Part shown: piece by piece, positions 1 to 64,000 of the stretch
How positions within the stretch are numbered: the first letter of the stretch is position 1
Layout: each line of letters begins with the position of its first letter
From: an uncultured Alphaproteobacteria bacterium
GTDB lineage: Bacteria > Pseudomonadota > Alphaproteobacteria > Caulobacterales > Aquidulcibacteraceae
Assembly: GCA_902826335.1 (NCBI GenBank)
Contig: CADEEL010000010.1
Coordinates: 1 to 64,000, forward strand
Reading direction: 5' to 3'
Length of the DNA: 64,000 nt
Notes under the pieces: generated by a model
The model's input: the letters and a program-made list of their open reading frames with translations, nothing else
The model's database searches: none
What the model was told of the DNA's origin: nothing
Made by a program: the position numbers and the translations under genes

Positions 1-1566
1 GTCGACAATGACGCCGCCAACCAGGCCGCCGACGCCGACACCGCGCTGCAGGAACTCGGCGCCGATGCTGTGAGCGCGGGCTATGCCACGCTCACCATCA
101 TTGTCGCCGATGCAAGCGAGGATATGGCCGACGATGCAGTGCGCCAGATCCAACAGATCGCCGATGGCTTGGGCTTCGTTAGCCAAGTGGAATCCGTCAA
201 CGCAGTCGAAGCTTGGCTCGGCTCATTGCCTGGACAAGCCTACGCCGATGCACGCCGGCCGATCCTCTTGTCGCCCAGTCTCGCGCATTTGCTTCCGCTA
301 AGCGCCGTCTGGGCCGGGCCGCACCGCAATACGCATCTGAACGGTCCGCCGCTCATGCTCACGGCGACGGATGGCGCAACGCCGTTCCGGCTCGATCTCC
401 ATGTCGGCGATGTCGGCCACACCATGATTGTCGGGCCGACGGGCGCGGGCAAATCTGTGCTGCTCGCGACGCTGGCCGCGCAATGGCTGCGCTACGCCTC
501 GTGTCATCCCGCGGGTGCGCAAATCTATCTGTTCGACAAGGGGCGCTCATGCCGCGCCACCACACTCGGCCTCGGCGGCGACTTCTTCGATCTGGGCGAG
601 GCCGATGCGCTTGGATTGCAGCCGCTCGAAAGCGTGCATGAGCCAGACGAACGCGCCTGGGCGCAGGATTGGCTCGTCGGTCTCATCGCATCGGCAAACG
701 TGACCGTAACGCCGGAGGTGCGCACCGAAATGTGGCGCGTGCTGGAATTGCTCGCTGACCGGCCGGTGGAGGACCGGACGCTGACCTTGTTTGCGGCGCT
801 CATGCAGAACCAGGATGTCCGCGCCGCGCTTCATCCATTCACGCAAGGAGGCGCACACGGCCGGCTGATCGACCATGATCGATCAACCTTGGGCTATGGG
901 CCGGTCCAGGCGTTCGAGATGGACGATGTGCTGCGCCGCCCTGAAGCGGCGGGCGCGGTGCTCGGCGCGCTTTTTCATGCCTTGGAGAAGCGCTTCGATG
1001 GGCGCCCGACCATGCTTGTGCTCGATGAGGCCTGGCTCTTCCTCAAGGACGCGTTCTTCGCAGCGCAAATTCAGGATTGGCTGAAGACGCTCAGAAAGCG
1101 CAACGTCGCCGTCGTGTTTGCAAGCCAGGAACTGGCCGATGTCGAGCACTCGTCCATCGCCTCTACCATCATCGAGGCCTGCCCGACGCGTATTTACCTT
1201 CCGAACGATCGCGCACGCGAGCCGCATTCGCGCGCCTTTTACGCCGCCTTGGGTCTGAACGGCCGCCAGATCGATCTCATCGCATCGGCGACACCGAAGC
1301 GCGATTATTACCTCGTCAGCCGCGACGGCTGCCGGCTGTTCGAATTGGGCCTGGGGCCTGCGTCGCTCGCTTTTGTCGGCGCGTCGCGCCCCGAAGATCA
1401 CGCGCTGATGGATCGCGTTTTGGCCGAGCACGGCGCAAGCGCCTTTGCCGAAGAATGGCTTGACCTGCGCGGACAGCGCGAAGCGGCCGACGCGGTGCGG
1501 CGTTTCAAGGCGCGCGCATCCCCGCGCGTCACTGATGAGCCCAAGGTCCCGATCGCTGCAGAATAG
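1..1566 (+). CDS. trbE: TrbE conjugative transfer ATPase, 5' end outside window
   Basis: C-terminal ~521 residues of a VirB4/TrbE-family ATPase that powers assembly of the mating-pair-formation (type IV secretion) machine at the inner membrane. The frame is open from base 1, so the start lies to the left. A Walker A motif (GPTGAGKS) is encoded near 433-456 and a Walker B motif (MLVLDEAW) near 1012-1035. A full TrbE is about 800-850 residues, so roughly the first third is missing. It is followed after 9 bp by trbJ, the standard trbE-J-L-F-G-I order of P-type transfer operons. Identity is clear from the motifs and the neighbours. Confidence 0.93.
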   Translation, partial: VDNDAANQAADADTALQELGADAVSAGYATLTIIVADASEDMADDAVRQIQQIADGLGFVSQVESVNAVEAWLGSLPGQAYADARRPILLSPSLAHLLPLSAVWAGPHRNTHLNGPPLMLTATDGATPFRLDLHVGDVGHTMIVGPTGAGKSVLLATLAAQWLRYASCHPAGAQIYLFDKGRSCRATTLGLGGDFFDLGEADALGLQPLESVHEPDERAWAQDWLVGLIASANVTVTPEVRTEMWRVLELLADRPVEDRTLTLFAALMQNQDVRAALHPFTQGGAHGRLIDHDRSTLGYGPVQAFEMDDVLRRPEAAGAVLGALFHALEKRFDGRPTMLVLDEAWLFLKDAFFAAQIQDWLKTLRKRNVAVVFASQELADVEHSSIASTIIEACPTRIYLPNDRAREPHSRAFYAALGLNGRQIDLIASATPKRDYYLVSRDGCRLFELGLGPASLAFVGASRPEDHALMDRVLAEHGASAFAEEWLDLRGQREAADAVRRFKARASPRVTDEPKVPIAAE

Positions 1567-1575
1567 GAGGCGCGT

Positions 1576-2295
1576 ATGAAATGGAGAACAAGAACTGGAA
1601 TGGCCGCCTTGGCGATCTGCCTGATGCTTGGCGTGCAGCCGACGCCGCCTGCATCGGCGCAAATCCCCGTCATCGATCCCGCCAATCTTGCACAGTCGAT
1701 CACGCAGGTGACGCATATGGTGCAGCAATTGCGCAACCAAGTGCAGCAGATTGAGCAAGCGACCGCCATGCTGCGGCAGAACCCGCTGCAACTCTCGCCG
1801 GAGCTCTCGCAATCGATCGGAGAGGCGCGGGCGCTATTCAACAGTGTGCAAGGCGTCGCCTTCGAGGCTCATCAGCTCGGCGAGGATTTGCGCACCCTCT
1901 ATCCGGAGACCTGGGAGAATTTCGATCTCGAAGCGGTTCTAGGTCAGTCGGACCAGTGGATGGCGGAAAGTCGCAGCAGCCTTGAACGCGCGATGGCGGC
2001 CGAAGCGCGCGCCGCGGCTTCGATCGGACGCACGCAAGGCGCCATCGACCGCGCGCTGCAATCTTCCGGTAGCTCGGAAGGTCAGACCGGCGCCATCCAG
2101 GCCGGCAATCAGCTCTTAGGCATTCAGGCCTCGCAGCTTGCGGAGATTCACACGCTGCTGATTGCGCAGGGCCGCGCGCTTGAAACTGAACGCCTGGAGC
2201 GGATCGCGCGCGAAGAGCGCGCCCGCGAAATTCAGCGGCGCGCGTTCCCGACCGAAACCTCAAGCACGCTGCCACCAGCGCGCACGGCGTTCTGA
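1576..2295 (+). CDS. trbJ: TrbJ, periplasmic mating-pair-formation protein
   Basis: A 239-residue protein with an N-terminal signal peptide (cleavage after about ASAQ, residue 29) and a largely helical, glutamine-rich mature part, as expected for TrbJ (VirB5-like), a periplasmic or pilus-associated component of P-type conjugation systems. A GGAGG-type ribosome site lies just before the ATG. It sits between trbE and trbL. This complete copy shows what is missing from the second trbJ near 43.15 kb: homology there starts only at residue ~58 (QQIEQA). Confidence 0.9.
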   Translation: MKWRTRTGMAALAICLMLGVQPTPPASAQIPVIDPANLAQSITQVTHMVQQLRNQVQQIEQATAMLRQNPLQLSPELSQSIGEARALFNSVQGVAFEAHQLGEDLRTLYPETWENFDLEAVLGQSDQWMAESRSSLERAMAAEARAAASIGRTQGAIDRALQSSGSSEGQTGAIQAGNQLLGIQASQLAEIHTLLIAQGRALETERLERIAREERAREIQRRAFPTETSSTLPPARTAF

Positions 2296-2311
2296 GCGAG
2301 GGCGCCGCGCG

Positions 2312-3343
2312 ATGGATCCGGCATCGGTCAATTCTTTCCTCGATCAGTTTCTGGCTGTCGCCAATTCCGGCTTCGGCCTGATCCAGGGCGATGTGACTTA
2401 TGTCCTCAATGCGCTGATCGTCATTTCTATCGTGCTGGCGGGCGCCCAATGGGCGCTGGCGCAGGAGGCGCCGCTCGCGCCCTTCTTCCGCAAAGTGTTG
2501 TTCGTTTCCTTCTTCGCCTTCCTCATTAACAATTGGAATTTCCTCGCCACCGCGATCAATCAATCGGGCGCGATGCTCGGCCTGCGCGCCGGCGGGGGCG
2601 GGCTCACCATGGCGGAGCTGCACAATCCCGGCCGCGTCGGGCAGATCGGCGTTGAGCTCTTCGGTCGCACGGCTGCGCTCGCCGAAGGCATGAACATCAT
2701 CACCGATTTCTTCGCGATGATGACGATCTTCCTCGCGGCGTTCTTCGTCATGCTCGGTTTCTTCGTGCTCGCGCTGCAGCTCTTCGTGGTGCTGATCGCA
2801 TTCAAGCTCGGCAGTCTGGTCGCGTTCGTGGCGTTGCCCTGGGGCGTGTTCAACGGCACCGCCTGGGTGGCGGAGCGGCCGCTCGGCTGGGTGGTCGGTT
2901 CGGCCATGCGGCTCTTCGTGCTGGCGTTCGTCGCTTCCGTCTCCATCACCTTCGTCAACACATTGCCCGCGACGTTCACGCTCGACGCTGGAGGCGTGCT
3001 CAACGTGCTCCTGTTTGGCGCCACCGTGCTCGCGCTCTCCTGGTTCGCGCCCATTCTCGCGAGCGAAGTTGTCCAGGGACAGCCGCATCTGGCTGGTCCC
3101 GCAATCGCCGGCGGCGCCGCGGTCACCACCGTGCTCGGCTACGCGAGCACGCAGGCCTTCATTTCTGGCGGGGCGAAACTCGCAAGCGCGGGCGCAAGGA
3201 TGATCGGCGGAAAATCCGGCGGCCGGCGCTTCTCGGGCGGCGGGCCTCAAGGCGCTGCACGGCCCGCCATCGACTATGCCGGCATGAAGCCGCCGCCACC
3301 GCCGCCGCCTGCAACGCCGCCAGCTGGAGGAAGTAGTACATGA
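2312..3343 (+). CDS. trbL: TrbL, polytopic mating-pair-formation protein
   Basis: 343 residues; VirB6/TrbL-like inner-membrane protein with several hydrophobic segments between residues ~25 and ~260 and a Gly/Pro-rich cytoplasmic tail ending in polyproline. The start chosen is the ATG at 2312 (MDPASVNSF), 16 bp after trbJ; longer in-frame versions would overlap trbJ, and the second trbL at 43726 starts with the same MDPA-VNSFLDQF sequence. Its stop overlaps the trbF start (ATGA), implying translational coupling. TrbL is thought to form part of the DNA or pilin translocation path. Confidence 0.9.
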   Translation: MDPASVNSFLDQFLAVANSGFGLIQGDVTYVLNALIVISIVLAGAQWALAQEAPLAPFFRKVLFVSFFAFLINNWNFLATAINQSGAMLGLRAGGGGLTMAELHNPGRVGQIGVELFGRTAALAEGMNIITDFFAMMTIFLAAFFVMLGFFVLALQLFVVLIAFKLGSLVAFVALPWGVFNGTAWVAERPLGWVVGSAMRLFVLAFVASVSITFVNTLPATFTLDAGGVLNVLLFGATVLALSWFAPILASEVVQGQPHLAGPAIAGGAAVTTVLGYASTQAFISGGAKLASAGARMIGGKSGGRRFSGGGPQGAARPAIDYAGMKPPPPPPPATPPAGGSST

Positions 3344-4023
3344 GAACGCCGTTCACGGCGCCGGCGCAATCTTTTGCCGGCGATGAGCCCGACACGCCCT
3401 ACAAGCGCGCGCGCCAGGAATGGGACCGGCGCATGGGCGCCGCTGTCATTTCCGCGCGCGCCTGGCGTCTGATGGCGATGGCGGGACTTCTCCTCTCCGC
3501 AGGCCTTGCGCTCGCGCTCACGATCGTCGCGCTGCAGAGCCGAACCTTTGTGCATGTCGTCGAGGTCTCGCCCGAAGGCCAGGTGCTCAATGTACGCGCC
3601 GCGAGCGGCGAATGGCGCGCCACCGAAGCGCAGACCGCATATCATCTAGGCCGCTTCGTGCGTCTCGTGCGGGCTTTGCCAACCGATGGCGTCGTGCTGC
3701 GCGAGAATTGGCTGGAAGCGTACAAATTCCTGACGCCGCCGGCCGCCGCGCAATTGACCGAGATCGCACGCGCGGACGATCCCTTCCTCAGTCTCGGGCG
3801 CGTTGGGCGGACCGTGCATATCCGCTCCATCATCCAGCGTTCCGACCGATCCTGGGAAGTGTCCTGGATCGAACGCGAGACCAATGCGACGGGCTCGCCA
3901 GATGGGGACGCCTACAGCGGCGTCTTCACCGTCACGACGCGCCGCCCGCGCACGGCCGATGAGATCGCCAGCAATCCGCTGGGTCTGCTCATTTCTGAAT
4001 TCAGCTGGAGCCGGGTGCGATGA
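3340..4023 (+). CDS. trbF: TrbF, VirB8-like bitopic protein
   Basis: 227 residues with one membrane anchor at about residues 45-65 and a periplasmic domain of the VirB8/TrbF type that nucleates assembly of the conjugation channel. It starts within the trbL stop (ATGA) and its own stop overlaps the trbG start. The N-terminus (KTPFTAPAQS-like, then TPYKRARQEWDRRMG) is typical of TrbF in sphingomonad and rhizobial elements. The paralogue at 44775 is highly similar over its full length, which supports common ancestry of the two trb operons. Confidence 0.92.
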   Translation: MRTPFTAPAQSFAGDEPDTPYKRARQEWDRRMGAAVISARAWRLMAMAGLLLSAGLALALTIVALQSRTFVHVVEVSPEGQVLNVRAASGEWRATEAQTAYHLGRFVRLVRALPTDGVVLRENWLEAYKFLTPPAAAQLTEIARADDPFLSLGRVGRTVHIRSIIQRSDRSWEVSWIERETNATGSPDGDAYSGVFTVTTRRPRTADEIASNPLGLLISEFSWSRVR

Positions 4024-4910
4024 TACGTTTATTGCTCGCGAGCCTTTCGCTGGCGCTGCTGCTGGCGCCGCCAACGGCCATGGCGCAGGATATAGGCGCT
4101 GATCAATGTCCCGCCTTGAGCGCCGCCGCGGTCGAGGCGCCGCAATCGCGTCGCGGCCGGCGCGAGCCCACGCCCACCGAATTGCTCGCCCGCGCCAATG
4201 AAGCGGCGCGCCAACGCCCGGAAACGACAAGCTTCACGCAGGCGCGTCAGATCTACACCTATGCGCCAGGCGCCATTTATGAGCTCTACACGAGCCCAAG
4301 CTTCATCTCGGCCATCCTGCTTGAACCCGGCGAAAGCCTGGGCGATGTCGCCGCCGGTGATACCGCGCGCTGGATGGTGCAAGAGACCAACGCTGAGGCC
4401 GAGATCGACGGACGCACCATTGTGCTGGTGAAGCCGCAGACGACGGGTCTGCGCACTAATATCGTTCTCGTCACCGACCGGCGCACCTACACGATCGAGG
4501 CGATTGCACAGGCAGGCTCTGCCTATTCCGCGCAGATCGCCTGGTGTTACCCGGCCGAAGAAGAAGCGCGGATGGCGAGCGTCGACCAACTTCATTTCGG
4601 CTATCGCGTCCGCGCCGTGCGCGGCGGCAGACCAAACTGGATGCCGAGGCGGGTGTTCGATGACGGCCGACGTACCTGGATTGAAATGCCCGAAGCGGTC
4701 GCATCGGGCGATCTGCCGCCGCTCTTCGTCATCACCGGCGAGGGCGCCGAGCTCGTAAATTACCGCGTGCAGGGCCAGCGTTACATGGTTGACCGCATCT
4801 TCGATGTGGCTGAACTGCGCCTCGGCACGCGCGCGCCCGCAATCGTGCGCATCGAGCGCGAGGGCGCGCCGACGCAGCGCCGGCCCGCGCGCCTCGGAGG
4901 TCGGCCGTGA
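4020..4910 (+). CDS. trbG: TrbG, VirB9-like outer-complex protein
   Basis: 296 residues with a signal peptide (cleavage near AMAQD, residue ~23). The body matches the VirB9/TrbG/CagX family: a first beta domain with the repeated R-Q-I-Y-T-Y-A-P-G-A-I-Y-E sequence, and a C-terminal domain with PPLFVITGEG and VNYRVQG motifs that contacts TrbI and the outer membrane. It overlaps trbF upstream and trbI downstream by four bases. It builds the periplasmic/outer-membrane core of the conjugation channel. Confidence 0.92.
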   Translation: MIRLLLASLSLALLLAPPTAMAQDIGADQCPALSAAAVEAPQSRRGRREPTPTELLARANEAARQRPETTSFTQARQIYTYAPGAIYELYTSPSFISAILLEPGESLGDVAAGDTARWMVQETNAEAEIDGRTIVLVKPQTTGLRTNIVLVTDRRTYTIEAIAQAGSAYSAQIAWCYPAEEEARMASVDQLHFGYRVRAVRGGRPNWMPRRVFDDGRRTWIEMPEAVASGDLPPLFVITGEGAELVNYRVQGQRYMVDRIFDVAELRLGTRAPAIVRIEREGAPTQRRPARLGGRP

Positions 4911-6010
4911 CCGCCGCCTATGAGACGCAAGCGCCGGAACCGGCGCCCGATCTGTCGATCCGCGCGCGTCCGCCGAGCCCGCGTCGGCTGTCGCGCAAGG
5001 TGCTGATGGCCGGCGCCATCATTGCCGCCTCCATCGTCACGCTCGCGCTCTTCATCGGTCTGAGCGAACGCCCCGAGCGCGAGGCGCGCCAAGCCGACGC
5101 GCAAGCGGCGGCGGGCGGTCCGCCGGAATCGATCCGCAACGCATCCGGTCAGTATGCAGCGGGCGATCTGCCGCGCGCCGAACTTGATTCCCCGCGCGAC
5201 ATGCTCTGGGGCGAGAACGGTCCGCCACAAGGCGCAACGCTGGAGCCGCCCACAGATGCGGCGTGGTCTGGTCCGCCCCGTGGCGGCGGCGATACACCGC
5301 GTGCGGCGCCGCCCGACCCGCAAGCTCTGGCGCGCGCCTCGCCGATCATCTTTGGCGGACGAGATCGCAGCGCAGCGTCGGGGGTCGCCGATGAAGGTGA
5401 GGCGCGTCTTGATGCGCGCTTGATGCCGCCGCGCTCACGCTATGAGCTGATGGCCGGCGCTGTGGTGCCGGCCGCGCTCATCACCGAACTCAATTCCGAA
5501 CAGCCGGGCCGCGCCATCGCGCAGGTGACGGCCAATGTCTATGACAGTGTCTCTGGCGCGCATCTGCTGATCCCGCAGGGAGCGCGGCTCATCGGGACGT
5601 ATGATGCCGACACATCCTACGGCGAACGCCGGCTCGTGCTGATCTGGAACCGGCTCATCTTTCCCAATGGATGGAGCATTTCCTTGCGCGGCATGGAGGG
5701 GAGCGATCCGACTGGCGCCGCAGGGCTGCGCGACCGCGTCGACAATCACCTGGATCGTCTCGCCGGCGCCATTGGGCTTTCCGCCATCATCAGCGTGATC
5801 GCCGATAATGCAGAGGACGATGACGAAGACTCGCTCGCGCAAAGCGTTGGCGATGCGGCCGCGTCCGAGGCCGCCCGCACCGGCGGCCGCATCGTGGATC
5901 GCGAACTCGGCGTGAGACCCACCATTCGTGTCCGCGCCGGCGGCTCCGTGCGTTTGTTGGTGACGCGCGACATTCAGTTGCGGCCTTACCGGGAAGACCG
6001 GAGACGATGA
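4907..6010 (+). CDS. trbI: TrbI, VirB10-like channel protein
   Basis: 367 residues. It has an N-terminal cytoplasmic stretch, one membrane helix at about residues 30-50, a Pro-rich linker and a C-terminal VirB10/TrbI domain (residues ~190-365) with the family sequence containing LIPQGARLIG and RLIFPNGWS. It starts with GTG at 4907 inside the trbG stop. It links the inner-membrane ATPases to the outer complex. Its C-terminal end overlaps the start of the small HTH gene, so the whole block is one operon. Confidence 0.92.
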   Translation: MTAAYETQAPEPAPDLSIRARPPSPRRLSRKVLMAGAIIAASIVTLALFIGLSERPEREARQADAQAAAGGPPESIRNASGQYAAGDLPRAELDSPRDMLWGENGPPQGATLEPPTDAAWSGPPRGGGDTPRAAPPDPQALARASPIIFGGRDRSAASGVADEGEARLDARLMPPRSRYELMAGAVVPAALITELNSEQPGRAIAQVTANVYDSVSGAHLLIPQGARLIGTYDADTSYGERRLVLIWNRLIFPNGWSISLRGMEGSDPTGAAGLRDRVDNHLDRLAGAIGLSAIISVIADNAEDDDEDSLAQSVGDAAASEAARTGGRIVDRELGVRPTIRVRAGGSVRLLVTRDIQLRPYREDRRR

Positions 6011-6324
6011 AGGTCTCGCCTGATCTTGTGCCGCAGAAGGTGGTGGCGGGCGATTTGTGCGTGAGCCTCGCCACGCTCTGGCGCGCGCGCCGCAGCAACC
6101 TTCCGGGTTTTCCCGCGCCGGTCATTGTCCGCAACATGGTGTTCTGGAGGAAGGCCGATCTGGGCAAGCTTGAGGACGCGCTGATGCAGTTCCAAGGACG
6201 CGGCAAGTTCGAGCAGCAGCGCGAACGGTCCAAACGCGTCGCCGACATGACGAAGGCGCGCCTGCAGCCCAAACGGATCAAGCGCACGCGCCGGCCGGAC
6301 GAACGTCAGCGCGACTTGTTCTGA
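6007..6324 (+). CDS. Small AlpA-like helix-turn-helix protein at the end of the trb operon
   Basis: 105 residues, very basic. The segment from residue ~16 (DLCVSLATLWRARRSNLPGFP) to the W-R-K-A-D-L near residue 58 has the layout of an AlpA/excisionase-type winged helix; the C-terminus is charged and helical. It overlaps trbI by four bases (ATGA). Many related trb operons end with a DUF2274 gene at this place; here a DNA-binding protein replaces it, and the second operon has the same arrangement (47412-47729). It may regulate transfer or act as a directionality factor, but that is inference from fold and position. Confidence 0.7.
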   Translation: MKVSPDLVPQKVVAGDLCVSLATLWRARRSNLPGFPAPVIVRNMVFWRKADLGKLEDALMQFQGRGKFEQQRERSKRVADMTKARLQPKRIKRTRRPDERQRDLF

Positions 6325-6398
6325 TGTCCGTGCCGCCGCCCGCGCCTTCGTAGGTCGGATCTGACCCGGCCATTTTCTTCGGGCGACGCGGTGTCTCC

Positions 6399-7103
6399 TT
6401 ACGCTTTGGAGAATTGGTGCTCTTTCGCGTCCGATTTGAGTGCTTGCTTGAGCTTGAAGTAGTGGCGCCACAGTCGCTCCACGCCAGCAAGGCTCCACTT
6501 TTCCTTCAGCGCCGCGAGCCGTGCGCGGCAACATCTCCGGAGCGGGGCGCCCGAACCGCAGGGGCAATGCCAATGGCCTTTTGTTTCCACCAGACGGAGA
6601 TAGGCGAGCGTGTCTGCGACGATGTCCTCGTCATTACCTACGCCTAGCAGTTCGGCATAGCTCTCAATCATGCCGGGCAGGCCATGCGCGCGCTGGTCGA
6701 AAGGCCAGACGCCGTGCGCTTCGAAATGTAGCTGGCTGAGGAAAAAATCGCGCACGGGGCCAGTCAGGAACGTACTGAAGCTTGTGTCGGCACTGGTGAG
6801 TTCCCACTCACCGTAGACGCCGATGCAGCACGTGCCGTTGGTGTTGATGTGCCGGTCGAGTTCGCGCGGGATTCGGCCGCCTGTTTCGATGATGGCGTGC
6901 GCCGTCGCCGACGTTTCCGGCTCGAAATGAACCTCGATCAGGAAGCGCGCGAGCAGTTGCCCATCGTGCATGACATCGAAAGGCCCGCGCGCAACAAGGC
7001 TATCGTCTTCCTCGACAAGCCGCATAAGCGGTGCATGGCGCTGCAGAGCTGCGCCGACACTGGCTTTCTCTTCCGCATTCGACTTCCACCACGGCTCAAT
7101 CAT
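6399..7103 (-). CDS. E2-like (ubiquitin-conjugating-type) CBASS accessory protein with SEC-C tail
   Basis: 234 residues, last gene of the CBASS operon, six bases after the CD-NTase stop. Residues ~40-165 resemble the stand-alone E2-like proteins of short type II CBASS: RHINTNGTCCIGVYGEW supplies the candidate catalytic cysteine (C92 or C93), followed by GPVRDFFLSQ and WPFDQRAHG. Such E2 proteins are known to modify their CD-NTase and raise its activity. Residues ~178-196 form a SEC-C zinc motif (CPCGSG..RRCC), an addition I do not associate with the standard E2. Assignment rests on motif and context and is not certain. Confidence 0.72.
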   Translation of the reverse strand: MIEPWWKSNAEEKASVGAALQRHAPLMRLVEEDDSLVARGPFDVMHDGQLLARFLIEVHFEPETSATAHAIIETGGRIPRELDRHINTNGTCCIGVYGEWELTSADTSFSTFLTGPVRDFFLSQLHFEAHGVWPFDQRAHGLPGMIESYAELLGVGNDEDIVADTLAYLRLVETKGHWHCPCGSGAPLRRCCRARLAALKEKWSLAGVERLWRHYFKLKQALKSDAKEHQFSKA

Positions 7104-7109
7104 CCGGAC

Positions 7110-8000
7110 TTAGCAGCTCCAGGGCTTGGTACCGGTGCCGGTGCTTACCGAAGCGCGCGCCACGGCCGGCGCATCGACGACGTCGACGGTTGCGGGAATG
7201 ATCTCCTCCCAGCCGTGCGTGGCGAAAAGGCTGACGGAATGGTCGGCGGCGGCCTGGAGATCGGCCCACGAAGCGCCGGTCAGCAGTTTCGAGACATTGT
7301 TGCCGCTATTCGCGGGATCACGTATGGCCGGCGCCGATTGCGTGCGGCCGATGTCTTTCAGCACGGCGGCGACTTGGGCCGACAGTCCCATCCCGCGCCG
7401 CGCCTCCAGAAGGTCGATGCAGAGCAATTCGAACGCGAATTGCTTGACCCGCACCCCGTTCGCAACACGCCAAAGCTTGCATGCGCAGACGGCCTCATGG
7501 CTGTGAAAATCACGCACATGCGCGATGTGCACGTCTGGGTTCGTCATTAGCCTGGATTTCTCGCCGTCCGCCTGGTGCAGGAAAACGTTGCCGCTGGAGC
7601 CCTCTACGAAACGGCCGGCGACGACGTCGATTCGGAGGCCTGGACCGGTGCGCGCGCGCCCCTTGGCGAAGAGACGGACTGCCGTCGTGCCCGGTGTGAA
7701 GTCATAGTGGTTCGCCAGAACACCAAGGACGTTGTCGTAAATGTCCTTGAGCGTGCCGCCGACGCGGTCGTTGTCGGCATGTACGTAGTAGAGCATGTCG
7801 AGGTCGTGATCGCGCTTCAGCATCGTGTTCTTGGCCTTGGAGCCGCCGTCGCGCATCGAAACGCCGCTCGCCCCGAAGGCCTCCGTAAGCAGCGATTTGA
7901 CGCGCTCGCGCTCGGTGCGGATGGGCGCCATCTCTGGCGACTGCTCGGTGAGACGCTCTGTCTGCAGGATCGCGCGCACGCACTGGTCAGCGTTAGTCAT
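7110..8000 (-). CDS. cdnX-like: CD-NTase (cGAS-like nucleotidyltransferase) of CBASS
   Basis: 296 residues. The nucleotidyltransferase signature is intact: GGS at residues 52-54 followed by T59, the metal-binding D66-x-D68 in RDHDLDMLYYV, and a third acidic residue in LRIDVV near residue 125. Enzymes of this family make cyclic di- or trinucleotide alarm signals on phage infection. The start overlaps the effector stop by eight bases, so effector and synthase are co-translated. The nucleotide product cannot be read from sequence alone; the SAVED effector next door implies a cyclic oligonucleotide. Confidence 0.88.
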   Translation of the reverse strand: MTNADQCVRAILQTERLTEQSPEMAPIRTERERVKSLLTEAFGASGVSMRDGGSKAKNTMLKRDHDLDMLYYVHADNDRVGGTLKDIYDNVLGVLANHYDFTPGTTAVRLFAKGRARTGPGLRIDVVAGRFVEGSSGNVFLHQADGEKSRLMTNPDVHIAHVRDFHSHEAVCACKLWRVANGVRVKQFAFELLCIDLLEARRGMGLSAQVAAVLKDIGRTQSAPAIRDPANSGNNVSKLLTGASWADLQAAADHSVSLFATHGWEEIIPATVDVVDAPAVARASVSTGTGTKPWSC

Positions 8001-9183
8001 GGGACACCTCCAGGATTCGTTGGTATCCGCCGAGATCGCGGCGGAGATCGTAGACGATGAGTTTGCCTTGCGCCTTCGGATGCCGGGCGCGGCCGCACAG
8101 CACCGCGACCGGCGCCGGAACGGCCGGAATGAGATGGATTGCCGTGCCGACGCCGATCAGGCGCGAGACTTCGGCTTGCAGGCCGATCCAAGCGCTGCGA
8201 AAGGCTGCGAGGTCGTCGCGCGTACGCAGAAACGTGCGGTCCGGCGTGCGATCGCCCAGGCTCATCTCAAAGATGTTGGGCGAGGCGGCGAGATCAGCCG
8301 GGAGGTCTGCGCGACCGACGGTGCCGCTCAGCGACAGCAGGGCGACCACCGGCGCGGCGGCATCCGGCGCGGCTGGCAGCGCAACTTCAAAGCGGATCGG
8401 CGGGCCCGACGGCCTCCACGCCCAGTCCTCCTCCTGGTGGCGCTGGAAGAAATCGGCGTCGATCTTGTCGGTAATGAGCGCGCCGAGCTTGATGAGGAGG
8501 GGGATCGGCCCAAGCGCAAAAAGCGATGCGTGTCCAGTCTGCAAAAGTGGGCCGCCATGACGTTGAAGGTCGGCAATCGAACGCTCGAGCTGCGCCTGCG
8601 CGGCCGCGTAGAAAGCGTCAGTATCGCCGACGGTGATGCCGTTCAGGTCTATGCGCGTGAAATCCTGCGAGGCTGCGTAGCGCGGCCGAAGGGCCTCCCG
8701 CACACGCTGATCGCTGATGCCGACAGGCTTACCGTGGATCGGCGCGGCGAACGTGATCACATGGGTTCTGAGATCATCGCGCTGCGCCATAGCCGCACGC
8801 ACGAACGCCTCGGTGTCGCGCTTGATTGCGAGCAGGCGCTCGCGCGGATAGTCGTCCGGGTGATCGTCGATTTTCTTGTGGCAGGGCGCGCAGAGCAGCA
8901 TCAGGTTCTCGATGCCGTTGATGTCTTCGACCGCGTCGATTGTCTCGCCGCGCGGGCCCTTTTTGCGGAACGCCACGATATGTGCCTTCTCGCCATAGTT
9001 CCCCGGCGTCTGATCAACGTGATGCGCCGTAAGACACGTGCGGCATCCTTCCAGCTGGCAATGGCCCGCCGCGATCCCATAGAGGATGAGCTGCGTCGCG
9101 GGACGGATGCCGCGCGAGATGTGTTTGACGGGCGACAGCGGGGCCGCCGTCGCCGATGCCGGGGCAGCGTTCAATCCTGCCAT
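7993..9183 (-). CDS. cap5: HNH-SAVED effector nuclease of CBASS (Cap5-like)
   Basis: 396 residues. The N-terminal third is an HNH endonuclease with EKAHIVAF (metal His), ENLMLLC and the C-A-P-C-H-K zinc/His motif around residues 65-105. The C-terminal half has the SAVED sensor pattern, ending in HLIPAVPAPVAVLCGRAR and KLIVYDLRRD. Cap5 proteins bind the cyclic nucleotide through SAVED, oligomerise and degrade double-stranded DNA, killing or arresting the infected cell. It overlaps the upstream LexA-like gene by 13 bases and the CD-NTase by 8, forming one transcription unit. Confidence 0.9.
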   Translation of the reverse strand: MAGLNAAPASATAAPLSPVKHISRGIRPATQLILYGIAAGHCQLEGCRTCLTAHHVDQTPGNYGEKAHIVAFRKKGPRGETIDAVEDINGIENLMLLCAPCHKKIDDHPDDYPRERLLAIKRDTEAFVRAAMAQRDDLRTHVITFAAPIHGKPVGISDQRVREALRPRYAASQDFTRIDLNGITVGDTDAFYAAAQAQLERSIADLQRHGGPLLQTGHASLFALGPIPLLIKLGALITDKIDADFFQRHQEEDWAWRPSGPPIRFEVALPAAPDAAAPVVALLSLSGTVGRADLPADLAASPNIFEMSLGDRTPDRTFLRTRDDLAAFRSAWIGLQAEVSRLIGVGTAIHLIPAVPAPVAVLCGRARHPKAQGKLIVYDLRRDLGGYQRILEVSHD

Positions 9184-9833
9184 AGGGCCGCCTCGCCTTG
9201 CTTGATGACGTCGATGACGACGCCCTGAACGGCGATCTCGCCTTCGATAATGATCGGCGTGTGGGCCGGGTTGGACGATTGCGGGCGCAGGACGACGTAA
9301 TGCGGTCCAAGCTTCAGACGCTTGATCGTCGCTTGGCCATCCACCAGCGCGACGATGATGTCGCCGGGATTGGCGGCGCTGGCGCGTCGCACGAGCACGA
9401 GATCGCCATCCTCGATGAGCCGCCCGCTGACTTCCGCCTGGTTCATGGAATCGCCGCGGACGCGAAGGAGGAAGAGCTGTTCCCGATCGCGCCGGGGGCG
9501 GGCGATGCGCACAGAGCCGAGCCGGTTCTCGATCGCGTCCATCAGCGCACCCGCGGGCGCTTCGCCGAGCAGCGGGACTTCGATCGTCTGATCGCCAATG
9601 CCCGGCTGACGGATGAGGCGCAGACCGCGCGCGCCGGCCCAGCGCTCGATGACGCCGGCCTCCTCCAACTCCAGCAGGTAGCGCAGCACCGTTCGTGTCG
9701 AGCCAACATCGAGCGCTTCACGCAGTTCCTCGATGGTCGGCGGCTGGCCGGTCTCGGCGAGGAGCCGCGAGATCGCCTCCGCCACGGCGGCGGCGCTTAC
9801 TTTCCGGTTAGGAGTCATGGTATGAAACGTCAT
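9171..9833 (-). CDS. LexA-like self-cleaving repressor heading the CBASS operon
   Basis: 220 residues: an N-terminal winged helix (residues ~10-75) and a C-terminal S24 peptidase domain with all LexA catalytic features, a scissile A94-G95 (EAPAG), S129 in RGDSMNQ and K171 in ATIKRL. LexA-like proteins cut themselves when stimulated by RecA filaments, relieving repression. It is the first gene of the operon and overlaps the effector gene, so it probably represses the whole CBASS unit. The second ATG at 9818 is an alternative start. CBASS regulators described to date that I know of are CapW- or CapH/CapP-type, so this arrangement is unusual. Confidence 0.88.
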   Translation of the reverse strand: MTFHTMTPNRKVSAAAVAEAISRLLAETGQPPTIEELREALDVGSTRTVLRYLLELEEAGVIERWAGARGLRLIRQPGIGDQTIEVPLLGEAPAGALMDAIENRLGSVRIARPRRDREQLFLLRVRGDSMNQAEVSGRLIEDGDLVLVRRASAANPGDIIVALVDGQATIKRLKLGPHYVVLRPQSSNPAHTPIIIEGEIAVQGVVIDVIKQGEAALWQD

Positions 9834-9834
9834 A
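9821..9834. promoter_or_regulatory. Palindrome TATGA-N4-TCATA at the repressor start
   Basis: A perfect 5-bp inverted repeat with a 4-bp spacer lies across the proposed start codon of the LexA-like gene. Position and symmetry fit an autoregulatory operator, but a 5-bp arm can arise by chance and no second copy was noticed. Confidence 0.3.
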
Positions 9835-9850
9835 TGTCACCATCGTTTCC

Positions 9851-9879
9851 TTTATGCCGGATTCGACAGGTTGCCGCAA
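9851..9879 (-). promoter_or_regulatory. Candidate promoter for the CBASS operon
   Basis: Reading the minus strand, TTGCGG (9879-9874) and CATAAA (9856-9851) are separated by exactly 17 bp and end about 18 bp before the repressor ATG at 9833. This is a reasonable sigma-70-type promoter, with the palindrome at 9821-9834 just downstream. No experimental support; weak consensus. Confidence 0.35.
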
Positions 9880-10002
9880 CGGCGGCCTGGTGACTTCTTC
9901 GAGCGCGACCGCGTCGCCGCCAGGACGAGGCCACCAGCCCAAATTCATCAATGCACGCGCCGACGAGCATTCTCGGCGCTCTGAACCGGCCCATGCTCCC
10001 AT

Positions 10003-10152
10003 GTTCGACCTCGGCCCGAGCAGGGCGCGAGGTCGAACGAAAGCGGGACGTGACTCCCACGTCCCGACACCTTCCGCGCCGCCATCGCGCGCAAGCCGGC
10101 GTCCAGGGCGAAGAGGCGACAGCCGTCCCTTGACGCCGGCGCGCACGATGGC
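10003..10152 (+). repeat. Structured dispersed element, copy 1 (type A)
   Basis: Three hairpins in series. GTTCGACCTC (10003-10012) pairs with GAGGTCGAAC (10029-10038). CGGGACGTG (10044-10052) pairs with CACGTCCCG (10058-10066). GCCGGCGTC (10095-10103) pairs with GACGCCGGC (10132-10140), continued by AGGG/CCCT (10105-10108/10127-10130). GCCATCG and CGATGGC (10081-10087, 10146-10152) enclose the last one. Copies at 25.2, 42.6 and 47.8 kb keep the pairing while changing the bases. No conserved reading frame: copies differ by single-base indels in loops. Confidence 0.75.
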
Positions 10153-10153
10153 A

Positions 10154-10275
10154 GGAGACCCGCGTCAGGGAGCGCAGCCCGGAGGGCGGAGACGCGCCCT
10201 CAATGCTGGAGAAGCGGCGCGGCTTCGTGCGTCAGCACTAGCGCCCGGCCGCCGCAGGCGGCGACGCCCGGATCG
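10154..10275 (+). repeat. Second repeat block, copy 1
   Basis: GC-rich block running from CGCGTCAGGGA to CGGCGACGCCC that is recognisably repeated at 25380-25492 (shared pieces include GCGGCTTCGTGCGTCAGCAC). It contains a GCCGCC-GCA-GGCGGC hairpin. Here it directly follows the structured element; at 25 kb about 135 bp separates the two blocks. Confidence 0.55.
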
Positions 10276-10284
10276 GATGTATAT

Positions 10285-10329
10285 CAGGCTATAACCATAT
10301 ATCAAATTGCAATAAGACAGGCTATAACC
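10285..10329 (+). promoter_or_regulatory. Two 12-bp direct repeats upstream of the mobile mystery pair
   Basis: CAGGCTATAACC occurs perfectly at 10285-10296 and 10318-10329, 33 bp apart (three helical turns), in an AT-rich stretch just before the GTG at 10364. This is a natural operator for the HTH protein encoded immediately downstream; the autoregulation is inference. Confidence 0.5.
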
Positions 10330-10363
10330 TATCCTAAACGGCTACTAGATAAGGTCATACCCT

Positions 10364-10816
10364 GTGAAAACCGCCCCGACCCTGGCCCGCCGTCGGCTCG
10401 ATGAGCGCCTCAAGGCCTTTGCCGGCCTTGGGGCGGCTCCCCCCATGGGCTGGGTCCGCGCCCTTCGCGACGCCCTGGGCCTCACCGGGGCTCAATTGGC
10501 GCGCCGCCTCGGCATCCGCCCGGCGAGCCTCTCCGAGCTTGAGAAGAACGAAGCGAAAGGCGCCATCACGCTCGCCACCTTGAGGCGCGCCGCAGAAGCG
10601 CTCGATTGCACCCTCGTCTATGCGCTGGTCCCCAATCAGAGCCTCGATGCGATGGTCGAAGAGGCGGCCAAAGCGGCGGCGAAGAAAGAACTCGCCGCCG
10701 CGCTCCACACCATGGAGCTCGAAGCCCAAGGCGTGCGCGCTGGCGACAAGCGCGCCATGCTGGAGGCGCTCGCCGCCGACATCGCCAAGGCTGGCGGCAA
10801 GCGTCTCTGGGGTTGA
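10364..10816 (+). CDS. Mobile mystery protein A (XRE-type HTH)
   Basis: 150 residues, GTG start at 10364. A helix-turn-helix domain spans residues ~28-85 (ALRDALGLTGAQLARRLGIR, then SLSELEKNE), followed by a helical tail. This matches the family called mobile mystery protein A, always found beside mobile mystery protein B on mobile DNA. The pair behaves like a regulator/Fic toxin-type module, although the biochemical function is not established. Two direct repeats sit in its promoter region. Confidence 0.85.
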   Translation: MKTAPTLARRRLDERLKAFAGLGAAPPMGWVRALRDALGLTGAQLARRLGIRPASLSELEKNEAKGAITLATLRRAAEALDCTLVYALVPNQSLDAMVEEAAKAAAKKELAAALHTMELEAQGVRAGDKRAMLEALAADIAKAGGKRLWG

Positions 10817-10821
10817 CGGGC

Positions 10822-11409
10822 ATGAGTGATGATCCGTTCCAGGCTGACGATGCAGCGACGCCGCTGACGCCGGAAGAGCGTCTCGATCTCAAGCTCAGCT
10901 ATGTCGCGCTCCGGCGCGAATTGAACGAGGCCGAGGCGCTCAATGTGCTTGCCGGCGAACGCTGGGCGCTGTCGCGCAAGCGCGACGCGCTCGACGAAGT
11001 ATTCCTGCGCCGGCTGCATTTGCGGATGTTCGGCGATGTCTGGCGCTGGGCCGGCAAATACAGAACCAGCGCGCGCAATCTCGGCGTCGATCACTGGACC
11101 ATAGAAGTCGCGCTACGCCAGGCGCTCGATGACGCGCGCTATTGGGTGGAGCACCAGACTTACTCGCCCGATGAAATCGCCGTGCGCTTTCACCACAAGC
11201 TCGTCGCCATCCATCCGTTTCCGAACGGCAATGGCCGCTGGTCGCGCCTCGCCGCCGATCTGCTCGCACTTCAACTTGGCCAAGAGCGCTTCACCTGGGG
11301 GCGGGGTTCGATCGTGGCGGTGTCTGAGACGCGGCAGGGTTATGTTGGTGCGCTCAAGGCAGCCGATGCTGGCGACATGGCGCTTCTGTTGGCGTTCGCT
11401 CGAACGTAA
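10822..11409 (+). CDS. Mobile mystery protein B (Fic-domain protein)
   Basis: 195 residues starting with the ATG at 10822, five bases after mobile mystery protein A. The Fic core motif HPFPNGNGRWSR (HPFx-G-N-G-R) lies near residues 133-144, so the active site looks intact. Fic enzymes usually transfer AMP or another phosphate-containing group to target proteins. With the HTH partner upstream it could be a toxin-antitoxin-like or stabilising module of the element; function is unproven for this family. Confidence 0.87.
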   Translation: MSDDPFQADDAATPLTPEERLDLKLSYVALRRELNEAEALNVLAGERWALSRKRDALDEVFLRRLHLRMFGDVWRWAGKYRTSARNLGVDHWTIEVALRQALDDARYWVEHQTYSPDEIAVRFHHKLVAIHPFPNGNGRWSRLAADLLALQLGQERFTWGRGSIVAVSETRQGYVGALKAADAGDMALLLAFART

Positions 11410-11521
11410 TGGGAAGGAACGACGGCTGCGTCGAGGTCATAGAAGGCTGGCATAGAGATTGCGCGATCAACGTGACTTACTGGCCGCTGCATGGGGCAGT
11501 TCAGCGCGACGCCCTGACGGA

Positions 11522-12289
11522 CTACACCGCATGAACCGATTTGGTCGGGTGTTGCCCAGGCTTTTGCGGGATGAGCAAGATGAGGAGGACCATCAAAACT
11601 CCGAGCACCGCCGATGCGATCGGTCGGCTGAGTGCAAGTCCTCCATGGTCGAGGGGTTTGTCGAGGAAGTCACCGACCGTTGCGCCGAGTGGCCGCGTTA
11701 GAATGAACGCCGCCCAGAACAAGAGCACATGCGAGATCTTGGTTCGGAAGTAGAGCCCTGCGACAACGGCAAGCGCTGCGCCAAATACAATCGCTCCGCC
11801 CATGTACCCAAGGCCGGTGTCGGCCGTCCAATCACCCAAAGCGGTCCCAAGCGTTTGGGAAAGAGTGATCGTCACCCAGTAGAACGCTTCGACCTTCGGC
11901 GTGTTCACAGTGTCTACTGAGATTGAACGCTCTGACCAATACCAAGCGCCGAGCGACGCCATCAGCAGGGCGAGAAGCAGCAACGATCCACCCGCATAAC
12001 CGATGCCCAAGGAGCGGTCGGCAAAGTCGGCCATAGTTGTGCCGGCGGTCGTCGATGCGACAATCGTGGCCCAATATATCGCCGGATGAAACTTCTTGGC
12101 CATGATCTGAAGGCCGACCAGCACGATAAGCGCGGATAGGAAGATCGCAGTCCCCACAAGGTAACCGAGGTTCATCGTCATCGACACGGTGTCGCCGCCC
12201 GTTTCGCCGAGAGTCGTCGCGATAATTTTGATGATCCAAAATCCCAGCGTGACCGCAGGTACTTTACTCAGTGCAGATTGGTTGACCAT
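11522..12289 (-). CDS. COG4705-type membrane protein
   Basis: 255 residues with about eight hydrophobic segments. The internal repeats (KIIATTLGETGGD near the N-terminus, TLSQTLGTALGDW in the middle, LTRPLGATVGDF near the C-terminus) are the signature of the uncharacterised COG4705 membrane family. Members are common near metal-resistance genes, but no transport function is shown. Transcribed away from the Fic gene; monocistronic as far as can be seen. Confidence 0.75.
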   Translation of the reverse strand: MVNQSALSKVPAVTLGFWIIKIIATTLGETGGDTVSMTMNLGYLVGTAIFLSALIVLVGLQIMAKKFHPAIYWATIVASTTAGTTMADFADRSLGIGYAGGSLLLLALLMASLGAWYWSERSISVDTVNTPKVEAFYWVTITLSQTLGTALGDWTADTGLGYMGGAIVFGAALAVVAGLYFRTKISHVLLFWAAFILTRPLGATVGDFLDKPLDHGGLALSRPIASAVLGVLMVLLILLIPQKPGQHPTKSVHAV

Positions 12290-12363
12290 CGGATGCGCTT
12301 TGACCTGCTAAGACTTGAATGGGGATCGGTGCGACGTCGATCTTCGACGGCCAGCTCGCGTGC

Positions 12364-13086
12364 TCAGTTGCCGGCGTGTTGAGCAAAGTATTGTTCGAGC
12401 TCATCGACGCGATCCAGTTCGGTAGAAGACGCGCGTTGCGCCTCAGCGACGTTTGTGGCTTCAACTGCCCGGCGCATGGCGTTGAGTTCCGCACCGAACG
12501 ACGCCTTGAGTCCATCGTCGGAAATGCGAGCGGCGAGCGTGCTCCATTGCTCGTCGGCGAAGTCGATCGCCTGCCTAGCTTCACTCCAAAGCGGTGTCGC
12601 AGAGCGGACGCTCGCTTGGTATCGAAACCCGGCATAGTCGAGCAAAGCCACTTCGAGCGGAATGTCGCGAGCGCCTCGGATCTGCGCCGATACAAGTACA
12701 CGATATCCTTCCACCGCGCTCAGCGCCAATCTGGTGCGATCGTGGTCCGTTTGGAACTCGTCAACGCGTTGGATGATCTGCGTCAGTTCCGATGCCTGTC
12801 GTGTTGGTAGGGCGTTGGCGCAGGCCATCACGCGCGTGGAGGTGCTGCGCGCCTCGGCTTCCAAATTCGCCGCTGGCGTCGCTGCGGCGTGTTCGGTGAG
12901 CGTTTCAAGCGCTTCAGCGCCGGCGGCGATGCATTCCCGCGCCACGGCGGCGGAGTCTGCAGCACGCGCAATAACGCTATTGCTTGCAGCCGCCGTCGGC
13001 TGAGCAGGCGGCGCTGGGCTGCAGCTGGCGAGCGATGCCGCGGCGCATAGGAGAATGGGCGCGGCTTTTCGCAACAAGCTGATCAT
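12364..13086 (-). CDS. Putative lipoprotein of unknown function
   Basis: 240 residues if started at the ATG at 13086 (MISLLRKAAP), which gives a clean lipoprotein signal (LASC, cysteine near residue 22). The upstream in-frame extension lacks signal character and is probably not translated. The mature protein is mainly helical, rich in Ala and Glu, with no domain I recognise. It stands alone on the minus strand between two membrane-protein genes. Confidence 0.65.
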   Translation of the reverse strand: MISLLRKAAPILLCAAASLASCSPAPPAQPTAAASNSVIARAADSAAVARECIAAGAEALETLTEHAAATPAANLEAEARSTSTRVMACANALPTRQASELTQIIQRVDEFQTDHDRTRLALSAVEGYRVLVSAQIRGARDIPLEVALLDYAGFRYQASVRSATPLWSEARQAIDFADEQWSTLAARISDDGLKASFGAELNAMRRAVEATNVAEAQRASSTELDRVDELEQYFAQHAGN

Positions 13087-13263
13087 GAGTGTGAAACTCC
13101 AATGGTGTGCATGACTATTGTGTACGTCATGCTCACTCTGAGGTCTGGTCTCCAACAATGGTTGCTTTGAGGCCAATTGCGTTGGCTTTTCCCAACCTTT
13201 GATGCGGTGTCGGCGGCATCGTCGGCGTGAAAGCATCGCCCATGCTTAGCCTTGAGCGTGCGC

Positions 13264-13692
13264 CTAGGTTCGCGATTCCTGAAATATCCAGAACCGCATC
13301 AGCAAGAAATTTACGAAGGGGATTAGCGCGGTCAGAAACAGAAACGCCGCGACCGGCGGGGCGTGGGCGTACACAGCGAGCTTTGGGATCAATGCCGCAA
13401 GCACGAGATCGACGGCGGAGACGGCTAGGAAGCGGGGTGCTTCATGACGGTGCAACCCGGTTGAACGAAAGGTTTTGGATTTGTGTCCGAGGTAGCTGAC
13501 AGCGAGAACAGGCAGCAAAGCGAGCACGCCGGCGATAGAGGGGCTGGCGCCCAGCGCTACGAAGATCGCTCCGAGCGCCACGTAAAGCGCTGCGTTGAAG
13601 GCCGCGATGGCGATATACCATAGAACTGGAGCCAAACTTCGTCGGTTCGAGGTGGGCGCCGCTTCGGGCTCATCGGGGGCAGGCGAGAGCAA
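13264..13692 (-). CDS. GtrA-family membrane protein
   Basis: 142 residues with four membrane segments and the C-terminal NFLLMRFWIFQE sequence typical of GtrA-like proteins, which help flip lipid-linked sugars across the inner membrane. Three bases separate it from the upstream ExoD-like gene (13696-14394), so the two are likely co-transcribed. The specific sugar or glycan is unknown. Confidence 0.7.
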   Translation of the reverse strand: MLSPAPDEPEAAPTSNRRSLAPVLWYIAIAAFNAALYVALGAIFVALGASPSIAGVLALLPVLAVSYLGHKSKTFRSTGLHRHEAPRFLAVSAVDLVLAALIPKLAVYAHAPPVAAFLFLTALIPFVNFLLMRFWIFQESRT

Positions 13693-13695
13693 ACC

Positions 13696-14394
13696 TTAGG
13701 CCCCGCCATTCAAGAGTGAGGCGCCCCAAATCGAGAGCCACGATAGAAAACTAATGGCGTACTTGGCGCCAAAGTAGACCCAGGCAATCGACGCAGCCGC
13801 TACCGGAGCGGAAAACATCATCAGCACGCCGTCGCGCTGTAATATTGCGAGGCCGGTAATCGAAACCGCGATCCCCGGGATCAGGTTCGCGCCCCACATC
13901 GGCAGTATCAGCACGAGGGCCATGACCAGAGTTTGAAGCCCGACCAATCCAGAGAACGGCCATCTCATGGCCCAGCCTAGGCGGGGGCGCGTGAAACGCT
14001 CAGCCCATCGGAGAAGTGGCACGCTGAAGCGCAAGGCGGCCGCAAGTGTTCGGCCAGAAAAGGTCCAGGCGCGTACACGTTGGGGAAGCCAAAACGATGA
14101 GCGTCCGAACATCATCTGCACTGAAGGTGCGATGAGCAAAATGCCGAAGACGGTCGAAATGCCAGGAATGTTTGGCACGCACATGGGCAGCGCGAGTATG
14201 AGCAACAGCAATCCTGGCGCGCGCGCGTCAAGGCGGTCCAGAAATGCACCGACGGAGTGATGTCCCTGGCCGATCTCCGTGGCCAGATCCGCCATCATCG
14301 CCGACGCGGGGACAAATCGCTCCACGGAGTTGATGGTCGAATTGGGCAGCATGTGATCTGGCTCGCCTATGGTGGTCACTGCTCTGAGTCTCAT
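13696..14394 (-). CDS. ExoD-family exopolysaccharide-related membrane protein
   Basis: 232 residues. The region from residue ~50 (HSVGAFLDRLDARAPGLLLL) through LPMCVPNIPGISTVFG and the later LPMWGANLIPGIAVSITGLA matches the ExoD family, linked in rhizobia to exopolysaccharide production and alkali tolerance. Several membrane segments. The ATG at 14352 is an alternative start. Paired with a GtrA-like gene, suggesting surface-glycan modification. Confidence 0.8.
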   Translation of the reverse strand: MRLRAVTTIGEPDHMLPNSTINSVERFVPASAMMADLATEIGQGHHSVGAFLDRLDARAPGLLLLILALPMCVPNIPGISTVFGILLIAPSVQMMFGRSSFWLPQRVRAWTFSGRTLAAALRFSVPLLRWAERFTRPRLGWAMRWPFSGLVGLQTLVMALVLILPMWGANLIPGIAVSITGLAILQRDGVLMMFSAPVAAASIAWVYFGAKYAISFLSWLSIWGASLLNGGA

Positions 14395-14497
14395 TGAGAC
14401 GCCCGTTGCAGGCAGAAATGGCGAACTCCGCAGCCGCCTCGGTTCGGGGCGAAACCAGCCTGGTGATCAATGCATCGGCGTGTATGCGATGTGACAG

Positions 14498-15196
14498 CTA
14501 TCCCGGCCAGTATGCTGCCTCGTTGAGCAGCGCTTCGGCGGCGGCGCGATCCAACTCACGCTTGACGCGGAATACGCCCAAGCTTTCGCAACGGTCGATC
14601 TCGTCGAGAAACGGCAGGACGGCGTGATAAGCGGGCCTGTTCCAGAAATCGTGGACGGCCAGAACGGTGCGGCGATCGATGCGCAGCAGGGAGTCGAGAA
14701 TACAGGCGACGCGAAAGCGGCCGTCGATCAAGATCAGATCGAGCGCATGGCTATCAAGATGGGCCCAGGGTGTGCGCGAATAGTTCGGCCACTTTTCGCG
14801 CTCGCTACCTTTCCCGGGGCCGCCAAGAAATCCAATCGGGCCAATATCTGCGCGAAGGAGTTTGAGTCGGCCGTCTTCATGCGCGCGCGCAGCGGCATCG
14901 TCGGCGAGAAGGCGTGAGATCCATTCCTCGTCTGACTCAACTGAGACCAGGTGGGAAACGCCAAGCTTCAGTGAGAGCGTGGTGCTGCCGCCGGCTCCAA
15001 ACTCCACCATGTATTTGGTGCGACGCAGCAGCGAGGTCAGTAGTGCGATTTCCCTCGGGCGCATGGAGGGTCGCGCAAGCGCGATGGGGTCAAAGGCGAC
15101 GTATCCAGCAATAACCAGGCGACGATGGCGCAACGACGAGCCCATGATCGCAGGGACGACGCGGGTTCGTGCGTCAACGTCAGTGTAAACTGTCAT
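14498..15196 (-). CDS. Class I methyltransferase-like protein
   Basis: About 232 residues from the ATG at 15196 (MTVYTDVDAR); a TTG at 15274 would add 26 residues. The EFGAGGSTTLSL sequence resembles the SAM-binding glycine loop of class I methyltransferases, followed by VSVESDEEW and LDLILIDGRFR (acidic ends of strands 2 and 4), and VHDFWNRPAYH. The substrate is unknown. Similar proteins often act on sugars or accompany glycan loci, in line with the ExoD/GtrA neighbours. No clear ribosome site decides the start. Confidence 0.6.
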   Translation of the reverse strand: MTVYTDVDARTRVVPAIMGSSLRHRRLVIAGYVAFDPIALARPSMRPREIALLTSLLRRTKYMVEFGAGGSTTLSLKLGVSHLVSVESDEEWISRLLADDAAARAHEDGRLKLLRADIGPIGFLGGPGKGSEREKWPNYSRTPWAHLDSHALDLILIDGRFRVACILDSLLRIDRRTVLAVHDFWNRPAYHAVLPFLDEIDRCESLGVFRVKRELDRAAAEALLNEAAYWPG

Positions 15197-15587
15197 GCAA
15201 AGGGCCCGCTTGATACGAAACGCAGAGGACGATCTCGCCGATGCCAATCGGTTCCGCAAATCAACGATTCCCAACCTTCAGCGCGATTACGTCGACCTCA
15301 CGCGCTGCTAGCGTTTACTTGGTCATCGACTCTGCGAAAGCGCGCTCAGTGAGTCCCGCACATGCCTCCGCCCGCCAACAGGCGAAGGCGGCCCCTGTAC
15401 CGCTGTCGAGTGAGTTGGTGGCGCGAGGGCCACAGGGGTGAGGGTGGGTGTAAAGGTTAATAAGTCAGTGCAAAGAGGGCCTGTTTGCCTGCCGAAGGCT
15501 CACGCAGACGCGCCTGCAATGCACGTTGGGAATCCTCAACGTGCAAGTAACGCACGAACAATGCCTTAGTCGGACAATCACGGCTCC
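15197..15587. other. Intergenic region before the RND operon with a 9-bp inverted repeat
   Basis: About 390 bp without a convincing gene. TGCACGTTG (15520-15528) and CAACGTGCA (15537-15545) form a perfect 9-bp inverted repeat with an 8-bp spacer, ~43 bp before the efflux operon start. It is a candidate operator for the OmpR-type regulator encoded at the operon end, though such regulators usually bind direct repeats. Confidence 0.4.
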
Positions 15588-17012
15588 GTGAGCCCGACGA
15601 GGGATTGCTTGATTCGTCCCGTTTCTGCCATGTTGATCGCCGCCGCCGCAAGCGGATGTGCGAGCTATCGCGCGGCGCCTTTGGCGCCGGATGCGATTGC
15701 TGTTTCCTATGCGCGGCGCGCGCTTGATCCGGTCGCAACGCAGCAGAGCCTGACGCGGGTCGCACCCAATGTGGTTTGGGATGGCCAGACCTGGGACCGC
15801 ATGAGCCTCTTTGCCGCCGCGCTGGAATTGAATCCACGTATTGCCGAAGCGCGCGCACACGCACGTAGCGCCGAAGCATCCGCGCGTGCTGCGCGTGCAG
15901 GCCCGTCAATCACGCTGACGGTTACTGCGGAGTATGCGCGCAATGCCTCGGAAGCTTCACCCTGGCTCTATGGCGTGACGAGCGACGTGCCGCTCGATAT
16001 CGGTGCGCGTCGATCTTCGCGTATCAGCGCCGCTGACTTTTCCGGCATTGGAGCGCGCTTTGACTACGCTGAAGTGGTCTGGAGCGTCCGCATGGCGCTT
16101 CGCCGTGCGTTGGCGGAGCGCTTTCTCGCGGCGCGCGAGGTTCAGATCGGAGAAGAGTTGAGCGCCATACGCGCGCGCCAATTGGCGGCGATACAAGCTC
16201 GGTTCTCTAGCGGTGAGGCTGCTCGCGCCGATCTGGAGCGGGTGCGTACTGAAGCTGCAGGAGATGCGCGTCGCCTGACCGACGCGCAAGCGCGCCTGAT
16301 GGCGGCGCGTATCGCGCTCGCGGACGCATTGGGCGTTTCGATCAATAGCCTTGAGAATGTGCCATTGACCTGGACTGAGTTTGACGCGCCGGCCGCCGCC
16401 GACGCGGTGCAAATCGACCAGACACGGCAGGCTGCGCTGCTCACGCGCGCTGACATTTTGCGGGCCTCCGCCGCATATGATCAGAGCGAAGCCGATTTGC
16501 GCGGTGAAGTCGCACGGCAATGGCCGGAGCTGCACATCGGTCCCGGCTATACCTGGGAGCGCGGCCTGGTGAAGTTGCCGTTCTCGATTGGGCTTGTCCT
16601 GCCGCCGCTCGATTTCAACCACAACGCCGTGGAGGCCGCCGAAGCGCGGCGCTCCGAAGCCGGCCTTCACCTGGAGGCGATCATCGCTTCCGCCCAATCC
16701 TCAATAGATGCCGCGCTTGCCGAACAGGGTGCGGCCAATGCCGCGCTCGCCCGGGTCCGCAATGCGGATCTCTTCGGCGCTCATAGTGCAGCGGACCAGG
16801 CCGATGAGGAAATCGCCAGCGGCGCCATTGACCGGGTCGATTGGTGCGCGGCGCAGGCGAGCCTGCGCTTGGCGCAATTAGGCGAGGTCGATGCGCTTCG
16901 CCGTGTGCATGCAGCGGATGCGGCGTTGGAAGATGCTCTGCGTCGCCCGCTGGAAGGGCCGGAATTGGCGATCGCGCTAAGCGCCGCCGTATCAGGAGAA
17001 ACCCGTCCATGA
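15588..17012 (+). CDS. TolC-family outer-membrane lipoprotein of RND efflux
   Basis: 474 residues with a lipoprotein signal (AAASGCAS, Cys near residue 25) and two TolC/OEP coiled-coil repeats (for example ALELNPRIAEARAHARSAEASARAARAG, shortened, and the RAEANIQL-like EAARADLERVRTEAAG region). GTG start at 15588. It forms the outer-membrane duct of the CusC/CzcC type. Its stop overlaps the adaptor start (ATGA). The operon ends with its own two-component system, as in cus and cop-type metal efflux loci. Confidence 0.88.
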   Translation: MSPTRDCLIRPVSAMLIAAAASGCASYRAAPLAPDAIAVSYARRALDPVATQQSLTRVAPNVVWDGQTWDRMSLFAAALELNPRIAEARAHARSAEASARAARAGPSITLTVTAEYARNASEASPWLYGVTSDVPLDIGARRSSRISAADFSGIGARFDYAEVVWSVRMALRRALAERFLAAREVQIGEELSAIRARQLAAIQARFSSGEAARADLERVRTEAAGDARRLTDAQARLMAARIALADALGVSINSLENVPLTWTEFDAPAAADAVQIDQTRQAALLTRADILRASAAYDQSEADLRGEVARQWPELHIGPGYTWERGLVKLPFSIGLVLPPLDFNHNAVEAAEARRSEAGLHLEAIIASAQSSIDAALAEQGAANAALARVRNADLFGAHSAADQADEEIASGAIDRVDWCAAQASLRLAQLGEVDALRRVHAADAALEDALRRPLEGPELAIALSAAVSGETRP

Positions 17013-17944
17013 AGCGCCTCGCCCTTGTGATTGGGGTCTGCCTCGCGACGGCCTGTTCTCAAACCACCGAGACACCGAGCGAAGCTGCGCCCACGGAGAC
17101 CGGCGATTCAGGCGTCCACATGGATGCAGCCACGCAGCAGCGCACGGGCGTGGTTATTTCTGCCATTGAGGCAATCAACGCGCCGCGATCGGTTGAAGGC
17201 TATGCGCGCGTCATGGATGTTGGGCCTTTGGCGGCGATCGACGCCGAGGTCGGCGCAGCGCAGTCGGCGGCGGTCGCATCACGCGAAGAGTATCGTCGGT
17301 TGCAAGCGTTGGCCGCCGCAGACCAGGCCGCTTCGGTGCGCGCCGTGGAGGCAGCCCGCGCGCAGGCCGGCGCTGACAGCGCGCGCGCAGAATTGGCCTC
17401 GCGCCGTATTGGGCTTGAATGGGGACCGGGGCTTGTGCGTCTGTCACCCGCCCAGCGTTCACAATTGCTGAGCGATGTTGCTGCCGGGCGCGCGGCCCTG
17501 ATGCGTGTGGACGCGAGCGGCGCGAGCCAAGGCGCCCGGCGTGTGCTTTTGCGGCCCGATGCGGGACAGGTTATCGCGGCGACCATACTTGGCGCGGCGG
17601 GCGGCGCTGATCCGCGCTTGCAGACGGCTGGTGTCTTGGCGGTCGTGCGTGGCGGCGAAGCTGCGCGTCTGCCGGCAGGGCGCCTCATCGGGGCTGAAAT
17701 CGAACTTGGCGGCGCCGAGCCGGGCTTCCTGCTGCCGAGCGCAGCGATCATCCGCGCCGAAAACGCCATGTGGGTCTATGTCCGCACTGGCGCGGATACA
17801 TTCGAGCGCCGCGCGGTACAAGGCGCACGCGCCATTGATCGCGGTTGGTTTGCCCCCGCGGGTTTTGCCGCCGGAGACATGATCGTCTCCGATGGCGCTG
17901 CCTCCTTGCTCGCTGCCGAACGCGGTCCGGTGGAGGCGGAGTAG
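17009..17944 (+). CDS. Periplasmic adaptor lipoprotein of RND efflux
   Basis: 311 residues from the ATG at 17009, inside the TolC stop. A lipobox (ATACS) gives a lipidated N-terminus. The sequence has the membrane-fusion-protein pattern, beginning with GVHMDAATQQRTGV, a helical hairpin (residues ~80-140) and a C-terminal beta domain ending PAGFAAGDMIVSDGA. It is shorter than most CusB/CzcB proteins and lacks extra metal-binding domains. It couples the outer duct to the RND pump encoded five bases downstream. Confidence 0.85.
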   Translation: MKRLALVIGVCLATACSQTTETPSEAAPTETGDSGVHMDAATQQRTGVVISAIEAINAPRSVEGYARVMDVGPLAAIDAEVGAAQSAAVASREEYRRLQALAAADQAASVRAVEAARAQAGADSARAELASRRIGLEWGPGLVRLSPAQRSQLLSDVAAGRAALMRVDASGASQGARRVLLRPDAGQVIAATILGAAGGADPRLQTAGVLAVVRGGEAARLPAGRLIGAEIELGGAEPGFLLPSAAIIRAENAMWVYVRTGADTFERRAVQGARAIDRGWFAPAGFAAGDMIVSDGAASLLAAERGPVEAE

Positions 17945-17948
17945 GGCC

Positions 17949-20900
17949 ATGCTTTCAGCGATCGTCGGCGGCTCGCTCCAACGTCCGCGTCTCGTCATTC
18001 TCGCCGCGCTCCTTCTGCTGCTCTATGGCGGCCTCACAGTGCTGCGCGCGAAGTATGATGTGTTTCCCGAGTTCGTGCCGGCGCAAGCGAGCGTGCAGAC
18101 CGAGGCGCCGGGGCTTGTCGCCGATCAAGTCGAGTTGCTGGTCACGCGGCCCTTGGAAGACGTGATCAATGGGGCCAATGGCGTCGCCAGCGTGCGCTCG
18201 GAGTCCATTCAGGGTCTGTCGGTGATCAACATCACCTTCAATGAGGGCGCTGACCCGTTTCGCGCGCGCCAGATCGTGTCGGAGCAATTGGCGCAAGCAG
18301 CGGGGCGATTGCCGGCAGGCGTCTCCGTCCCCGCGCTGACGCCGCTCACATCCTCGACCATGGATTTGCTCAAGATCGGGTTCACCTCCGATCGCCTCGA
18401 CCTCATTCAGCTGCGTGACCTCATTGAGTGGACCGTGCGTCCGCGCTTGCTCGCGGTTCCGGGTGTCGCGCGCGCCAACATATTCGGCGGCGCGCCCAGG
18501 CGCCTTGAAGTGCGCGTGCGCTCCGCGGACCTGCTCGCCCGCAACCTCAACCTCGCCGATGTGGCCAATGCGGTGCGCGCTGCGACATCCGTGCGCGGCG
18601 GCGGCTTCATCGATACGCCGAACCAGCGCATCCTGGTTGAGCCGCACGGCCAGGCGGTGACGGCGGCGGCGCTTGCGCAAGCTGTCGTCGCGCCTGGCGC
18701 TGGTCTGCCTGTGCGGCTGGGTGACATTGCCGATGTGGTCGATGCGCCCGCGCCGCAATTCGGCGAGACGTTGATCATGGGCAAACGCGGGTCGCTGCTC
18801 ACGTTGTCGAGCCAGTATGGCGCCAACACCCTTGAAGTGACACATGCGGTGGAGGCCGCGCTCACCGATCTGCGGCCTGCGCTCACGGCGCAAGGCGTTG
18901 TGATCTATCCGGCATTGCATCGCCCCGCGAATTTCATCGAAACCGCGCTTCGGCATATCGAGATCGATCTGCTGATTGGCGCGGTGCTGATCATGGTCAT
19001 CTTGATGGTCTTCCTGCGCAGTCCGCGTGTGGCGTTTGTGGCCTTCGTTTCGATCCCGCTGTCGTTGCTGGCGGCGGTGATCGTGCTGGACGCGCTCGGC
19101 CAAACCATCAACACCATGAGTCTCGGCGGGCTCGCCGTTGCGCTGGGCGTGGTGATTGACGACGCCGTCGTCGGCATCGAGAACATCGTGCGCCGCCTTC
19201 GCCTTGCCGGACCTGGAACGCCAGCCGCGAAGACCGTACTCGACGCATCGATCGAAGTGCGCGCGCCGATCGTGTACGCGACTTTTGTGCTCGCGGCGAC
19301 AGTGGCTCCAATTCTGTTCCTTTCGGGGCTTCAGGGGGCGTTCTTCAGCCCGCTGGCCTTTTCGTTCTTACTGGCGACATTAGCTTCGTTGGTTGTGGCG
19401 TTGACTGTCACCCCGGCCTTGGCGCTGCTGCTCTTGCAGAATACGCCGTTGCACGAAGAGCCCAGACTGCTGACGCGGCTCAAAGATGCGCATGAGGGCG
19501 TGCTTCGCCGGCTTTGTGCTCGGCCGACACTCGCGGTTGCGGCCACGTTGATGATGGGTGTGGTGACGATCGGGAGCTTCTTCGTGTTCGGAGCGGAGTT
19601 GCTCCCGGCGTTTCGTGAACGCCACTATGTTCTCGCACTCAACGGCCCTCCTGGGGCCTCCATTGATTGGATGCGCAATATCGGCGGGCATGTGACGCAC
19701 GATCTTCTCGCGATCCCCGGCGTCGCGACGGTGGAACAGCAAATCGGCCGCGCCGCCGCCGGCGAAGACACCTGGCCGCCAAATCGTAGCGAATTCCACG
19801 TTGAACTCGGACAAGTGAGCGGTCATCAGGAAGAAGAAATCTTGACGCGAATTCGCGCTGTGCTGGGATCCTATCCGGGCGTCCAGACCGAAGCGCTAAC
19901 CTTCCTCGGCGATCGGATCGGTGAATCGCTTTCGGGCGAAACCGCAGCGGTCGCCATTGGCATCTATGGCCCCGACCTTGATGTGCTCGACCAAGTCGGG
20001 TCGCAGGTTGCAGCAGCTCTATCGCGCGTGCCGGGCGCCGCCGATGTGCAGGTCAAGTCACCGCCAGCCGCGCCGCTCGTCAACGTCGCACTTGACCCGG
20101 TTCGCTTAGGTCTCAGCGGCCTTTCGACGACCGACGCCTATGACAGCATCGAAGCGACCTTCCAGGGTCAGACCGTCGCGCAGATCACTGATGGGCAGCG
20201 CATTGCCGACGTTGCTATCGTGACGCCGCGCGAGGGACCGAACGAACCCGAGACGGCAGGGTCATTGCTGGTGCAAGGCGCGGCGAGTGGGGCCGCGCTT
20301 AGCGCCGTCGCGGACGTTTCATCGGGCGAGGGGCGCGCCAGCATTCTCCACGATGGCGGTCGCCGCCGGCAGGTCGTGACCGCCAATCCGACGACGTCTG
20401 ATGTAACCGGGTTTGTCGCGCGCGCCCGCGCTGAAATTGCGCGTTCCGTCCATCTGCCGCCCGGAATCTATCTTGAGTATTCCGGGATCGCGGAAGGTCA
20501 GGCGGCGGCGTCCCGGCAAGTGCTTGTCAACGTCGCCGTGGCTGCGGTCGCCGTGGTGGCCTTGCTGCTGCTTGCGTTCGGTGACGGACGCGCTGCCGCG
20601 CTCATCCTGTCGGGTGCGCCGTTCGCGCTCGCCGGCGGCGCGTTGGGTATTGCGCTGATCGGCGGCGTGCTGTCGCTGGGCGCGCTGGTCGGCTTTGTCA
20701 CGCTGTTCGGCATCGCCGCGCGAAACGCCATTCTGCTGGTCTCGCACGCCGACCATCTGGTCGAGGTGGAGAATGCGCCTTGGGGGCTAGAGACTGTGCT
20801 GCGCTCCGCCCGTGAACGTGTGACGCCAATTCTGATGACGGCGCTCGTTACGGCGCTCGGATTGCTGCCGTTGGCGCTTGGCACTGGCGAGGCCGGACGC

Positions 20901-21053
20901 GAAGTGCAGGGGCCAATGGCCGTCGTTATCCTCGGGGGCCTTCTCACCTCCACGATCATGAGCCTGGTTCTGGCGCCGCCGCTGATCTTGGCGTTTCGCC
21001 GCAAGGCTGATCCAGGGCAGGATGCCGGGCAGTCCAGATTGGCGGAGGCCTGA
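17949..21053 (+). CDS. Heavy-metal RND pump (CusA/CzcA-type)
   Basis: 1034 residues from the ATG at 17949. It has the full RND layout: first membrane helix at ~15-33, porter domain, the central membrane block with GVVIDDAVVGIENIVRR, a second large periplasmic loop, and the final block with GFVTLFGIAARNAILLVSH. The AKYDVFPEFVP start and the helix-4 acidic motif place it in the HME (metal) branch rather than the drug branch. The metal is not certain; the surrounding copper genes make Cu/Ag or a divalent metal plausible. Confidence 0.92.
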   Translation: MLSAIVGGSLQRPRLVILAALLLLLYGGLTVLRAKYDVFPEFVPAQASVQTEAPGLVADQVELLVTRPLEDVINGANGVASVRSESIQGLSVINITFNEGADPFRARQIVSEQLAQAAGRLPAGVSVPALTPLTSSTMDLLKIGFTSDRLDLIQLRDLIEWTVRPRLLAVPGVARANIFGGAPRRLEVRVRSADLLARNLNLADVANAVRAATSVRGGGFIDTPNQRILVEPHGQAVTAAALAQAVVAPGAGLPVRLGDIADVVDAPAPQFGETLIMGKRGSLLTLSSQYGANTLEVTHAVEAALTDLRPALTAQGVVIYPALHRPANFIETALRHIEIDLLIGAVLIMVILMVFLRSPRVAFVAFVSIPLSLLAAVIVLDALGQTINTMSLGGLAVALGVVIDDAVVGIENIVRRLRLAGPGTPAAKTVLDASIEVRAPIVYATFVLAATVAPILFLSGLQGAFFSPLAFSFLLATLASLVVALTVTPALALLLLQNTPLHEEPRLLTRLKDAHEGVLRRLCARPTLAVAATLMMGVVTIGSFFVFGAELLPAFRERHYVLALNGPPGASIDWMRNIGGHVTHDLLAIPGVATVEQQIGRAAAGEDTWPPNRSEFHVELGQVSGHQEEEILTRIRAVLGSYPGVQTEALTFLGDRIGESLSGETAAVAIGIYGPDLDVLDQVGSQVAAALSRVPGAADVQVKSPPAAPLVNVALDPVRLGLSGLSTTDAYDSIEATFQGQTVAQITDGQRIADVAIVTPREGPNEPETAGSLLVQGAASGAALSAVADVSSGEGRASILHDGGRRRQVVTANPTTSDVTGFVARARAEIARSVHLPPGIYLEYSGIAEGQAAASRQVLVNVAVAAVAVVALLLLAFGDGRAAALILSGAPFALAGGALGIALIGGVLSLGALVGFVTLFGIAARNAILLVSHADHLVEVENAPWGLETVLRSARERVTPILMTALVTALGLLPLALGTGEAGREVQGPMAVVILGGLLTSTIMSLVLAPPLILAFRRKADPGQDAGQSRLAEA

Positions 21054-21725
21054 GTGCGCGTCCTCATCGTTGAAGACGACCTCGAAACCCAGTCCTACGT
21101 TTCTCAGGGGTTGACTGAGGCGGGCCACAGCATCGAGGCAAGCGCAACCGGCGCGGACGGGCTCCTGCGGGCGCGCCAGGGCGGATACGATCTCCTTATC
21201 GTCGATCGGATGATGCCGGAGCTCGATGGGCTTTCGCTCGTGAAGGCGATCCGATCAGCCGGGATTGCAACGCCCGTGTTGATGCTCACCGCTATGGGCG
21301 CCGTGGCCGATCGCGTCGATGGGCTGGAGGCCGGGGCGGACGACTATCTGGTGAAACCGTTCTCGTTCGCGGAACTGTCCGCGCGCGTGAATGCGTTGGC
21401 GCGCCGACCGCCGTTGCAGGCGGACACGAAGCTGGTCGTTGGCGACCTCGTGCTCGATCGTCTCCAGCGGATTGTTCGCCGCGGCGAGACGCAAGTCGAC
21501 CTCCAGACCCGTGAGTTTCAACTGCTCGAGCTCATGATGCTCAACGCAGGCCGCGTCGTGACGCGAACGATGATGCTGGAAAGCGTCTGGAACTTTCGCT
21601 TCGATCCGGGCACGAACATCGTCGAGACGCATATGAGCCGCATACGTTCCAAAATCGATCGCGGCGGCGATGCCCCTTTGATCCACACGATACGCGGCGA
21701 AGGATATGTGATCCGTGCGGATTGA
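21054..21725 (+). CDS. OmpR-family response regulator
   Basis: 223 residues, GTG start at 21054 directly after the pump stop. Receiver domain with the acidic pair (VEDD), phospho-Asp in LLIVDRMMPELDG (D near residue 51), T/A and K (DDYLVKPFS); C-terminal winged helix with SRIRSKID and HTIRGEGYVI. Likely controls the efflux operon in response to periplasmic metal, like CusR/CopR. It overlaps the sensor-kinase gene by 11 bases. Confidence 0.93.
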   Translation: MRVLIVEDDLETQSYVSQGLTEAGHSIEASATGADGLLRARQGGYDLLIVDRMMPELDGLSLVKAIRSAGIATPVLMLTAMGAVADRVDGLEAGADDYLVKPFSFAELSARVNALARRPPLQADTKLVVGDLVLDRLQRIVRRGETQVDLQTREFQLLELMMLNAGRVVTRTMMLESVWNFRFDPGTNIVETHMSRIRSKIDRGGDAPLIHTIRGEGYVIRAD

Positions 21726-23085
21726 TCACGTATTCTCCTCGACAAGTTTCCGGCTTTCCGTCGCCTTTGCGGGACTACTGATCGCGGCCTTCGTTGCGGC
21801 AGGACTTGGCGTTTGGGTTGCGACGCGCTCTATCGCGGAGCGGCAAACGCGTGAGCACGTCACTGCCGAAATGCAGTCGATCCGCCAAGAAATCTCGGTA
21901 GAAGGATTGCCTGCTGGGATCGCGGCCATTGAAAATCGCGCATCGCGCCCAGGCGCGCTTGAGTATCGGTTGACATCGCCAGAAGGTCAGGTTCTGGCGG
22001 GCAATCTCACGACCACCAATCTGCGCCCTGGCTGGCAGTTTGTCGATTTGCCGGATCGGCAGGGTCTGCGCCACGGCCAGGACGATCTCGTCATCCTTTC
22101 TGAGCGGCTGCCTGACGGCGCCGTCCTGGCAATCGGTGGCGATTTGGAGCGTGGCGAGAGCGTGCGCATCGCGGTGCTTCAGACGCTTTTGTGGATTGGC
22201 GGTCTCAGCGCCGCCATCGCCATCGCCCTTGGTCTCTGGATTACACGATACACGCTGCGGCGTATGGACCTCCTCTCCGCTTCCTTGGCTGCCGTGGCGG
22301 CGGGAGATCTGACGGCGCGAACTGTAACGCGAACACCGCCACGCGACGATCTGGATCGGTTGTCCGCTGGTGCCAACGCCATGCTTGAGCAGATCACTAT
22401 GCTGGTCGCCAATGTCCGTCGCGTTTCCACGGATGTCGCGCACGATCTGCGCACGCCTCTGTCGCATGTCCGGCAGGATCTTGAACTCGCCGCGAAAGAC
22501 GCAGCGCCTCAAACCCTGAGACATATTGAAACTGCGCAGGGTCGCCTTGAAGCGCTGCTGCGAACCTTCGACGCCATGCTGCGTCTTGCTGAAATCGAGG
22601 CGGGGAGGTCTCGGGCGCGTTTTGCCCCGGTGGACGTTGCAGAAGTTGTGGAGAGCGTTGCAGACGCCTATCGCCCCGACGTGGAAGCGCGCGGCGGGGC
22701 GCTTGTGCTCGTTGCTTCCAAGCCCCTGACCATTGAAGGGGATGCTGATTTGATGGCTCAGGCCGTTGCGAACCTCATCGAGAACGCCATGACGCACGGG
22801 GGCGCACGTCCAAACATCAGTGTGGGGGTTCGCTCCGATACGAACGCTTGGGACATCGCGGTTTCGGATAATGGGCCGGGGATCGCGGAGGCAGATCGAG
22901 AAAAAGTGCTTGAGCCCTTTGCGCGGCTGGATGCGAGCCGCTCAACGCCGGGGTCTGGATTGGGTCTCGCGATTGTCGCTGCCATCGCTCGCTTGCACGG
23001 CGCAAACATCACATTGGAAGACGCCGGCCCTGGTTTGCGTGTCGTGCTGCGCGGAGCGCGTACCGAAGCGACGACGGCGGCATGA
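21715..23085 (+). CDS. Membrane sensor histidine kinase
   Basis: 456 residues, GTG start at 21715 overlapping the regulator gene. Two membrane helices (~15-38 and ~155-180) bracket a periplasmic sensor domain of about 115 residues, then HAMP, an H-box (STDVAHDLRTPLSHVRQD, His near residue 244), N-box (NLIENAMTHG) and G-boxes (DNGPGI, GSGLGLAIV). Partner of the OmpR-type regulator; CusS/CopS-like in context. The periplasmic sensor lacks obvious His/Met clusters, so the ligand is unclear. Confidence 0.92.
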   Translation: MRIDHVFSSTSFRLSVAFAGLLIAAFVAAGLGVWVATRSIAERQTREHVTAEMQSIRQEISVEGLPAGIAAIENRASRPGALEYRLTSPEGQVLAGNLTTTNLRPGWQFVDLPDRQGLRHGQDDLVILSERLPDGAVLAIGGDLERGESVRIAVLQTLLWIGGLSAAIAIALGLWITRYTLRRMDLLSASLAAVAAGDLTARTVTRTPPRDDLDRLSAGANAMLEQITMLVANVRRVSTDVAHDLRTPLSHVRQDLELAAKDAAPQTLRHIETAQGRLEALLRTFDAMLRLAEIEAGRSRARFAPVDVAEVVESVADAYRPDVEARGGALVLVASKPLTIEGDADLMAQAVANLIENAMTHGGARPNISVGVRSDTNAWDIAVSDNGPGIAEADREKVLEPFARLDASRSTPGSGLGLAIVAAIARLHGANITLEDAGPGLRVVLRGARTEATTAA

Positions 23086-24296
23086 AACGAACGCAAGCCG
23101 CGCCATCCAGACCGAGCATTGCAATTCCGCGCACGGTGTGGGCGCTCGGACTCGTGAGTTTCTTCATGGATGCTTCTTCGGAAACCATTCATGCCTTGCT
23201 GCCGCTTTTTTTGACGACGACCCTTGGCGTGAGTGTTGCCGTCGTCGGCCTGATCGATGGCGTGGCTGAATCGACTGCTGCAATCGCCAAAGTGTTTTCC
23301 GGGTATCTCTCGGATCGAACCGGCAAACGGAAACCGCTCATTCTCTTTGGATATGGTTTGGCCGCGTTGACCAAGCCACTGTTTGCGATCGCCGGCGGAC
23401 CTCTGACGGTTTTCGCGGCGCGGTTCGCTGATCGGATCGGAAAGGGCCTGCGCGGCGCGCCCCGTGACGCGCTGGTGGCGGACGTGACCCCTCCGGAAAT
23501 TCGCGGCAGGGCCTTTGGTCTTCGCCAGGCGATGGATACGGCAGGCGCCTTTGCCGGACCTCTGCTGGCCATCGCTCTGATGGCGCTCTTCGCGAACGAT
23601 ATGCGCGCCGTGTTCTGGGTTGCCGCGATTCCGGCCGCGCTCGCCGTCCTGTGCGTTCTGCTGGGCGTTGCGGATCGTCCAGGCAGCGAGGATAAGCAGG
23701 CCGCACGACCGCCGATCCGATGGCGTGACCTGCGTCAGTTCAGAGTGGGGTTCTGGACGGTGGTCGCCATTGGCGTTGTGTTCACGCTCGCGCGTTTCAG
23801 CGAAGCGTTCTTGGTTCTGAAAGCCAATGCGGAGGGGTTGCCGTTGGCTTTGGCGCCATTGGTCTTGGTGGTGATGAACATCGTCTATGCGCTTGGCGCC
23901 TATCCAGCCGGCGCACTATCTGATCGCATCCCAGCGGGCCTGCTTCTGCTCGGAGGTCTTGTCGTCCTGATCGGCGCCGATGTCGTGATCGCGCTCGTGC
24001 CGGGACTGGTTGGCGCGTTTGTCGGTATTGCACTCTGGGGCGCTCATATGGCGCTGACGCAGGGGCTCCTGGCAAAACTGGTCGCGGAGCATGCGCCAGA
24101 TCAATTGCGCGGATCTGCCTTTGGCCTCTTCAATTTGGCGACGGGCGTGGCGCTACTCATTGCGAGCATCGTTGCCGGCATTCTCTGGGATCAGGTGGGG
24201 GCGTCGGCGACATTTCTTGCGGGCGCCCTGTTTGGCGCGTTGGCGGGAGTCCTCATCCTGTGCACGCAGTCGTCGCTCATCGCGCGGAGAAGCTGA
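23082..24296 (+). CDS. MFS transporter
   Basis: 404 residues with twelve predicted membrane segments and the MFS loop signature GYLSDRTGKRKP between helices 2 and 3. It resembles permeases of the YfmO/arabinose-efflux-type group often found beside metal-efflux RND operons. It starts inside the kinase stop (ATGA), so it belongs to the same transcription unit. Substrate unknown. Confidence 0.85.
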   Translation: MKRTQAAPSRPSIAIPRTVWALGLVSFFMDASSETIHALLPLFLTTTLGVSVAVVGLIDGVAESTAAIAKVFSGYLSDRTGKRKPLILFGYGLAALTKPLFAIAGGPLTVFAARFADRIGKGLRGAPRDALVADVTPPEIRGRAFGLRQAMDTAGAFAGPLLAIALMALFANDMRAVFWVAAIPAALAVLCVLLGVADRPGSEDKQAARPPIRWRDLRQFRVGFWTVVAIGVVFTLARFSEAFLVLKANAEGLPLALAPLVLVVMNIVYALGAYPAGALSDRIPAGLLLLGGLVVLIGADVVIALVPGLVGAFVGIALWGAHMALTQGLLAKLVAEHAPDQLRGSAFGLFNLATGVALLIASIVAGILWDQVGASATFLAGALFGALAGVLILCTQSSLIARRS

Positions 24297-24326
24297 CGTG
24301 ATGTTGATGAAGTCACGAGGGTTGCG

Positions 24327-25043
24327 ATGACCAACGATATGGTTTCACCGTCGCTTCGACGCCGCCTGTTCTCAGAGGTGGGGCCGTTGCTCGCCATCGC
24401 GGTGGCTGCGCTCGGGCTGCTTGCCTTCGGAAAGGTTGCCGAGGAATCCGTAGAGGGCGAAACGCATGCTTTCGACCGGGCAATCCTTTTCGCCTTGCGC
24501 ACGCCGGGTAGCGTCGGCGACCCAATCGGCCCTGCCTGGTTCGAGCACGCAGTGGGGGACCTGACGAGCCTTGGCGGTTACGCAATCCTGACGCTCCTCG
24601 TGGTCGGCGTTTGCGCCTATCTGCTGGCGATGGGAAAACGAGGCAGCGCGTTGCTCATCGTCGGCGCCGTCGTGAGCGGCGCTCTGTTGAGCGAAAGCCT
24701 GAAGATGGGATTCGCGCGACCGAGACCGGATTTGGTGCCGCATTTGGTCGTGGCTGAAAGCGGAAGCTTCCCGAGCGGCCATGCGATGCTTTCCGCAATC
24801 GCGTACTTGACCATTGGCGTCTTGCTGGCGCGAATTCATGAACAGCCACGCGTCAAGTCTTTGGTGCTTGGCATTGCGATCGCGCTGACCCTTATTGTCG
24901 GCGCAAGTCGCGTGTACCTGGGCGTCCACTGGCCCACCGATGTGTTGGCTGGCTGGTCCCTTGGCGCGGCCTGGGCGGCGCTCTGGTGGCTGTTGGCCTG
25001 GTGGCTGCAACAGCGAGGGACGGTGGAAGGCGCTGAGACGTAG
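24327..25043 (+). CDS. PAP2-family membrane phosphatase
   Basis: 238 residues, about six membrane segments, and all three PAP2 active-site motifs: KMGFARPRPD (K-x6-RP), PSGHAM, and SRVYLGVHWPTDVLAG (SR-x5-H-x3-D). Such enzymes dephosphorylate undecaprenyl pyrophosphate, phosphatidate or related lipids in the membrane. It follows the MFS gene by ~30 bp and is probably the last gene of the efflux operon. Confidence 0.9.
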   Translation: MTNDMVSPSLRRRLFSEVGPLLAIAVAALGLLAFGKVAEESVEGETHAFDRAILFALRTPGSVGDPIGPAWFEHAVGDLTSLGGYAILTLLVVGVCAYLLAMGKRGSALLIVGAVVSGALLSESLKMGFARPRPDLVPHLVVAESGSFPSGHAMLSAIAYLTIGVLLARIHEQPRVKSLVLGIAIALTLIVGASRVYLGVHWPTDVLAGWSLGAAWAALWWLLAWWLQQRGTVEGAET

Positions 25044-25098
25044 CAGCCGGAACGGTCCAAGCACTGGCGCGCCATTGCTTACTGGCGTGCCTTAGCCC

Positions 25099-25243
25099 TG
25101 TGTTCGGCCCGCGCCGGAGGCGCACGGCTCGTAGCTCACCTAAGACAAAGCCCTGCGTCCCGACACCTCCAGGAAGCCAGTGCGCGCAGGCGGCGTCACA
25201 GGCGAAAAGCGAAGCGTGCCTTGACGCCGCCGAGCACGATGGC
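25099..25243 (+). repeat. Structured dispersed element, copy 2 (type B)
   Basis: The upstream part has a GCGCC-GGA-GGCGC hairpin near 25111-25123. The conserved stem is GGCGGCGTC (25189-25197) with GACGCCGCC (25223-25231), then AGGC/GCCT (25200-25203/25218-25221). It is closely similar to the copy at 42.5-42.7 kb and matches copies 1 and 4 in the last hairpin and in the tail ending CACGATGGC. Relative to copy 1, stem pair 2 changes from C-G to G-C, keeping the pairing. Confidence 0.75.
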
Positions 25244-25379
25244 AGTCAGCCGATGCAATGCAGGCGAGGAGCGTGTAGAATCTAACGCGTTGGCGGCGCG
25301 GTTCGTCCTGGTTTCGCGAACGATCGCGGTCTGTTTCTTCACGCGCTCGATTAACGTCGCCGATTTGCGCTACACGCCG

Positions 25380-25492
25380 CTGCGCGTCAGGGATCGCGGC
25401 CCGAAGGGCGAAGACGCGCTTAAAGTTCGCGGTTCGTGCGGCTTCGTGCGTCAGCACAAGAGCCCGGCGGCCGAAGGCGGCGACGCCCAAGG
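25380..25492 (+). repeat. Second repeat block, copy 2
   Basis: Counterpart of 10154-10275, sharing GCGTCAGGGA, GGCTTCGTGCGTCAGCAC and GGCGGCGACGCCC. The 25044-25538 interval as a whole holds no convincing gene; it consists of the two repeat blocks with ~135 bp of unassigned DNA between them. Confidence 0.55.
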
Positions 25493-25538
25493 GACGACGA
25501 GTAGGGGTATAGCCATAGAGTCTGCTGCGGCGCGCCCA

Positions 25539-26252
25539 CTAGCCCGGAATGGCCTTCGCCTGCCGCCGCGTCCTGAAGCGAATGCGATAGGGGATGAGCA
25601 CGATGCCCGCGATCACTGAGAGCAAAGTGATCGCTGTGACGACGATGATGAGCGGGTGGTTGAAGTCTTCGTGATTTTCCCAGTCCATGATGTGCAGCGC
25701 CCAAAGCGTATCGTAGATGCGCCACAGATCGGAACGGCGCGCCGTCACAGCGCCGGTGTTTTGCGCGACGTAGACCGAGAGTCCGCCGTCCGGAAACTGA
25801 ACGCGCCACGCTGGCAATGCGCCGCGGTATTCGGCTGAGGCCTCGGTCACGAGCGTCACGTCCGTAGGCTCGGAAGCGAGTGTGACGTGCGCGCGCGCGA
25901 CGGCGCTCGCCTGCGTCGCGCTCAAGGGCGAAAGTCGCTCCAACGTAAGGGCTGCATAGAGAGCAGGCGGCCCATCGGAGAACTCGGCAACGATGACCGG
26001 GCCACTGAGCCGTCTCTCAATCGTGAGCTTCGTGGGCAGCTCGTTTTGGTCTCCGCGCAGGCTCGTGAGCGACGCCAGTGTTGCCGTGTCGATCGGCTGA
26101 GTTTGCGCCGGGCGGATCAGGTTCTCGCTGCGTATCTGCTCAATCGGGAAGAGCGTGAAGAAGAGACCGCTGACGACCCAAAAGACGACCTGGACGCCAA
26201 CCAGCAACGCCAGCCATTTGTGGACCCACGAGGCCATTCTTGCGAGTTGCAC
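25539..26252 (-). CDS. PepSY-domain membrane protein
   Basis: 237 residues. N-terminal helix (WLALLVGVQVVFWVVSGLFF), PepSY-type periplasmic region with YRGALPAWRVQFPDGGLSVYV, the LWALHIMDW sequence and a C-terminal helix. The start is probably the GTG at 26252, which has a G-rich ribosome site five bases upstream; the ATG at 26237 is the alternative. Such proteins accompany copper and iron reductase systems. Last gene of the cop operon, 26 bp after copD. Confidence 0.78.
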   Translation of the reverse strand: MQLARMASWVHKWLALLVGVQVVFWVVSGLFFTLFPIEQIRSENLIRPAQTQPIDTATLASLTSLRGDQNELPTKLTIERRLSGPVIVAEFSDGPPALYAALTLERLSPLSATQASAVARAHVTLASEPTDVTLVTEASAEYRGALPAWRVQFPDGGLSVYVAQNTGAVTARRSDLWRIYDTLWALHIMDWENHEDFNHPLIIVVTAITLLSVIAGIVLIPYRIRFRTRRQAKAIPG

Positions 26253-26278
26253 TGCGCTTCCCCCCTTTGCGTGTTGTT

Positions 26279-27136
26279 TTATTCTGTTGGTGGTCCGGTA
26301 AAGGTGGTCGCGACGCCAACGAGAATGAGCGCGCTGGCGAAGAGCAGCGAGTCGAATGCAAGCGTCATAGTGAGCGCGCGGCGACCTTCCGCTGGCGCTT
26401 CTCTCAACTTTCGCGCAACGATTTGTTTGTTGTAGGCGCCCAGAGCTAACGCCGCGGCGCCAGCCCCGAGCTTCGCAAGGAGCAATTGACCGTAGAGGCT
26501 TGAGAACAGCGCATTGACGCTTCCCGCCAGCAGTATGGCGAGCCATACGCCGATCGGAAGCAGGACCGGGACCAGTACGAGCGCAAGACGCGAGAAATGC
26601 TCGGTCCGAGAGAGAACCGACGCGTCGGACAAATTGGCGCGCGGCCAAAGCGTGATGGGCGCCGCGATCCAGAATGCAGCGATCAGAACATGCATGCCGG
26701 CGCCCCAAGGCGCGAGGCCGGGGCTGTCGAGCGCTTGCGTATGTCCTGTCAGAGCAAAGCCCGCCGCCAACGCAAGGGCTGAGAGAGCGGCAAGGGCGAT
26801 CTTCCGAGAAATCCACGCCGCGAGCGACAGGGCGCCGCCAAGCGCAAACGCGATTGAACTCGCCGCCAGTGTCGGCCACGTCCATGACAGCGTTGCCGCA
26901 TCGATATTGCTGCCGAGCGATCCACCGAGTTGCACATTGGCGATCGCCAGACGGAGCGCGGCGAATATGACCGCTGCACATCCCAGAAGGGCCGCCAATC
27001 GAAGGACGCGCGATTGATCCCCGCGATCGACGATGTTCGCGCCCGCGTGCAGCCCAAGGCCCGCAGCAAGCACGGCCGATGCATAAAGGCCGAGCTTGAC
27101 CGCGAGCAGCCAGGGCGCAAGCGGATCGACTTCCAT
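26279..27136 (-). CDS. copD: CopD, inner-membrane copper protein
   Basis: 285 residues from the ATG at 27136 (MEVDPLAPWLLAVK), which overlaps the copC stop as ATGA. About eight membrane segments with a central GHTQALDSPGLAPWGAGMHVLIAAFWIA, here shortened, typical of CopD/YcnJ proteins thought to move copper across the inner membrane with CopC. The longer reading frame upstream would run through copC and is rejected. Confidence 0.85.
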   Translation of the reverse strand: MEVDPLAPWLLAVKLGLYASAVLAAGLGLHAGANIVDRGDQSRVLRLAALLGCAAVIFAALRLAIANVQLGGSLGSNIDAATLSWTWPTLAASSIAFALGGALSLAAWISRKIALAALSALALAAGFALTGHTQALDSPGLAPWGAGMHVLIAAFWIAAPITLWPRANLSDASVLSRTEHFSRLALVLVPVLLPIGVWLAILLAGSVNALFSSLYGQLLLAKLGAGAAALALGAYNKQIVARKLREAPAEGRRALTMTLAFDSLLFASALILVGVATTFTGPPTE

Positions 27137-27489
27137 CAGCCCGAAATCGTGAAATGGACTGCGCCCGGCATGGCGTGTCCATCGCGCGCGATGGTGCGCC
27201 ACGAGAGCGTGTAGGCGCCCGGCGTTAGCGTGGGCAGCGGGATGGCGAATGAGGACGCCATCTGATGCAGCGGCGTGTAATTGAGCGCTACGGGGCGACC
27301 TGCGGCGTCAGTCAAGTTGACGCTGGCAAGTCCGGTGGCGCCGGAAAACACGATGGTGAAGTTCGCCGGCGCGCGCGCGAGCGTGGCGTTTTCAGCAATG
27401 TTGGTTTCACGCACCGAGGTATGCGCAAGGGCCGGTGTCGCCGCCATCATCGCGGCTGCGGCCGCCATTGCCAGAGCGAGACGTTTCAT
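27136..27489 (-). CDS. copC: CopC, periplasmic copper carrier
   Basis: 117 residues with a signal peptide ending ALA; the mature N-terminus is HTSVRETNIAE, giving the histidine brace residue of CopC proteins. Later RDGHAMPG supplies a second His. Small beta-barrel fold of the CopC/PcoC family, which binds Cu(II) in the periplasm and passes it to CopD. Co-translated with copD. Confidence 0.9.
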   Translation of the reverse strand: MKRLALAMAAAAAMMAATPALAHTSVRETNIAENATLARAPANFTIVFSGATGLASVNLTDAAGRPVALNYTPLHQMASSFAIPLPTLTPGAYTLSWRTIARDGHAMPGAVHFTISG

Positions 27490-27515
27490 TCCGTTCTCCG
27501 TTGTGGCGGCTTGAA

Positions 27516-27890
27516 TTAGTGGACCATGTACCGGACGCGTCCGGTCATGGTGTGATTGTCCGTGCCGCTAGCGGTCCAGACGATCGTGTAATTGCCCGGC
27601 GTGAGGCGCGGCAGCGCAGCCGAAACCGTCGCGCCTGCGGTGGCGCCGGCGAGATCAACGGACGAAGGATCGCCGCCCCGGGGCGTTACGACCAGGCTCG
27701 TCAAACGCATCGGGTGCGGAAAGGTGGCGCTGAACCGCTCCGGCGCCGCGCCCATCGCGCCATCGGCGGGCGTGGTTTGCACGGCGGTCGCTCCGGCGTG
27801 CGCGTCATGGTCGTGCGCCTGCGCAAAGGCGAGCGGCGCCGGCGAGGCCAGCGTCAGACCGGCGGCAAGAGCGAGAAGAGCTTTACGCAT
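27516..27890 (-). CDS. CopC-domain protein, second copy
   Basis: 124 residues with a signal peptide (cleavage near AFAQA) followed by an unusual HDHDAH stretch, then a CopC-like beta domain (PADGAMGAAPERFSATFPHPM, shortened, to GTDNHTMTGRVRYMVH). It differs markedly from the adjacent copC and has lost the canonical N-terminal AH start, with the His cluster perhaps substituting. Lies between copC and copB in the same operon. Confidence 0.8.
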   Translation of the reverse strand: MRKALLALAAGLTLASPAPLAFAQAHDHDAHAGATAVQTTPADGAMGAAPERFSATFPHPMRLTSLVVTPRGGDPSSVDLAGATAGATVSAALPRLTPGNYTIVWTASGTDNHTMTGRVRYMVH

Positions 27891-27906
27891 CGATTTCTCC
27901 TGTGTG

Positions 27907-28803
27907 TTAGAACAAGGCGCGCACGCCGAGCACGACGCGTGTCGCCTCGGGAGCGTCGCCGTTCGCCCTGACGAGATTGCGGGTGTCGCCCACGGCGCCG
28001 CTCCATTCGACGCCGACATAGGGAGCAAAGCCCCGCGTGATTTCGTAGCGAAGCCGCGCTCCGGCCAGGACGTTTGAGAGCCCGGCGCCGATCGCAAACT
28101 CCGGTATCTCCTGCGCGGACAGCGTAACTTCTGCGCGAGGCTGCAGAATGAGGCGCTGTGTCAGGCGCAGGTCATATTCCGCTTGCGCCCGCGCGGTGAG
28201 TTCGCCTTCGTTCGAGACGAACAGCGCGCCATCGACCTCGAACCAATAGGGCGCGAGGCCCTGAACGCCGAGCACAAGGTCGGTGCGGTCGCCTTCCGGG
28301 CGGTAGGTCTGACGCACGCCGCCCTGCAGATCGAAATAGGGCGTGACCGCGCGGCTGTAGAGGAGTTGAAGCTCGGCATGTTCGAGATCGCCGTCGAACG
28401 CGCCTTCGCCTTCCGACTTCCACCAGAAGCGGTTGATGTCGCCGCCATACCAGCCTTGCGCATCCCAGGCGTAGCGCTCAGCGCCATTGCCGGACGTTGC
28501 CTCAAGACGATCGAGGATGATGGCGTGCGTGATGACTTCACCGTTCTCCACGCGCAATTGCTCTCTGGCGCCCGCCATCACTGCCGGGTCGAAATAGAGA
28601 TCGGCGGCGTTGGCGGAGCCATCGCCCGCAGCAGTGGGAGGGGCGACGTCGGAGGGCATCTGCATACTATGGCCGGCGTGTGGATCCGCCTCGGCGGGCG
28701 CTGCCAGGATCGGCGGCGTCTGCGTGTGCGCGGAATGATCCTGCGCGGCGGCAGGCGAGATGGTGAGCAGGATCGGCGCGAGGGCGGTAGCGAAGACTCT
28801 CAC
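27907..28803 (-). CDS. copB: CopB, outer-membrane copper protein
   Basis: 298 residues with a signal peptide, a His/Met-containing N-terminal linker (DHSAHTQ, HAGHSMQM) and the CopB outer-membrane beta-barrel domain ending in VVLGVRALF with a C-terminal aromatic residue as required for barrel insertion. PcoB/CopB proteins lower periplasmic copper by an unknown route. Start overlaps the copA stop by four bases. Confidence 0.9.
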   Translation of the reverse strand: MRVFATALAPILLTISPAAAQDHSAHTQTPPILAAPAEADPHAGHSMQMPSDVAPPTAAGDGSANAADLYFDPAVMAGAREQLRVENGEVITHAIILDRLEATSGNGAERYAWDAQGWYGGDINRFWWKSEGEGAFDGDLEHAELQLLYSRAVTPYFDLQGGVRQTYRPEGDRTDLVLGVQGLAPYWFEVDGALFVSNEGELTARAQAEYDLRLTQRLILQPRAEVTLSAQEIPEFAIGAGLSNVLAGARLRYEITRGFAPYVGVEWSGAVGDTRNLVRANGDAPEATRVVLGVRALF

Positions 28804-30545
28804 GATGCAGCCTCATCAAGCGGACGCACCGTGACGACGTTGAACATGCCGGAGTGCATGTGCATCATCATGTGGCAGTGAAACGCCCAATCGCCGGGTG
28901 CATCGGCGGTGAGATCGAAAGACAAGCGCCCGCCCGGCGCGACGTTTACGGTGTGCTTCAAAGGCTGATTGCCAGCGTGGCCGTTGACCAGTTCGAAGAA
29001 GTGTCCGTGCAGATGGATCGGGTGCTGCATCATCGTGTCGTTCACGAGCGTGACTCGAACACGCTCGTTGCGCTCAAAGCGGATCGGTTCGACGATCTCG
29101 CTAAAGCGGCGGCCGTCGAAGCCCCACATATAGCGTTCCATATTGCCGGTCAGGTGGATCTCCAGCGTGCGGGAAGGCGGACGCGTGTCGCGGTTCGGGT
29201 TGAGCGCGACGAGATCGGTGTAGACGAGGACGCGATGGGGCTCGTTCTCCAGCCCGAGCGGACGCTCGGCCAATCGGTTCTCGGGCATCGGCGAGATGCT
29301 TTGTACGCCGACGCCAACCGCCATGTTCGGCGGCGCGAGCGTTGGATCGCGCATGTTCATCGCGCCATGGTCCATCGATCCATGATCCATGCCGCCGGCG
29401 CCGTGATCCATGGCGCCCATGTTCATGGCCCCCATATCCATACCCATGTCGCGCATGGTGAGATTGGGGACTTGGCGGAGCGGGGGAATTTCCGCGCTCA
29501 TGCCAAGGCGTGGCGCAAGCGTGGCGCGGCCTAGCCCTGAGCGATCTACAGCTTCCGAGACGATTGTGTAGGCGCGATCATCGCGCGGCGTGACGATGAC
29601 GTCATAGGTTTCCGCCACCGCGATCTGGAATTCATCGACTTCAACGGGGCGCACATTCTCGCCGTCGGCTTGCACCACACGCATCGGCAGGCCTGGAATG
29701 CGGACGTTGAAGTTCGTCATCGCCGAGGCGTTGATGATCCGAAGGCGCACGCGCTCGCCGGGCGCAAACAAGCCAGTCCAGTTTTCCTGCGGCCCGTGGC
29801 CATTGACGAGATAGGTGTAAGTCGAGCCGGTGACGTCGGAGATGTCGCGCGGGTCCATGCGCATCTGCGCCCACATGCGCCGCTCGGAAGCGCTCATGCG
29901 GTCTTCGCCGGAAAGAAGCCCGGCGATTGTCGTGCGCTGTCGGTTGAAAGAGCCGGGGCTGGCCTTGAGGCGGCGCAGGATTTCGTGCGGGTGGAGGAAG
30001 CTCCAATCGGAAAGCACGATCACGTGCTCGCGGTCGTAGGCGACAGAATCGGCGCCCGCAGGATCGATGATCAACGGACCGAAATGACCCATCGCTTCCT
30101 GCAGCCCTGAATGGCTGTGATACCAATAGGTGCCCGACTGGCGAACATGGAAGTCGTAGGCGAACGTCTCGCCAGGGCGAATGCCCGGGAAGCTGACGCC
30201 CGGCACGCCATCCATCTGGAAGGGCAACAGAACGCCATGCCAGTGGATGGAGGTGTCTTCATCCAGCGTGTTGGTGACCGAGAGGCGCGCGTGCTGGCCT
30301 TCGCGCAGGCGTATAAGCGGCGCCGGCAGCGTGCCGTTGACGGTGATGGCGTGACCGGTGCGGCCGCCGACACTGAAGGGCGAGTGGCCGACGGTGAGCG
30401 CAATATCCGGTCCGCTGAGCGTTGCGAGCGTTGGCGCAACGCCGCGCGATCCTGTCTGCGCCCAGGCAGGAAAAAGCGCCTGCACGCCAGCGAGCGCGCC
30501 GGCGCCCGCGAAGGCCTTCAACACTTTCCGGCGCTCTACTGACAC
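28800..30545 (-). CDS. copA: CopA, periplasmic multicopper oxidase
   Basis: About 581 residues. The GTG at 30545 is preferred: an AAGGAG ribosome site ends six bases before it, and it gives a Tat-type signal (ERRKVLKAFAGAG). All copper ligand blocks are present: HWHG, WYHSHSG, HPIHLHGHFF and HCHMMMHMHSGM. A Met/His-rich insert (MGMDMGAMNMGAMDHG and following) near residues 370-410 is typical of CopA/PcoA, which oxidises Cu(I) to Cu(II). First gene of the copABC-type operon and downstream of a CueR-type promoter. Confidence 0.94.
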   Translation of the reverse strand: MSVERRKVLKAFAGAGALAGVQALFPAWAQTGSRGVAPTLATLSGPDIALTVGHSPFSVGGRTGHAITVNGTLPAPLIRLREGQHARLSVTNTLDEDTSIHWHGVLLPFQMDGVPGVSFPGIRPGETFAYDFHVRQSGTYWYHSHSGLQEAMGHFGPLIIDPAGADSVAYDREHVIVLSDWSFLHPHEILRRLKASPGSFNRQRTTIAGLLSGEDRMSASERRMWAQMRMDPRDISDVTGSTYTYLVNGHGPQENWTGLFAPGERVRLRIINASAMTNFNVRIPGLPMRVVQADGENVRPVEVDEFQIAVAETYDVIVTPRDDRAYTIVSEAVDRSGLGRATLAPRLGMSAEIPPLRQVPNLTMRDMGMDMGAMNMGAMDHGAGGMDHGSMDHGAMNMRDPTLAPPNMAVGVGVQSISPMPENRLAERPLGLENEPHRVLVYTDLVALNPNRDTRPPSRTLEIHLTGNMERYMWGFDGRRFSEIVEPIRFERNERVRVTLVNDTMMQHPIHLHGHFFELVNGHAGNQPLKHTVNVAPGGRLSFDLTADAPGDWAFHCHMMMHMHSGMFNVVTVRPLDEAAS

Positions 30546-30579
30546 GATGATCTCCTTGCCTGTCATTCAGGACGCGTTC

Positions 30580-30610
30580 GTTCTGCACCTTCCCATCACT
30601 GGAAGGTCAA
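30580..30610 (-). promoter_or_regulatory. CueR-type promoter of the copA oxidase operon
   Basis: On the minus strand: -35 TTGACC (30610-30605), a 19-bp spacer and -10 CAGAAC (30585-30580). The spacer holds the dyad ACCTTCC-N7-GGAAGGT (30607-30587). The long 19-bp spacer and the dyad are diagnostic of MerR/CueR-activated promoters. It lies 35 bp before the oxidase start. Confidence 0.85.
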
Positions 30611-30648
30611 CCCCGTTTGTGATCATCTCAAATACGCATGGAGGCCGG

Positions 30649-31215
30649 TCATCCCTCATTGGGAGCGCCTATCGCCGTCGCGAGCGCGCGCCTGGCGCGA
30701 TAAATGCGCACTTCGACCGCCTTGGCCGTAAGTCCCAGGCTCTCGCCGATCTCGCGATAGGAAGTCTCGCCGGTGAGCGAAAGCAGCAAGGGCGCCTTCA
30801 GTCCATCGGGCAGCGCCGCAATAGCCTCATCGAGCCGCGTTAACGCATCTTCTCGTTCATTGGCGGCGGCGATCGGTTGTTCGATCTCAAGACCCGGACG
30901 GTCGATGTCTTCGGCGCGATAGAAGAAACTGCGGACAGCGCGGCGGCGTCGCCAATCGCGGCACTTGTTGATGGCGATGCGTTTCAGCCAGATGCTGAAA
31001 GGACGTCGCTCGTCGAACCGCCTCAGCGCGCGCCAGGCTGCAACAAAACTTTCCTGCACCAGATCGAAGGCCTCGCCGGCATCGCCCGTGTAGGCGCGCA
31101 CGAAACGGTAGAGATCCTCCTTGTGGCGACGCATCAGCTGTGTGAACGCGCGCTCCTCGCCCGCCAGCACGGCCGCGATGAGCGCGGCGTCGCTGCGCTC
31201 ATCGGCCTCCTTCAT
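30649..31215 (-). CDS. ECF sigma factor (CnrH-like)
   Basis: 188 residues with sigma-2 (DLVQESFVAAWRALRRFD, shortened; INKCRDWRRR) and sigma-4 (RLDEAIAALPDGLKAPLLLS, then SYREIGESLGLTAKAVEVRIYRARRAL) regions. It overlaps by four bases with a CnrX-like sensor gene, which overlaps a small anti-sigma-like gene. This Y-X-H order is that of the nickel/cobalt regulators cnrYXH and of other metal-sensing ECF loci. Its target promoters are not identified here. Confidence 0.88.
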   Translation of the reverse strand: MKEADERSDAALIAAVLAGEERAFTQLMRRHKEDLYRFVRAYTGDAGEAFDLVQESFVAAWRALRRFDERRPFSIWLKRIAINKCRDWRRRRAVRSFFYRAEDIDRPGLEIEQPIAAANEREDALTRLDEAIAALPDGLKAPLLLSLTGETSYREIGESLGLTAKAVEVRIYRARRALATAIGAPNEG

Positions 31216-31646
31216 CGCGCTTCGGCGGTCAGCGATTCAACGACGGTGGTATCGAACACCGCTTGCTGATCTGGAGTCAGCACTTCGCGCATGGCGAAGA
31301 CGTGACGGATGGTTTCGGATTGAAGCTCTCCCATGGGGCGATGGAAGCGTTCAATGGCGGCGGTAACGCCCGGGCCGTAGCCGTGCTCTTCGCGAATGGC
31401 CGCGGCGAGGTCGGCATTCGCCGCACGCATTTCCAGTTCAAGCGCCTGGCGTCGTGTCGCGAACGCGGCCTCAATGGTTTCGATGCGGCCAATCTGGTCG
31501 CGCGTTAAATCCAGGCGCTCATGGACGATGTCGTGCAGGCTCGGCGTGCTGCGTTGAAATACGTTCATGCCCAGCCACACACCGCCAAGCCCTGCCGCAA
31601 AGGCGACGAGGGCGGTGACGATCAGTCCCCTCCAGGAGGGGTTCAT
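31212..31646 (-). CDS. CnrX-like periplasmic metal sensor
   Basis: 144 residues from the ATG at 31646: one N-terminal membrane anchor and a helical periplasmic domain. The CnrX ligand pattern can be followed: LHDIVHERL (H-x3-H), the E of the next helix, and FHRPMGELQ...HVFAMREVL (His and Met four apart), then LTPDQQAVFD. In the family, Ni/Co/Cu binding here releases the sigma factor from its membrane anchor. Overlaps the genes on both sides (ATGA). Confidence 0.83.
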   Translation of the reverse strand: MNPSWRGLIVTALVAFAAGLGGVWLGMNVFQRSTPSLHDIVHERLDLTRDQIGRIETIEAAFATRRQALELEMRAANADLAAAIREEHGYGPGVTAAIERFHRPMGELQSETIRHVFAMREVLTPDQQAVFDTTVVESLTAEAR

Positions 31647-31918
31647 CGCGCGCCCTCCAGCAGCGTCGAGGGCGCGTAAGGCGAATGTACACCGAACGGC
31701 GAGGCTTCCGCCGGCGCGGCGCTGGAGGCGGCGCCGGCCGCTACCCCGGCGATCATCATTACGGCGACAAAGGCGGCGCGCACGCTGAGGAGGCCCGCGA
31801 CGTCTGGCGCGCGCGTCGCGGCGATCGCCGCCCACACGCGCGGTTCAAGCTGGCTGAGGTCCGCTTGCGGGCGCCGCTCACGCCATGCCGAAAGCACATC
31901 ATCAAGGTTTGTTTGCAT
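31643..31918 (-). CDS. CnrY-like small membrane anti-sigma protein
   Basis: 91 residues from the ATG at 31918. A cytoplasmic N-terminal helix region (LDDVLSAWRERRPQADLSQLEPRVW, shortened) precedes one membrane helix (LSVRAAFVAVMMIAGVAAGA) and a short periplasmic tail. Size, topology and position upstream of the CnrX-like and CnrH-like genes match CnrY, the anti-sigma factor. Sequence conservation in this family is low, so context carries most of the weight. Confidence 0.72.
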   Translation of the reverse strand: MQTNLDDVLSAWRERRPQADLSQLEPRVWAAIAATRAPDVAGLLSVRAAFVAVMMIAGVAAGAASSAAPAEASPFGVHSPYAPSTLLEGAR

Positions 31919-32036
31919 CGCACTACTCTCCGCCCTCCGCACATCATACGCAGGACGATTGGAGTTCCCTCATCCTTGGCAGGAGGGGATCGCGTCTTAG
32001 GTGCGTATAGGGAGTGACAAGAACCTGGAGCTGCGC

Positions 32037-32531
32037 ATGAGGCAAGAAAGATCGGGTCTGGGCCGGCGCGGCGCGCTGGCGTTTGCGCTTGGCGCTGGCG
32101 CAGCGCTGTTGTCGCCGTTCGCCATGGCGCAACAGGCGCGACCCTCTATGCATGTGCGCCGCGACCCCGGCTGCGGATGCTGTCTCGCCTGGGCCGAGAT
32201 CATGCGCCGCAGCGGGCGTTTCACCATCACGGTGACGAACGAAGCGGACATGAGCGCTGTGAAGCAGAGCCTCGGCGTCCCGCCCGATCTGGCGTCCTGT
32301 CATACCGCGACCGTCGCGGGCTTGGCCATCGAGGGCCACGTTCCCCTGGACGACATCGTACGCCTCATTGAGACGCGGCCAGCGGGCGTGCGCGGCATCG
32401 CCGTTCCCGGCATGCCGGTCGGCTCGCCGGGCATGGAGCAGTCGGGCCTCGGCCGCGAGGCGTTCGCGGTCATCGCATTTTCGGGCGACGGCGCCCGGCG
32501 CATTTTCGCGCGCTATCCCGCGCGCGATTGA
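32037..32531 (+). CDS. DUF411 copper-associated protein
   Basis: 164 residues from the ATG at 32037 (ribosome site CTGGAG just upstream; a GTG at 32001 is possible). A Tat-like signal (GRRGALAFALGAGAALL) is followed by the DUF411 domain with RRDPGCGCCLAWAE (thiol motif) and SCHTATVAGLAIEGHVP. These secreted proteins are routinely found in copper-resistance clusters and probably bind copper through Cys/His. Four bases from the next gene's upstream region; likely co-transcribed with it. Confidence 0.87.
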   Translation: MRQERSGLGRRGALAFALGAGAALLSPFAMAQQARPSMHVRRDPGCGCCLAWAEIMRRSGRFTITVTNEADMSAVKQSLGVPPDLASCHTATVAGLAIEGHVPLDDIVRLIETRPAGVRGIAVPGMPVGSPGMEQSGLGREAFAVIAFSGDGARRIFARYPARD

Positions 32532-32545
32532 CGAGGAAACAGATC

Positions 32546-32809
32546 ATGAAATTGGGTTGGATGGCGGCTTTGGCCGCGGCAGCTGTGCTTGGCGGCTGCG
32601 CAAGCGCGCAAGGCATGGGTCATGGCGCGATGAATCACGATGAGATGATGCGCCATTGTCAGATGATGCAGGAGCGTGGCGATGGGGCGGCGGCGCACGC
32701 CGATCACGATCCGGCGCGGCACGGCGGCATGAGCCATGAGGACATGATGCGTCACTGCGCCGAAATGCGCGCGGGCGCAGGCGAGGCGACCCCTCCTCAT
32801 TCGCAATAG
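32546..32809 (+). CDS. Met/His-rich small lipoprotein
   Basis: 87 residues, ATG at 32546 with a GAGGAAA ribosome site. Lipoprotein signal (LGGCAS, Cys near 19). The mature part has two near repeats of H-x-x-M-M-R-H-C (NHDEMMRHCQMM and SHEDMMRHCAEM) plus further His, an arrangement suited to binding copper ions at the envelope. No named family recognised. It follows the DUF411 gene by 14 bp. Confidence 0.75.
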   Translation: MKLGWMAALAAAAVLGGCASAQGMGHGAMNHDEMMRHCQMMQERGDGAAAHADHDPARHGGMSHEDMMRHCAEMRAGAGEATPPHSQ

Positions 32810-32829
32810 TTGATCGCAGGGTCGCGCGC

Positions 32830-33252
32830 TCAAGTGCGCCGCGCTCGCTTCGCACTTGGTGCGCGCGGCTTTGCGAGATCATCGAGGATCGGGCAATCTG
32901 AACGCTCGTCGCCGTGACAATGCTGCGCAAGTTGCCGAAGCGTCTTCATCACCGCGCGCATCTCGCGAATTCGGCGTTCGAGATCGGCGATGTGTGTTTC
33001 CGCCAAGCGCTTCACGTCGCGCGAGGGTCGCTTTTTGTCGCTCCAGAGCGCGAGCAAGGCGGAGACCTCTTCCAGCGAAAAGCCCAGATCGCGGGTGCGG
33101 CGGACAAACTGAAGCACAGCGACCTCCCGGTCGCCGTAATCGCGGTAGCCATTGGCGCGACGCGCCGCCGATGGAAGCAGGCCGATTTCCTCGTAATAGC
33201 GTATCATTTTGGCCGAGACGCCCGTTCGCTCAGATGCTTGGCCAATGTTCAT
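32830..33252 (-). CDS. cueR: CueR, copper-sensing MerR-family activator
   Basis: 140 residues. MerR winged helix at the N-terminus (MNIGQASERTGVSAKMIRYYEEIGLLP), shown here only to identify residues 1-27 in part: IGQASERTGVSAKMIRYYE is the DNA-binding helix pair. A dimerisation helix follows, then the Cu(I)-binding loop with the two cysteines eight apart (CHGDERSDCP). A serine at the key selectivity position was not checked. Divergent from the CopA ATPase; both cop promoters in this window carry its operator. Confidence 0.92.
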   Translation of the reverse strand: MNIGQASERTGVSAKMIRYYEEIGLLPSAARRANGYRDYGDREVAVLQFVRRTRDLGFSLEEVSALLALWSDKKRPSRDVKRLAETHIADLERRIREMRAVMKTLRQLAQHCHGDERSDCPILDDLAKPRAPSAKRARRT

Positions 33253-33276
33253 GGGATCAGAACCGAATTTTCCGTG

Positions 33277-33307
33277 TTGACCTTACCATTGTGGGAAGGT
33301 GCAGGCT
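33277..33307 (+). promoter_or_regulatory. CueR-type promoter of the CopA ATPase
   Basis: -35 TTGACC (33277-33282), 19-bp spacer, -10 CAGGCT (33302-33307); the spacer region holds the dyad ACCTTAC-N7-GGAAGGT (33280-33300). It is nearly identical to the element in front of the copA oxidase. It lies in the cueR-copA intergenic region, 25 bp from the cueR start and ~46 bp before the ATPase ATG. Confidence 0.87.
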
Positions 33308-33353
33308 CTGCGGCAAGTGAAATCAGGAGCGCGAGTACACTCGCGAGCACGAC

Positions 33354-35732
33354 ATGAACGCTCAAGCCCACCATCATCACGAGCACGACCAGCCCGCCGA
33401 GCTGCGTGATCCCGTTTGCGGTATGATTGTGAAGCCGGATACGCCGCATCGGCTCGCGCACAATGGCGCGGACGTCTTGTTCTGCAGCGCTGGCTGCAAA
33501 GCCAAGTTCGCGGCCGCCCCTGAGAAATACGTCGCGTCTGACGCTGACGGTGCGCACGCGGCGTGTCACGCGCATGGGCATGCCCACGCGGCGCCGAATG
33601 CAGCGCCGGCGGAGGTTCCGAAGAGCGCGAAATGGACGTGCCCGATGCACCCCGAGATCGTGCGCGACGGACCGGGTTCGTGCCCCATCTGTGGCATGGC
33701 GCTGGAGCCGATGACGCCGACCGCCGACGCCGGGCCAAATCCCGAGCTGATCGACATGACGCGCCGTTTCTGGATCGGCGCGGCGCTCGCCGCGCCTGTC
33801 CTCGTGTTGGAAATGGGCCGGCATTTGTTCGGCATCGACGGAATCGTGCCGGCGTTGTGGAATCCGTGGCTTCAATTTCTCTTGGCCACACCGGTCGTGC
33901 TGTGGGCGGGCTTTCCATTCTTTGAACGTGGCTATCAATCGCTGCAGACGCGCAACCTCAACATGTTCACGCTCATCGCGCTGGGAACAGGCGTGGCGTG
34001 GATCTACAGCGTCGTTGCGCTCCTCGGGCCAAGTCTGTTTCCGCCTGAATTCCGCGATGCGCACGGACAGGTCGCGGTTTATTTCGAGGCGGCCGCGGTG
34101 ATCACGGTCTTGGTTCTTCTCGGCCAAGTGCTGGAGTTGCAAGCGCGCGAGCGCACCGGCGGCGCCATTCGCGCGCTCTTGGATCTCGCGCCGAAGACGG
34201 CGCGGCGTATCACGGACGGCGCAGAGGAAGAGGTCACGCTTGACCAGATCGCGGTTGGCGATCGCTTGCGCGTGCGCCCCGGCGAGAAGATCCCGGTGGA
34301 CGGGATCGTTCAAGATGGGCGTTCGACAATCGATGAATCCATGGTGACGGGCGAGTCGATGCCGGTCACGCGTGAAGCCGGCGCCCGCGTCATTGGTGGT
34401 ACGCTCAATCAAACAGGGGCGCTTATCATCGAGGCTGACCGCGTCGGCGCCGACACCATGCTCTCGCGCATCGTGCATATGGTTGCCGACGCGCAGCGGT
34501 CGCGTGCGCCAATCCAGAGGCTCGCCGACAAGGTCTCGGGTTGGTTTGTGCCAGCCGTTATCGCCGTTGCGGTCGTTGCGCTCATTGCATGGTGGGTGCT
34601 GGGGCCGTCGCCGGCGTTTTCCTACGGGCTCATCGCGGCGGTTTCCGTGCTGATCATCGCGTGTCCGTGTGCGCTTGGTTTGGCTACACCGATGTCGATC
34701 ATGGCTGGCGTTGGACGCGGCGCCCGTGCGGGTGTCCTGATCAAGAACGCCGAAGCGCTTGAGCGCTTCGAGAAGGTCGATACGCTCGTTCTCGACAAGA
34801 CAGGCACGCTTACCGAAGGAAAGCCTGCGCTGATCGCGATCAAGACGGCTCCCGGCCAAACCGAAGCAGACATATTACGTCTCGCCGCGAGTCTCGAAAA
34901 CCGGAGCGAACACCCGTTGGCGCTGGCGATTGTCGCGGCAGCACGGGAGCAAGGTCTGTCGCCGGCGGAACCAAGCGATTTCGACTCTCCGACCGGGAAG
35001 GGCGTCATTGGCGTCGTCGAAGGACGCAAGGTCGCTCTGGGCGCCGAGAAATATCTGTCAGAGCTGAAGGTAGATACGAGCCACTTGCGCTCTCAAGCGG
35101 AAGAGCTTCGCCGCGACGGCGCCACCGCCATCTTTGTAAGTGTCGACGGGGTCGCAATCGCCGTTCTGGGCATTGCTGACAAGATCAAGGCGACAACGCC
35201 CGATGCGCTTGCGGCTCTGAAGGCGCAAGGCATCCGCTTGGTGATGCTGACCGGCGACAACCGCACGACGGCTGAGGCCGTGGCGCGCAAGCTTGGCATC
35301 GACACGGTCGAAGCGGAGGTGCTGCCAGAAGACAAGTCCCGCATCGTGGCCCGGTTGAAAGGCGAAGGCCGGGTGGTGGCCATGGCGGGCGACGGCGTCA
35401 ACGATGCGCCGGCGCTCGCGGCCGCCGACGTTGGCATCGCCATGGGGACGGGAACGGACGTCGCCATCGAGAGCGCCGGCGTGACGCTGCTGCACGGCGA
35501 CCTCGCCGGCATCGTTCGCGCACGCGCAGTCTCGCGCGCGACGATGAACAACATCCGCCAGAACCTGTTTTTCGCCTTCGCCTACAACGCGGCCGGCGTG
35601 CCGATCGCCGCTGGCGTGCTCTACCCGATCACCGGCGATCTCTTGTCGCCGATGATTGCGGCTGCGGCGATGGCGCTGTCTTCTGTTTCGGTGATTGCGA
35701 ACGCGCTGCGTCTGAATTCGGTCAGGGTCTGA
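33354..35732 (+). CDS. copA: CopA, Cu(I)-exporting P1B-type ATPase
   Basis: 792 residues. N-terminal His-rich start (AHHHHEH), a YHS/TRASH-like domain (RDPVCGMIV...[11 protein letters not shown]), a second metal-binding domain ([10 protein letters not shown]...[12 protein letters not shown]), then the ATPase core: CPC transport motif ([13 protein letters not shown]), [15 protein letters not shown] and [12 protein letters not shown]. It pumps Cu(I) out of the cytoplasm. Two stand-alone heavy-metal N-domains replace the usual HMA domain. The last 112 bp overlap the opposing hydrolase gene. Confidence 0.95.
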
Positions 35733-36673
35733 CGCCGTTGGCGAGAGGAGGGCGGTCTTTGGTCGCCCTCCTTTCGTTGTAACTGCCCAGTCGTCATCTT
35801 GTGCGCGAGATCATCATTGATGAAGGCGCGAACCGCCTCAACAAACCATGCGCGTCGATCGACGTGGATGTAGTGCCCGCCGCCGTCCGCGACGCGTTGA
35901 CGAGCGCCAGGATAGCGCACTGTGAGGTCTTGCTGAACGGTTGACCACAAGACATCGAAGTCGCTTGGGTTTGCAGGCAGCGGCCGAGACAGAACCAGCA
36001 CAGGTCTTCCGTGCGCCGTATCAATTCGTTCGACTTCGTGGACGCTCATCGGCAGCGCTGCCAGTTCCGCGCGGCCGCCCTCGGGCAGGGTCCAGGCCAT
36101 GGATGCAGGCGGCGTGCATGACGAGATGCCGGCGTCCTCGCAGCGGCGGGTGAAGTCCGCGGGCCGGGATTCCTCCAGGACCACGCCCAAGATCTGATCT
36201 GGGTGCTGAGCTGCGAAATATTCCGCGTAAAGTCCGCCCAACGAATGGCCGACCAACACATAGGGACCGCTGGCGCCGGACTGTTCCAACACTGCGGACA
36301 ACTCCCGCTCCGCAGCCGCCGCATCACGCGGGCCCGATGTCGGGTCACTGCCGCCATAGCCGGCCCGATCGTAGAGGACCACGGTTGCAGTCGCTGCAAG
36401 TTCGGGGGCGATATCGTGGAAGGTGGCCATGCCATCGCCCAAGCCGGAGATCATGACGATCGTGGGCTCGCCCGCGCCAAGCACCCGGTAGGCAATGCGA
36501 TGACCGTCGATGTCGGCGAACCGTAAGTCGCGCGGCGCGGTTGCGCATGAAGGTGCGGCTAGCAAGAGCGTCAGGGCCAAGGTCATGTGGGCTGCCGTTC
36601 GCGCCGCACGCGCAGATAGCGCGGCAATGGGTGAGAGGGGGTGAAATTGGCGGGGGCTCATCGGGGACCTCAC
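35621..36673 (-). CDS. Alpha/beta-hydrolase lipoprotein with antisense C-terminal extension
   Basis: 350 residues. A hydrophobic N-terminal region ending LLLAAPSCA is a probable lipoprotein signal. The fold motifs are clear: ISGLGDG (oxyanion region), GHSLGG nucleophile elbow ([15 protein letters not shown]), and the late catalytic His in [12 protein letters not shown]. Normal members end soon after VRAFIND; here about 60 further residues run into the complementary strand of copA, which suggests the native stop was lost. Substrate unknown. The ATG at 36661 is an alternative start. An inverted copy of the 20-bp motif lies 48 bp upstream. Confidence 0.8.
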
Positions 36674-36720
36674 TGGCTTCGGGGCTGGTGAGCATTGCTC
36701 TAGGCGCCTCCCGCGGCGAG

Positions 36721-36740
36721 CGCTTGAACGTAACAGCTAC
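36721..36740 (-). promoter_or_regulatory. 20-bp shared motif, copy 1 (inverted)
   Basis: Read on the minus strand this is GTAGCTGTTACGTTCAAGCG, matching 18 of 20 positions of the motif at 37590 (17 positions are identical in all three copies). It sits between the hydrolase and AraC-type regulator genes, where it could serve either. See the entries at 37590 and 39720. Confidence 0.6.
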
Positions 36741-36825
36741 CCTCATCTCCTCAGCGGGCGCGCTTGCGTGCCAGGATCCATTCGTTAGCGATGCGGCGCC
36801 CGCGTGATTGCTGTATGGTGGCGAA

Positions 36826-37593
36826 ATGGAGACAATCGCATCCGGTCGCATTGCGGTTTGGGAAGGCGGCAGCCTTTGGGTGTTCGACGTGCCGCGCGCG
36901 GGCGCGGCGCCCAGCCGCACCGAGATGCATGCGCATCATGCGTTTCAGCTCACGTTTTCACTTGGCGGCAGCTTCACGTTCAGCGTTGAGGAGGGCGTTG
37001 TGCCCGGTCCTTTCGCCATCGTGGCGCCGGATACGCTGCATGCCTTCCAGGCGCAAGGCTTGGTATCGCATCTGTTTGTCGAGCCGGAAGGTCGTGCAGG
37101 GCGCACGCTTGAGCAATTGATGCAGGGGCGGCAGGTCGCGACCATGACCGCCGCACAAGCGCAAGATTCACCCGATCTCATTCTCGCAGCATTTCGTCAT
37201 TCACAAGATCCGAGAGACGCGCTGCGCCAGGTGGGGATGAAGATCACCGATCGCATCGCGGGTCATGCGCGCGTGGCCGAGCCGGACCGTCGGGTGCGTC
37301 AGATCATCAAATGGGCAATCGAAAATCTGGATCGGTCGCTCGGGATCGAGGAGGCCGCACGCGGCGTTGGCTTGTCTCCAAGCCGGGCCAGCCACTTGTT
37401 CGTCGAGGAAACCGGTCTCCCATTTCGCACTTACGTGCTTTGGCTGCGTCTGGTGCGCGCCGTCGATGCACGCATTGCCGGCAGGACGCTCACAGAAGCC
37501 GCACAGGAGGCTGGCTTTTCCGATTCCGCGCACCTTAGTCGCACGTTCAAACGCATGTTCGGCTTACCCGCCGCAGCGCTCGAAATGTCGTAG
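36826..37593 (+). CDS. AraC-family transcriptional regulator
   Basis: 255 residues from the ATG at 36826. N-terminal cupin-like sensor (MHAHHAFQLTFSLGG, then GPFAIVAPDTLHAF) and a C-terminal double helix-turn-helix (LGIEEAARGVGLSPSRASHLF and TLTEAAQEAGFSDSAHLSRTFKR, each given in part). It is followed by the metallothionein gene and is the only regulator in this module, so it is the obvious candidate for binding the shared 20-bp motif. The His-rich cupin entry could bind metal; the inducer is unknown. Confidence 0.88.
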   Translation: METIASGRIAVWEGGSLWVFDVPRAGAAPSRTEMHAHHAFQLTFSLGGSFTFSVEEGVVPGPFAIVAPDTLHAFQAQGLVSHLFVEPEGRAGRTLEQLMQGRQVATMTAAQAQDSPDLILAAFRHSQDPRDALRQVGMKITDRIAGHARVAEPDRRVRQIIKWAIENLDRSLGIEEAARGVGLSPSRASHLFVEETGLPFRTYVLWLRLVRAVDARIAGRTLTEAAQEAGFSDSAHLSRTFKRMFGLPAAALEMS

Positions 37594-37609
37594 CCGTTTC
37601 GTTCAAGCG
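37590..37609 (+). promoter_or_regulatory. 20-bp shared motif, copy 2, upstream of the metallothionein
   Basis: GTAGCCGTTTCGTTCAAGCG, overlapping the stop codon of the AraC-type gene and ending 74 bp before the metallothionein ATG. It matches the motif before the phytochelatin synthase at 19 of 20 positions, and that copy ends 76 bp before its ATG. Same orientation and nearly the same distance argue for a shared activator site. Confidence 0.68.
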
Positions 37610-37683
37610 GCTCGACGCTCCTGGGTTCAGATAGGGCGTGTCCTCACGGACCACGCATAACACCTAACCCAATGGAGATGAAA

Positions 37684-37818
37684 ATGAGCAACACTCCCGC
37701 CTCTCGCGTCAAGACATCCAGCACCGTCGGCTGCGCGTGCGGCCCGACCTGCCGCTGCGGTGACAAGTGCCGCTGCAAGAAGACTTCTTGCGGCCCGACC
37801 TGCCGCTGCGCGTCCTGA
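37684..37818 (+). CDS. Small metallothionein-like Cys-rich protein
   Basis: 44 residues, ATG at 37684 with GGAG six bases upstream; in-frame ATGs at 37672 and 37678 lie in or before the ribosome site. Nine cysteines, all in C-x-C or C-x3-C spacing: GCACGPTCRCGDKCRC, then KKTSCGPTCRCAS, with CGPTCRC occurring twice. The first 16 residues are Cys-free. This is the composition of a metallothionein that wraps soft metal ions (Cu, Cd, Zn). It does not look like the cyanobacterial SmtA or mycobacterial MymT types; small size makes family assignment tentative, but chance cannot explain this pattern. Confidence 0.85.
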   Translation: MSNTPASRVKTSSTVGCACGPTCRCGDKCRCKKTSCGPTCRCAS

Positions 37819-37824
37819 AGGCTA

Positions 37825-37860
37825 CGGCCCGAGCTTCTCTTGCCAGAGAAGTTCGGGCCG
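37825..37860 (+). terminator. Strong hairpin after the metallothionein gene
   Basis: CGGCCCGA-G-CTTCTCT pairs with AGAGAAG-T-TCGGGCCG around a four-base loop (TGCC): a 16-bp stem with one G-T pair, seven bases after the stop. There is no following T-run, so it may be a 3' stabiliser or a Rho-assisted terminator rather than a classical intrinsic one. Confidence 0.6.
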
Positions 37861-37905
37861 ACCCGCCGCGTTGTACTTCCCGGACCTGATGTCGATCGAA
37901 GGCGA

Positions 37906-38688
37906 ATGATCATGGAATACGTTGTTGGTGTCGTTCTCGGGCTCGGCGTTTGCGGGCTTGGAACGTGGGCGGGACTAGAACGAGACCGGGCCTTGTACCC
38001 GGTTATGATGATCGTGATTGCCTCCTATTATGCTTTGTTTGCGGTCATCGGCGGCGACGGACGCGCCCTTGGAATCGAAATCGCGATCTCGATAGTATTC
38101 GTTGGCCTCGCAGTGATTGGTTTCAGGACCAGTCTTTGGATTGTTGCGGCGGCCATTCTCGGACATGCCGGATTCGATGTGGTTCACGGCCATGTGGTCG
38201 CCAATGGAGGTATGCCCGTCTGGTGGCCCATGTTCTGCGCCAGCATTGATGCGTTCGCGGCATTGTACCTTGCGTGGCGACTTCTTTCGAAACGGATCGA
38301 TGCGCACAATCGCCTAACCTTCGGCAATCGCATCCGCGCTTACGTCGAAATCGAGTTGGAAGCCGCGCGCGCAGCGGAGCACGCTGGCGAGCCTCTCGTA
38401 GCCTTTCATCATCTCGAGCGCGCGCACGTGCTGGGCCAGAAATCGACCGTGCAACATGTTCGCGTACACATCCGGATGTTCTTCTGGGGGCTGCGCCACC
38501 ATAAGCACCGTGAAATTCTAGGCCAGATGACGCGGTTGATCGGTGCGGCGGCGGTGACCTGGGTCGGGCTTGTCCCTCAAGGAAACACCGGCGGGTCGAA
38601 TGTAAGTGCGTTCAAGTCGATGCCGATCCCCGACGATCTCGCCGACCTTATCGATGTCGCGCGCTTGCCACGGCAATGGTTCAACTGA
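37906..38688 (+). CDS. Membrane protein fused to a DUF3703 domain
   Basis: 260 residues from the ATG at 37906. The first ~130 residues hold four to five membrane segments and resemble the DUF6010 type (ERDRALYPVMMIVIASYYALF, in part). Residues ~150-255 match DUF3703 (AFHHLERAHVLGQKSTVQHV, HIRMFFWGLRHHKHREILGQ), normally a separate ~110-residue protein found near metal or aldehyde stress genes. The fusion is unusual. His-rich spacing suggests metal or haem binding, but no function is known. Confidence 0.68.
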   Translation: MIMEYVVGVVLGLGVCGLGTWAGLERDRALYPVMMIVIASYYALFAVIGGDGRALGIEIAISIVFVGLAVIGFRTSLWIVAAAILGHAGFDVVHGHVVANGGMPVWWPMFCASIDAFAALYLAWRLLSKRIDAHNRLTFGNRIRAYVEIELEAARAAEHAGEPLVAFHHLERAHVLGQKSTVQHVRVHIRMFFWGLRHHKHREILGQMTRLIGAAAVTWVGLVPQGNTGGSNVSAFKSMPIPDDLADLIDVARLPRQWFN

Positions 38689-38710
38689 GCCCCAACGCGA
38701 AGGATATGCC

Positions 38711-39691
38711 ATGCTAGCCGTTTCTTGCCGTCGCTACGGCGCCCCAGACGTGTTGAAGATCGAAGAGGTAGCGCGCCCCACGCTCAAGGCCGATGAAGTG
38801 CTGGTTCGCGTTCGCGCCAGCAGTGTGACCTCCGGCGATGTGCGTATGCGGGCCTTTACCGGGGCCGGCATCTTTTGGCTGCCGATGCGGTTGCTGTTTG
38901 GCGTACTACGCCCACGCAACCCAATCACTGGGATGGAGTTCGCGGGAACCATCGCGGCTGTTGGCAAAGGTGCGACCGGATTTCGCGTCGGCGACGCGGT
39001 TTTCGGCATGAAGATCGGCGGCGCCAATGCTGAATTGCTCGCTGTTCGCGAAGCGGGCGCGATCGCCGCCAAACCCGATGGTTTGACACTTGAAGAGGCG
39101 GCCGTCGTACCGTTCGGGGCTCTCTCGGCCTTGGCGTTCTTGCGGGACTTTGTGCAGATCAAGCCCGGACAGAAGATCCTCATCCATGGCGCGAACGGCG
39201 CAGTGGGTGTGTTTGCGGTTCAGCTTGCCAAGCATTTTGGCGCGCACGTCACTGGCGTTTGCAGCACGGCCAATCTTGACCTCGTCACCTCGCTCGGCGC
39301 CGATCAGGTGATCGACTATTCCAAGACCGATTTCACGCGGGGGCCGGACGTCTATGATGCGATCCTTGATACCGTTGGGAGCACGTCATTTTCGCGCAGC
39401 AAGCGCGTGCTTGCGCCATACGGACGCCATGTCTTCGTCGTGCAGACGCTGACGCAACTTCTGCAGGCGCTATGGACCTCATTGCGGCGCGGCAAGCGTG
39501 CCATTGTCGGATTTTCCAGCGGCGATTCAAAAGAGGACCTTCTGTTGATCAAGGGGCTGATCGAAACGGGCCGGATCAGACCTATGCTTGATCGGACTTA
39601 TCGATTGCCGGACATTATTGACGCCCACCGCTATGTGGACACCGGCCGAAAGCGCGGCGGCGTCGCGATTTCAATCGGCGCTGCGCCCTAG
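38711..39691 (+). CDS. Zinc-independent medium-chain oxidoreductase (quinone-oxidoreductase type)
   Basis: 326 residues from the ATG at 38711, 22 bp after the DUF3703 fusion. MDR fold: N-terminal catalytic domain (SSVTSGDVRMRAFTG, GMEFAGTIAAVGKGATGFRVGD in part) and an NAD(P)-binding domain with HGANGAVGVFAVQLAKHFGA. The zinc ligands of classical alcohol dehydrogenases are absent. Likely reduces quinones or reactive carbonyls with NADPH. Probably in one operon with the preceding gene. Confidence 0.85.
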   Translation: MLAVSCRRYGAPDVLKIEEVARPTLKADEVLVRVRASSVTSGDVRMRAFTGAGIFWLPMRLLFGVLRPRNPITGMEFAGTIAAVGKGATGFRVGDAVFGMKIGGANAELLAVREAGAIAAKPDGLTLEEAAVVPFGALSALAFLRDFVQIKPGQKILIHGANGAVGVFAVQLAKHFGAHVTGVCSTANLDLVTSLGADQVIDYSKTDFTRGPDVYDAILDTVGSTSFSRSKRVLAPYGRHVFVVQTLTQLLQALWTSLRRGKRAIVGFSSGDSKEDLLLIKGLIETGRIRPMLDRTYRLPDIIDAHRYVDTGRKRGGVAISIGAAP

Positions 39692-39719
39692 TTTTCACGC
39701 CCAAGCCTGAGCGGCGATT

Positions 39720-39739
39720 GTAGCCGTTTCATTCAAGCG
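39720..39739 (+). promoter_or_regulatory. 20-bp shared motif, copy 3, upstream of phytochelatin synthase
   Basis: GTAGCCGTTTCATTCAAGCG; one mismatch to the copy in front of the metallothionein. It begins 29 bp after the oxidoreductase stop and ends 76 bp before the synthase ATG. TTCAAG within it could act as a -35-like element (overlap typical of AraC activators). Confidence 0.68.
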
Positions 39740-39815
39740 TCCCACGGTCAGCCTAACCTAGAACGGTGCAGGACAGAGACCATAAGCGATCCTCTCGTCG
39801 AAGGGACATTGAGAG

Positions 39816-40520
39816 ATGCGGGAAACCTTCCACCGTCGTGCGCTGCCAACAGACGCGATTGCCTTCTCATCGCCCGAAGGCAGAGGCCTGTTCTCAGAGG
39901 CGCTGGCGAGCGCAGGACTGAATGGATACTTCCCACTCGCCGAGCAGTTTCACACCCAGTCAGAACCAGCTTTCTGCGGACTTGGATCGCTGGTCGTGAC
40001 GCTCAACGCGTTGTCCATCGATCCGGGACGCTCGTGGAAGGGACCATGGCGTTGGTTCGCAGAGGAAATGCTCGACTGCTGCGCGCCGCTTGCAGACATC
40101 CGCGAACGCGGCGTGGACGTTGAGGAATTTGCCTGCCTGGCGCGTTGCAATGGCGCTGATGTCGAAGTCCGTCGGGGCGACGTTTCGAATCTGGAAGCGT
40201 GGCGCGCTGCGCTTGCAATGGCGGCCAGCGGCGAGGCGGTGGTTGTCGCCTCCTACGACCGCGCAGCGATGGGACAGACCGGGAGCGGCCACTTCTCGCC
40301 GATCGGCGGGTACCACGCGCGCAAGGACCTCGCGCTCATTCTCGACGTCGCGCGCTTCAAGTATCCGCCGCACTGGGTGTCGGCTGAGCGGCTTTGGCAG
40401 GCAATGGCGTGTGTTGATCCGACGACAGGTCTAGCACGCGGATGGATCGTCGTTCGCCGTAGCGCTGGCGCGCGCATTACCGACCCCGGTGGATGCTGCG
40501 TTCCTGAAGGTGCGATTTGA
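39816..40520 (+). CDS. pcs: Phytochelatin synthase (plant-type catalytic domain)
   Basis: 234 residues, GAGAG before the ATG. The whole protein matches the catalytic domain of eukaryotic phytochelatin synthases: EQFHTQSEPAFCGLGSLVV with nucleophile C54, LNALSIDPGRSWKGPWRWF, MLDCC, GQTGSGHFSPIGGYHARKD with H159, and LILDVARFKYPPHWV with D177. The triad spacing equals that of the plant enzyme (Cys56-His162-Asp180). It joins gamma-Glu-Cys units of glutathione into metal-binding phytochelatins. The Cys-rich C-terminal sensor domain of plants is absent. Bacterial homologues I know are far more divergent and mostly hydrolytic. Confidence 0.93.
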   Translation: MRETFHRRALPTDAIAFSSPEGRGLFSEALASAGLNGYFPLAEQFHTQSEPAFCGLGSLVVTLNALSIDPGRSWKGPWRWFAEEMLDCCAPLADIRERGVDVEEFACLARCNGADVEVRRGDVSNLEAWRAALAMAASGEAVVVASYDRAAMGQTGSGHFSPIGGYHARKDLALILDVARFKYPPHWVSAERLWQAMACVDPTTGLARGWIVVRRSAGARITDPGGCCVPEGAI

Positions 40521-40561
40521 CCGATCGGGTTGCGTGTCGCGTTGCTGCCTAGGAGGGCGAA

Positions 40562-41059
40562 TTGGGAGAAGTAGGGGGACTCATTCTTAGGGTTGGTCTC
40601 GTCGGAATCGGCGCGACGCTGATTTTGGACCTTTGGTCGCTTCTCCTGAAAACGATCTTTGGCGCGCCCTTCCCGAATTACACGATGGTGGGACGCTGGA
40701 TTGGATATTTTCCACGCGGTCGCTTCGTGCATAGGTCCGTCGTTGAGGCGCCCTCTATTTCCGGTGAGCGTCTCATCGGGTGGATGGCGCATTACGGCAT
40801 TGGAATCCTGTATGCCGGCCTTCTGGTGGCTTTTGCCGGGGTCGATTGGTTGAGTGCTCCGACCGCCCTTCCTGCCATGATCATTGGGATCGTGACCGTC
40901 GCGGCGCCATTCTTCATTATGCAGCCGGCAATGGGCGCGGGCTTCGCCTCGTCAAAGGCGGAGAAACCTAACGTCGCCCGGGCTAGGAGTTTGGCCGCTC
41001 ACGCAGCATTCGGGTTTGGGCTTTATCTTTCGGCCGTCGTCGCCGCATCTCTCGCATAG
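40562..41059 (+). CDS. DUF2938-family membrane protein
   Basis: 165 residues with four membrane segments; the start is a TTG at 40562, chosen because a perfect AGGAGG lies five bases upstream. VGIGATLILDLWSLLLK, GRWIGYFPRG and HYGIGILYAGLL are typical of DUF2938 proteins, whose role is unknown. It lies 41 bp after the phytochelatin synthase and probably belongs to the same transcript. Converges on the ATP-grasp gene. Confidence 0.75.
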   Translation: MGEVGGLILRVGLVGIGATLILDLWSLLLKTIFGAPFPNYTMVGRWIGYFPRGRFVHRSVVEAPSISGERLIGWMAHYGIGILYAGLLVAFAGVDWLSAPTALPAMIIGIVTVAAPFFIMQPAMGAGFASSKAEKPNVARARSLAAHAAFGFGLYLSAVVAASLA

Positions 41060-41131
41060 CAGACCCCAGAGTGCGTCGTGGGCGCGGCGCTCGCGTGTGG
41101 TCGCGCAGGAAGCCACAGCGCGTTTGCGGGT

Positions 41132-42418
41132 CTAGATGAAGAAGACCGGCGCGAAGCCGCCGCCCGCGGTGCGGAAGTTGGTCGTCTGTCCTTGATAGAG
41201 CCGGGCGGCGGCGAGCAGAGGCTCGCCTGCATAGGTGTAGAGGCGGACATCGACTTTGCGCTGCACCCGTTCGCCGTCGACTTTGATCGTGCGTTCGCCG
41301 GGCGGTGCGAAGTCCTGGGCTATGTAGGCGCCTTTGCGAATGCTCTCCCAAACGCCCTTCGTCAGCTTGTCGCCGCGATAGACTGCTTTGCTGGCGTGGC
41401 CTGACGCCGGCTTGAAGAAGAGGCCTTTTCGTTCGCGCCAAAGCGCCTCGGCATTGTCCCGTGTGACGTTGACCGCGTGCGGCACGCCGGCCAGAGCCGC
41501 GACCGCCAAGGCGTCCAATCCCCAGCTGCGCAGTGTCTCGCGGTCCGAGAGCAGGGTGAGATTGCGCTTGTCCGAGAAGAGCGCGTGATTGTGCGGATTA
41601 GGGGTCACAACGACCGCGCCACCTGCATAGGCTGTTCGCAAGGCCGTATGACGGGGATCGTCGAGAGCGAAGTCGACCAGACGGTTGTAGACAACATCGA
41701 TCGGGACGCCCCCCGCCTGAAGCACGTCGCACTCGAAACGCAGCTCGGCCGGATCGGCGATCACGGCCTGGTAACCGCGGCGTTCGAACAGGCGCTGTGC
41801 CAGAACGAATTCGGGATAGAGATATTGATCCTGCGGCGCGTCATCGACGATGGCGATGCGCTGGAGTGCGTCGGTTTTGGCTTGGTGGCGCCATTCCGCT
41901 TCGAACATGTCGATGACGCGGTCTTCGAATTGCGCGACGGACTGGCGCGCAAGTCCCTGCTCGACTTCGGCGCAGCAGGCGATCTGCGCCTGCGCCAGAA
42001 ACGCATTCAGGAATGCGCCGCCGGCATTGGTGTTGATTTCGATAAGCTTCGGACCATCGGGCGTCAGATGAAAATCATAGCCCATGAAGGCGCCAAGTGG
42101 TCCGTGATCGGTTCCGGCGATGGCGGGCGCCCAGGAGAGGGCGGCTTGCTGGTACATGGGCAAGCGCGCGGCGACTTCAATCGCGCGCACGATCGCTTGC
42201 ATCGCTTCACCATCCACCTTGGGAAGAAACACGGGCGCATGAGAAAACAAGTTCGGGCGGGACTGAATAAAGCCCTCGAAGAAGGCGGCGTCGCCTGCTT
42301 CATTCTGCAGCGCCGACGCTAGTGCGTCGCGGTCCAGCGTCACGCAAAAACATTCGCGGTTGAGTAGGTCTGCCGCTGTACGGGATTCGGGGAGAGTCAC
42401 GTTTCGAGCCTCACTCAT
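41132..42418 (-). CDS. ATP-grasp family ligase-like protein
   Basis: 428 residues from the ATG at 42418 (a GTG at 42448 adds ten). The N-terminal half has LGAFMGYDFHLTPDGPKLIEINTNAGGAF, shown here only for the key EIN-TN acidic/metal-binding end (KLIEINTNAGG), and the C-terminal half KGLFFKPASGHASKAVYRG (ATP-binding lysine loop) and YIAQDFAPPGE. This is the ATP-grasp plan of glutathione-synthetase-like amide ligases, but which acid and amine it joins is unknown. Its placement next to a glutathione-polymerising enzyme is suggestive. It faces away from the second trb operon. Confidence 0.7.
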   Translation of the reverse strand: MSEARNVTLPESRTAADLLNRECFCVTLDRDALASALQNEAGDAAFFEGFIQSRPNLFSHAPVFLPKVDGEAMQAIVRAIEVAARLPMYQQAALSWAPAIAGTDHGPLGAFMGYDFHLTPDGPKLIEINTNAGGAFLNAFLAQAQIACCAEVEQGLARQSVAQFEDRVIDMFEAEWRHQAKTDALQRIAIVDDAPQDQYLYPEFVLAQRLFERRGYQAVIADPAELRFECDVLQAGGVPIDVVYNRLVDFALDDPRHTALRTAYAGGAVVVTPNPHNHALFSDKRNLTLLSDRETLRSWGLDALAVAALAGVPHAVNVTRDNAEALWRERKGLFFKPASGHASKAVYRGDKLTKGVWESIRKGAYIAQDFAPPGERTIKVDGERVQRKVDVRLYTYAGEPLLAAARLYQGQTTNFRTAGGGFAPVFFI

Positions 42419-42537
42419 GGCGTGGCGGATAGCACTGTCCAACGCCACAGCGGCAGCGATGGCCTAAGAGTTGGACGGGCGAACCCAGACCTTAGCTCAC
42501 ACCTGTCCTCCAAGGACCACCTTATGCGTCATAGCCC

Positions 42538-42681
42538 TGTGTTCGGCCCGCGCCGGAGGCGCACGGCTCGCCGCCGACCAATGACAAAGCCCTGCGTCCC
42601 GACAGCCTCAGGAGGCCATCGCGCGCAGGCGGCGTCACAGGTGAAAGCGAAGCGTGCCTTGACGCCGCCGAGCACGATGGC
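42538..42681 (+). repeat. Structured dispersed element, copy 3 (type B)
   Basis: Nearly the same as copy 2, including the GCGCC-GGA-GGCGC hairpin near 42552-42564. Main stem GGCGGCGTC (42628-42636) with GACGCCGCC (42661-42669), inner AGGT/GCCT (42639-42642/42656-42659) with a T-G pair where copy 2 has C-G. Enclosed by GCCATCG (42615-42621) and CGATGGC (42675-42681). Confidence 0.75.
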
Positions 42682-43156
42682 ATTCAGTTTACGGGTTCAG
42701 ATTTGGCGCGATCATTCGTTTATGCGGTGTCTTTGTGGTCATCCGCGAACATTCGCCGGCAAGCGGAAATGCGCGACGGAGGAAATGTCGGTGGTTTGTC
42801 TGCCTCTTTCCGAAAAGGCACGCAAATACAGCGTCATAACCTTCCGCGAAACAATCGAGTGGGAATGATTCAGGGCTCTTCCGGGCGGTTCGCCGCCTAT
42901 CGGAAATCCAGCTTAGCGCACTGAAAAATCTCAAAATTCCTATCATCATCTATCGCCACCGTTCGCCGAGCAGCGTGACGGTGTGACGGACTTAGTGACG
43001 GTATGGCCGCGATCGGTGACTTCCGCTCGGACGCCATACCGTCACACCATTTCCCGCCATTTCCGCACGTTTTGCACAAATTAGACTGTAAAACCAAGCG
43101 GATAGGCGCGTTCTGACGGTATTTTGGCCTGACGGTATTTTGGGCCAGTTTTCGCG
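42682..43156. other. Gene-free junction DNA with TGACGGT boxes and a 13-bp inverted repeat
   Basis: No reading frame here is convincing. GTGACGGTATGGC (42995-43007) and GCCATACCGTCAC (43033-43045) form a perfect 13-bp inverted repeat with a 25-bp spacer. CTGACGGTATTTTGG occurs perfectly twice, at 43113-43127 and 43129-43143 (16-bp period), immediately before trbJ homology begins. Further GTGACGG copies lie at 42975-42990. All share TGACGGT, so this may be a protein-binding array, an origin-like region or the end of a mobile element. Confidence 0.5.
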
Positions 43157-43712
43157 CCTACAGCAGATCGAGCAAGCGGCGGCGATGCTGCGTAGCAATC
43201 CGCTGCAATTGTCGCCGGAGCTCTCTCAATCCATCGGCGAGGCGCGTGCACTTTTTCAGAGTGTGCAGGGAATTGCCTTCGAGGCGAACCAGCTCGGCGA
43301 GCAAGTGCGGACGCTCTATCCCGAGACGTGGGAGGACTTCGATCTTGATCGCATTCTGTCCCAGTCCGACCTCTGGATGCGGGAGAGCCGGCAAAGCCTT
43401 CAGCGGGCGATGGAAGCTGAAGCCCGCGCGGCGCAGCGTATAGACCAGACGCGTGGGCGCATTGACCGGGCGCTGCAATCCTCAAGCGCCGCCGAAGGTC
43501 AAACCGGCGCCATCCAAGCGTCCAACCAGCTCCTAGGTATTCAAGCAAGCCAGTTGGCGGAAATTCACGCGCTCCTGATTGCCCAGGGTCGTGCGGTGGA
43601 GACCGAGCGCATGGAGCGTCTCGCGCGGGAGCAACGCGCGACCGAAATCCAGCGCCGCGCTTTTCCCACGGAACGCGGCGGCGATCTGACGCCCGCACGC
43701 ACCGCATTCTGA
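43140..43712 (+). pseudogene. trbJ: trbJ, 5'-truncated second copy
   Basis: 190 codons open from a TTG at 43140. From ~43157 (QQIEQAAAMLRSNPL) to the stop it aligns with residues 58-239 of the complete trbJ at 1576, but the signal peptide and the first ~57 residues are replaced by unrelated sequence (GQFSRL). Without a signal peptide the product cannot reach the periplasm, so the gene is probably dead. Upstream trbE and earlier genes are absent, showing a deletion or junction at ~43156. Confidence 0.83.
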
Positions 43713-43725
43713 GGGAACGCGCGTC

Positions 43726-44778
43726 ATGGACCCCGCACAGGTCAATTCCTTCCTGGATCAGTTCCTGGCCATGGCCTCCAACGGCTTTGGGCTGATCCAG
43801 GGCGATGTGACCTATGTGCTGAACGCGCTCATCGCGATCTCTATTGTTCTGGCCGGCATGCAATGGGCGTTAATGCAGGAGGCGCCGCTCGCGCCCTTCT
43901 TCAGGAAGGTGCTGTTCATCGGCTTCTTCGCGTTCCTCATCAACAATTGGAATGCCATCGCCACGGCCATCAATCATTCCGGCGCTCTGCTCGGGCTCCG
44001 CGCCGGGGGCTCGTCCTTAACCCTGGCCGATCTTCACAATCCGGGACGCATCGCCAGCATCGGCACGGAATTGTTTGGCCGCACCGTCGTTCTTGGTGAG
44101 GGCATGAACATCATCACCGACTTCGTGCCGCTGATCACGATCTATGTCGCTGCGTTCTTTGTGATGATCGGCTTCTTCCTGCTCGCGCTGCAGCTCTTTG
44201 TCGTGCTGATCGCTTTCAAGCTCGGCAGTCTAGCAGCGTTCGTGGCTTTGCCATGGGGCGTGTTTAGCGGCACGGCCTGGATTGCCGAGCGCCCGCTGGG
44301 CTGGGTGGTCGGCTCCGCCGTGCGGCTTTTCGTTCTTGGCTTTGTCGCCTCCATTTCTATCACCTTCGTCAATTCGCTCCCGGCGACGCTGACACTCGAT
44401 GCAGGCGGTGCGCTCAACGTGCTCCTGTTCGGTCTGACCGTGATGGCGCTCGCCTGGTTTGGACCGGTGCTGGCGAGCGAAGTGGTGCAGGGCCAACCGC
44501 ATCTGTCCGGCGCCGATGCGTTCCGCGCCGGTCTCGGCGCGACCGTCATCGGCGGTGGCGCTGCGCTCGCTGGCGGTGTCGTAGCGACGCGGATGGCGAT
44601 CGGTGGCGCACGTCTTATCGGCAGTGCCGGCGGCGCAATCAGCAGAGCTAAGTCAGGTGGCGGCGGAGGAGGCGGCGGCAAAGGCGGCGGCGCGCCGAAG
44701 CCCATCAATTATTCCGGTATGCAGCCAAAACCTGCGCCACCGCCATCATCGCCATCGTCTGGGGGAAGCAATCCATGA
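43726..44778 (+). CDS. trbL: TrbL, second copy
   Basis: 350 residues, starting MDPAQVNSFLDQF 13 bp after trbJ'. Multiple membrane segments as in the first copy; the body is clearly homologous (shared DVTYVLNALI, EAPLAPFFRKVLF, MNIITDF, LPWGVF) with the difference concentrated in the C-terminal Gly-rich tail. Intact frame, overlapping trbF by four bases. Its operon lacks trbB-E in this window, so the channel could only work with ATPases supplied elsewhere. Confidence 0.9.
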   Translation: MDPAQVNSFLDQFLAMASNGFGLIQGDVTYVLNALIAISIVLAGMQWALMQEAPLAPFFRKVLFIGFFAFLINNWNAIATAINHSGALLGLRAGGSSLTLADLHNPGRIASIGTELFGRTVVLGEGMNIITDFVPLITIYVAAFFVMIGFFLLALQLFVVLIAFKLGSLAAFVALPWGVFSGTAWIAERPLGWVVGSAVRLFVLGFVASISITFVNSLPATLTLDAGGALNVLLFGLTVMALAWFGPVLASEVVQGQPHLSGADAFRAGLGATVIGGGAALAGGVVATRMAIGGARLIGSAGGAISRAKSGGGGGGGGKGGGAPKPINYSGMQPKPAPPPSSPSSGGSNP

Positions 44779-45458
44779 AGACGCCATTCACGGCGCCTGC
44801 ACAATCCTACGCAGGAGAAGAAGGTGACACGCCTTACAAGCGCGCGCGTCAGGAATGGGATCGGCGCATGGGCGCGGCGGTCATTTCGGCGCGCGCGTGG
44901 CGGATGATGGCGATCGCCGGTCTGGCGCTATCGGCAGGTCTAGCCCTCGCGCTGACCGTCGTCGCGCTTCAGCAGCGCACCTTCGTTCATGTCGTCGAAG
45001 TGAGTCCGGAAGGGCAGGTCATGAATGTGCGCGCCGCCAGCGGCGACTGGCGGCCCAATGATGCGCAGACCGCTTATCATCTGGGACGGTTTGTGCGTCT
45101 TGTGCGCGGTCTCCCAACCGACGGCGTGGTGCTGCGCGAGAATTGGCTTGAGGCTTACAAGTTCCTAACGCCGCAAGCCGCCGCGCAACTGACCGAAATC
45201 GCGCGCCAAGACGACCCCTTTCTCAGTCTCGGTCGTATCGGACGGACAGTTCATATCCGCTCCATCATCCAGCGCTCGGATCATGCCTGGGAAGTGTCCT
45301 GGATCGAGCGTGAGACCAACGCCACCGGATCGCCGGACGGGCAGGCCTATTCAGGCGTGTTCACCGTCACGACCCGGGCGCCGCGAACCGCCGACGAGAT
45401 CGCGAACAATCCGCTCGGTCTTTGGATTTCTGAATTCTCCTGGAGCCGTGTGCGATGA
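44775..45458 (+). CDS. trbF: TrbF, second copy
   Basis: 227 residues, the same length as the first copy and the most conserved pair of the two operons (for example DTPYKRARQEWDRRMGAAVI and NWLEAYKFLTP are shared). One membrane anchor at ~45-65 and a VirB8-like periplasmic domain. Four-base overlaps on both sides. Intact. Confidence 0.92.
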   Translation: MKTPFTAPAQSYAGEEGDTPYKRARQEWDRRMGAAVISARAWRMMAIAGLALSAGLALALTVVALQQRTFVHVVEVSPEGQVMNVRAASGDWRPNDAQTAYHLGRFVRLVRGLPTDGVVLRENWLEAYKFLTPQAAAQLTEIARQDDPFLSLGRIGRTVHIRSIIQRSDHAWEVSWIERETNATGSPDGQAYSGVFTVTTRAPRTADEIANNPLGLWISEFSWSRVR

Positions 45459-46336
45459 GAATTGCATCAATGCTCGCCGTGGCTGCTTTCGTCGCCATGG
45501 CCGAAGCGCCACCGATGGCGTTCGCGCAGGAGGCGCAGAGCCAATGTCCGGCAATCAACGCTAGCGCGCCGCAAGCCGCCGCGTCTCGGCGGGGACGCGC
45601 GCAATCGTCAGTGGAGCTGCTCGCCGCCGCCAACGGCGCCGCGCGCCAAAGGCCGGACAGAGAGAGCTTCGCGCAGGCGCGCCAGATCTACACCTACGCG
45701 CCCGGCGCCATCTATGAACTCTACGCCAATCCCAATTTCATCTCCGCGATCCTACTGGAGCCGGGCGAAACGCTGAACGATGTCGCTGCAGGCGATACGG
45801 CGCGCTGGATGGTGACCGAAGCGCAGGCGGAAGCCGAAGTAGACGGACGCACGATTGTGCTCGTGAAGCCGCAAGCCGCAAATCTGCGAACCAACATTGT
45901 GCTCGTGACCAGCCGCCGCACCTACACGATCGAAGCGGTGGCGCAATCGGGGCAGACGTATTCTACCGAGATCGCCTGGTGTTATCCCGAGCGCGCCGCG
46001 CCAAGCGCGAATGTGAACGACCTCAATTTCAGCTACCGCATCCGCACCACGCGAGGGTCAAGACCCGTCTGGCTACCAACGCGCGTCTTCGACGATGGGC
46101 GACGCACCTGGATTGAGATGCCGTCGCAAGCATCCTCTACAGATTTACCGCCTCTGTTCGTCATCACGGGCGAGGGCGTTGAGCTGGTGAATTATCGACT
46201 GCAAGGCGATCGCTACATGGTCGATCGTGTGTTCGACGTCGCTGAGCTTCGGCTCGGGACGCGATCGCCGATCATCGTGCGGCTTGAACGTGAGAGGCAT
46301 GAAGCGCCGCCCGCGCGCCGGATCGGGAGGCCCTGA
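45455..46336 (+). CDS. trbG: TrbG, second copy
   Basis: 293 residues with a signal peptide (cleavage near AFAQE). VirB9/TrbG domains with ARQIYTYAPGAIYELY and PPLFVITGEG, as in the first copy. The stop overlaps the trbI start as TGATG. Intact frame; differs from copy 1 mainly in the signal peptide and the C-terminal tail. Confidence 0.92.
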   Translation: MRIASMLAVAAFVAMAEAPPMAFAQEAQSQCPAINASAPQAAASRRGRAQSSVELLAAANGAARQRPDRESFAQARQIYTYAPGAIYELYANPNFISAILLEPGETLNDVAAGDTARWMVTEAQAEAEVDGRTIVLVKPQAANLRTNIVLVTSRRTYTIEAVAQSGQTYSTEIAWCYPERAAPSANVNDLNFSYRIRTTRGSRPVWLPTRVFDDGRRTWIEMPSQASSTDLPPLFVITGEGVELVNYRLQGDRYMVDRVFDVAELRLGTRSPIIVRLERERHEAPPARRIGRP

Positions 46337-47415
46337 TGAGCACTTTGGCATCAGCGCCGACGCCGGGGCCGGACCTCTCCATCCGCGCGCGTGCGCCAAG
46401 TCCGCGCCGTCTGTCGCGCAAGGTCTTGCTTGCCGGCGCGATAGCCGCAGCGTCCGTCGTCACGCTGGCGCTGTTTTACGGATTGAGCGATCGGCCGCGC
46501 CGCAACGCGGCGGAGGCCGGGGCCGTCGCCGCTGCGGGCGGTCCTCCGGAATCCATCAGCAATGCCGCAAGCCAGTATGTGGCGACTGATCTGCCTGGGG
46601 GGCGGCTTGATCCGCCGCAGGACATTGTCTGGGGCGATCACCCGCCGCCACAGCCAGCCGAACTGTCGCCGCCGCAAGACGCAAGCTGGCGTGGCGGCGG
46701 CGCAAATCCTGGCGCGTCTCCCGCCGCCGCGCCTGATCCGCAAACGCTTGCCCGCGCCTCGCCGATCATCTTTGCCGGCCGCGATGAGGCGCCGGGCGTT
46801 GCGCGCGAAGACGAGGCGCGGCTGGACTCCCGTCTGGTGCCGCCGCGATCCCGCTATGAAGTTATTGCAGGCTCGGTGATCCCTGCCGCGCTGGTGACAG
46901 CCCTGAACTCCGATCTGCCGGGGAGCGTCATCGCTCAGGTTACTTCGAATGTGTATGACAGCGTCAGCGGCGAGTATCTGCTCATCCCGCAGGGATCGCG
47001 GCTGATCGGCGAATATCGCTCCTCGCCATCCTATGGTGATCGCAGACTGCTGCTCACCTGGAACCGGCTCATCTTTCCGAACGGCTGGTCGATCAGTCTG
47101 CGTGGCATGCAAGGCGCTGATCCATCCGGCGCCTCGGGGTTGCGCGACCAGACCGATAATCATCTGGGGCGTCTGGCTGGCGCCGTTGGGCTTTCCGCGA
47201 TCGTGAGCGTCGTCGCCGACAACGCCCAAAACGACAATGCGGACAGCTTTGGTCAGAGCGTCGGCGATGCTGCCGCCGCGGAGGCCGCGCGCACGGGCGG
47301 AAGGATCATCGACCGCGAACTGCAGGTGCGTCCCACCCTCCGGGTGCGCGCGGGCGCTTCGGTCCGCGTGCTCGTCACCCGCGACATCCAGCTGAGGCCG
47401 TATCGGGTCCAATGA
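46336..47415 (+). CDS. trbI: TrbI, second copy
   Basis: 359 residues. One membrane helix near residues 30-48, Pro-rich linker, and the VirB10/TrbI domain with LLIPQGSRLIG and RLIFPNGWSISLRGM. Shares DLSIRARAPSPRRLSRKVLL-like N-terminus with copy 1. Starts in the trbG stop and overlaps the HTH gene by four bases. Intact. Confidence 0.92.
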   Translation: MSTLASAPTPGPDLSIRARAPSPRRLSRKVLLAGAIAAASVVTLALFYGLSDRPRRNAAEAGAVAAAGGPPESISNAASQYVATDLPGGRLDPPQDIVWGDHPPPQPAELSPPQDASWRGGGANPGASPAAAPDPQTLARASPIIFAGRDEAPGVAREDEARLDSRLVPPRSRYEVIAGSVIPAALVTALNSDLPGSVIAQVTSNVYDSVSGEYLLIPQGSRLIGEYRSSPSYGDRRLLLTWNRLIFPNGWSISLRGMQGADPSGASGLRDQTDNHLGRLAGAVGLSAIVSVVADNAQNDNADSFGQSVGDAAAAEAARTGGRIIDRELQVRPTLRVRAGASVRVLVTRDIQLRPYRVQ

Positions 47416-47729
47416 AGTTTCCCAAAGACCTCGTGCCGCAAAAGGTGATCGCTGAGGATCTTTGCGTGAGCCTGGTAACCCTCTGGCGCGCGCGCCAGAG
47501 CGGCATCCCGGGGTTTCCCGCCCCGGTCATTTTCCGGAACATGGTGTTTTGGCGAAAGGCTGATTTGAACCAGCTTGAAGACGCGCTGCTGAAGTTTGAG
47601 GGGCGAGGGCGATTTGAGGAGCGCCGCGAACGATCGGAGCGGATCGCCAAGCTTGCCAAGGCGCAGCCCCAGCCCAAACGCGTAAAGCGCCCTCGCCGGA
47701 CAGACGAGCGGCAACGCGACCTCTTCTAA
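47412..47729 (+). CDS. Small AlpA-like HTH protein, second copy
   Basis: 105 residues, same length and layout as the gene at 6007 (shared LVPQKV, LCVSL.TLWRAR, PGFPAPVI, MVFWRKADL and the DERQRDLF end). Conservation of an intact frame in both operons, one of which is otherwise damaged, suggests a useful function, possibly in regulating the element. Sixteen bases later the structured repeat begins. Confidence 0.7.
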   Translation: MKFPKDLVPQKVIAEDLCVSLVTLWRARQSGIPGFPAPVIFRNMVFWRKADLNQLEDALLKFEGRGRFEERRERSERIAKLAKAQPQPKRVKRPRRTDERQRDLF

Positions 47730-47744
47730 AGCCCGATGCTCCGT

Positions 47745-47891
47745 GTTCGACCTCTGCCCGAGTAGGGCGTGAGGTCGAACGAGACATGGGACGCGCTCCG
47801 CGTCCCGACCCTTCCGGTCCGCCATCGCGCGCAAGCCAGCGTCCAGGGCGAAGAGCCGAAGGCGTCCCTTGACGGTGGCGAGCACGATGGC
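47745..47891 (+). repeat. Structured dispersed element, copy 4 (type A)
   Basis: First hairpin identical to copy 1: GTTCGACCTC (47745-47754)/GAGGTCGAAC (47771-47780). Second: GGGACGCG (47788-47795)/CGCGTCCC (47799-47806), where copy 1 has T-A for a C-G pair. Third: GCCAGCGTC (47835-47843)/GACGGTGGC (47871-47879), one mismatch, A-T where copy 1 has G-C; AGGG/CCCT at 47845-47848/47866-47869. GCCATCG/CGATGGC at 47821-47827/47885-47891. It starts directly after the second trb operon. Confidence 0.75.
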
Positions 47892-48196
47892 TGTGGAATA
47901 GGGCCTGATCGAACCATTGCGTCAGGGGCAAACGTGGTATCGTCAATAACGCTCCATGAAAGTGCAAATTGCTAAGTCACTTTGCGATGAAAAAGCAGGG
48001 GGGCGACGTGAGCATTTTCGATTGACGGCGCGCTTGACGGCGCACCCGCAAATGTCGCTAGCTCACCGAGCGAAGGCGAAAGGTGGCGCTAGATTGATAG
48101 AGAATTGAGTGGGAGTAGTCCCGCCCGCATCCAAGCGGCGCGTGCGCGGCGACTAAGGTCCGTTGTGCCCTTGTCGATGGACTGGAGGATGCGCGG
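47892..48196. other. Intergenic boundary between element and chromosome
   Basis: About 300 bp with no convincing gene. Composition shifts from accessory to core genes across it. The right boundary of the accessory region probably lies here, but no tRNA, direct repeat or integrase was found to define an attachment site. Confidence 0.4.
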
Positions 48197-48646
48197 ATGA
48201 CGCTTGTAGAATTGTGGCGCGAGTATTGGTGGATGATTTTCCCGATCGCGGGCTTGGGGTTTGGCTTTCTCGGCATGCTGGGCGATCAGCGTCGCCAGGA
48301 GCGGGCGCTCGATATTCTCCGCACCTATGCGGAACAGGGCAAAGAGCCGCCGCCCGAACTTCTGCGTGCGCTGTCCCGCGCGGGGGGTGAGGACACGGGC
48401 GGCGCCCTCGGGCTTAATTGGGCCGCGAGCCCTGACGAGGCGCGCGACCACGCCGCGCGTACGCTCTGGGGACGCTTCTTTCTGTTCGCGGCCTTGGCAG
48501 CGGGATTTGCGGTCGGCGCGGGCGTGCAATGGAGTGAAAATTCTAATGCGCCGACGGCGTTCCTGATTGTCACCGTGGTGATGAGCATCATGGCCGTGGG
48601 TTCATTTGTTCTGGCGATTTCGGCTGGCTTTCGCGGCAGGAAATGA
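48197..48646 (+). CDS. DUF6249-like two-helix membrane protein
   Basis: 149 residues: an N-terminal membrane helix (MIFPIAGLGFGFLGMLG), a central charged segment with DQRRQERALDILRTYAEQG and PPPELLRAL, and two C-terminal membrane helices. Layout matches the DUF6249 type seen next to ECF sigma factors. It overlaps the sigma gene by four bases. A paralogous arrangement follows at 49569. Confidence 0.6.
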   Translation: MTLVELWREYWWMIFPIAGLGFGFLGMLGDQRRQERALDILRTYAEQGKEPPPELLRALSRAGGEDTGGALGLNWAASPDEARDHAARTLWGRFFLFAALAAGFAVGAGVQWSENSNAPTAFLIVTVVMSIMAVGSFVLAISAGFRGRK

Positions 48647-49191
48647 GCGCGGACGGGGACGCGGCGCTGATCGCGGCGGCGCGGCGGGGCGACCGGGCGG
48701 CGTTTGGACGTCTCGTGGCCGCGCACCAGCAGGCGGTGCGCGGCTTCTTGCGTCGGGCGGGCGGGGACGCCAGCGAGGCCGACGATCTGGCCCAGGAGAC
48801 ATTTATCGCCGCCTGGACGCGCCTCGATCAATTCCGCGGCCAGGCGAGTTTCCGATCCTGGCTGTGCGGGATCGGCTGGCGCAAGCTTCAAGGCGCCCGT
48901 CGTACGCTCCAGCGCAGCCGCGCGCGCGACGGAGCGTACCTGCGCGATGTCGCGCCGATGAACGACGATGGCCTCGATCCGGCGACGCGCCTTACGCTCA
49001 CGCGCGCCATGGAGGCGCTGCCGCTCGATCAGAGGGCGTGCGTGGCGCTGTGTTTGGGGGCCGGTATGAGCCACGGCGAGGCTGCGGCGGCGCTTGAATT
49101 GCCGCAGGGAACGGTGAAGTCTCACGTAGCGCGCGGTCGGGCGCGCCTGCATGCGGCGCTGGGCGGGAACGAAGGAGGTGGCGATGTCTGA
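48643..49191 (+). CDS. ECF sigma factor
   Basis: 182 residues with sigma-2 (DLAQETFIAAWTRLDQFRG in part; SWLCGIGWRKL) and sigma-4 (ALPLDQRACVALCLGAGMSH, GTVKSHVARGRARLHAAL). Sits between a DUF6249-like gene and a small membrane gene that could be its regulator. No typical zinc anti-sigma motif is visible in the neighbour. Targets unknown. Confidence 0.85.
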   Translation: MSADGDAALIAAARRGDRAAFGRLVAAHQQAVRGFLRRAGGDASEADDLAQETFIAAWTRLDQFRGQASFRSWLCGIGWRKLQGARRTLQRSRARDGAYLRDVAPMNDDGLDPATRLTLTRAMEALPLDQRACVALCLGAGMSHGEAAAALELPQGTVKSHVARGRARLHAALGGNEGGGDV

Positions 49192-49468
49192 TCTCGACCC
49201 GCGCCTAGGGGCGTATTTCGCGGCCCATGAGCCGCCCGCGCGCGATCCGCTGTTCGTGAACGAGACGCTGGTGCGGCTTGGTCAACGCCGGCCCTGGCGC
49301 GTCCCGCTGGCGTGGATGGGGGCTGGCGCCGCAGCGAGCGTTGGGCTCATGGCCGTGGGGCCGCTGGCGGGGCCTGTGCTCGGGCTGATCGGGCCGCTGG
49401 CCGCGCCCGCAGCCCTCATCTGGAGTGCTTTCATGTTCGCCCGGCGCTTGGGATGGGCGCGGGTCTAG
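49184..49468 (+). CDS. Small membrane protein downstream of the ECF sigma factor
   Basis: 94 residues, ATG at 49184 within the sigma gene. N-terminal soluble part (LGAYFAAHEPPARDPLFVNET, in part) and two hydrophobic segments. The N-terminal motif resembles the short anti-sigma-like protein after the second sigma gene (AFAGLEDPPDAGF). A regulatory role is inferred only from position and this similarity. Confidence 0.6.
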   Translation: MSDLDPRLGAYFAAHEPPARDPLFVNETLVRLGQRRPWRVPLAWMGAGAAASVGLMAVGPLAGPVLGLIGPLAAPAALIWSAFMFARRLGWARV

Positions 49469-49568
49469 CGCGCCGGGCGAGGCTGGACGCATCCGAATTA
49501 CGCCCTCCGCGCATCTTTAAATGTGACAAGAGAGGGGCGCTGGGGCCCCCAAGGCGTGGAGAAGCAAT

Positions 49569-49979
49569 ATGGACGGCGCTGAAGTACTGATCCCATTGGT
49601 TTTTTTCGGCTTCCTGGGGGCCGTCATCATCGTTCCGATCTGGCTGCGCGAGCGCACCCGCCAATCGGCCCACAAGATTGTCCGCGACGCCATCGCCCGG
49701 GGCGAGAAGCTGGACCCCGACATGCTGGCCCGCCTCTCGGACCCGCCGCGTCCGGCCCAGCCCGACCGGGCCCGCCGCTCCCTCGGCAGCGCGGTGATCA
49801 TGATCGCCCTGGCTGCGGCGCTCGGCGGATCGGCCTTCGTCCAAGGCGAATTGCACGGCGGCATGATGACGGGCGCGACCATCCTGGGCGCTCTGGGGCT
49901 CGCCTTCCTGATCCTCGCGATCATCGACTATGGTTCAAAAGGACGCGACAGCGCATCCCAACCGCCTGTCAATTCGTGA
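49569..49979 (+). CDS. DUF6249-like membrane protein
   Basis: 136 residues: N-terminal membrane helix, then RERTRQSAHKIVRDAIARG with EKLDPDMLARL (cf. the 48197 protein), and two C-terminal membrane helices. Nine bases separate it from the second ECF sigma gene. Function unknown. Confidence 0.65.
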   Translation: MDGAEVLIPLVFFGFLGAVIIVPIWLRERTRQSAHKIVRDAIARGEKLDPDMLARLSDPPRPAQPDRARRSLGSAVIMIALAAALGGSAFVQGELHGGMMTGATILGALGLAFLILAIIDYGSKGRDSASQPPVNS

Positions 49980-49987
49980 GGTGAAAC

Positions 49988-50545
49988 GTGGCGCGGGGGC
50001 TCGTCGAACCGGCTCAAGCCAGCGAAGCGGCCCTGATCCTTGCAGCGCAAGCCCGGGATCAGGCCGCCTTCTCTGAACTGGTGCGCCGCCGCCAGGGCTG
50101 GGCCCGCGCGCTGCTGCGCCGGATGTGCCGCAACGACGCCGAAGCCGATGATCTCGCTCAGGAGGCCTTTATGAAAGCGTGGGAGCGACTGTCCGATCTG
50201 GAGACGCCCGCCGCCTTCGCGGGCTGGTTCCGGCGGATCAGCGTAACGACGTTCCTGATGGCCAAGCGCAAGCAGCGGGCCGTGTTCGAGACTTTGGACG
50301 ATGGCATGGAGCTGGCTGGGGACGATCCGCTGCCCGACTCCGCCGCCGGCGCCCGCATCGATCTACAACGGGCGTTGGCCCGCCTCAGCGACGGGGAGCG
50401 GCTGTGTGTGACGCTGAACCACGGAGAAGGGCTCAGCCATTCCGAGATCGTGGACATGACGGGCCTTCCGCTCGGCACGGTTAAATCCCACGTTCAGAGA
50501 GGAACTGAGAAACTGCGCAAACTTCTATCGCCGGTGGCCGCGTGA
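49988..50545 (+). CDS. ECF sigma factor, second module
   Basis: 185 residues, GTG start at 49988 with GAGGTGAA upstream. Sigma-2 (DDLAQEAFMKAWERLSDLE, in part) and sigma-4 (LSDGERLCVTLNHGEGLSHSE, in part; GLPLGTVKSHVQRGTEKL) regions. Related to, but clearly different from, the sigma at 48643. The stop overlaps the next reading frame. Confidence 0.85.
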   Translation: MARGLVEPAQASEAALILAAQARDQAAFSELVRRRQGWARALLRRMCRNDAEADDLAQEAFMKAWERLSDLETPAAFAGWFRRISVTTFLMAKRKQRAVFETLDDGMELAGDDPLPDSAAGARIDLQRALARLSDGERLCVTLNHGEGLSHSEIVDMTGLPLGTVKSHVQRGTEKLRKLLSPVAA

Positions 50546-50574
50546 TGGGTTATGATTTGGGTGGGAGAGGTCCC

Positions 50575-50955
50575 ATGAACGATGATTTCAACGCCGATCT
50601 GAAGCGGGCCTTCGCTGGCCTCGAAGATCCGCCGGACGCCGGCTTCACCGCTGCGGTGACGCACCGTGTGGCCGGGCGTGAGCGGGCCTTGGCCGCGCGC
50701 GGCTGGCTGAACAACGCCGCTTATGCGGTGGCCGGTGGGGCGCTGGCTTATGCGCTGGCCTCCTATATTCCCGCACTCGCCTCGTCCCTGGCGCCGAGCG
50801 TCGTCGAACAGGTCGCGCGGGTGAGCGATCTTTATGGCGGCTTCGCCGGCGGTTTGCGGCAGGCGACGGCGTCGACCATTCTGCCGCTCATCGTCATGCT
50901 CGGCGCGCTGGCCGGCGTTGGCGGCGTGGCGGTGGCCCGCACGGTGGCCGATTAA
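50575..50955 (+). CDS. Small membrane protein downstream of the second ECF sigma factor
   Basis: 126 residues from the ATG at 50575 (GAGAGG seven bases upstream); a GTG at 50542 would overlap the sigma gene. Soluble N-terminus (LKRAFAGLEDPPDAGFTAAV) followed by two hydrophobic segments. Likely regulator or partner of the sigma factor; no known domain identified. Confidence 0.6.
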   Translation: MNDDFNADLKRAFAGLEDPPDAGFTAAVTHRVAGRERALAARGWLNNAAYAVAGGALAYALASYIPALASSLAPSVVEQVARVSDLYGGFAGGLRQATASTILPLIVMLGALAGVGGVAVARTVAD

Positions 50956-51102
50956 GTAGCCGAACGCAGCGACGCTCTGAGTTTTGCGCTTATGATTTGT
51001 TCAAGAAGCCATAAGGCGAATACCAAAGACGAAGTGAACCGACCGAGACGATGGCCTCAATGCGAGCGCTTCAAATGTCTCACGAGGGAAACCCGCACGG
51101 AT

Positions 51103-51519
51103 ATGAACGCAGGCGCTTTTGAGCGGGCGTTAGAGAAGGTCGTCCCCCAAAAGAAGCCAAATCTGCTGAGACTTGCGTTTGCTGTATTTGCGGCGTCGTT
51201 CGTCGCCGGTCGAGCCATGGCGCAATCGAGTGTGCCTGGCGGCTTCTACGCTTACGGCTACGGCGGCGGAATTAGTTGCGCGACTTGGCTATCCTCGCCA
51301 TCCTCCGAGCAAACTGGACGTGAGTGGCTGTTGGGATACTGGACTGGCATGAACGCAGCCGCTGCTAGGGGAGGCTCGCATAATGGCGGCGTAGGCGAAA
51401 GCACGGATGTAAACGGGATCGTCGGCGAGGTTCGTTTGGTGTGCGAGCAAGAACCCTCAAGGTCTCTGATCGCTGCGACACAAGACGTGTTTCTTCGCTT
51501 TCGACGCGAAGGCCGTTAG
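51103..51519 (+). CDS. Secreted protein of unknown function
   Basis: 138 residues from the ATG at 51103. Hydrophobic signal segment (LLRLAFAVFAASFVAGRAMAQ, in part) and a mature domain with SCATWLSSPS, REWLLGYWTGMNA and GEVRLVCEQEPSRSL. This resembles a widespread small periplasmic family with two cysteines (Rap1a/HdeA-like size), but assignment is uncertain. An in-frame ATG at 50992 would add an unlikely N-terminal extension. Confidence 0.6.
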   Translation: MNAGAFERALEKVVPQKKPNLLRLAFAVFAASFVAGRAMAQSSVPGGFYAYGYGGGISCATWLSSPSSEQTGREWLLGYWTGMNAAAARGGSHNGGVGESTDVNGIVGEVRLVCEQEPSRSLIAATQDVFLRFRREGR

Positions 51520-51591
51520 CCCACCCAAGGCGTACCCACGTCTTGGCCTGGGTGCTTAAATTTGATATCGGCGCAGGCGATTAACTGAGCG

Positions 51592-52482
51592 ATGGCGCGA
51601 AGTGCTGCCCTGGGCTATGGCCAAGCCATGTCCAAACATGTCGCAACGAAGCGCGTGGCCGCGCCCGATCTGCGCGCCCGCAAGGGCGGCGAGCCGATCG
51701 TCTGCCTCACGGCCTACACCGCGCCGATGGCGGCTTTGCTCGATCCCCATTGCGATGTGCTGCTCGTGGGCGATTCCGTTGGGCAGGTCGTGCATGGCCT
51801 GCCGAACACGGTGGGCGTCACGCTCGACATGATGATCCTGCATGGCCAGGCCGTGATGCGCGGCGCCGCGCAGGCCATGGTCGTGGTCGATATGCCGTTC
51901 GGTTCCTATGAGGGCGGCCCGGAGATCGCTTTCGCCAACGCCGCGCGGGTGATGAAGGAAACCCTCTGCCAGGCGGTGAAGGTCGAAAGCGGGCCGGCGG
52001 TGGCCGAGACGATCCGTTATCTGGTCGAACGGGGCATACCAGTGATGGGGCATGTGGGCCTCAGACCCCAGGCGGTGAATGTCGACGGCGGCTTCAAGGC
52101 CAAGGGGCGCACCGAGGATGAGCGCGCGCGCGTGCTCGCAGAGGCGCGCGCGGCCGACGAGGCCGGCGCTTTCGCCATCGTGGTGGAGGGCGTGGCGGAG
52201 ACCCTCGCCGACGAGATCACCGCCGCAATCGCCGCCCCGACCATCGGCATCGGCGCCTCGGCCGGGTGCGATGGGCAGATCCTGGTCACCGACGATATGC
52301 TCGGGCTTTTCGATTGGACGCCGAAATTCGTCCGCCGCTACGGGGACCTGCGCCGTGTGGTGGATGAGGCGGTGTCCGCCTACGCGGCCGATGTGCGGGC
52401 CCGCCGTTTTCCCGCCGCGGCGGAGACTTATGCGCTCGGCCAACGGCGCCAGCGCGTTGCCGGCGGCGACGAGCGCGGCTAG
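51592..52482 (+). CDS. panB: Ketopantoate hydroxymethyltransferase
   Basis: 296 residues, or 284 from the ATG at 51628 ([10 protein letters not shown]), which is closer to the usual length. TIM-barrel enzyme of pantothenate (vitamin B5/CoA) synthesis that transfers a one-carbon unit to alpha-ketoisovalerate. Motifs: [26 protein letters not shown] (Mg ligand Asp), [19 protein letters not shown] and ALIDGFLV-equivalent [22 protein letters not shown]. Marks the start of core chromosome. Confidence 0.94.
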
Positions 52483-52538
52483 ACCCTCCGGGACGTTTTC
52501 GGCGCCGGCGCTTGCCGCCGCCAATCAGGGTGCGACGC

Positions 52539-53255
52539 GTGAGTGACGCTTTCACGGAAGTTGAAGAGGAAGTCCGGCGGGACCGCTATATGCGGTGGAT
52601 GCGCCAATTCGGCCCGTGGATCGGGGGGGCGCTGGCTTTGGTGCTGATCGGCGTGGGCGGCTGGCAGGCTTATGAGGGCTGGCGCCACGGGCAGGCGCGC
52701 ACCTATTCAAACGATTTTTCCGCCGCCCAGGAAATCTTGACCGCCGGCGACGCCAAGGGCGCCGTCGCCGCGCTTCAGGCGCTCGATGAAGGCGGCCCGG
52801 CGATCTACCGCCAGCTTGCGGAATTGGAGGCGGCTTCGGCCCTTGTCGCGCAGGGCGATCTGCAGGGCGCGCTCACGCGCTATGACGCCGCCGCCGCCGC
52901 AGCGCGTGATCCCATCGTGCGCGATACGGCGCGTTTGCGCGCGGCGTATTTGGTGGCGGATTCGCAGGATTTCCCGGCCGTGCAGGCGCGCGTCGCGCCG
53001 ATCATCGAAGCCGGCGGGCCGATCGGCCATCTGGCGCGGGAGCTTCTGGCCATCGAAGCGTGGGAGGCGGGCGAGTTCGCGCTGGCGCGCTCATCCTTTG
53101 ATCAGATCACGCTCTCGACGGATGCGCCCGAAGCAATGCAACAACGCGCGCGTTTGGCCCTGGCCGTGCTTGGCCCGGCCGCGCCGCGCCAGGCTGGCGC
53201 GGCGCCAGCACAACAAAACAACGCGCCGCAGGCGCCGCGAGGAGAAGCGAAATGA
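52539..53255 (+). CDS. YfgM-like TPR membrane protein
   Basis: 238 residues from the GTG at 52539 (SDAFTEVEEEVRRDRY); an upstream ATG would lack this typical start. One membrane helix (FGPWIGGALALVLIGVGGW, in part) and a TPR-rich periplasmic domain. YfgM proteins work with the SecYEG translocon and chaperones. Co-translated with bamB, matching the yfgM-bamB-der order common in proteobacteria. Confidence 0.85.
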   Translation: MSDAFTEVEEEVRRDRYMRWMRQFGPWIGGALALVLIGVGGWQAYEGWRHGQARTYSNDFSAAQEILTAGDAKGAVAALQALDEGGPAIYRQLAELEAASALVAQGDLQGALTRYDAAAAAARDPIVRDTARLRAAYLVADSQDFPAVQARVAPIIEAGGPIGHLARELLAIEAWEAGEFALARSSFDQITLSTDAPEAMQQRARLALAVLGPAAPRQAGAAPAQQNNAPQAPRGEAK

Positions 53256-54607
53256 AGTCAGTGCGTCTGTTCGCGGCGATCATGCTCGCCGCCGCGCTCG
53301 CCGCCTGCGGCGGCGCTGGCCGCATCGCCAGCGCGCTCAATCCGTTTGACAGCAACACGCCCTCGCAAACCGCGCCGGAAGAAGGCCGCGTCACCATTCT
53401 CGCCGCCGAGCAGCCTTTGGCGCCGGACCCGGCCTTGGCCTCGCGTATGATCGTCGTGCCCGCGCCATCGCCGACAACAGACTGGGCCCAGCCCGGCGGC
53501 AACGCCATGAACGCGCCGGTCAACATCATGGGCGAGGCGACGCTGACGATCGCGCGGCGCATCAGCCTTGGCGCGGGCTCAAACAACCGCGTGCGCATCG
53601 CCGCGCCGCCAGTCATCGCCAATGGCCGTCTCTTTTTTCTCGACGCTGAACACGAAGTGCACGCCGTCGATGTGGCGGCGGGGCGTGAAGTGTGGCGCCA
53701 GCGCCTGCGGCCGGCCGAAAGCCGGGACCGCGTTGCGCGCGGCGGCGGGCTCGCCGTCGGCGATGGGCGCGTCTATGTGACGACCGGGTTTGGCTTCGCG
53801 GTCGCGCTCAATGCGGACACGGGTGAGGAAGTCTGGCGCGCCGATGGCGGGGCGCCCTTTCAGGGCGCGCCGACGGCCTCTGGCGCACGCGTCTTCGCGG
53901 TCACCAATAACAGCGAATTGCTCGGCATCGACGCGGCCACCGGCGAGGTGAGTTGGACACACCAGGCCATTTCAGAACCGGCGCGCATCCTCGCCGCATC
54001 AAGTCCAGCGGTTGCGGGCGAAACGGTTGTCGCGCCATTTGCTTCAGGTGAAATCATGGCGCTGCTCGGCGCCAATGGCCGCCGGCTCTGGGTCGATGGG
54101 CTGACGCGCGCGGGCCGTCTGACCTCATTATCGGCGATCAACGATGTCGCTGGGCGTCCGGCCATCGACAATGGCGTGGTGTTCGCGGTGAGTCACTCAG
54201 GCGTGCTCGCCGCCATTGATTTGCGCTCCGGCCAGCGCGTGTGGGCGCGCAGCTTCGCCTCGACGCAAACGCCCTGGATCGCCGGCGATGTGCTCTATGC
54301 AGTGACGATCGACGGTGAACTCGCCGCGTTCGATCGCACCTCGGGCGCGGCTTATTGGGTGCGCCAATTGCGACGTTACGAGGATGCCGAGGACAGTACG
54401 GGCCGTGTCGCCTGGGTGGGCCCGATCATGGTCGGCGGCCGTCTCATCCTCGCCAATTCGTTGGGTGAGATCGTCGCCGTCAATCCTGTGAATGGCGAGG
54501 TGCAAACCACCCGCGATCTCGATGCGCCGGTGTTCATTCCGCCGATCGCCGCGAATGGCGCGATCTATGTGGTGACGGACGAAGCGCGCCTTATCGTCCT
54601 GAATTGA
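53252..54607 (+). CDS. bamB: BamB, outer-membrane protein assembly factor
   Basis: 451 residues with a lipoprotein signal (ALAACGG) and a PQQ-type beta-propeller with repeated blade motifs (AVDVAAGREVWRQRL, ALNADTGEEVWRADGG, GIDAATGEVSWTHQ). Lipoprotein of the BAM complex that inserts beta-barrels in the outer membrane. Overlaps yfgM by four bases and lies 25 bp before der. Confidence 0.92.
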   Translation: MKSVRLFAAIMLAAALAACGGAGRIASALNPFDSNTPSQTAPEEGRVTILAAEQPLAPDPALASRMIVVPAPSPTTDWAQPGGNAMNAPVNIMGEATLTIARRISLGAGSNNRVRIAAPPVIANGRLFFLDAEHEVHAVDVAAGREVWRQRLRPAESRDRVARGGGLAVGDGRVYVTTGFGFAVALNADTGEEVWRADGGAPFQGAPTASGARVFAVTNNSELLGIDAATGEVSWTHQAISEPARILAASSPAVAGETVVAPFASGEIMALLGANGRRLWVDGLTRAGRLTSLSAINDVAGRPAIDNGVVFAVSHSGVLAAIDLRSGQRVWARSFASTQTPWIAGDVLYAVTIDGELAAFDRTSGAAYWVRQLRRYEDAEDSTGRVAWVGPIMVGGRLILANSLGEIVAVNPVNGEVQTTRDLDAPVFIPPIAANGAIYVVTDEARLIVLN

Positions 54608-54632
54608 GCAAGGCGCGCTGGAGGCGCGCACG

Positions 54633-55976
54633 ATGTCACTGAAGATCGCCATCGTCGGCCGGCCGAACGTCGGCAAATCGACTCTGTTCAATCGCTTGGC
54701 CGGTAGGCGCCTGGCGATCGTGGACGATCTGCCCGGCGTGACGCGCGACCGGCGCGAGGCGCCTGGCCGTCTCGGCGATCTCGACTTCACCTTGATCGAC
54801 ACAGCGGGCTTTGAGGATGTCGCCGATGAATCGCTTGAAGCGCGCATGCGCGCGCAGACGGACGCGGCCATCGGCGATGCCGACATCGTGCTGCTCCTGA
54901 TTGACGCGCGCGTGGGCGTAACGCCGCTTGACGAACGCTTCGCGGACCTCATCCGCCGCGCGGACAAGCCGGTCGTGCTGCTCGCCAACAAATGCGAAGG
55001 CAAGGCGGGCGATGCCGGCCTCATCGATGCTTATGCGCTTGGCCTGGGTGAGCCAATCCCCATCTCCGGCGAACATGGCGAGGGCATGAGCGATCTTTAT
55101 GCGGCGATCGTGAACGCCGCGCCCGCGCCGCCGGAAGATGGTGAGAGCGACGCCGACAAGCCGATGAAGCTGGCGATCATCGGCCGGCCGAACGCGGGAA
55201 AATCGACGCTCGTCAACGCGCTCGTCGGCGGCGAACGTGTGCTCACCGGCCCCGAGGCCGGCATCACGCGCGACGCAATCAGCATCGACTGGGAATGGGG
55301 CGGGCGCCCGGTGCGGCTCGTCGATACAGCGGGGCTGCGCAGGAAAGCGCGCGTGCAGGGACGCCTTGAGCATTTGTCGGTCGCCGACACAATTCACGCC
55401 ATCCGCTTTTCGGACGTGTGCATTCTCGTGATGGACGCCGATGACGCGTTCGAGAAGCAGGATCTGTCAATTGGCGATCTTGTCATTCGCGAGGGCCGCG
55501 GCCTCGTCTTCGCGCTCGCCAAATGGGATAAGGTGACGGACAAAGCCGCGCGCTTGCGTGAACTGAAAGCCGTGGCTGAAGAGAGCCTGCCGCAAGCGCG
55601 CGGCGCGCCCGTGGTCACGATCTCGGCGATCGCGGGCATCGGCCTCGACAAATTGATGGAGGCGGCGTTCGCGGTTTATGGCGATTGGAATGCGCGCGTG
55701 AAAACCGGCGATCTTAATCGCTGGCTCGCGCACATGATCGAGCGCCACCCGCCGCCGGCGGTGGAAGGCAAGCGCATCAAGCCGCGCTACATGGCGCAGA
55801 TCAAATCGCGCCCGCCAACTTTCGTGCTCATGTGCTCGCGCGCGGCGAGGATGCCGGAGAGCTATAAGCGTTATCTGGTCAATGGATTGAAGCAGGCGTT
55901 CGGGCTGGAGGCCGCGCCTGTGCGCCTGCATGTGCGGGCGGGAAAAAATCCGTATGCGGAGGAAGAGCGTGGCTGA
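54633..55976 (+). CDS. der: Der (EngA) double GTPase for ribosome assembly
   Basis: 447 residues with two GTPase domains (GRPNVGKSTLFNRL at ~8 and GRPNAGKSTLVNAL at ~187; DTAG and NKCE/KWDK motifs in each) and a C-terminal KH-like domain (IKPRYMAQIKSRPPTFVLMC in part). Essential for 50S subunit maturation. Start at the ATG at 54633 with GAGGCGCG upstream. Confidence 0.96.
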   Translation: MSLKIAIVGRPNVGKSTLFNRLAGRRLAIVDDLPGVTRDRREAPGRLGDLDFTLIDTAGFEDVADESLEARMRAQTDAAIGDADIVLLLIDARVGVTPLDERFADLIRRADKPVVLLANKCEGKAGDAGLIDAYALGLGEPIPISGEHGEGMSDLYAAIVNAAPAPPEDGESDADKPMKLAIIGRPNAGKSTLVNALVGGERVLTGPEAGITRDAISIDWEWGGRPVRLVDTAGLRRKARVQGRLEHLSVADTIHAIRFSDVCILVMDADDAFEKQDLSIGDLVIREGRGLVFALAKWDKVTDKAARLRELKAVAEESLPQARGAPVVTISAIAGIGLDKLMEAAFAVYGDWNARVKTGDLNRWLAHMIERHPPPAVEGKRIKPRYMAQIKSRPPTFVLMCSRAARMPESYKRYLVNGLKQAFGLEAAPVRLHVRAGKNPYAEEERG

Positions 55977-56723
55977 TCAGATCGGCTGATGCGCCAGCGC
56001 ACGGATTTGCGGCGGGCATTCATCCTCCAGCGCCGCGCACATACCGTTGATCACGCGCTGCTGCAGGCGCGGCATGGCCGCCGCGACGCCGCCCATCACC
56101 TCCTCATTGAGGATGGCCGTGAGCTTTTCCTGCTCGCGGGCGAAGGCAAGGCCGGCCGGTGTTGAGGCGAATTCGGCGGCCTCGCCCTCCAATTCGCGCG
56201 ACCAATCGGGGAATGCCTCGCTCGGGGCGCCGCCGGTTGTTGAGAGCGACGCCGAAAAAAAGCTCCGCCACAAGGCCTGCATCGCCGGCGTGCGCATGAA
56301 CGCAGCCAGAGCGGCCAACTCCGCGGCGGTCAGGCGCGCCGCAAACCGCGGCGCGGCGCGGGCGCCCGCGTCAACAAGGATCGCCTCAGATTCTTCGCGC
56401 ACGACGTCCGGCAAGGATTCAATGAAGGCGGCGAGATTGGATTGATGGGTTGGCCGCGCGTCTCGGTAGAGCGGTGAATTTCGGATGCTGTCACGCAGGC
56501 TCGGCATCTGGTTAGCAGCCATGGTGTCAAAAATCAGCGTAAGGCCGCCGCTGTCGAAGATGATGGCGCGGAAAAAGTCCTGGCCCGCCGCGATCGCCTC
56601 GGGGCTTGGCGCCGTGGGTGCGGCTTGTGCTGGCGCGGGCGGAATGGGCGGGACCGGCGCTTGCGCGAATGCGAACGGCGCGGTTGTGAACAATAACGCG
56701 CAAACGGTGAGGTTAAGGCGCAT
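55977..56723 (-). CDS. DUF2059-family periplasmic protein
   Basis: 248 residues from the ATG at 56723 (MRLNLTVCAL), which gives a signal peptide ending FAFAQ; the longer frame has none. Helical, with a Pro/Ala-rich linker then LTAAELAALAAFMRTPAMQAL, in part, of the DUF2059 type. Function unknown. Tail-to-tail with der, no gap. Confidence 0.75.
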   Translation of the reverse strand: MRLNLTVCALLFTTAPFAFAQAPVPPIPPAPAQAAPTAPSPEAIAAGQDFFRAIIFDSGGLTLIFDTMAANQMPSLRDSIRNSPLYRDARPTHQSNLAAFIESLPDVVREESEAILVDAGARAAPRFAARLTAAELAALAAFMRTPAMQALWRSFFSASLSTTGGAPSEAFPDWSRELEGEAAEFASTPAGLAFAREQEKLTAILNEEVMGGVAAAMPRLQQRVINGMCAALEDECPPQIRALAHQPI

Positions 56724-56781
56724 GGCGAACTCCCGACGCCCCGCCTTTACAAATACGAGGTGATCTTGTCGACGCCGCGCG

Positions 56782-57489
56782 TCAGCGTTGTGCGTCATAG
56801 GCGATCAGCGCGCCGTTGAGCTCACACTCCTCGCGCAATAGATTGACGATGAGCGGCGCCACGTCCTCCGGCGGCTTCAGAGTCTCCGGGTTTTCGCCGG
56901 GATAGGCTTTCGCCCGCATGGCCGTGCGCGTCGGGCCCGGATTGAGCAGATTGGCGCGCACGCTGGTGATGGACAATTCCGCCGCATAGCACTGCACGAA
57001 TGCTTCGAGCGCCGTTTTGCTCGCCGCGTAGGGGGACCAATAGGCGCGCGGATTGCGCGCGACGCCAGAGGTGAGAAACACCGCGCGGCCCGCCGGCGCC
57101 GCGCGCAGCAATGGGTGCAGCGCGCGCACCAGGCGGTGATTGGCGAAAAAATTGACGGCCATCACCTCGGCGATGACGCCAGGGCTTGCCTGATGCGCGG
57201 GCGTCAACGGCCCAAGCACGCCGGCGCAGGCGGCGAGCCCGTCAAGCCGGCCCCAACGTTCGTGAATGGCGCCGCCAAGACGATCGATCCCTTCGCCATC
57301 TTTAAGATCCAGTGGAACAAGTGTCGCCGCCCCGCCAGCGGCTTTGATATCGTCGTCAAGCTGTTCGAGCGCGCGCTGCGCCCGCGCCGCCGCGATGATA
57401 TGCCAGCCATCGCGCGCCAGCGCGATCGCCGCCGCACGCCCAATGCCGCGCGAGGCGCCGGTCACCAGAACAACCTTGCCGTCCGTCAT
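56782..57489 (-). CDS. SDR-family oxidoreductase
   Basis: 235 residues. Rossmann fold with VTGASRGIGRAAAIA (TGxxxGxG), the ACAGVLGP loop, and the catalytic Y-x3-K in SPYAASKTALEAF with the Ser in LTSGVAR. The NADP-linked substrate is unknown. Start overlaps the purF stop by four bases (ATGA). Confidence 0.9.
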   Translation of the reverse strand: MTDGKVVLVTGASRGIGRAAAIALARDGWHIIAAARAQRALEQLDDDIKAAGGAATLVPLDLKDGEGIDRLGGAIHERWGRLDGLAACAGVLGPLTPAHQASPGVIAEVMAVNFFANHRLVRALHPLLRAAPAGRAVFLTSGVARNPRAYWSPYAASKTALEAFVQCYAAELSITSVRANLLNPGPTRTAMRAKAYPGENPETLKPPEDVAPLIVNLLREECELNGALIAYDAQR

Positions 57490-58973
57490 TTCGCAGGCGC
57501 GTCAGCCAGCAAGGAGAGCTGAAAGTCCTTCGCGGCGCGGTGCGCGTGGAGATCAAGCAGAGGCGTTGGATAATCGCCGGTGAAGCAATGATCCGTGTAT
57601 TGCGGCGCGGCGGCATTGCGCGCTTCTTCGCCCATCGCCCAGTAAAGCCCCTCGATGGAGAGAAAGCCGAGGCTATCTACGCCCAATTGCTTCTTCATTT
57701 CGCTCAAGGTGAGGTTCGCGGCCAGCAATTGCTCCTGCGAGGGCATATCGATGCCGTAAAAATCCGGATGCCTGATGGGCGGGCTGGCGCTCCGGAAATG
57801 AACTTCCGCCGCGCCCGCCTCGCGGATCATCTGCACGATCTTGCGCGATGTCGTGCCGCGCACGATGGAGTCGTCAACCAGCACCACGCGCTTGCCGGCG
57901 ATTACGGAGCGGTTGGCCGAGTGCTTCAAGCGCACGCCAAGCGCGCGGATTTCCTGGCGCGGCTGAATAAAAGTGCGCCCGACATAATGATTGCGAATGA
58001 TGCCAAGCTCGTAGGGAATGCCGCTGGCTTGCGCATAGCCGAGCGCGGCCGGCACGCCGGAATCCGGAACGGGCACGATCACATCGGCCTCGACGCCGGT
58101 TTCCTCCGCGAGGCGCTGGCCCATGCGCTTGCGGATGTCATAGACGCTCTTGCCGTCCACGATCGAATCCGGCCGCGCGAAATAGACGTATTCGAAAAGG
58201 CATGGCCGCGCGGGCCGCCGGCCAAACGGGAAATGGCTTTCCAGCACGCCCGCGCCATCGCCGTCCTGCGAGATGACCACCACTTCACCGTTCTCGACCG
58301 GGCGCACCAGTTCCGCGCCGATAATGTCGAGCGCGCAGGTTTCCGAAGCGAGGATATATGCGCCGCCCCGCTTGCCGATGACGAGCGGGCGAATACCCAA
58401 GAGATCGCGCGCGCCGATGATCTTCTTCTTGGTGAGGCAGACGAGAGCATAAGCGCCTTGGATCTGCGTCAGCGCATCGACGAAGCGATCGACGATCTTG
58501 TTGCGGCGCGAGCGCGCGATGAGCTGCAGGATGCATTCGGAATCGGATGTGGATTGGAAGATGGCGCCGCTTTCGACCAGCTCCTCATGCAGCGCGCGGG
58601 CGTTGGTGAGATTGCCGTTATGGGCGATGGCGATGCCGCCCCCGGCGAGATCGGCGAAGAGCGGCTGCACATTGCGCAGGATGGTGGCGCCCTGCGTGGC
58701 GTAGCGCGTGTGGCCGATGGCGGCGCGGCCGGGCAGGCGCTTGGGCAAATCCTCGCCGGAGAAATGATCGCCGACGAGGCCGAGATGCCGTTCGGTGTGG
58801 AAATGCTTGCCATCGAAGGTGGCGATGCCGCAGCCTTCCTGGCCGCGATGCTGGAGGGCGTGTAGGCCAAGCGCGGTCAAAACGCCGGCGTCCTCCAGGC
58901 CCAGAAGGCCAAACACCCCGCATTCCTCCCGCAGCCGATCTTCTTGCCAATCGTCGGTCTGCGGGGCGGCCAT
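57486..58973 (-). CDS. purF: Amidophosphoribosyltransferase
   Basis: 495 residues from the ATG at 58973. A ~17-residue propeptide precedes the catalytic cysteine (EECGVFGL); glutaminase motifs (HRGQEGCGI, GHTRYATQG, HNGNLTN) and the PRPP-binding loop (VVLVDDSIVRGTT). First step of purine synthesis: glutamine + PRPP to phosphoribosylamine. Cysteine ligands for an Fe-S cluster are likely but not all located. In an operon with cvpA (as in many bacteria) and the SDR gene. Confidence 0.96.
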   Translation of the reverse strand: MAAPQTDDWQEDRLREECGVFGLLGLEDAGVLTALGLHALQHRGQEGCGIATFDGKHFHTERHLGLVGDHFSGEDLPKRLPGRAAIGHTRYATQGATILRNVQPLFADLAGGGIAIAHNGNLTNARALHEELVESGAIFQSTSDSECILQLIARSRRNKIVDRFVDALTQIQGAYALVCLTKKKIIGARDLLGIRPLVIGKRGGAYILASETCALDIIGAELVRPVENGEVVVISQDGDGAGVLESHFPFGRRPARPCLFEYVYFARPDSIVDGKSVYDIRKRMGQRLAEETGVEADVIVPVPDSGVPAALGYAQASGIPYELGIIRNHYVGRTFIQPRQEIRALGVRLKHSANRSVIAGKRVVLVDDSIVRGTTSRKIVQMIREAGAAEVHFRSASPPIRHPDFYGIDMPSQEQLLAANLTLSEMKKQLGVDSLGFLSIEGLYWAMGEEARNAAAPQYTDHCFTGDYPTPLLDLHAHRAAKDFQLSLLADAPAK

Positions 58974-58998
58974 CGGTCTACCCTTCGGTTTGCTCCCC

Positions 58999-59610
58999 TC
59001 AAGGCGCGGGGGCGGGCGCGGCCGCAGGATCGGCCGCCGGGGGAATAGGCGCCGATTCGCGTTGACGCCTACGCTCAATATAGTCGCTCGCGCGCGCGCG
59101 CGCCTGCGGCAGAAGGTTCTCAAGGCCCACGGCCACTGTTTCAAAGATCGGATAGGTGCGCGCAGTGGTGATGCCCTCGGGCATGGCCGCCTGGGGCGCG
59201 GCCTGCGCGTCATCCGTCGTCTGGCGCATCAACAGCACGAACAGCGCCACGACCAGCACGCCGCGCAGCACGCCGAACACAGCCCCGCCGATGCGGTCAA
59301 AGCCGCCGATTTCGGCCGATTGATGCGCTGTCTTGGCCACCACCGATGTGATCACGGTGATGACGATGAACACGACGAGGAAGACGAGCAGCCCCGCCGC
59401 CAGGGTCGCCAGCGAACCGGAGAGCGGCGTGAATTGCACCACCACGGGCTGCAGGCGCTGGGCGAGATAAAACGCCGCGAGCGCCGCGCCAATGAAGGCG
59501 ACAATGGAAAACACCTCGCGGATGAGCCCGCGCGCGAACGCCATGACGCCTGAAAACACCACGATCCCCAGGGCGACCGCGTCAAACCAAGTGAGCCCGA
59601 AGCGCTCCAT
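58999..59610 (-). CDS. cvpA: CvpA-family membrane protein
   Basis: 203 residues with four membrane helices (LTWFDAVALGIVVFSGVMAFARG in part; GGFDRIGGAVFGVLRGVLVVA in part) and a Pro/Ala-rich tail. Homologue of the colicin V production protein, linked to envelope integrity and commonly upstream of purF. ATG at 59610 overlaps the radA stop by one base. Confidence 0.9.
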   Translation of the reverse strand: MERFGLTWFDAVALGIVVFSGVMAFARGLIREVFSIVAFIGAALAAFYLAQRLQPVVVQFTPLSGSLATLAAGLLVFLVVFIVITVITSVVAKTAHQSAEIGGFDRIGGAVFGVLRGVLVVALFVLLMRQTTDDAQAAPQAAMPEGITTARTYPIFETVAVGLENLLPQARARASDYIERRRQRESAPIPPAADPAAAPAPAP

Positions 59611-60995
59611 TATCGTTTCCTCCCCTCAGCGTTGGGGATGAGCGCCGCCGCCAGATCGCCGATGCGGGCGATTTCGCGGATGCGCAGGCCCCCGGGCTCT
59701 CCCGCCGCCCTGTCCCTCGGGGGCGCGAAAGCGGATTTGAAGCCGAGCTTGGCCGCTTCCTTCAAGCGCATGTCCGTTCGCCCGGCTGGGCGCACATCGC
59801 CTGACAAAGCAACCTCCCCAAAGGCGATGCAGTCCTTCGGGAGCGGCTCGTCCGCCAGGGCCGAGATCAACGCCGCCGCGACCGCGAGATCGGCGGCGGG
59901 CTCGGTGATCCGGAGGCCTCCGGCGACAGAGAGGTACACGTCCCGCCCCGCGAAAGAAAGGCCGCAGCGCGTTTCAAGCACCGCCAAGATCATCGCCAGG
60001 CGGGCGCTATCCCAGCCGACGACGGCGCGCCGCGCTGTCCCGTAGGCCGCTGGCGCGGCGAGCGCTTGAATCTCCACGAGCACGGGGCGTGAGCCTTCAA
60101 CGCCCGCGAACACGGCCGCGCCGCTTGCACGCGCGCCGGCGGCGCCGAGAAAGAGCGCCGATGGATTGGGCGTTTCGCGCAATCCCATTTCGCACATTTC
60201 AAACACGCCGATTTCGTCCGTCGGCCCGAAGCGGTTTTTCACCGCGCGCAAAATGCGGAACGGCATGCCGCGCTCGCCCTCAAAATAGATGACGGCGTCA
60301 ACAAGATGCTCAACCACGCGCGGGCCGGCGATCTGCCCATCCTTGGTGACATGGCCGACAAGCAGCACGCACGCGCCGCTCTTCTTGGCGAAGCGCACCA
60401 ATTCATGCGCGCACGCACGCACTTGCGTGACGGAGCCCGGCGCGGACTCCACGCTGTCGATCCACAAAGTCTGGATGGAATCGACGACGACGATGTCGGG
60501 CTTCAGCGTCTTGAGGCCGTCGAGAATTTTGCGCAGGTCCGTTTCCGCCGCGAGTTTGACCGGCGCATCCGCGACCTGGAGCCGGCGCGCGCGGTCCTGG
60601 ATTTGCGCTTCGGCCTCTTCGCCCGTGACATAGGCGACGTTCGCGCCCGCGCGCGCGGCGCCGGCGGCCGCCTGCAGCAGCAGTGTGGACTTGCCGACGC
60701 CCGGATCGCCGCCGACCAGCACCGCCGAAGCCGGCACGAGCCCCCCGCCGCAGACGCGGTCCAACTCGCCAATGCTGGTGGGCAGGCGGGGCGTATCGGC
60801 GCCGACGCCGGCGAGCTCCACGAACGCCACGCCCTTGCCCTTCTTGCCGACGGGCGCCGCCATGGCGCCGGGCGCGGCGCGCGCGCTCTCCTCGGCGAGG
60901 GAATTCCAGGAGCCGCACGCCTCACATTTGCCCAGCCATTTCGGATGGATGGCGCCGCAGGATTGGCATACGTAAATTGTCTCTGGCTTGGCCAT
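59610..60995 (-). CDS. radA: RadA DNA-repair ATPase
   Basis: 461 residues from the ATG at 60995. N-terminal zinc finger (VCQSCGAIHPKWLGKCEACG), RecA-like ATPase with Walker A GDPGVGKSTLLLQ and the RadA-specific KNRFG motif, and a C-terminal Lon-protease-like domain. Helps branch migration in recombinational repair. Longer in-frame starts run into divergent intergenic sequence and are rejected. Confidence 0.95.
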   Translation of the reverse strand: MAKPETIYVCQSCGAIHPKWLGKCEACGSWNSLAEESARAAPGAMAAPVGKKGKGVAFVELAGVGADTPRLPTSIGELDRVCGGGLVPASAVLVGGDPGVGKSTLLLQAAAGAARAGANVAYVTGEEAEAQIQDRARRLQVADAPVKLAAETDLRKILDGLKTLKPDIVVVDSIQTLWIDSVESAPGSVTQVRACAHELVRFAKKSGACVLLVGHVTKDGQIAGPRVVEHLVDAVIYFEGERGMPFRILRAVKNRFGPTDEIGVFEMCEMGLRETPNPSALFLGAAGARASGAAVFAGVEGSRPVLVEIQALAAPAAYGTARRAVVGWDSARLAMILAVLETRCGLSFAGRDVYLSVAGGLRITEPAADLAVAAALISALADEPLPKDCIAFGEVALSGDVRPAGRTDMRLKEAAKLGFKSAFAPPRDRAAGEPGGLRIREIARIGDLAAALIPNAEGRKR

Positions 60996-61117
60996 GGCGG
61001 GGGATTGGGGTGAGACTCGATCCGATTGTCGAGTTCCGCCGCGCCAGCTTGTAATGCGAGTTATTTGCAATACGATGAAGCGGCGCGGTGGGGACGGCGC
61101 CAAGACGGGGAGCGAAC

Positions 61118-63379
61118 GTGAAATCCATTCGTAGAGAGCTGCTCGCAAGCATGCGCGCCGCTGCAGCCGCCGGGCTGGCCTTGTGCGTGGGAGACGCCTA
61201 CGCGCAGGCGCCGCAAAATCCGGCCGCAGAAGCGGAAGACGAGCGCGCGCCGGACGATACGATTGTGGTGCCGGGCCAGCGTGAGAGTGACGGCTTGTCA
61301 TCGCCGCTGCGCACCCAGCCCCTGCTCGACACCACGCAGACCGTGACCATCCTCGAAGAGGAGTTCCTCCACCAGCAAGGCATCGTGCGCCTGCGCGATG
61401 CGATGCGGAACGTAACGGGCGTGTCGATCGTCGCCGGGGAAGGCAATCCGCCGTCCGGCGACGCCATGAAGATCAGAGGGTTCGCCGCGCGGGACGATAT
61501 CCTTCTCGATGGCATGACGGATGTCGGCAATTATCTGCGCGATCCGTTTTTCGTGGAGCGCATAGAGATCACGCAAGGGCCGGCCTCCGCGTTCGCTGGG
61601 CGCGGCAATGCGGGCGGCACGATCAATCTCGTGACGCGCGGCCCGCTGCCATACGACCAGCATATCGCCGAGTTGAGCGCCGGCACGGATAATTACGCGC
61701 GCGCCACGCTCGATTACAATCAAGTGGTGCGTGAGAAGGGCGGCGTTGCGTTTCGCTTCAGCGCCATGGCGCATGGCGCTGACGAACCAGGGCGCGATCA
61801 TGTGCGCAACGATCGCTGGGGCGCGTTCGCGGCGCTCGCCTTCGGCCTCGAAACGGATACGCAAGTCACGCTGAGTTATCTGCACATCACGCAGAACGAA
61901 CTACCTGATCTCGGCCTGCCCAATATACGCGATTTCTCGATGCTGGGGTCAGGGCTGGAAGGGCGGGTGGCGCCAGTCGATTTCAGCAATTTTTACGGCT
62001 ACTCCACCGACTATCGCGATATCGATGCGGATGTGTTCACCGCGCGCCTTGAGCACCGCTTCGCCAATAACGTTCAGCTCTGGAGCCAGCTGCGTTATGG
62101 GCGCGTGCACAATGACAGCATTGTTTCCGCGCCGCGCATCCAAGGCCAGAGCAACAGCATTCCGTTCCCCGGCGGGGCGCCAGCGCCGCTCCTGGCCATA
62201 ACGCCCGCGACGCAGACGAACGGCTTGCAGAAGCCGCGCGACGAAGTGGACGAGATATTCTCGAACCAGACCAATGTCACAATTCCATTCGAAATGAATG
62301 GCGTTGAACATACGTTTGTGATCGGCGGCGAGCTTTCGTCGGAGCGCGCGCTCAATGTGCGCCGCCTCGATGCGAACGGACCAGCGCAAAGCCTGTTTGA
62401 TCCAGCTTTTCTCGCTGCCGCGCCCATTCCCTATCAAGGCACGCGCGCGGGCGTGACGACAGACACCGCCGCGCTCTACATCTTCGACAATCTGGAGTTT
62501 TCACCGCGTTGGGAGGCCAATTTCGGGCTTCGCTACGATCATGTGCGCACCCACGTCACCAGCGTGGACGATACGGGAACCATTCCCGGGTTCGAGCAGG
62601 ATCTGGCGCGCACGGATAACGAACTGAGCGGCAGCGTTTCGCTGCTCTTCCATCCTATCGAGAACGCTAGCCTTTATATCGGCTACGGCACGTCGTTCGA
62701 AACGACGGGGCGCCATGACATTGTCAACATTCAGGGCCGCACCAACGCGCCTCCAACCACGCCGGCGCGCTTCAACGCCGAGCCTGAGCGCACGCGCAGC
62801 TACGAATTGGGCGGGCGGCTCAATGTGGGGCAGATGGAGTATTCAGCGGCGCTCTTTCACACCGTGCGGCGCAATGCGCGCACGCCGGGCATCAATGCGA
62901 ACGACGCGGCCGCAGCTGTCGATGGCGTGCATGAAGTCAACGGCCTCACCCTCGGCGCAAACGGTGAGCTCTTGGACAATTGGGCGGTGTTCGTGAACTA
63001 CACCTACCTTGACGGTGAGGTGACGGAATCCAGCAATGCGTTCGAAATCGGCCAGCGGCTCGATCACCTGCCGGAGCATTCGTTTTCTCTTTGGACGACG
63101 TATCAACTTACACCAATCCTCAGCGTCGGCGGGGGCGGGCTGTTCGTGGATTCCCGGCTTTCGAATGTCCGCCCGAACCCGACCTTCGATCTCACCATCG
63201 AGACGCCGAGCTATTGGGTGTTTGACGCCATCGCCACGCTTGATCTTGGCGAACACGCCGAGCTGCGTCTCAACATCAATAATCTGACGGACGAGGCTTA
63301 CATTCAGGGCGCGCAGCCCGGCCAATCCTTGCCCGGCCCGCGCCGGCAGACGATACTCACCTTGGCGATGGAGTTCTGA
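61118..63379 (+). CDS. TonB-dependent outer-membrane receptor (siderophore type)
   Basis: 753 residues, GTG at 61118 preceded by GGGAG; signal peptide near residues 1-30 (cleavage after AYAQA). Plug domain with a TonB-box-like DDTIVVPGQRE and LRDAMRNVTGVSIV, IEITQGPASAFAGRGNAGGTINLVT in part; 22-strand barrel ending in LTLAMEF with terminal Phe. Probably takes up catecholate-type ferric siderophores, by similarity to Fiu/CatA receptors. Followed by a PKHD hydroxylase, a known iron-uptake partner. Confidence 0.9.
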   Translation: MKSIRRELLASMRAAAAAGLALCVGDAYAQAPQNPAAEAEDERAPDDTIVVPGQRESDGLSSPLRTQPLLDTTQTVTILEEEFLHQQGIVRLRDAMRNVTGVSIVAGEGNPPSGDAMKIRGFAARDDILLDGMTDVGNYLRDPFFVERIEITQGPASAFAGRGNAGGTINLVTRGPLPYDQHIAELSAGTDNYARATLDYNQVVREKGGVAFRFSAMAHGADEPGRDHVRNDRWGAFAALAFGLETDTQVTLSYLHITQNELPDLGLPNIRDFSMLGSGLEGRVAPVDFSNFYGYSTDYRDIDADVFTARLEHRFANNVQLWSQLRYGRVHNDSIVSAPRIQGQSNSIPFPGGAPAPLLAITPATQTNGLQKPRDEVDEIFSNQTNVTIPFEMNGVEHTFVIGGELSSERALNVRRLDANGPAQSLFDPAFLAAAPIPYQGTRAGVTTDTAALYIFDNLEFSPRWEANFGLRYDHVRTHVTSVDDTGTIPGFEQDLARTDNELSGSVSLLFHPIENASLYIGYGTSFETTGRHDIVNIQGRTNAPPTTPARFNAEPERTRSYELGGRLNVGQMEYSAALFHTVRRNARTPGINANDAAAAVDGVHEVNGLTLGANGELLDNWAVFVNYTYLDGEVTESSNAFEIGQRLDHLPEHSFSLWTTYQLTPILSVGGGGLFVDSRLSNVRPNPTFDLTIETPSYWVFDAIATLDLGEHAELRLNINNLTDEAYIQGAQPGQSLPGPRRQTILTLAMEF

Positions 63380-63396
63380 AGAGGCGCACGCGCGGC

Positions 63397-64000
63397 ATGC
63401 TGCTAGAGATCGAGAATGTCCTAAGCGCGGAGGCGCTCACTCGCTTTCACGAGGTTCTCGCACGCGCGCCGTGGGCGGATGGGCGCGCGACGGCGGGCTA
63501 TCAATCCGCACTCGCCAAGAACAACCACCAACTTCCGGAAGATTGCGAGGCAAGCCGCATGCTTGGCGGCGAAATTCTCGACGCATTGAATAGCAATCTC
63601 ATCTTCCAGTCCGCTGCGCTGCCGGCGCGCATCTTTCCGCCGCTGTTCAATCGCTATGGACCTGGCCAGGCGTTCGCCGCGCATGTGGACAACGCCATGC
63701 GCCTGAGCGCGCAGACCCAAGAGCGAATCCGCACCGATCTTTCGGCCACGCTTTTTTTGTCCGAACCCGACACCTACGATGGCGGCGAATTGGTGATCGA
63801 CGGCAATTTCGGCGCCCAGAGCGTGAAGCTCAAGGCGGGCGACATGATCCTTTATCCCTCGACGAGCCTGCACGGCGTCAATGCGGTAACGCGCGGCGCG
63901 CGTGTCGCCGCGGTGTTTTGGGTGCAGAGCCTTGTGAGGGATGACGCGTGCCGGGATATGTTGTTCGATCTGGATATGAGCATCCAGCGCCTGCGCGCGG
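63397..64000 (+). CDS. PKHD-type Fe(II)/2-oxoglutarate hydroxylase, 3' end outside window
   Basis: First ~201 residues of a PiuC/YbiX-type oxygenase, ATG at 63397, 17 bp after the receptor; frame open to the right edge. The iron-binding H-x-D (AAHVDNAM) and distal His (SLHGVNAV) and the 2-oxoglutarate Arg (ARVAAVFWVQS) are in place, with SATLFLSEPDTYDGGELVI between them. Gene is normally ~225 residues, so only a short tail is missing. Likely co-regulated with the TonB receptor by iron. Confidence 0.9.
   Translation, partial: MLLEIENVLSAEALTRFHEVLARAPWADGRATAGYQSALAKNNHQLPEDCEASRMLGGEILDALNSNLIFQSAALPARIFPPLFNRYGPGQAFAAHVDNAMRLSAQTQERIRTDLSATLFLSEPDTYDGGELVIDGNFGAQSVKLKAGDMILYPSTSLHGVNAVTRGARVAAVFWVQSLVRDDACRDMLFDLDMSIQRLRA

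Follow-up and report, generated by a model that had tools for sequence, protein, structure and literature searches.

What is a phytochelatin synthase (PCS) with the catalytic signature of plant enzymes doing on a bacterial mobile region, where did it come from, and what might it make there? The gene lies at positions 39816-40520 (+) of the window, i.e., the whole 64,000-nucleotide stretch of alphaproteobacterial DNA analysed here, and forms a complete open reading frame with an ATG start and no internal stop that encodes 234 amino acids. As the first-pass annotation had proposed, this product is a complete plant-type PCS catalytic domain: it matches profile PF05023 over positions 2 to 210 of 210 with 280.9 bits (E 6.2e-84; curated cut-off 24.9 bits) and is the sole PF05023 match in the genome. 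The protein stops at residue 234 with PF05023 as the only domain found, and the C-terminal PF09328 domain of land plant PCS is absent. The window gene is a genuine member of the PCS family with a plant-type catalytic signature, and the profile match, individual residues, trees and AlphaFold/Foldseek comparisons agree in classifying it as a half-size group 2 ("E", plant-type) PCS composed of the catalytic domain only. The bacterial plant-type branch of the family to which it belongs is already partly described.

Direct reading of the residues confirmed the proposed catalytic triad C54/H159/D177, which is invariant across 32 aligned sequences, and all residues needed for catalysis are present. 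The plant spacing that had been claimed for this triad holds exactly for the His-Asp distance, which is 18 residues in both the window protein and Arabidopsis AtPCS1, and to within one residue for the Cys-His distance (105 versus 106). Group 2 PCS are defined by a Glu or Asp at position -4 from the catalytic Cys plus CC and CxxxC motifs (PMC11314372), and the window protein carries each of these with E50 four residues N-terminal of C54, C88/C89 within an MLDCC motif, and C107 and C111. In the alignment, these four cysteines correspond to AtPCS1 C90, C91, C109 and C113, which mark the plant enzymes, and T47, R180 and Y183 are the counterparts of AtPCS1 T49, R183 and Y186. An AlphaFold model built from 32 sequences (mean pLDDT 88, pTM 0.87) has the papain-like PCS fold. 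Nostoc Alr0975 accounts for all nine of the top-ranked Foldseek matches (TM 0.83-0.89 on target); the PCS structures matched include 6th5, 6tjl and 2btw (best-match TM 0.87 on target), and the glutathione-bound and acyl-enzyme structures 6tjl and 6tho are also among the fold matches. Sequence and fold searches of the Protein Data Bank with the window PCS gave Nostoc-type PCS only, and this compact 234-residue protein offers a plant-type catalytic domain for structure work.

For comparisons with eukaryotes, four PCS sequences (Arabidopsis, S. pombe, wheat and C. elegans) served as approximate references. The AtPCS1 reference scores 303 bits against PF05023 and 302 bits against PF09328, and the S. 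pombe PCS reference scores 285 bits against PF05023; gross errors in these two sequences are unlikely because of these high scores, though single residues may differ. The window PCS is 53% identical to the AtPCS1 reference across 214 residues, with gaps at 2 positions, so that the similarity noted in the first-pass annotation is real but was mildly overstated as "very high" and "gap-free". Land plant PCS have the same triad and cysteine pattern, yet they carry the C-terminal PF09328 and are not the sister group of the window PCS in the tree. Identity drops to 44% for the S. pombe PCS reference and to 33% for Nostoc Alr0975 (NsPCS, group 1 "N"), from which the window protein had rightly been set apart: Alr0975 is likewise half-size with the same fold and triad, but it lacks CC/CxxxC and has Asn in place of the Glu before the catalytic Cys (PMC11314372).

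Scanning bacterial genomes brought up 60 relatives of the window PCS. The nearest comes from a Hyphomonas MAG (L005; 95% identity over 166 residues), followed by a second alphaproteobacterial MAG copy (L037; 83%), myxobacterial MAG copies (74%) and gammaproteobacterial MAG copies (73% and 70%), with many cyanobacteria and further myxobacteria at 56-64%. The myxobacterial and gammaproteobacterial group 2 enzymes L002, L003, L006 and L007 (67-74% identity) belong to the same clade as the window PCS; three of them (L002, L003 and L006) differ from it by an extra C-terminal domain of about 140 residues, for a total of 360-363 aa, and the order of the neighbouring genes is not that of the window. 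Cyanobacterial group 2 PCS (e.g., Microcoleus, Scytonema and Nostocales) resemble the window protein in being bacterial and in having the same triad, CC/CxxxC and an acidic residue before the catalytic Cys, with catalytic domains about 58-64% identical for the Microcoleus and Nostocales loci, but they are mostly about 380-407 aa long with a C-terminal domain and fall into another subclade. Such group 2 "E" enzymes have already been published from cyanobacteria (PMC11314372), and the assayed plant-like PCS of Geitlerinema sp. PCC 7407, which we liken to the window protein via its published description, makes PC2-PC4 with cadmium at about 0.1% of the Arabidopsis activity (PMC7411734). The earlier view of bacterial PCS as diverged enzymes acting mainly as hydrolases is therefore outdated. 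Our survey extends the described range of bacteria with plant-type PCS, as far as we found it, to alphaproteobacteria, gammaproteobacteria and many myxobacteria.

The 53% identity to the AtPCS1 reference and the common plant-type motifs are what would speak for a eukaryotic source, be it a plant, an alga or another lineage, from which the window bacterium or its near relatives received the gene, and the first-pass annotation had indeed suggested transfer between domains of life. The trees place the gene among bacteria instead. In a maximum-likelihood tree of 74 sequences rooted on Nostoc-type sequences, the window PCS and the two alphaproteobacterial copies form a clade (support 100/99) that is next joined by gammaproteobacteria and myxobacteria (98/85 for 9 sequences, 98/95 for 15), and the two plant sequences, both approximate, adjoin the cyanobacteria with modest support (92/77); the placements of S. 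pombe and C. elegans were disregarded as long-branch rows. A second maximum-likelihood tree of 49 sequences with long-branch rows left out gave the same placement, with 98/89 for the window PCS, L003 and L007 and 95/92 for 13 sequences. In both trees the window PCS falls in group 2, which is split from the Nostoc-type group 1 with 100/100 and 100/99 support, respectively, and is nested with an ordinary branch length in a well-supported Myxococcota/Pseudomonadota clade. The first-pass annotation had itself named such a position, firmly inside a large bacterial clade with ordinary branch lengths, as refuting its proposal. When the topology was constrained to unite the window clade with plants, the log-likelihood fell by 27.6 units (AU p 0.0044; plant sequences approximate), which places the window PCS outside the land plant clade, and its nearest copies, at 73-95% identity, are all bacterial. 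Rejected by both trees and the AU test, a eukaryote-to-bacterium transfer is scarcely credible to us, and from these sequence comparisons an origin by transfer from land plants is already refuted. The source of the gene was other bacteria and not a plant, and it arrived on a mobile region that carries metal resistance. Because the deepest group 2 branches are bacterial in both trees, the plant-type enzyme itself looks bacterial in origin, a view that our findings support.

A stretch of the window at 36663-40312 (+) has a counterpart on the Hyphomonas MAG contig (L102/L005) with 88.8% DNA identity over a blastn alignment of 3,653 columns (3.65 kb), and Hyphomonas belongs to a different family of the same order as the window genome. 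At the head of this block stands an AraC-family regulator (36808-37593, +; PF12833; 94% identical in L005), followed by a membrane domain fused to DUF3703 (37840-38688, +, with a likely ATG start near 37912; PF12487, 132 bits), a zinc-type alcohol dehydrogenase / quinone reductase-like protein (38606-39691, +; PF13602, PF00107 and PF08240; 90% identical in L005) and PCS. The PCS gene occurs in one of the four genomes of the genus, that of the window, and is absent from the other three; among 60 genomes of the family, only two besides the window genome have a homologue, both distant. The 89% identical block in Hyphomonas together with this absence from relatives in genus and family points to horizontal gain, and the block can be taken as evidence of recent movement between bacteria, with a plant-type PCS gene passing between bacterial families along with a metal-resistance block. 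Searches of IMG/VR and a phage collection for phage or viral carriage of PCS gave no match.

Between the window and L005, PCS shows a synonymous divergence of 0.29 and a dN/dS of 0.074, which is the lowest value and hence the strongest constraint among the four block genes (0.15-0.19 for the other three); dN/dS against L037 is 0.11. The low value against L005 implies that PCS was under purifying selection during most of the period after these two copies split, despite the now-broken Hyphomonas copy. The L005 (at 5498) and L037 (at 5264) copies both break at residues 166-167, after HFSPIGGY, with unrelated sequence following, and L037 has an additional frameshift near residue 155. With its two nearest alphaproteobacterial relatives broken in this way and the close relatives L002, L003 and L006 being longer, the window gene might be viewed as a functionless leftover of a longer bacterial PCS, truncated and in decay. 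We consider this very improbable, given that the reading frame is intact, that all active-site residues are kept, that dN/dS is low in both comparisons, and that several bacterial lineages have intact PCS of similarly short length (232-256 aa).

The mobile setting described in the first-pass annotation was borne out by two sets of trb conjugation genes that flank PCS in the window, one at about 70-6010 and the other at 43726-47415 (+; trbL, trbF, trbG and trbI; TIGR02783, NF010446, TIGR02775 and PF03743). Their TrbG copies are 68% identical, and two such diverged sets on either side of metal-resistance cargo suggest two nested or neighbouring elements. The cargo comprises copper resistance CopA/CopB genes (27907-30566, -; TIGR01480, 815.6 bits; PF05275, 289.5 bits), a heavy-metal (copper-type) P1B ATPase with E1-E2 ATPase, HMBD and YHS domains (33354-35732, +), and further metal genes for a CzcA/CusA-type efflux system and a heavy-metal resistance protein. 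Metal ATPases are also frequent neighbours of cyanobacterial group 2 PCS, lying at most 5 kb from PCS in ten cyanobacterial loci (mostly of one Nostocales lineage) and in Sorangium. Heavy-metal P-type ATPases commonly flank the plant-type PCS of loci L019, L024-L028, L035, L060 and others in cyanobacteria. The same mobile region of the window further carries a CBASS-like anti-phage set of an E2-like protein, an oligonucleotide cyclase and a SAVED-HNH effector (6399-9183, -) as well as a Fic-domain protein matching the candidate defence models PDC-S04 and SoFic (10606-11409, +).

We know of no assay of any proteobacterial group 2 PCS, the window protein included. The reading that we favour, with a probability of roughly two in three, is that a bacterial group 2 PCS cut down to its catalytic domain was brought in from other bacteria as mobile metal-resistance cargo and serves as a metal-activated enzyme making mainly PC2 for detoxification; metal activation, phytochelatin synthesis and benefit to the cell are what we infer. 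In the proposed mechanism, C54 would attack glutathione, with H159 and D177 completing a papain-like triad, and release of glycine would leave a gamma-Glu-Cys acyl-enzyme. A metal-glutathione thiolate (Cd, Zn, As or Cu) would then enable transfer of the acyl group to another glutathione molecule, so that mostly PC2 and a little PC3 would form, and the phytochelatins would chelate cytosolic metal alongside the efflux pumps. The glutathione substrate should be available because a glutathione synthetase (gshB) and a glutamate-cysteine ligase family protein (gshA) are encoded elsewhere in the genome. A metal-activated enzyme making mainly PC2 is expected by analogy, because the Geitlerinema PCS makes PC2-PC4 with Cd and the N-terminal catalytic domain of AtPCS1 alone is described, as cited in PMC11314372, to yield phytochelatins of low polymerisation. 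Counting against phytochelatin synthesis are the missing C-terminal regulatory domain and the low activity, about 0.1% of that of Arabidopsis, of the assayed plant-like cyanobacterial enzyme (PMC7411734). Detoxification by phytochelatins is in turn disfavoured by the fact that no exporter of phytochelatin-metal complexes was identified here. Bacteria also lack a vacuole for storing such complexes.

Unlikely, though a serious contender, is a window PCS that acts mainly as a hydrolase removing glycine from glutathione or glutathione conjugates, as Nostoc Alr0975 does, with little if any phytochelatin produced. The protein is half-size as Alr0975 is, its closest solved structures are those of Alr0975, and a role in xenobiotic handling would suit its dehydrogenase and AraC neighbours no less than one in metal handling; however, it retains all the group 2 hallmarks absent from Alr0975 (E50, CC and CxxxC; PMC11314372), and metal-resistance genes surround it.

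A membrane protein and DUF3703 adjoin PCS not only in the window but also in Hyphomonas L005 and two gammaproteobacterial loci, L003 and L007, where the gene order differs (DUF3703-PCS-membrane protein in L007, PCS-membrane protein-DUF3703 in L003, as separate genes in both). L037 has a partial DUF3703 directly 5' of PCS, and at L050, a more distant gammaproteobacterial locus, a membrane protein, an AraC regulator and a dehydrogenase adjoin PCS. Since DUF3703 is rare (7 of 337 genomes of the class), its repeated link to PCS is unlikely to be chance. DUF3703 is also present without PCS, frequently alongside AraC and in one case alongside the membrane protein; we therefore rejected it as an exclusive partner of PCS, which, from the gene neighbourhoods, appears to have joined an already existing uncharacterised module. 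It is a more speculative and rather doubtful idea that the small membrane protein and DUF3703 constitute, together with PCS, a dedicated bacterial metal-detoxification unit in which the membrane/DUF3703 pair would handle phytochelatin-metal complexes, e.g., by export or sensing. If true, this unit would stand in for vacuolar storage in bacteria.

Two other neighbours were considered and discarded as partners. A DUF2938 membrane protein directly 3' of PCS (40562-41059, +; PF11158, 201.5 bits) did not recur beside PCS at other loci in the neighbour comparison. The open reading frame at 41132-42448 (-) encodes a 438 aa protein that appears ATP-grasp-like by eye, belongs to a conserved uncharacterised family with members in 32 of 150 genomes of the order, and gave neither a Pfam match nor a significant one in the Protein Data Bank; as a candidate for glutathione synthesis it was rejected on account of these missing matches and because it is far commoner than PCS and not beside PCS at the other loci compared. 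A plasmid search for close relatives of the window PCS gave only cyanobacterial plasmids at 58-59% identity and distant homologues, and the plant-type PCS of Scytonema (L025) is plasmid-borne. In Polyangium (L040, 2797-3926), PCS is preceded by genes resembling, by eye, an arsenate reductase and a methyltransferase, which hints at an arsenic context at this locus.
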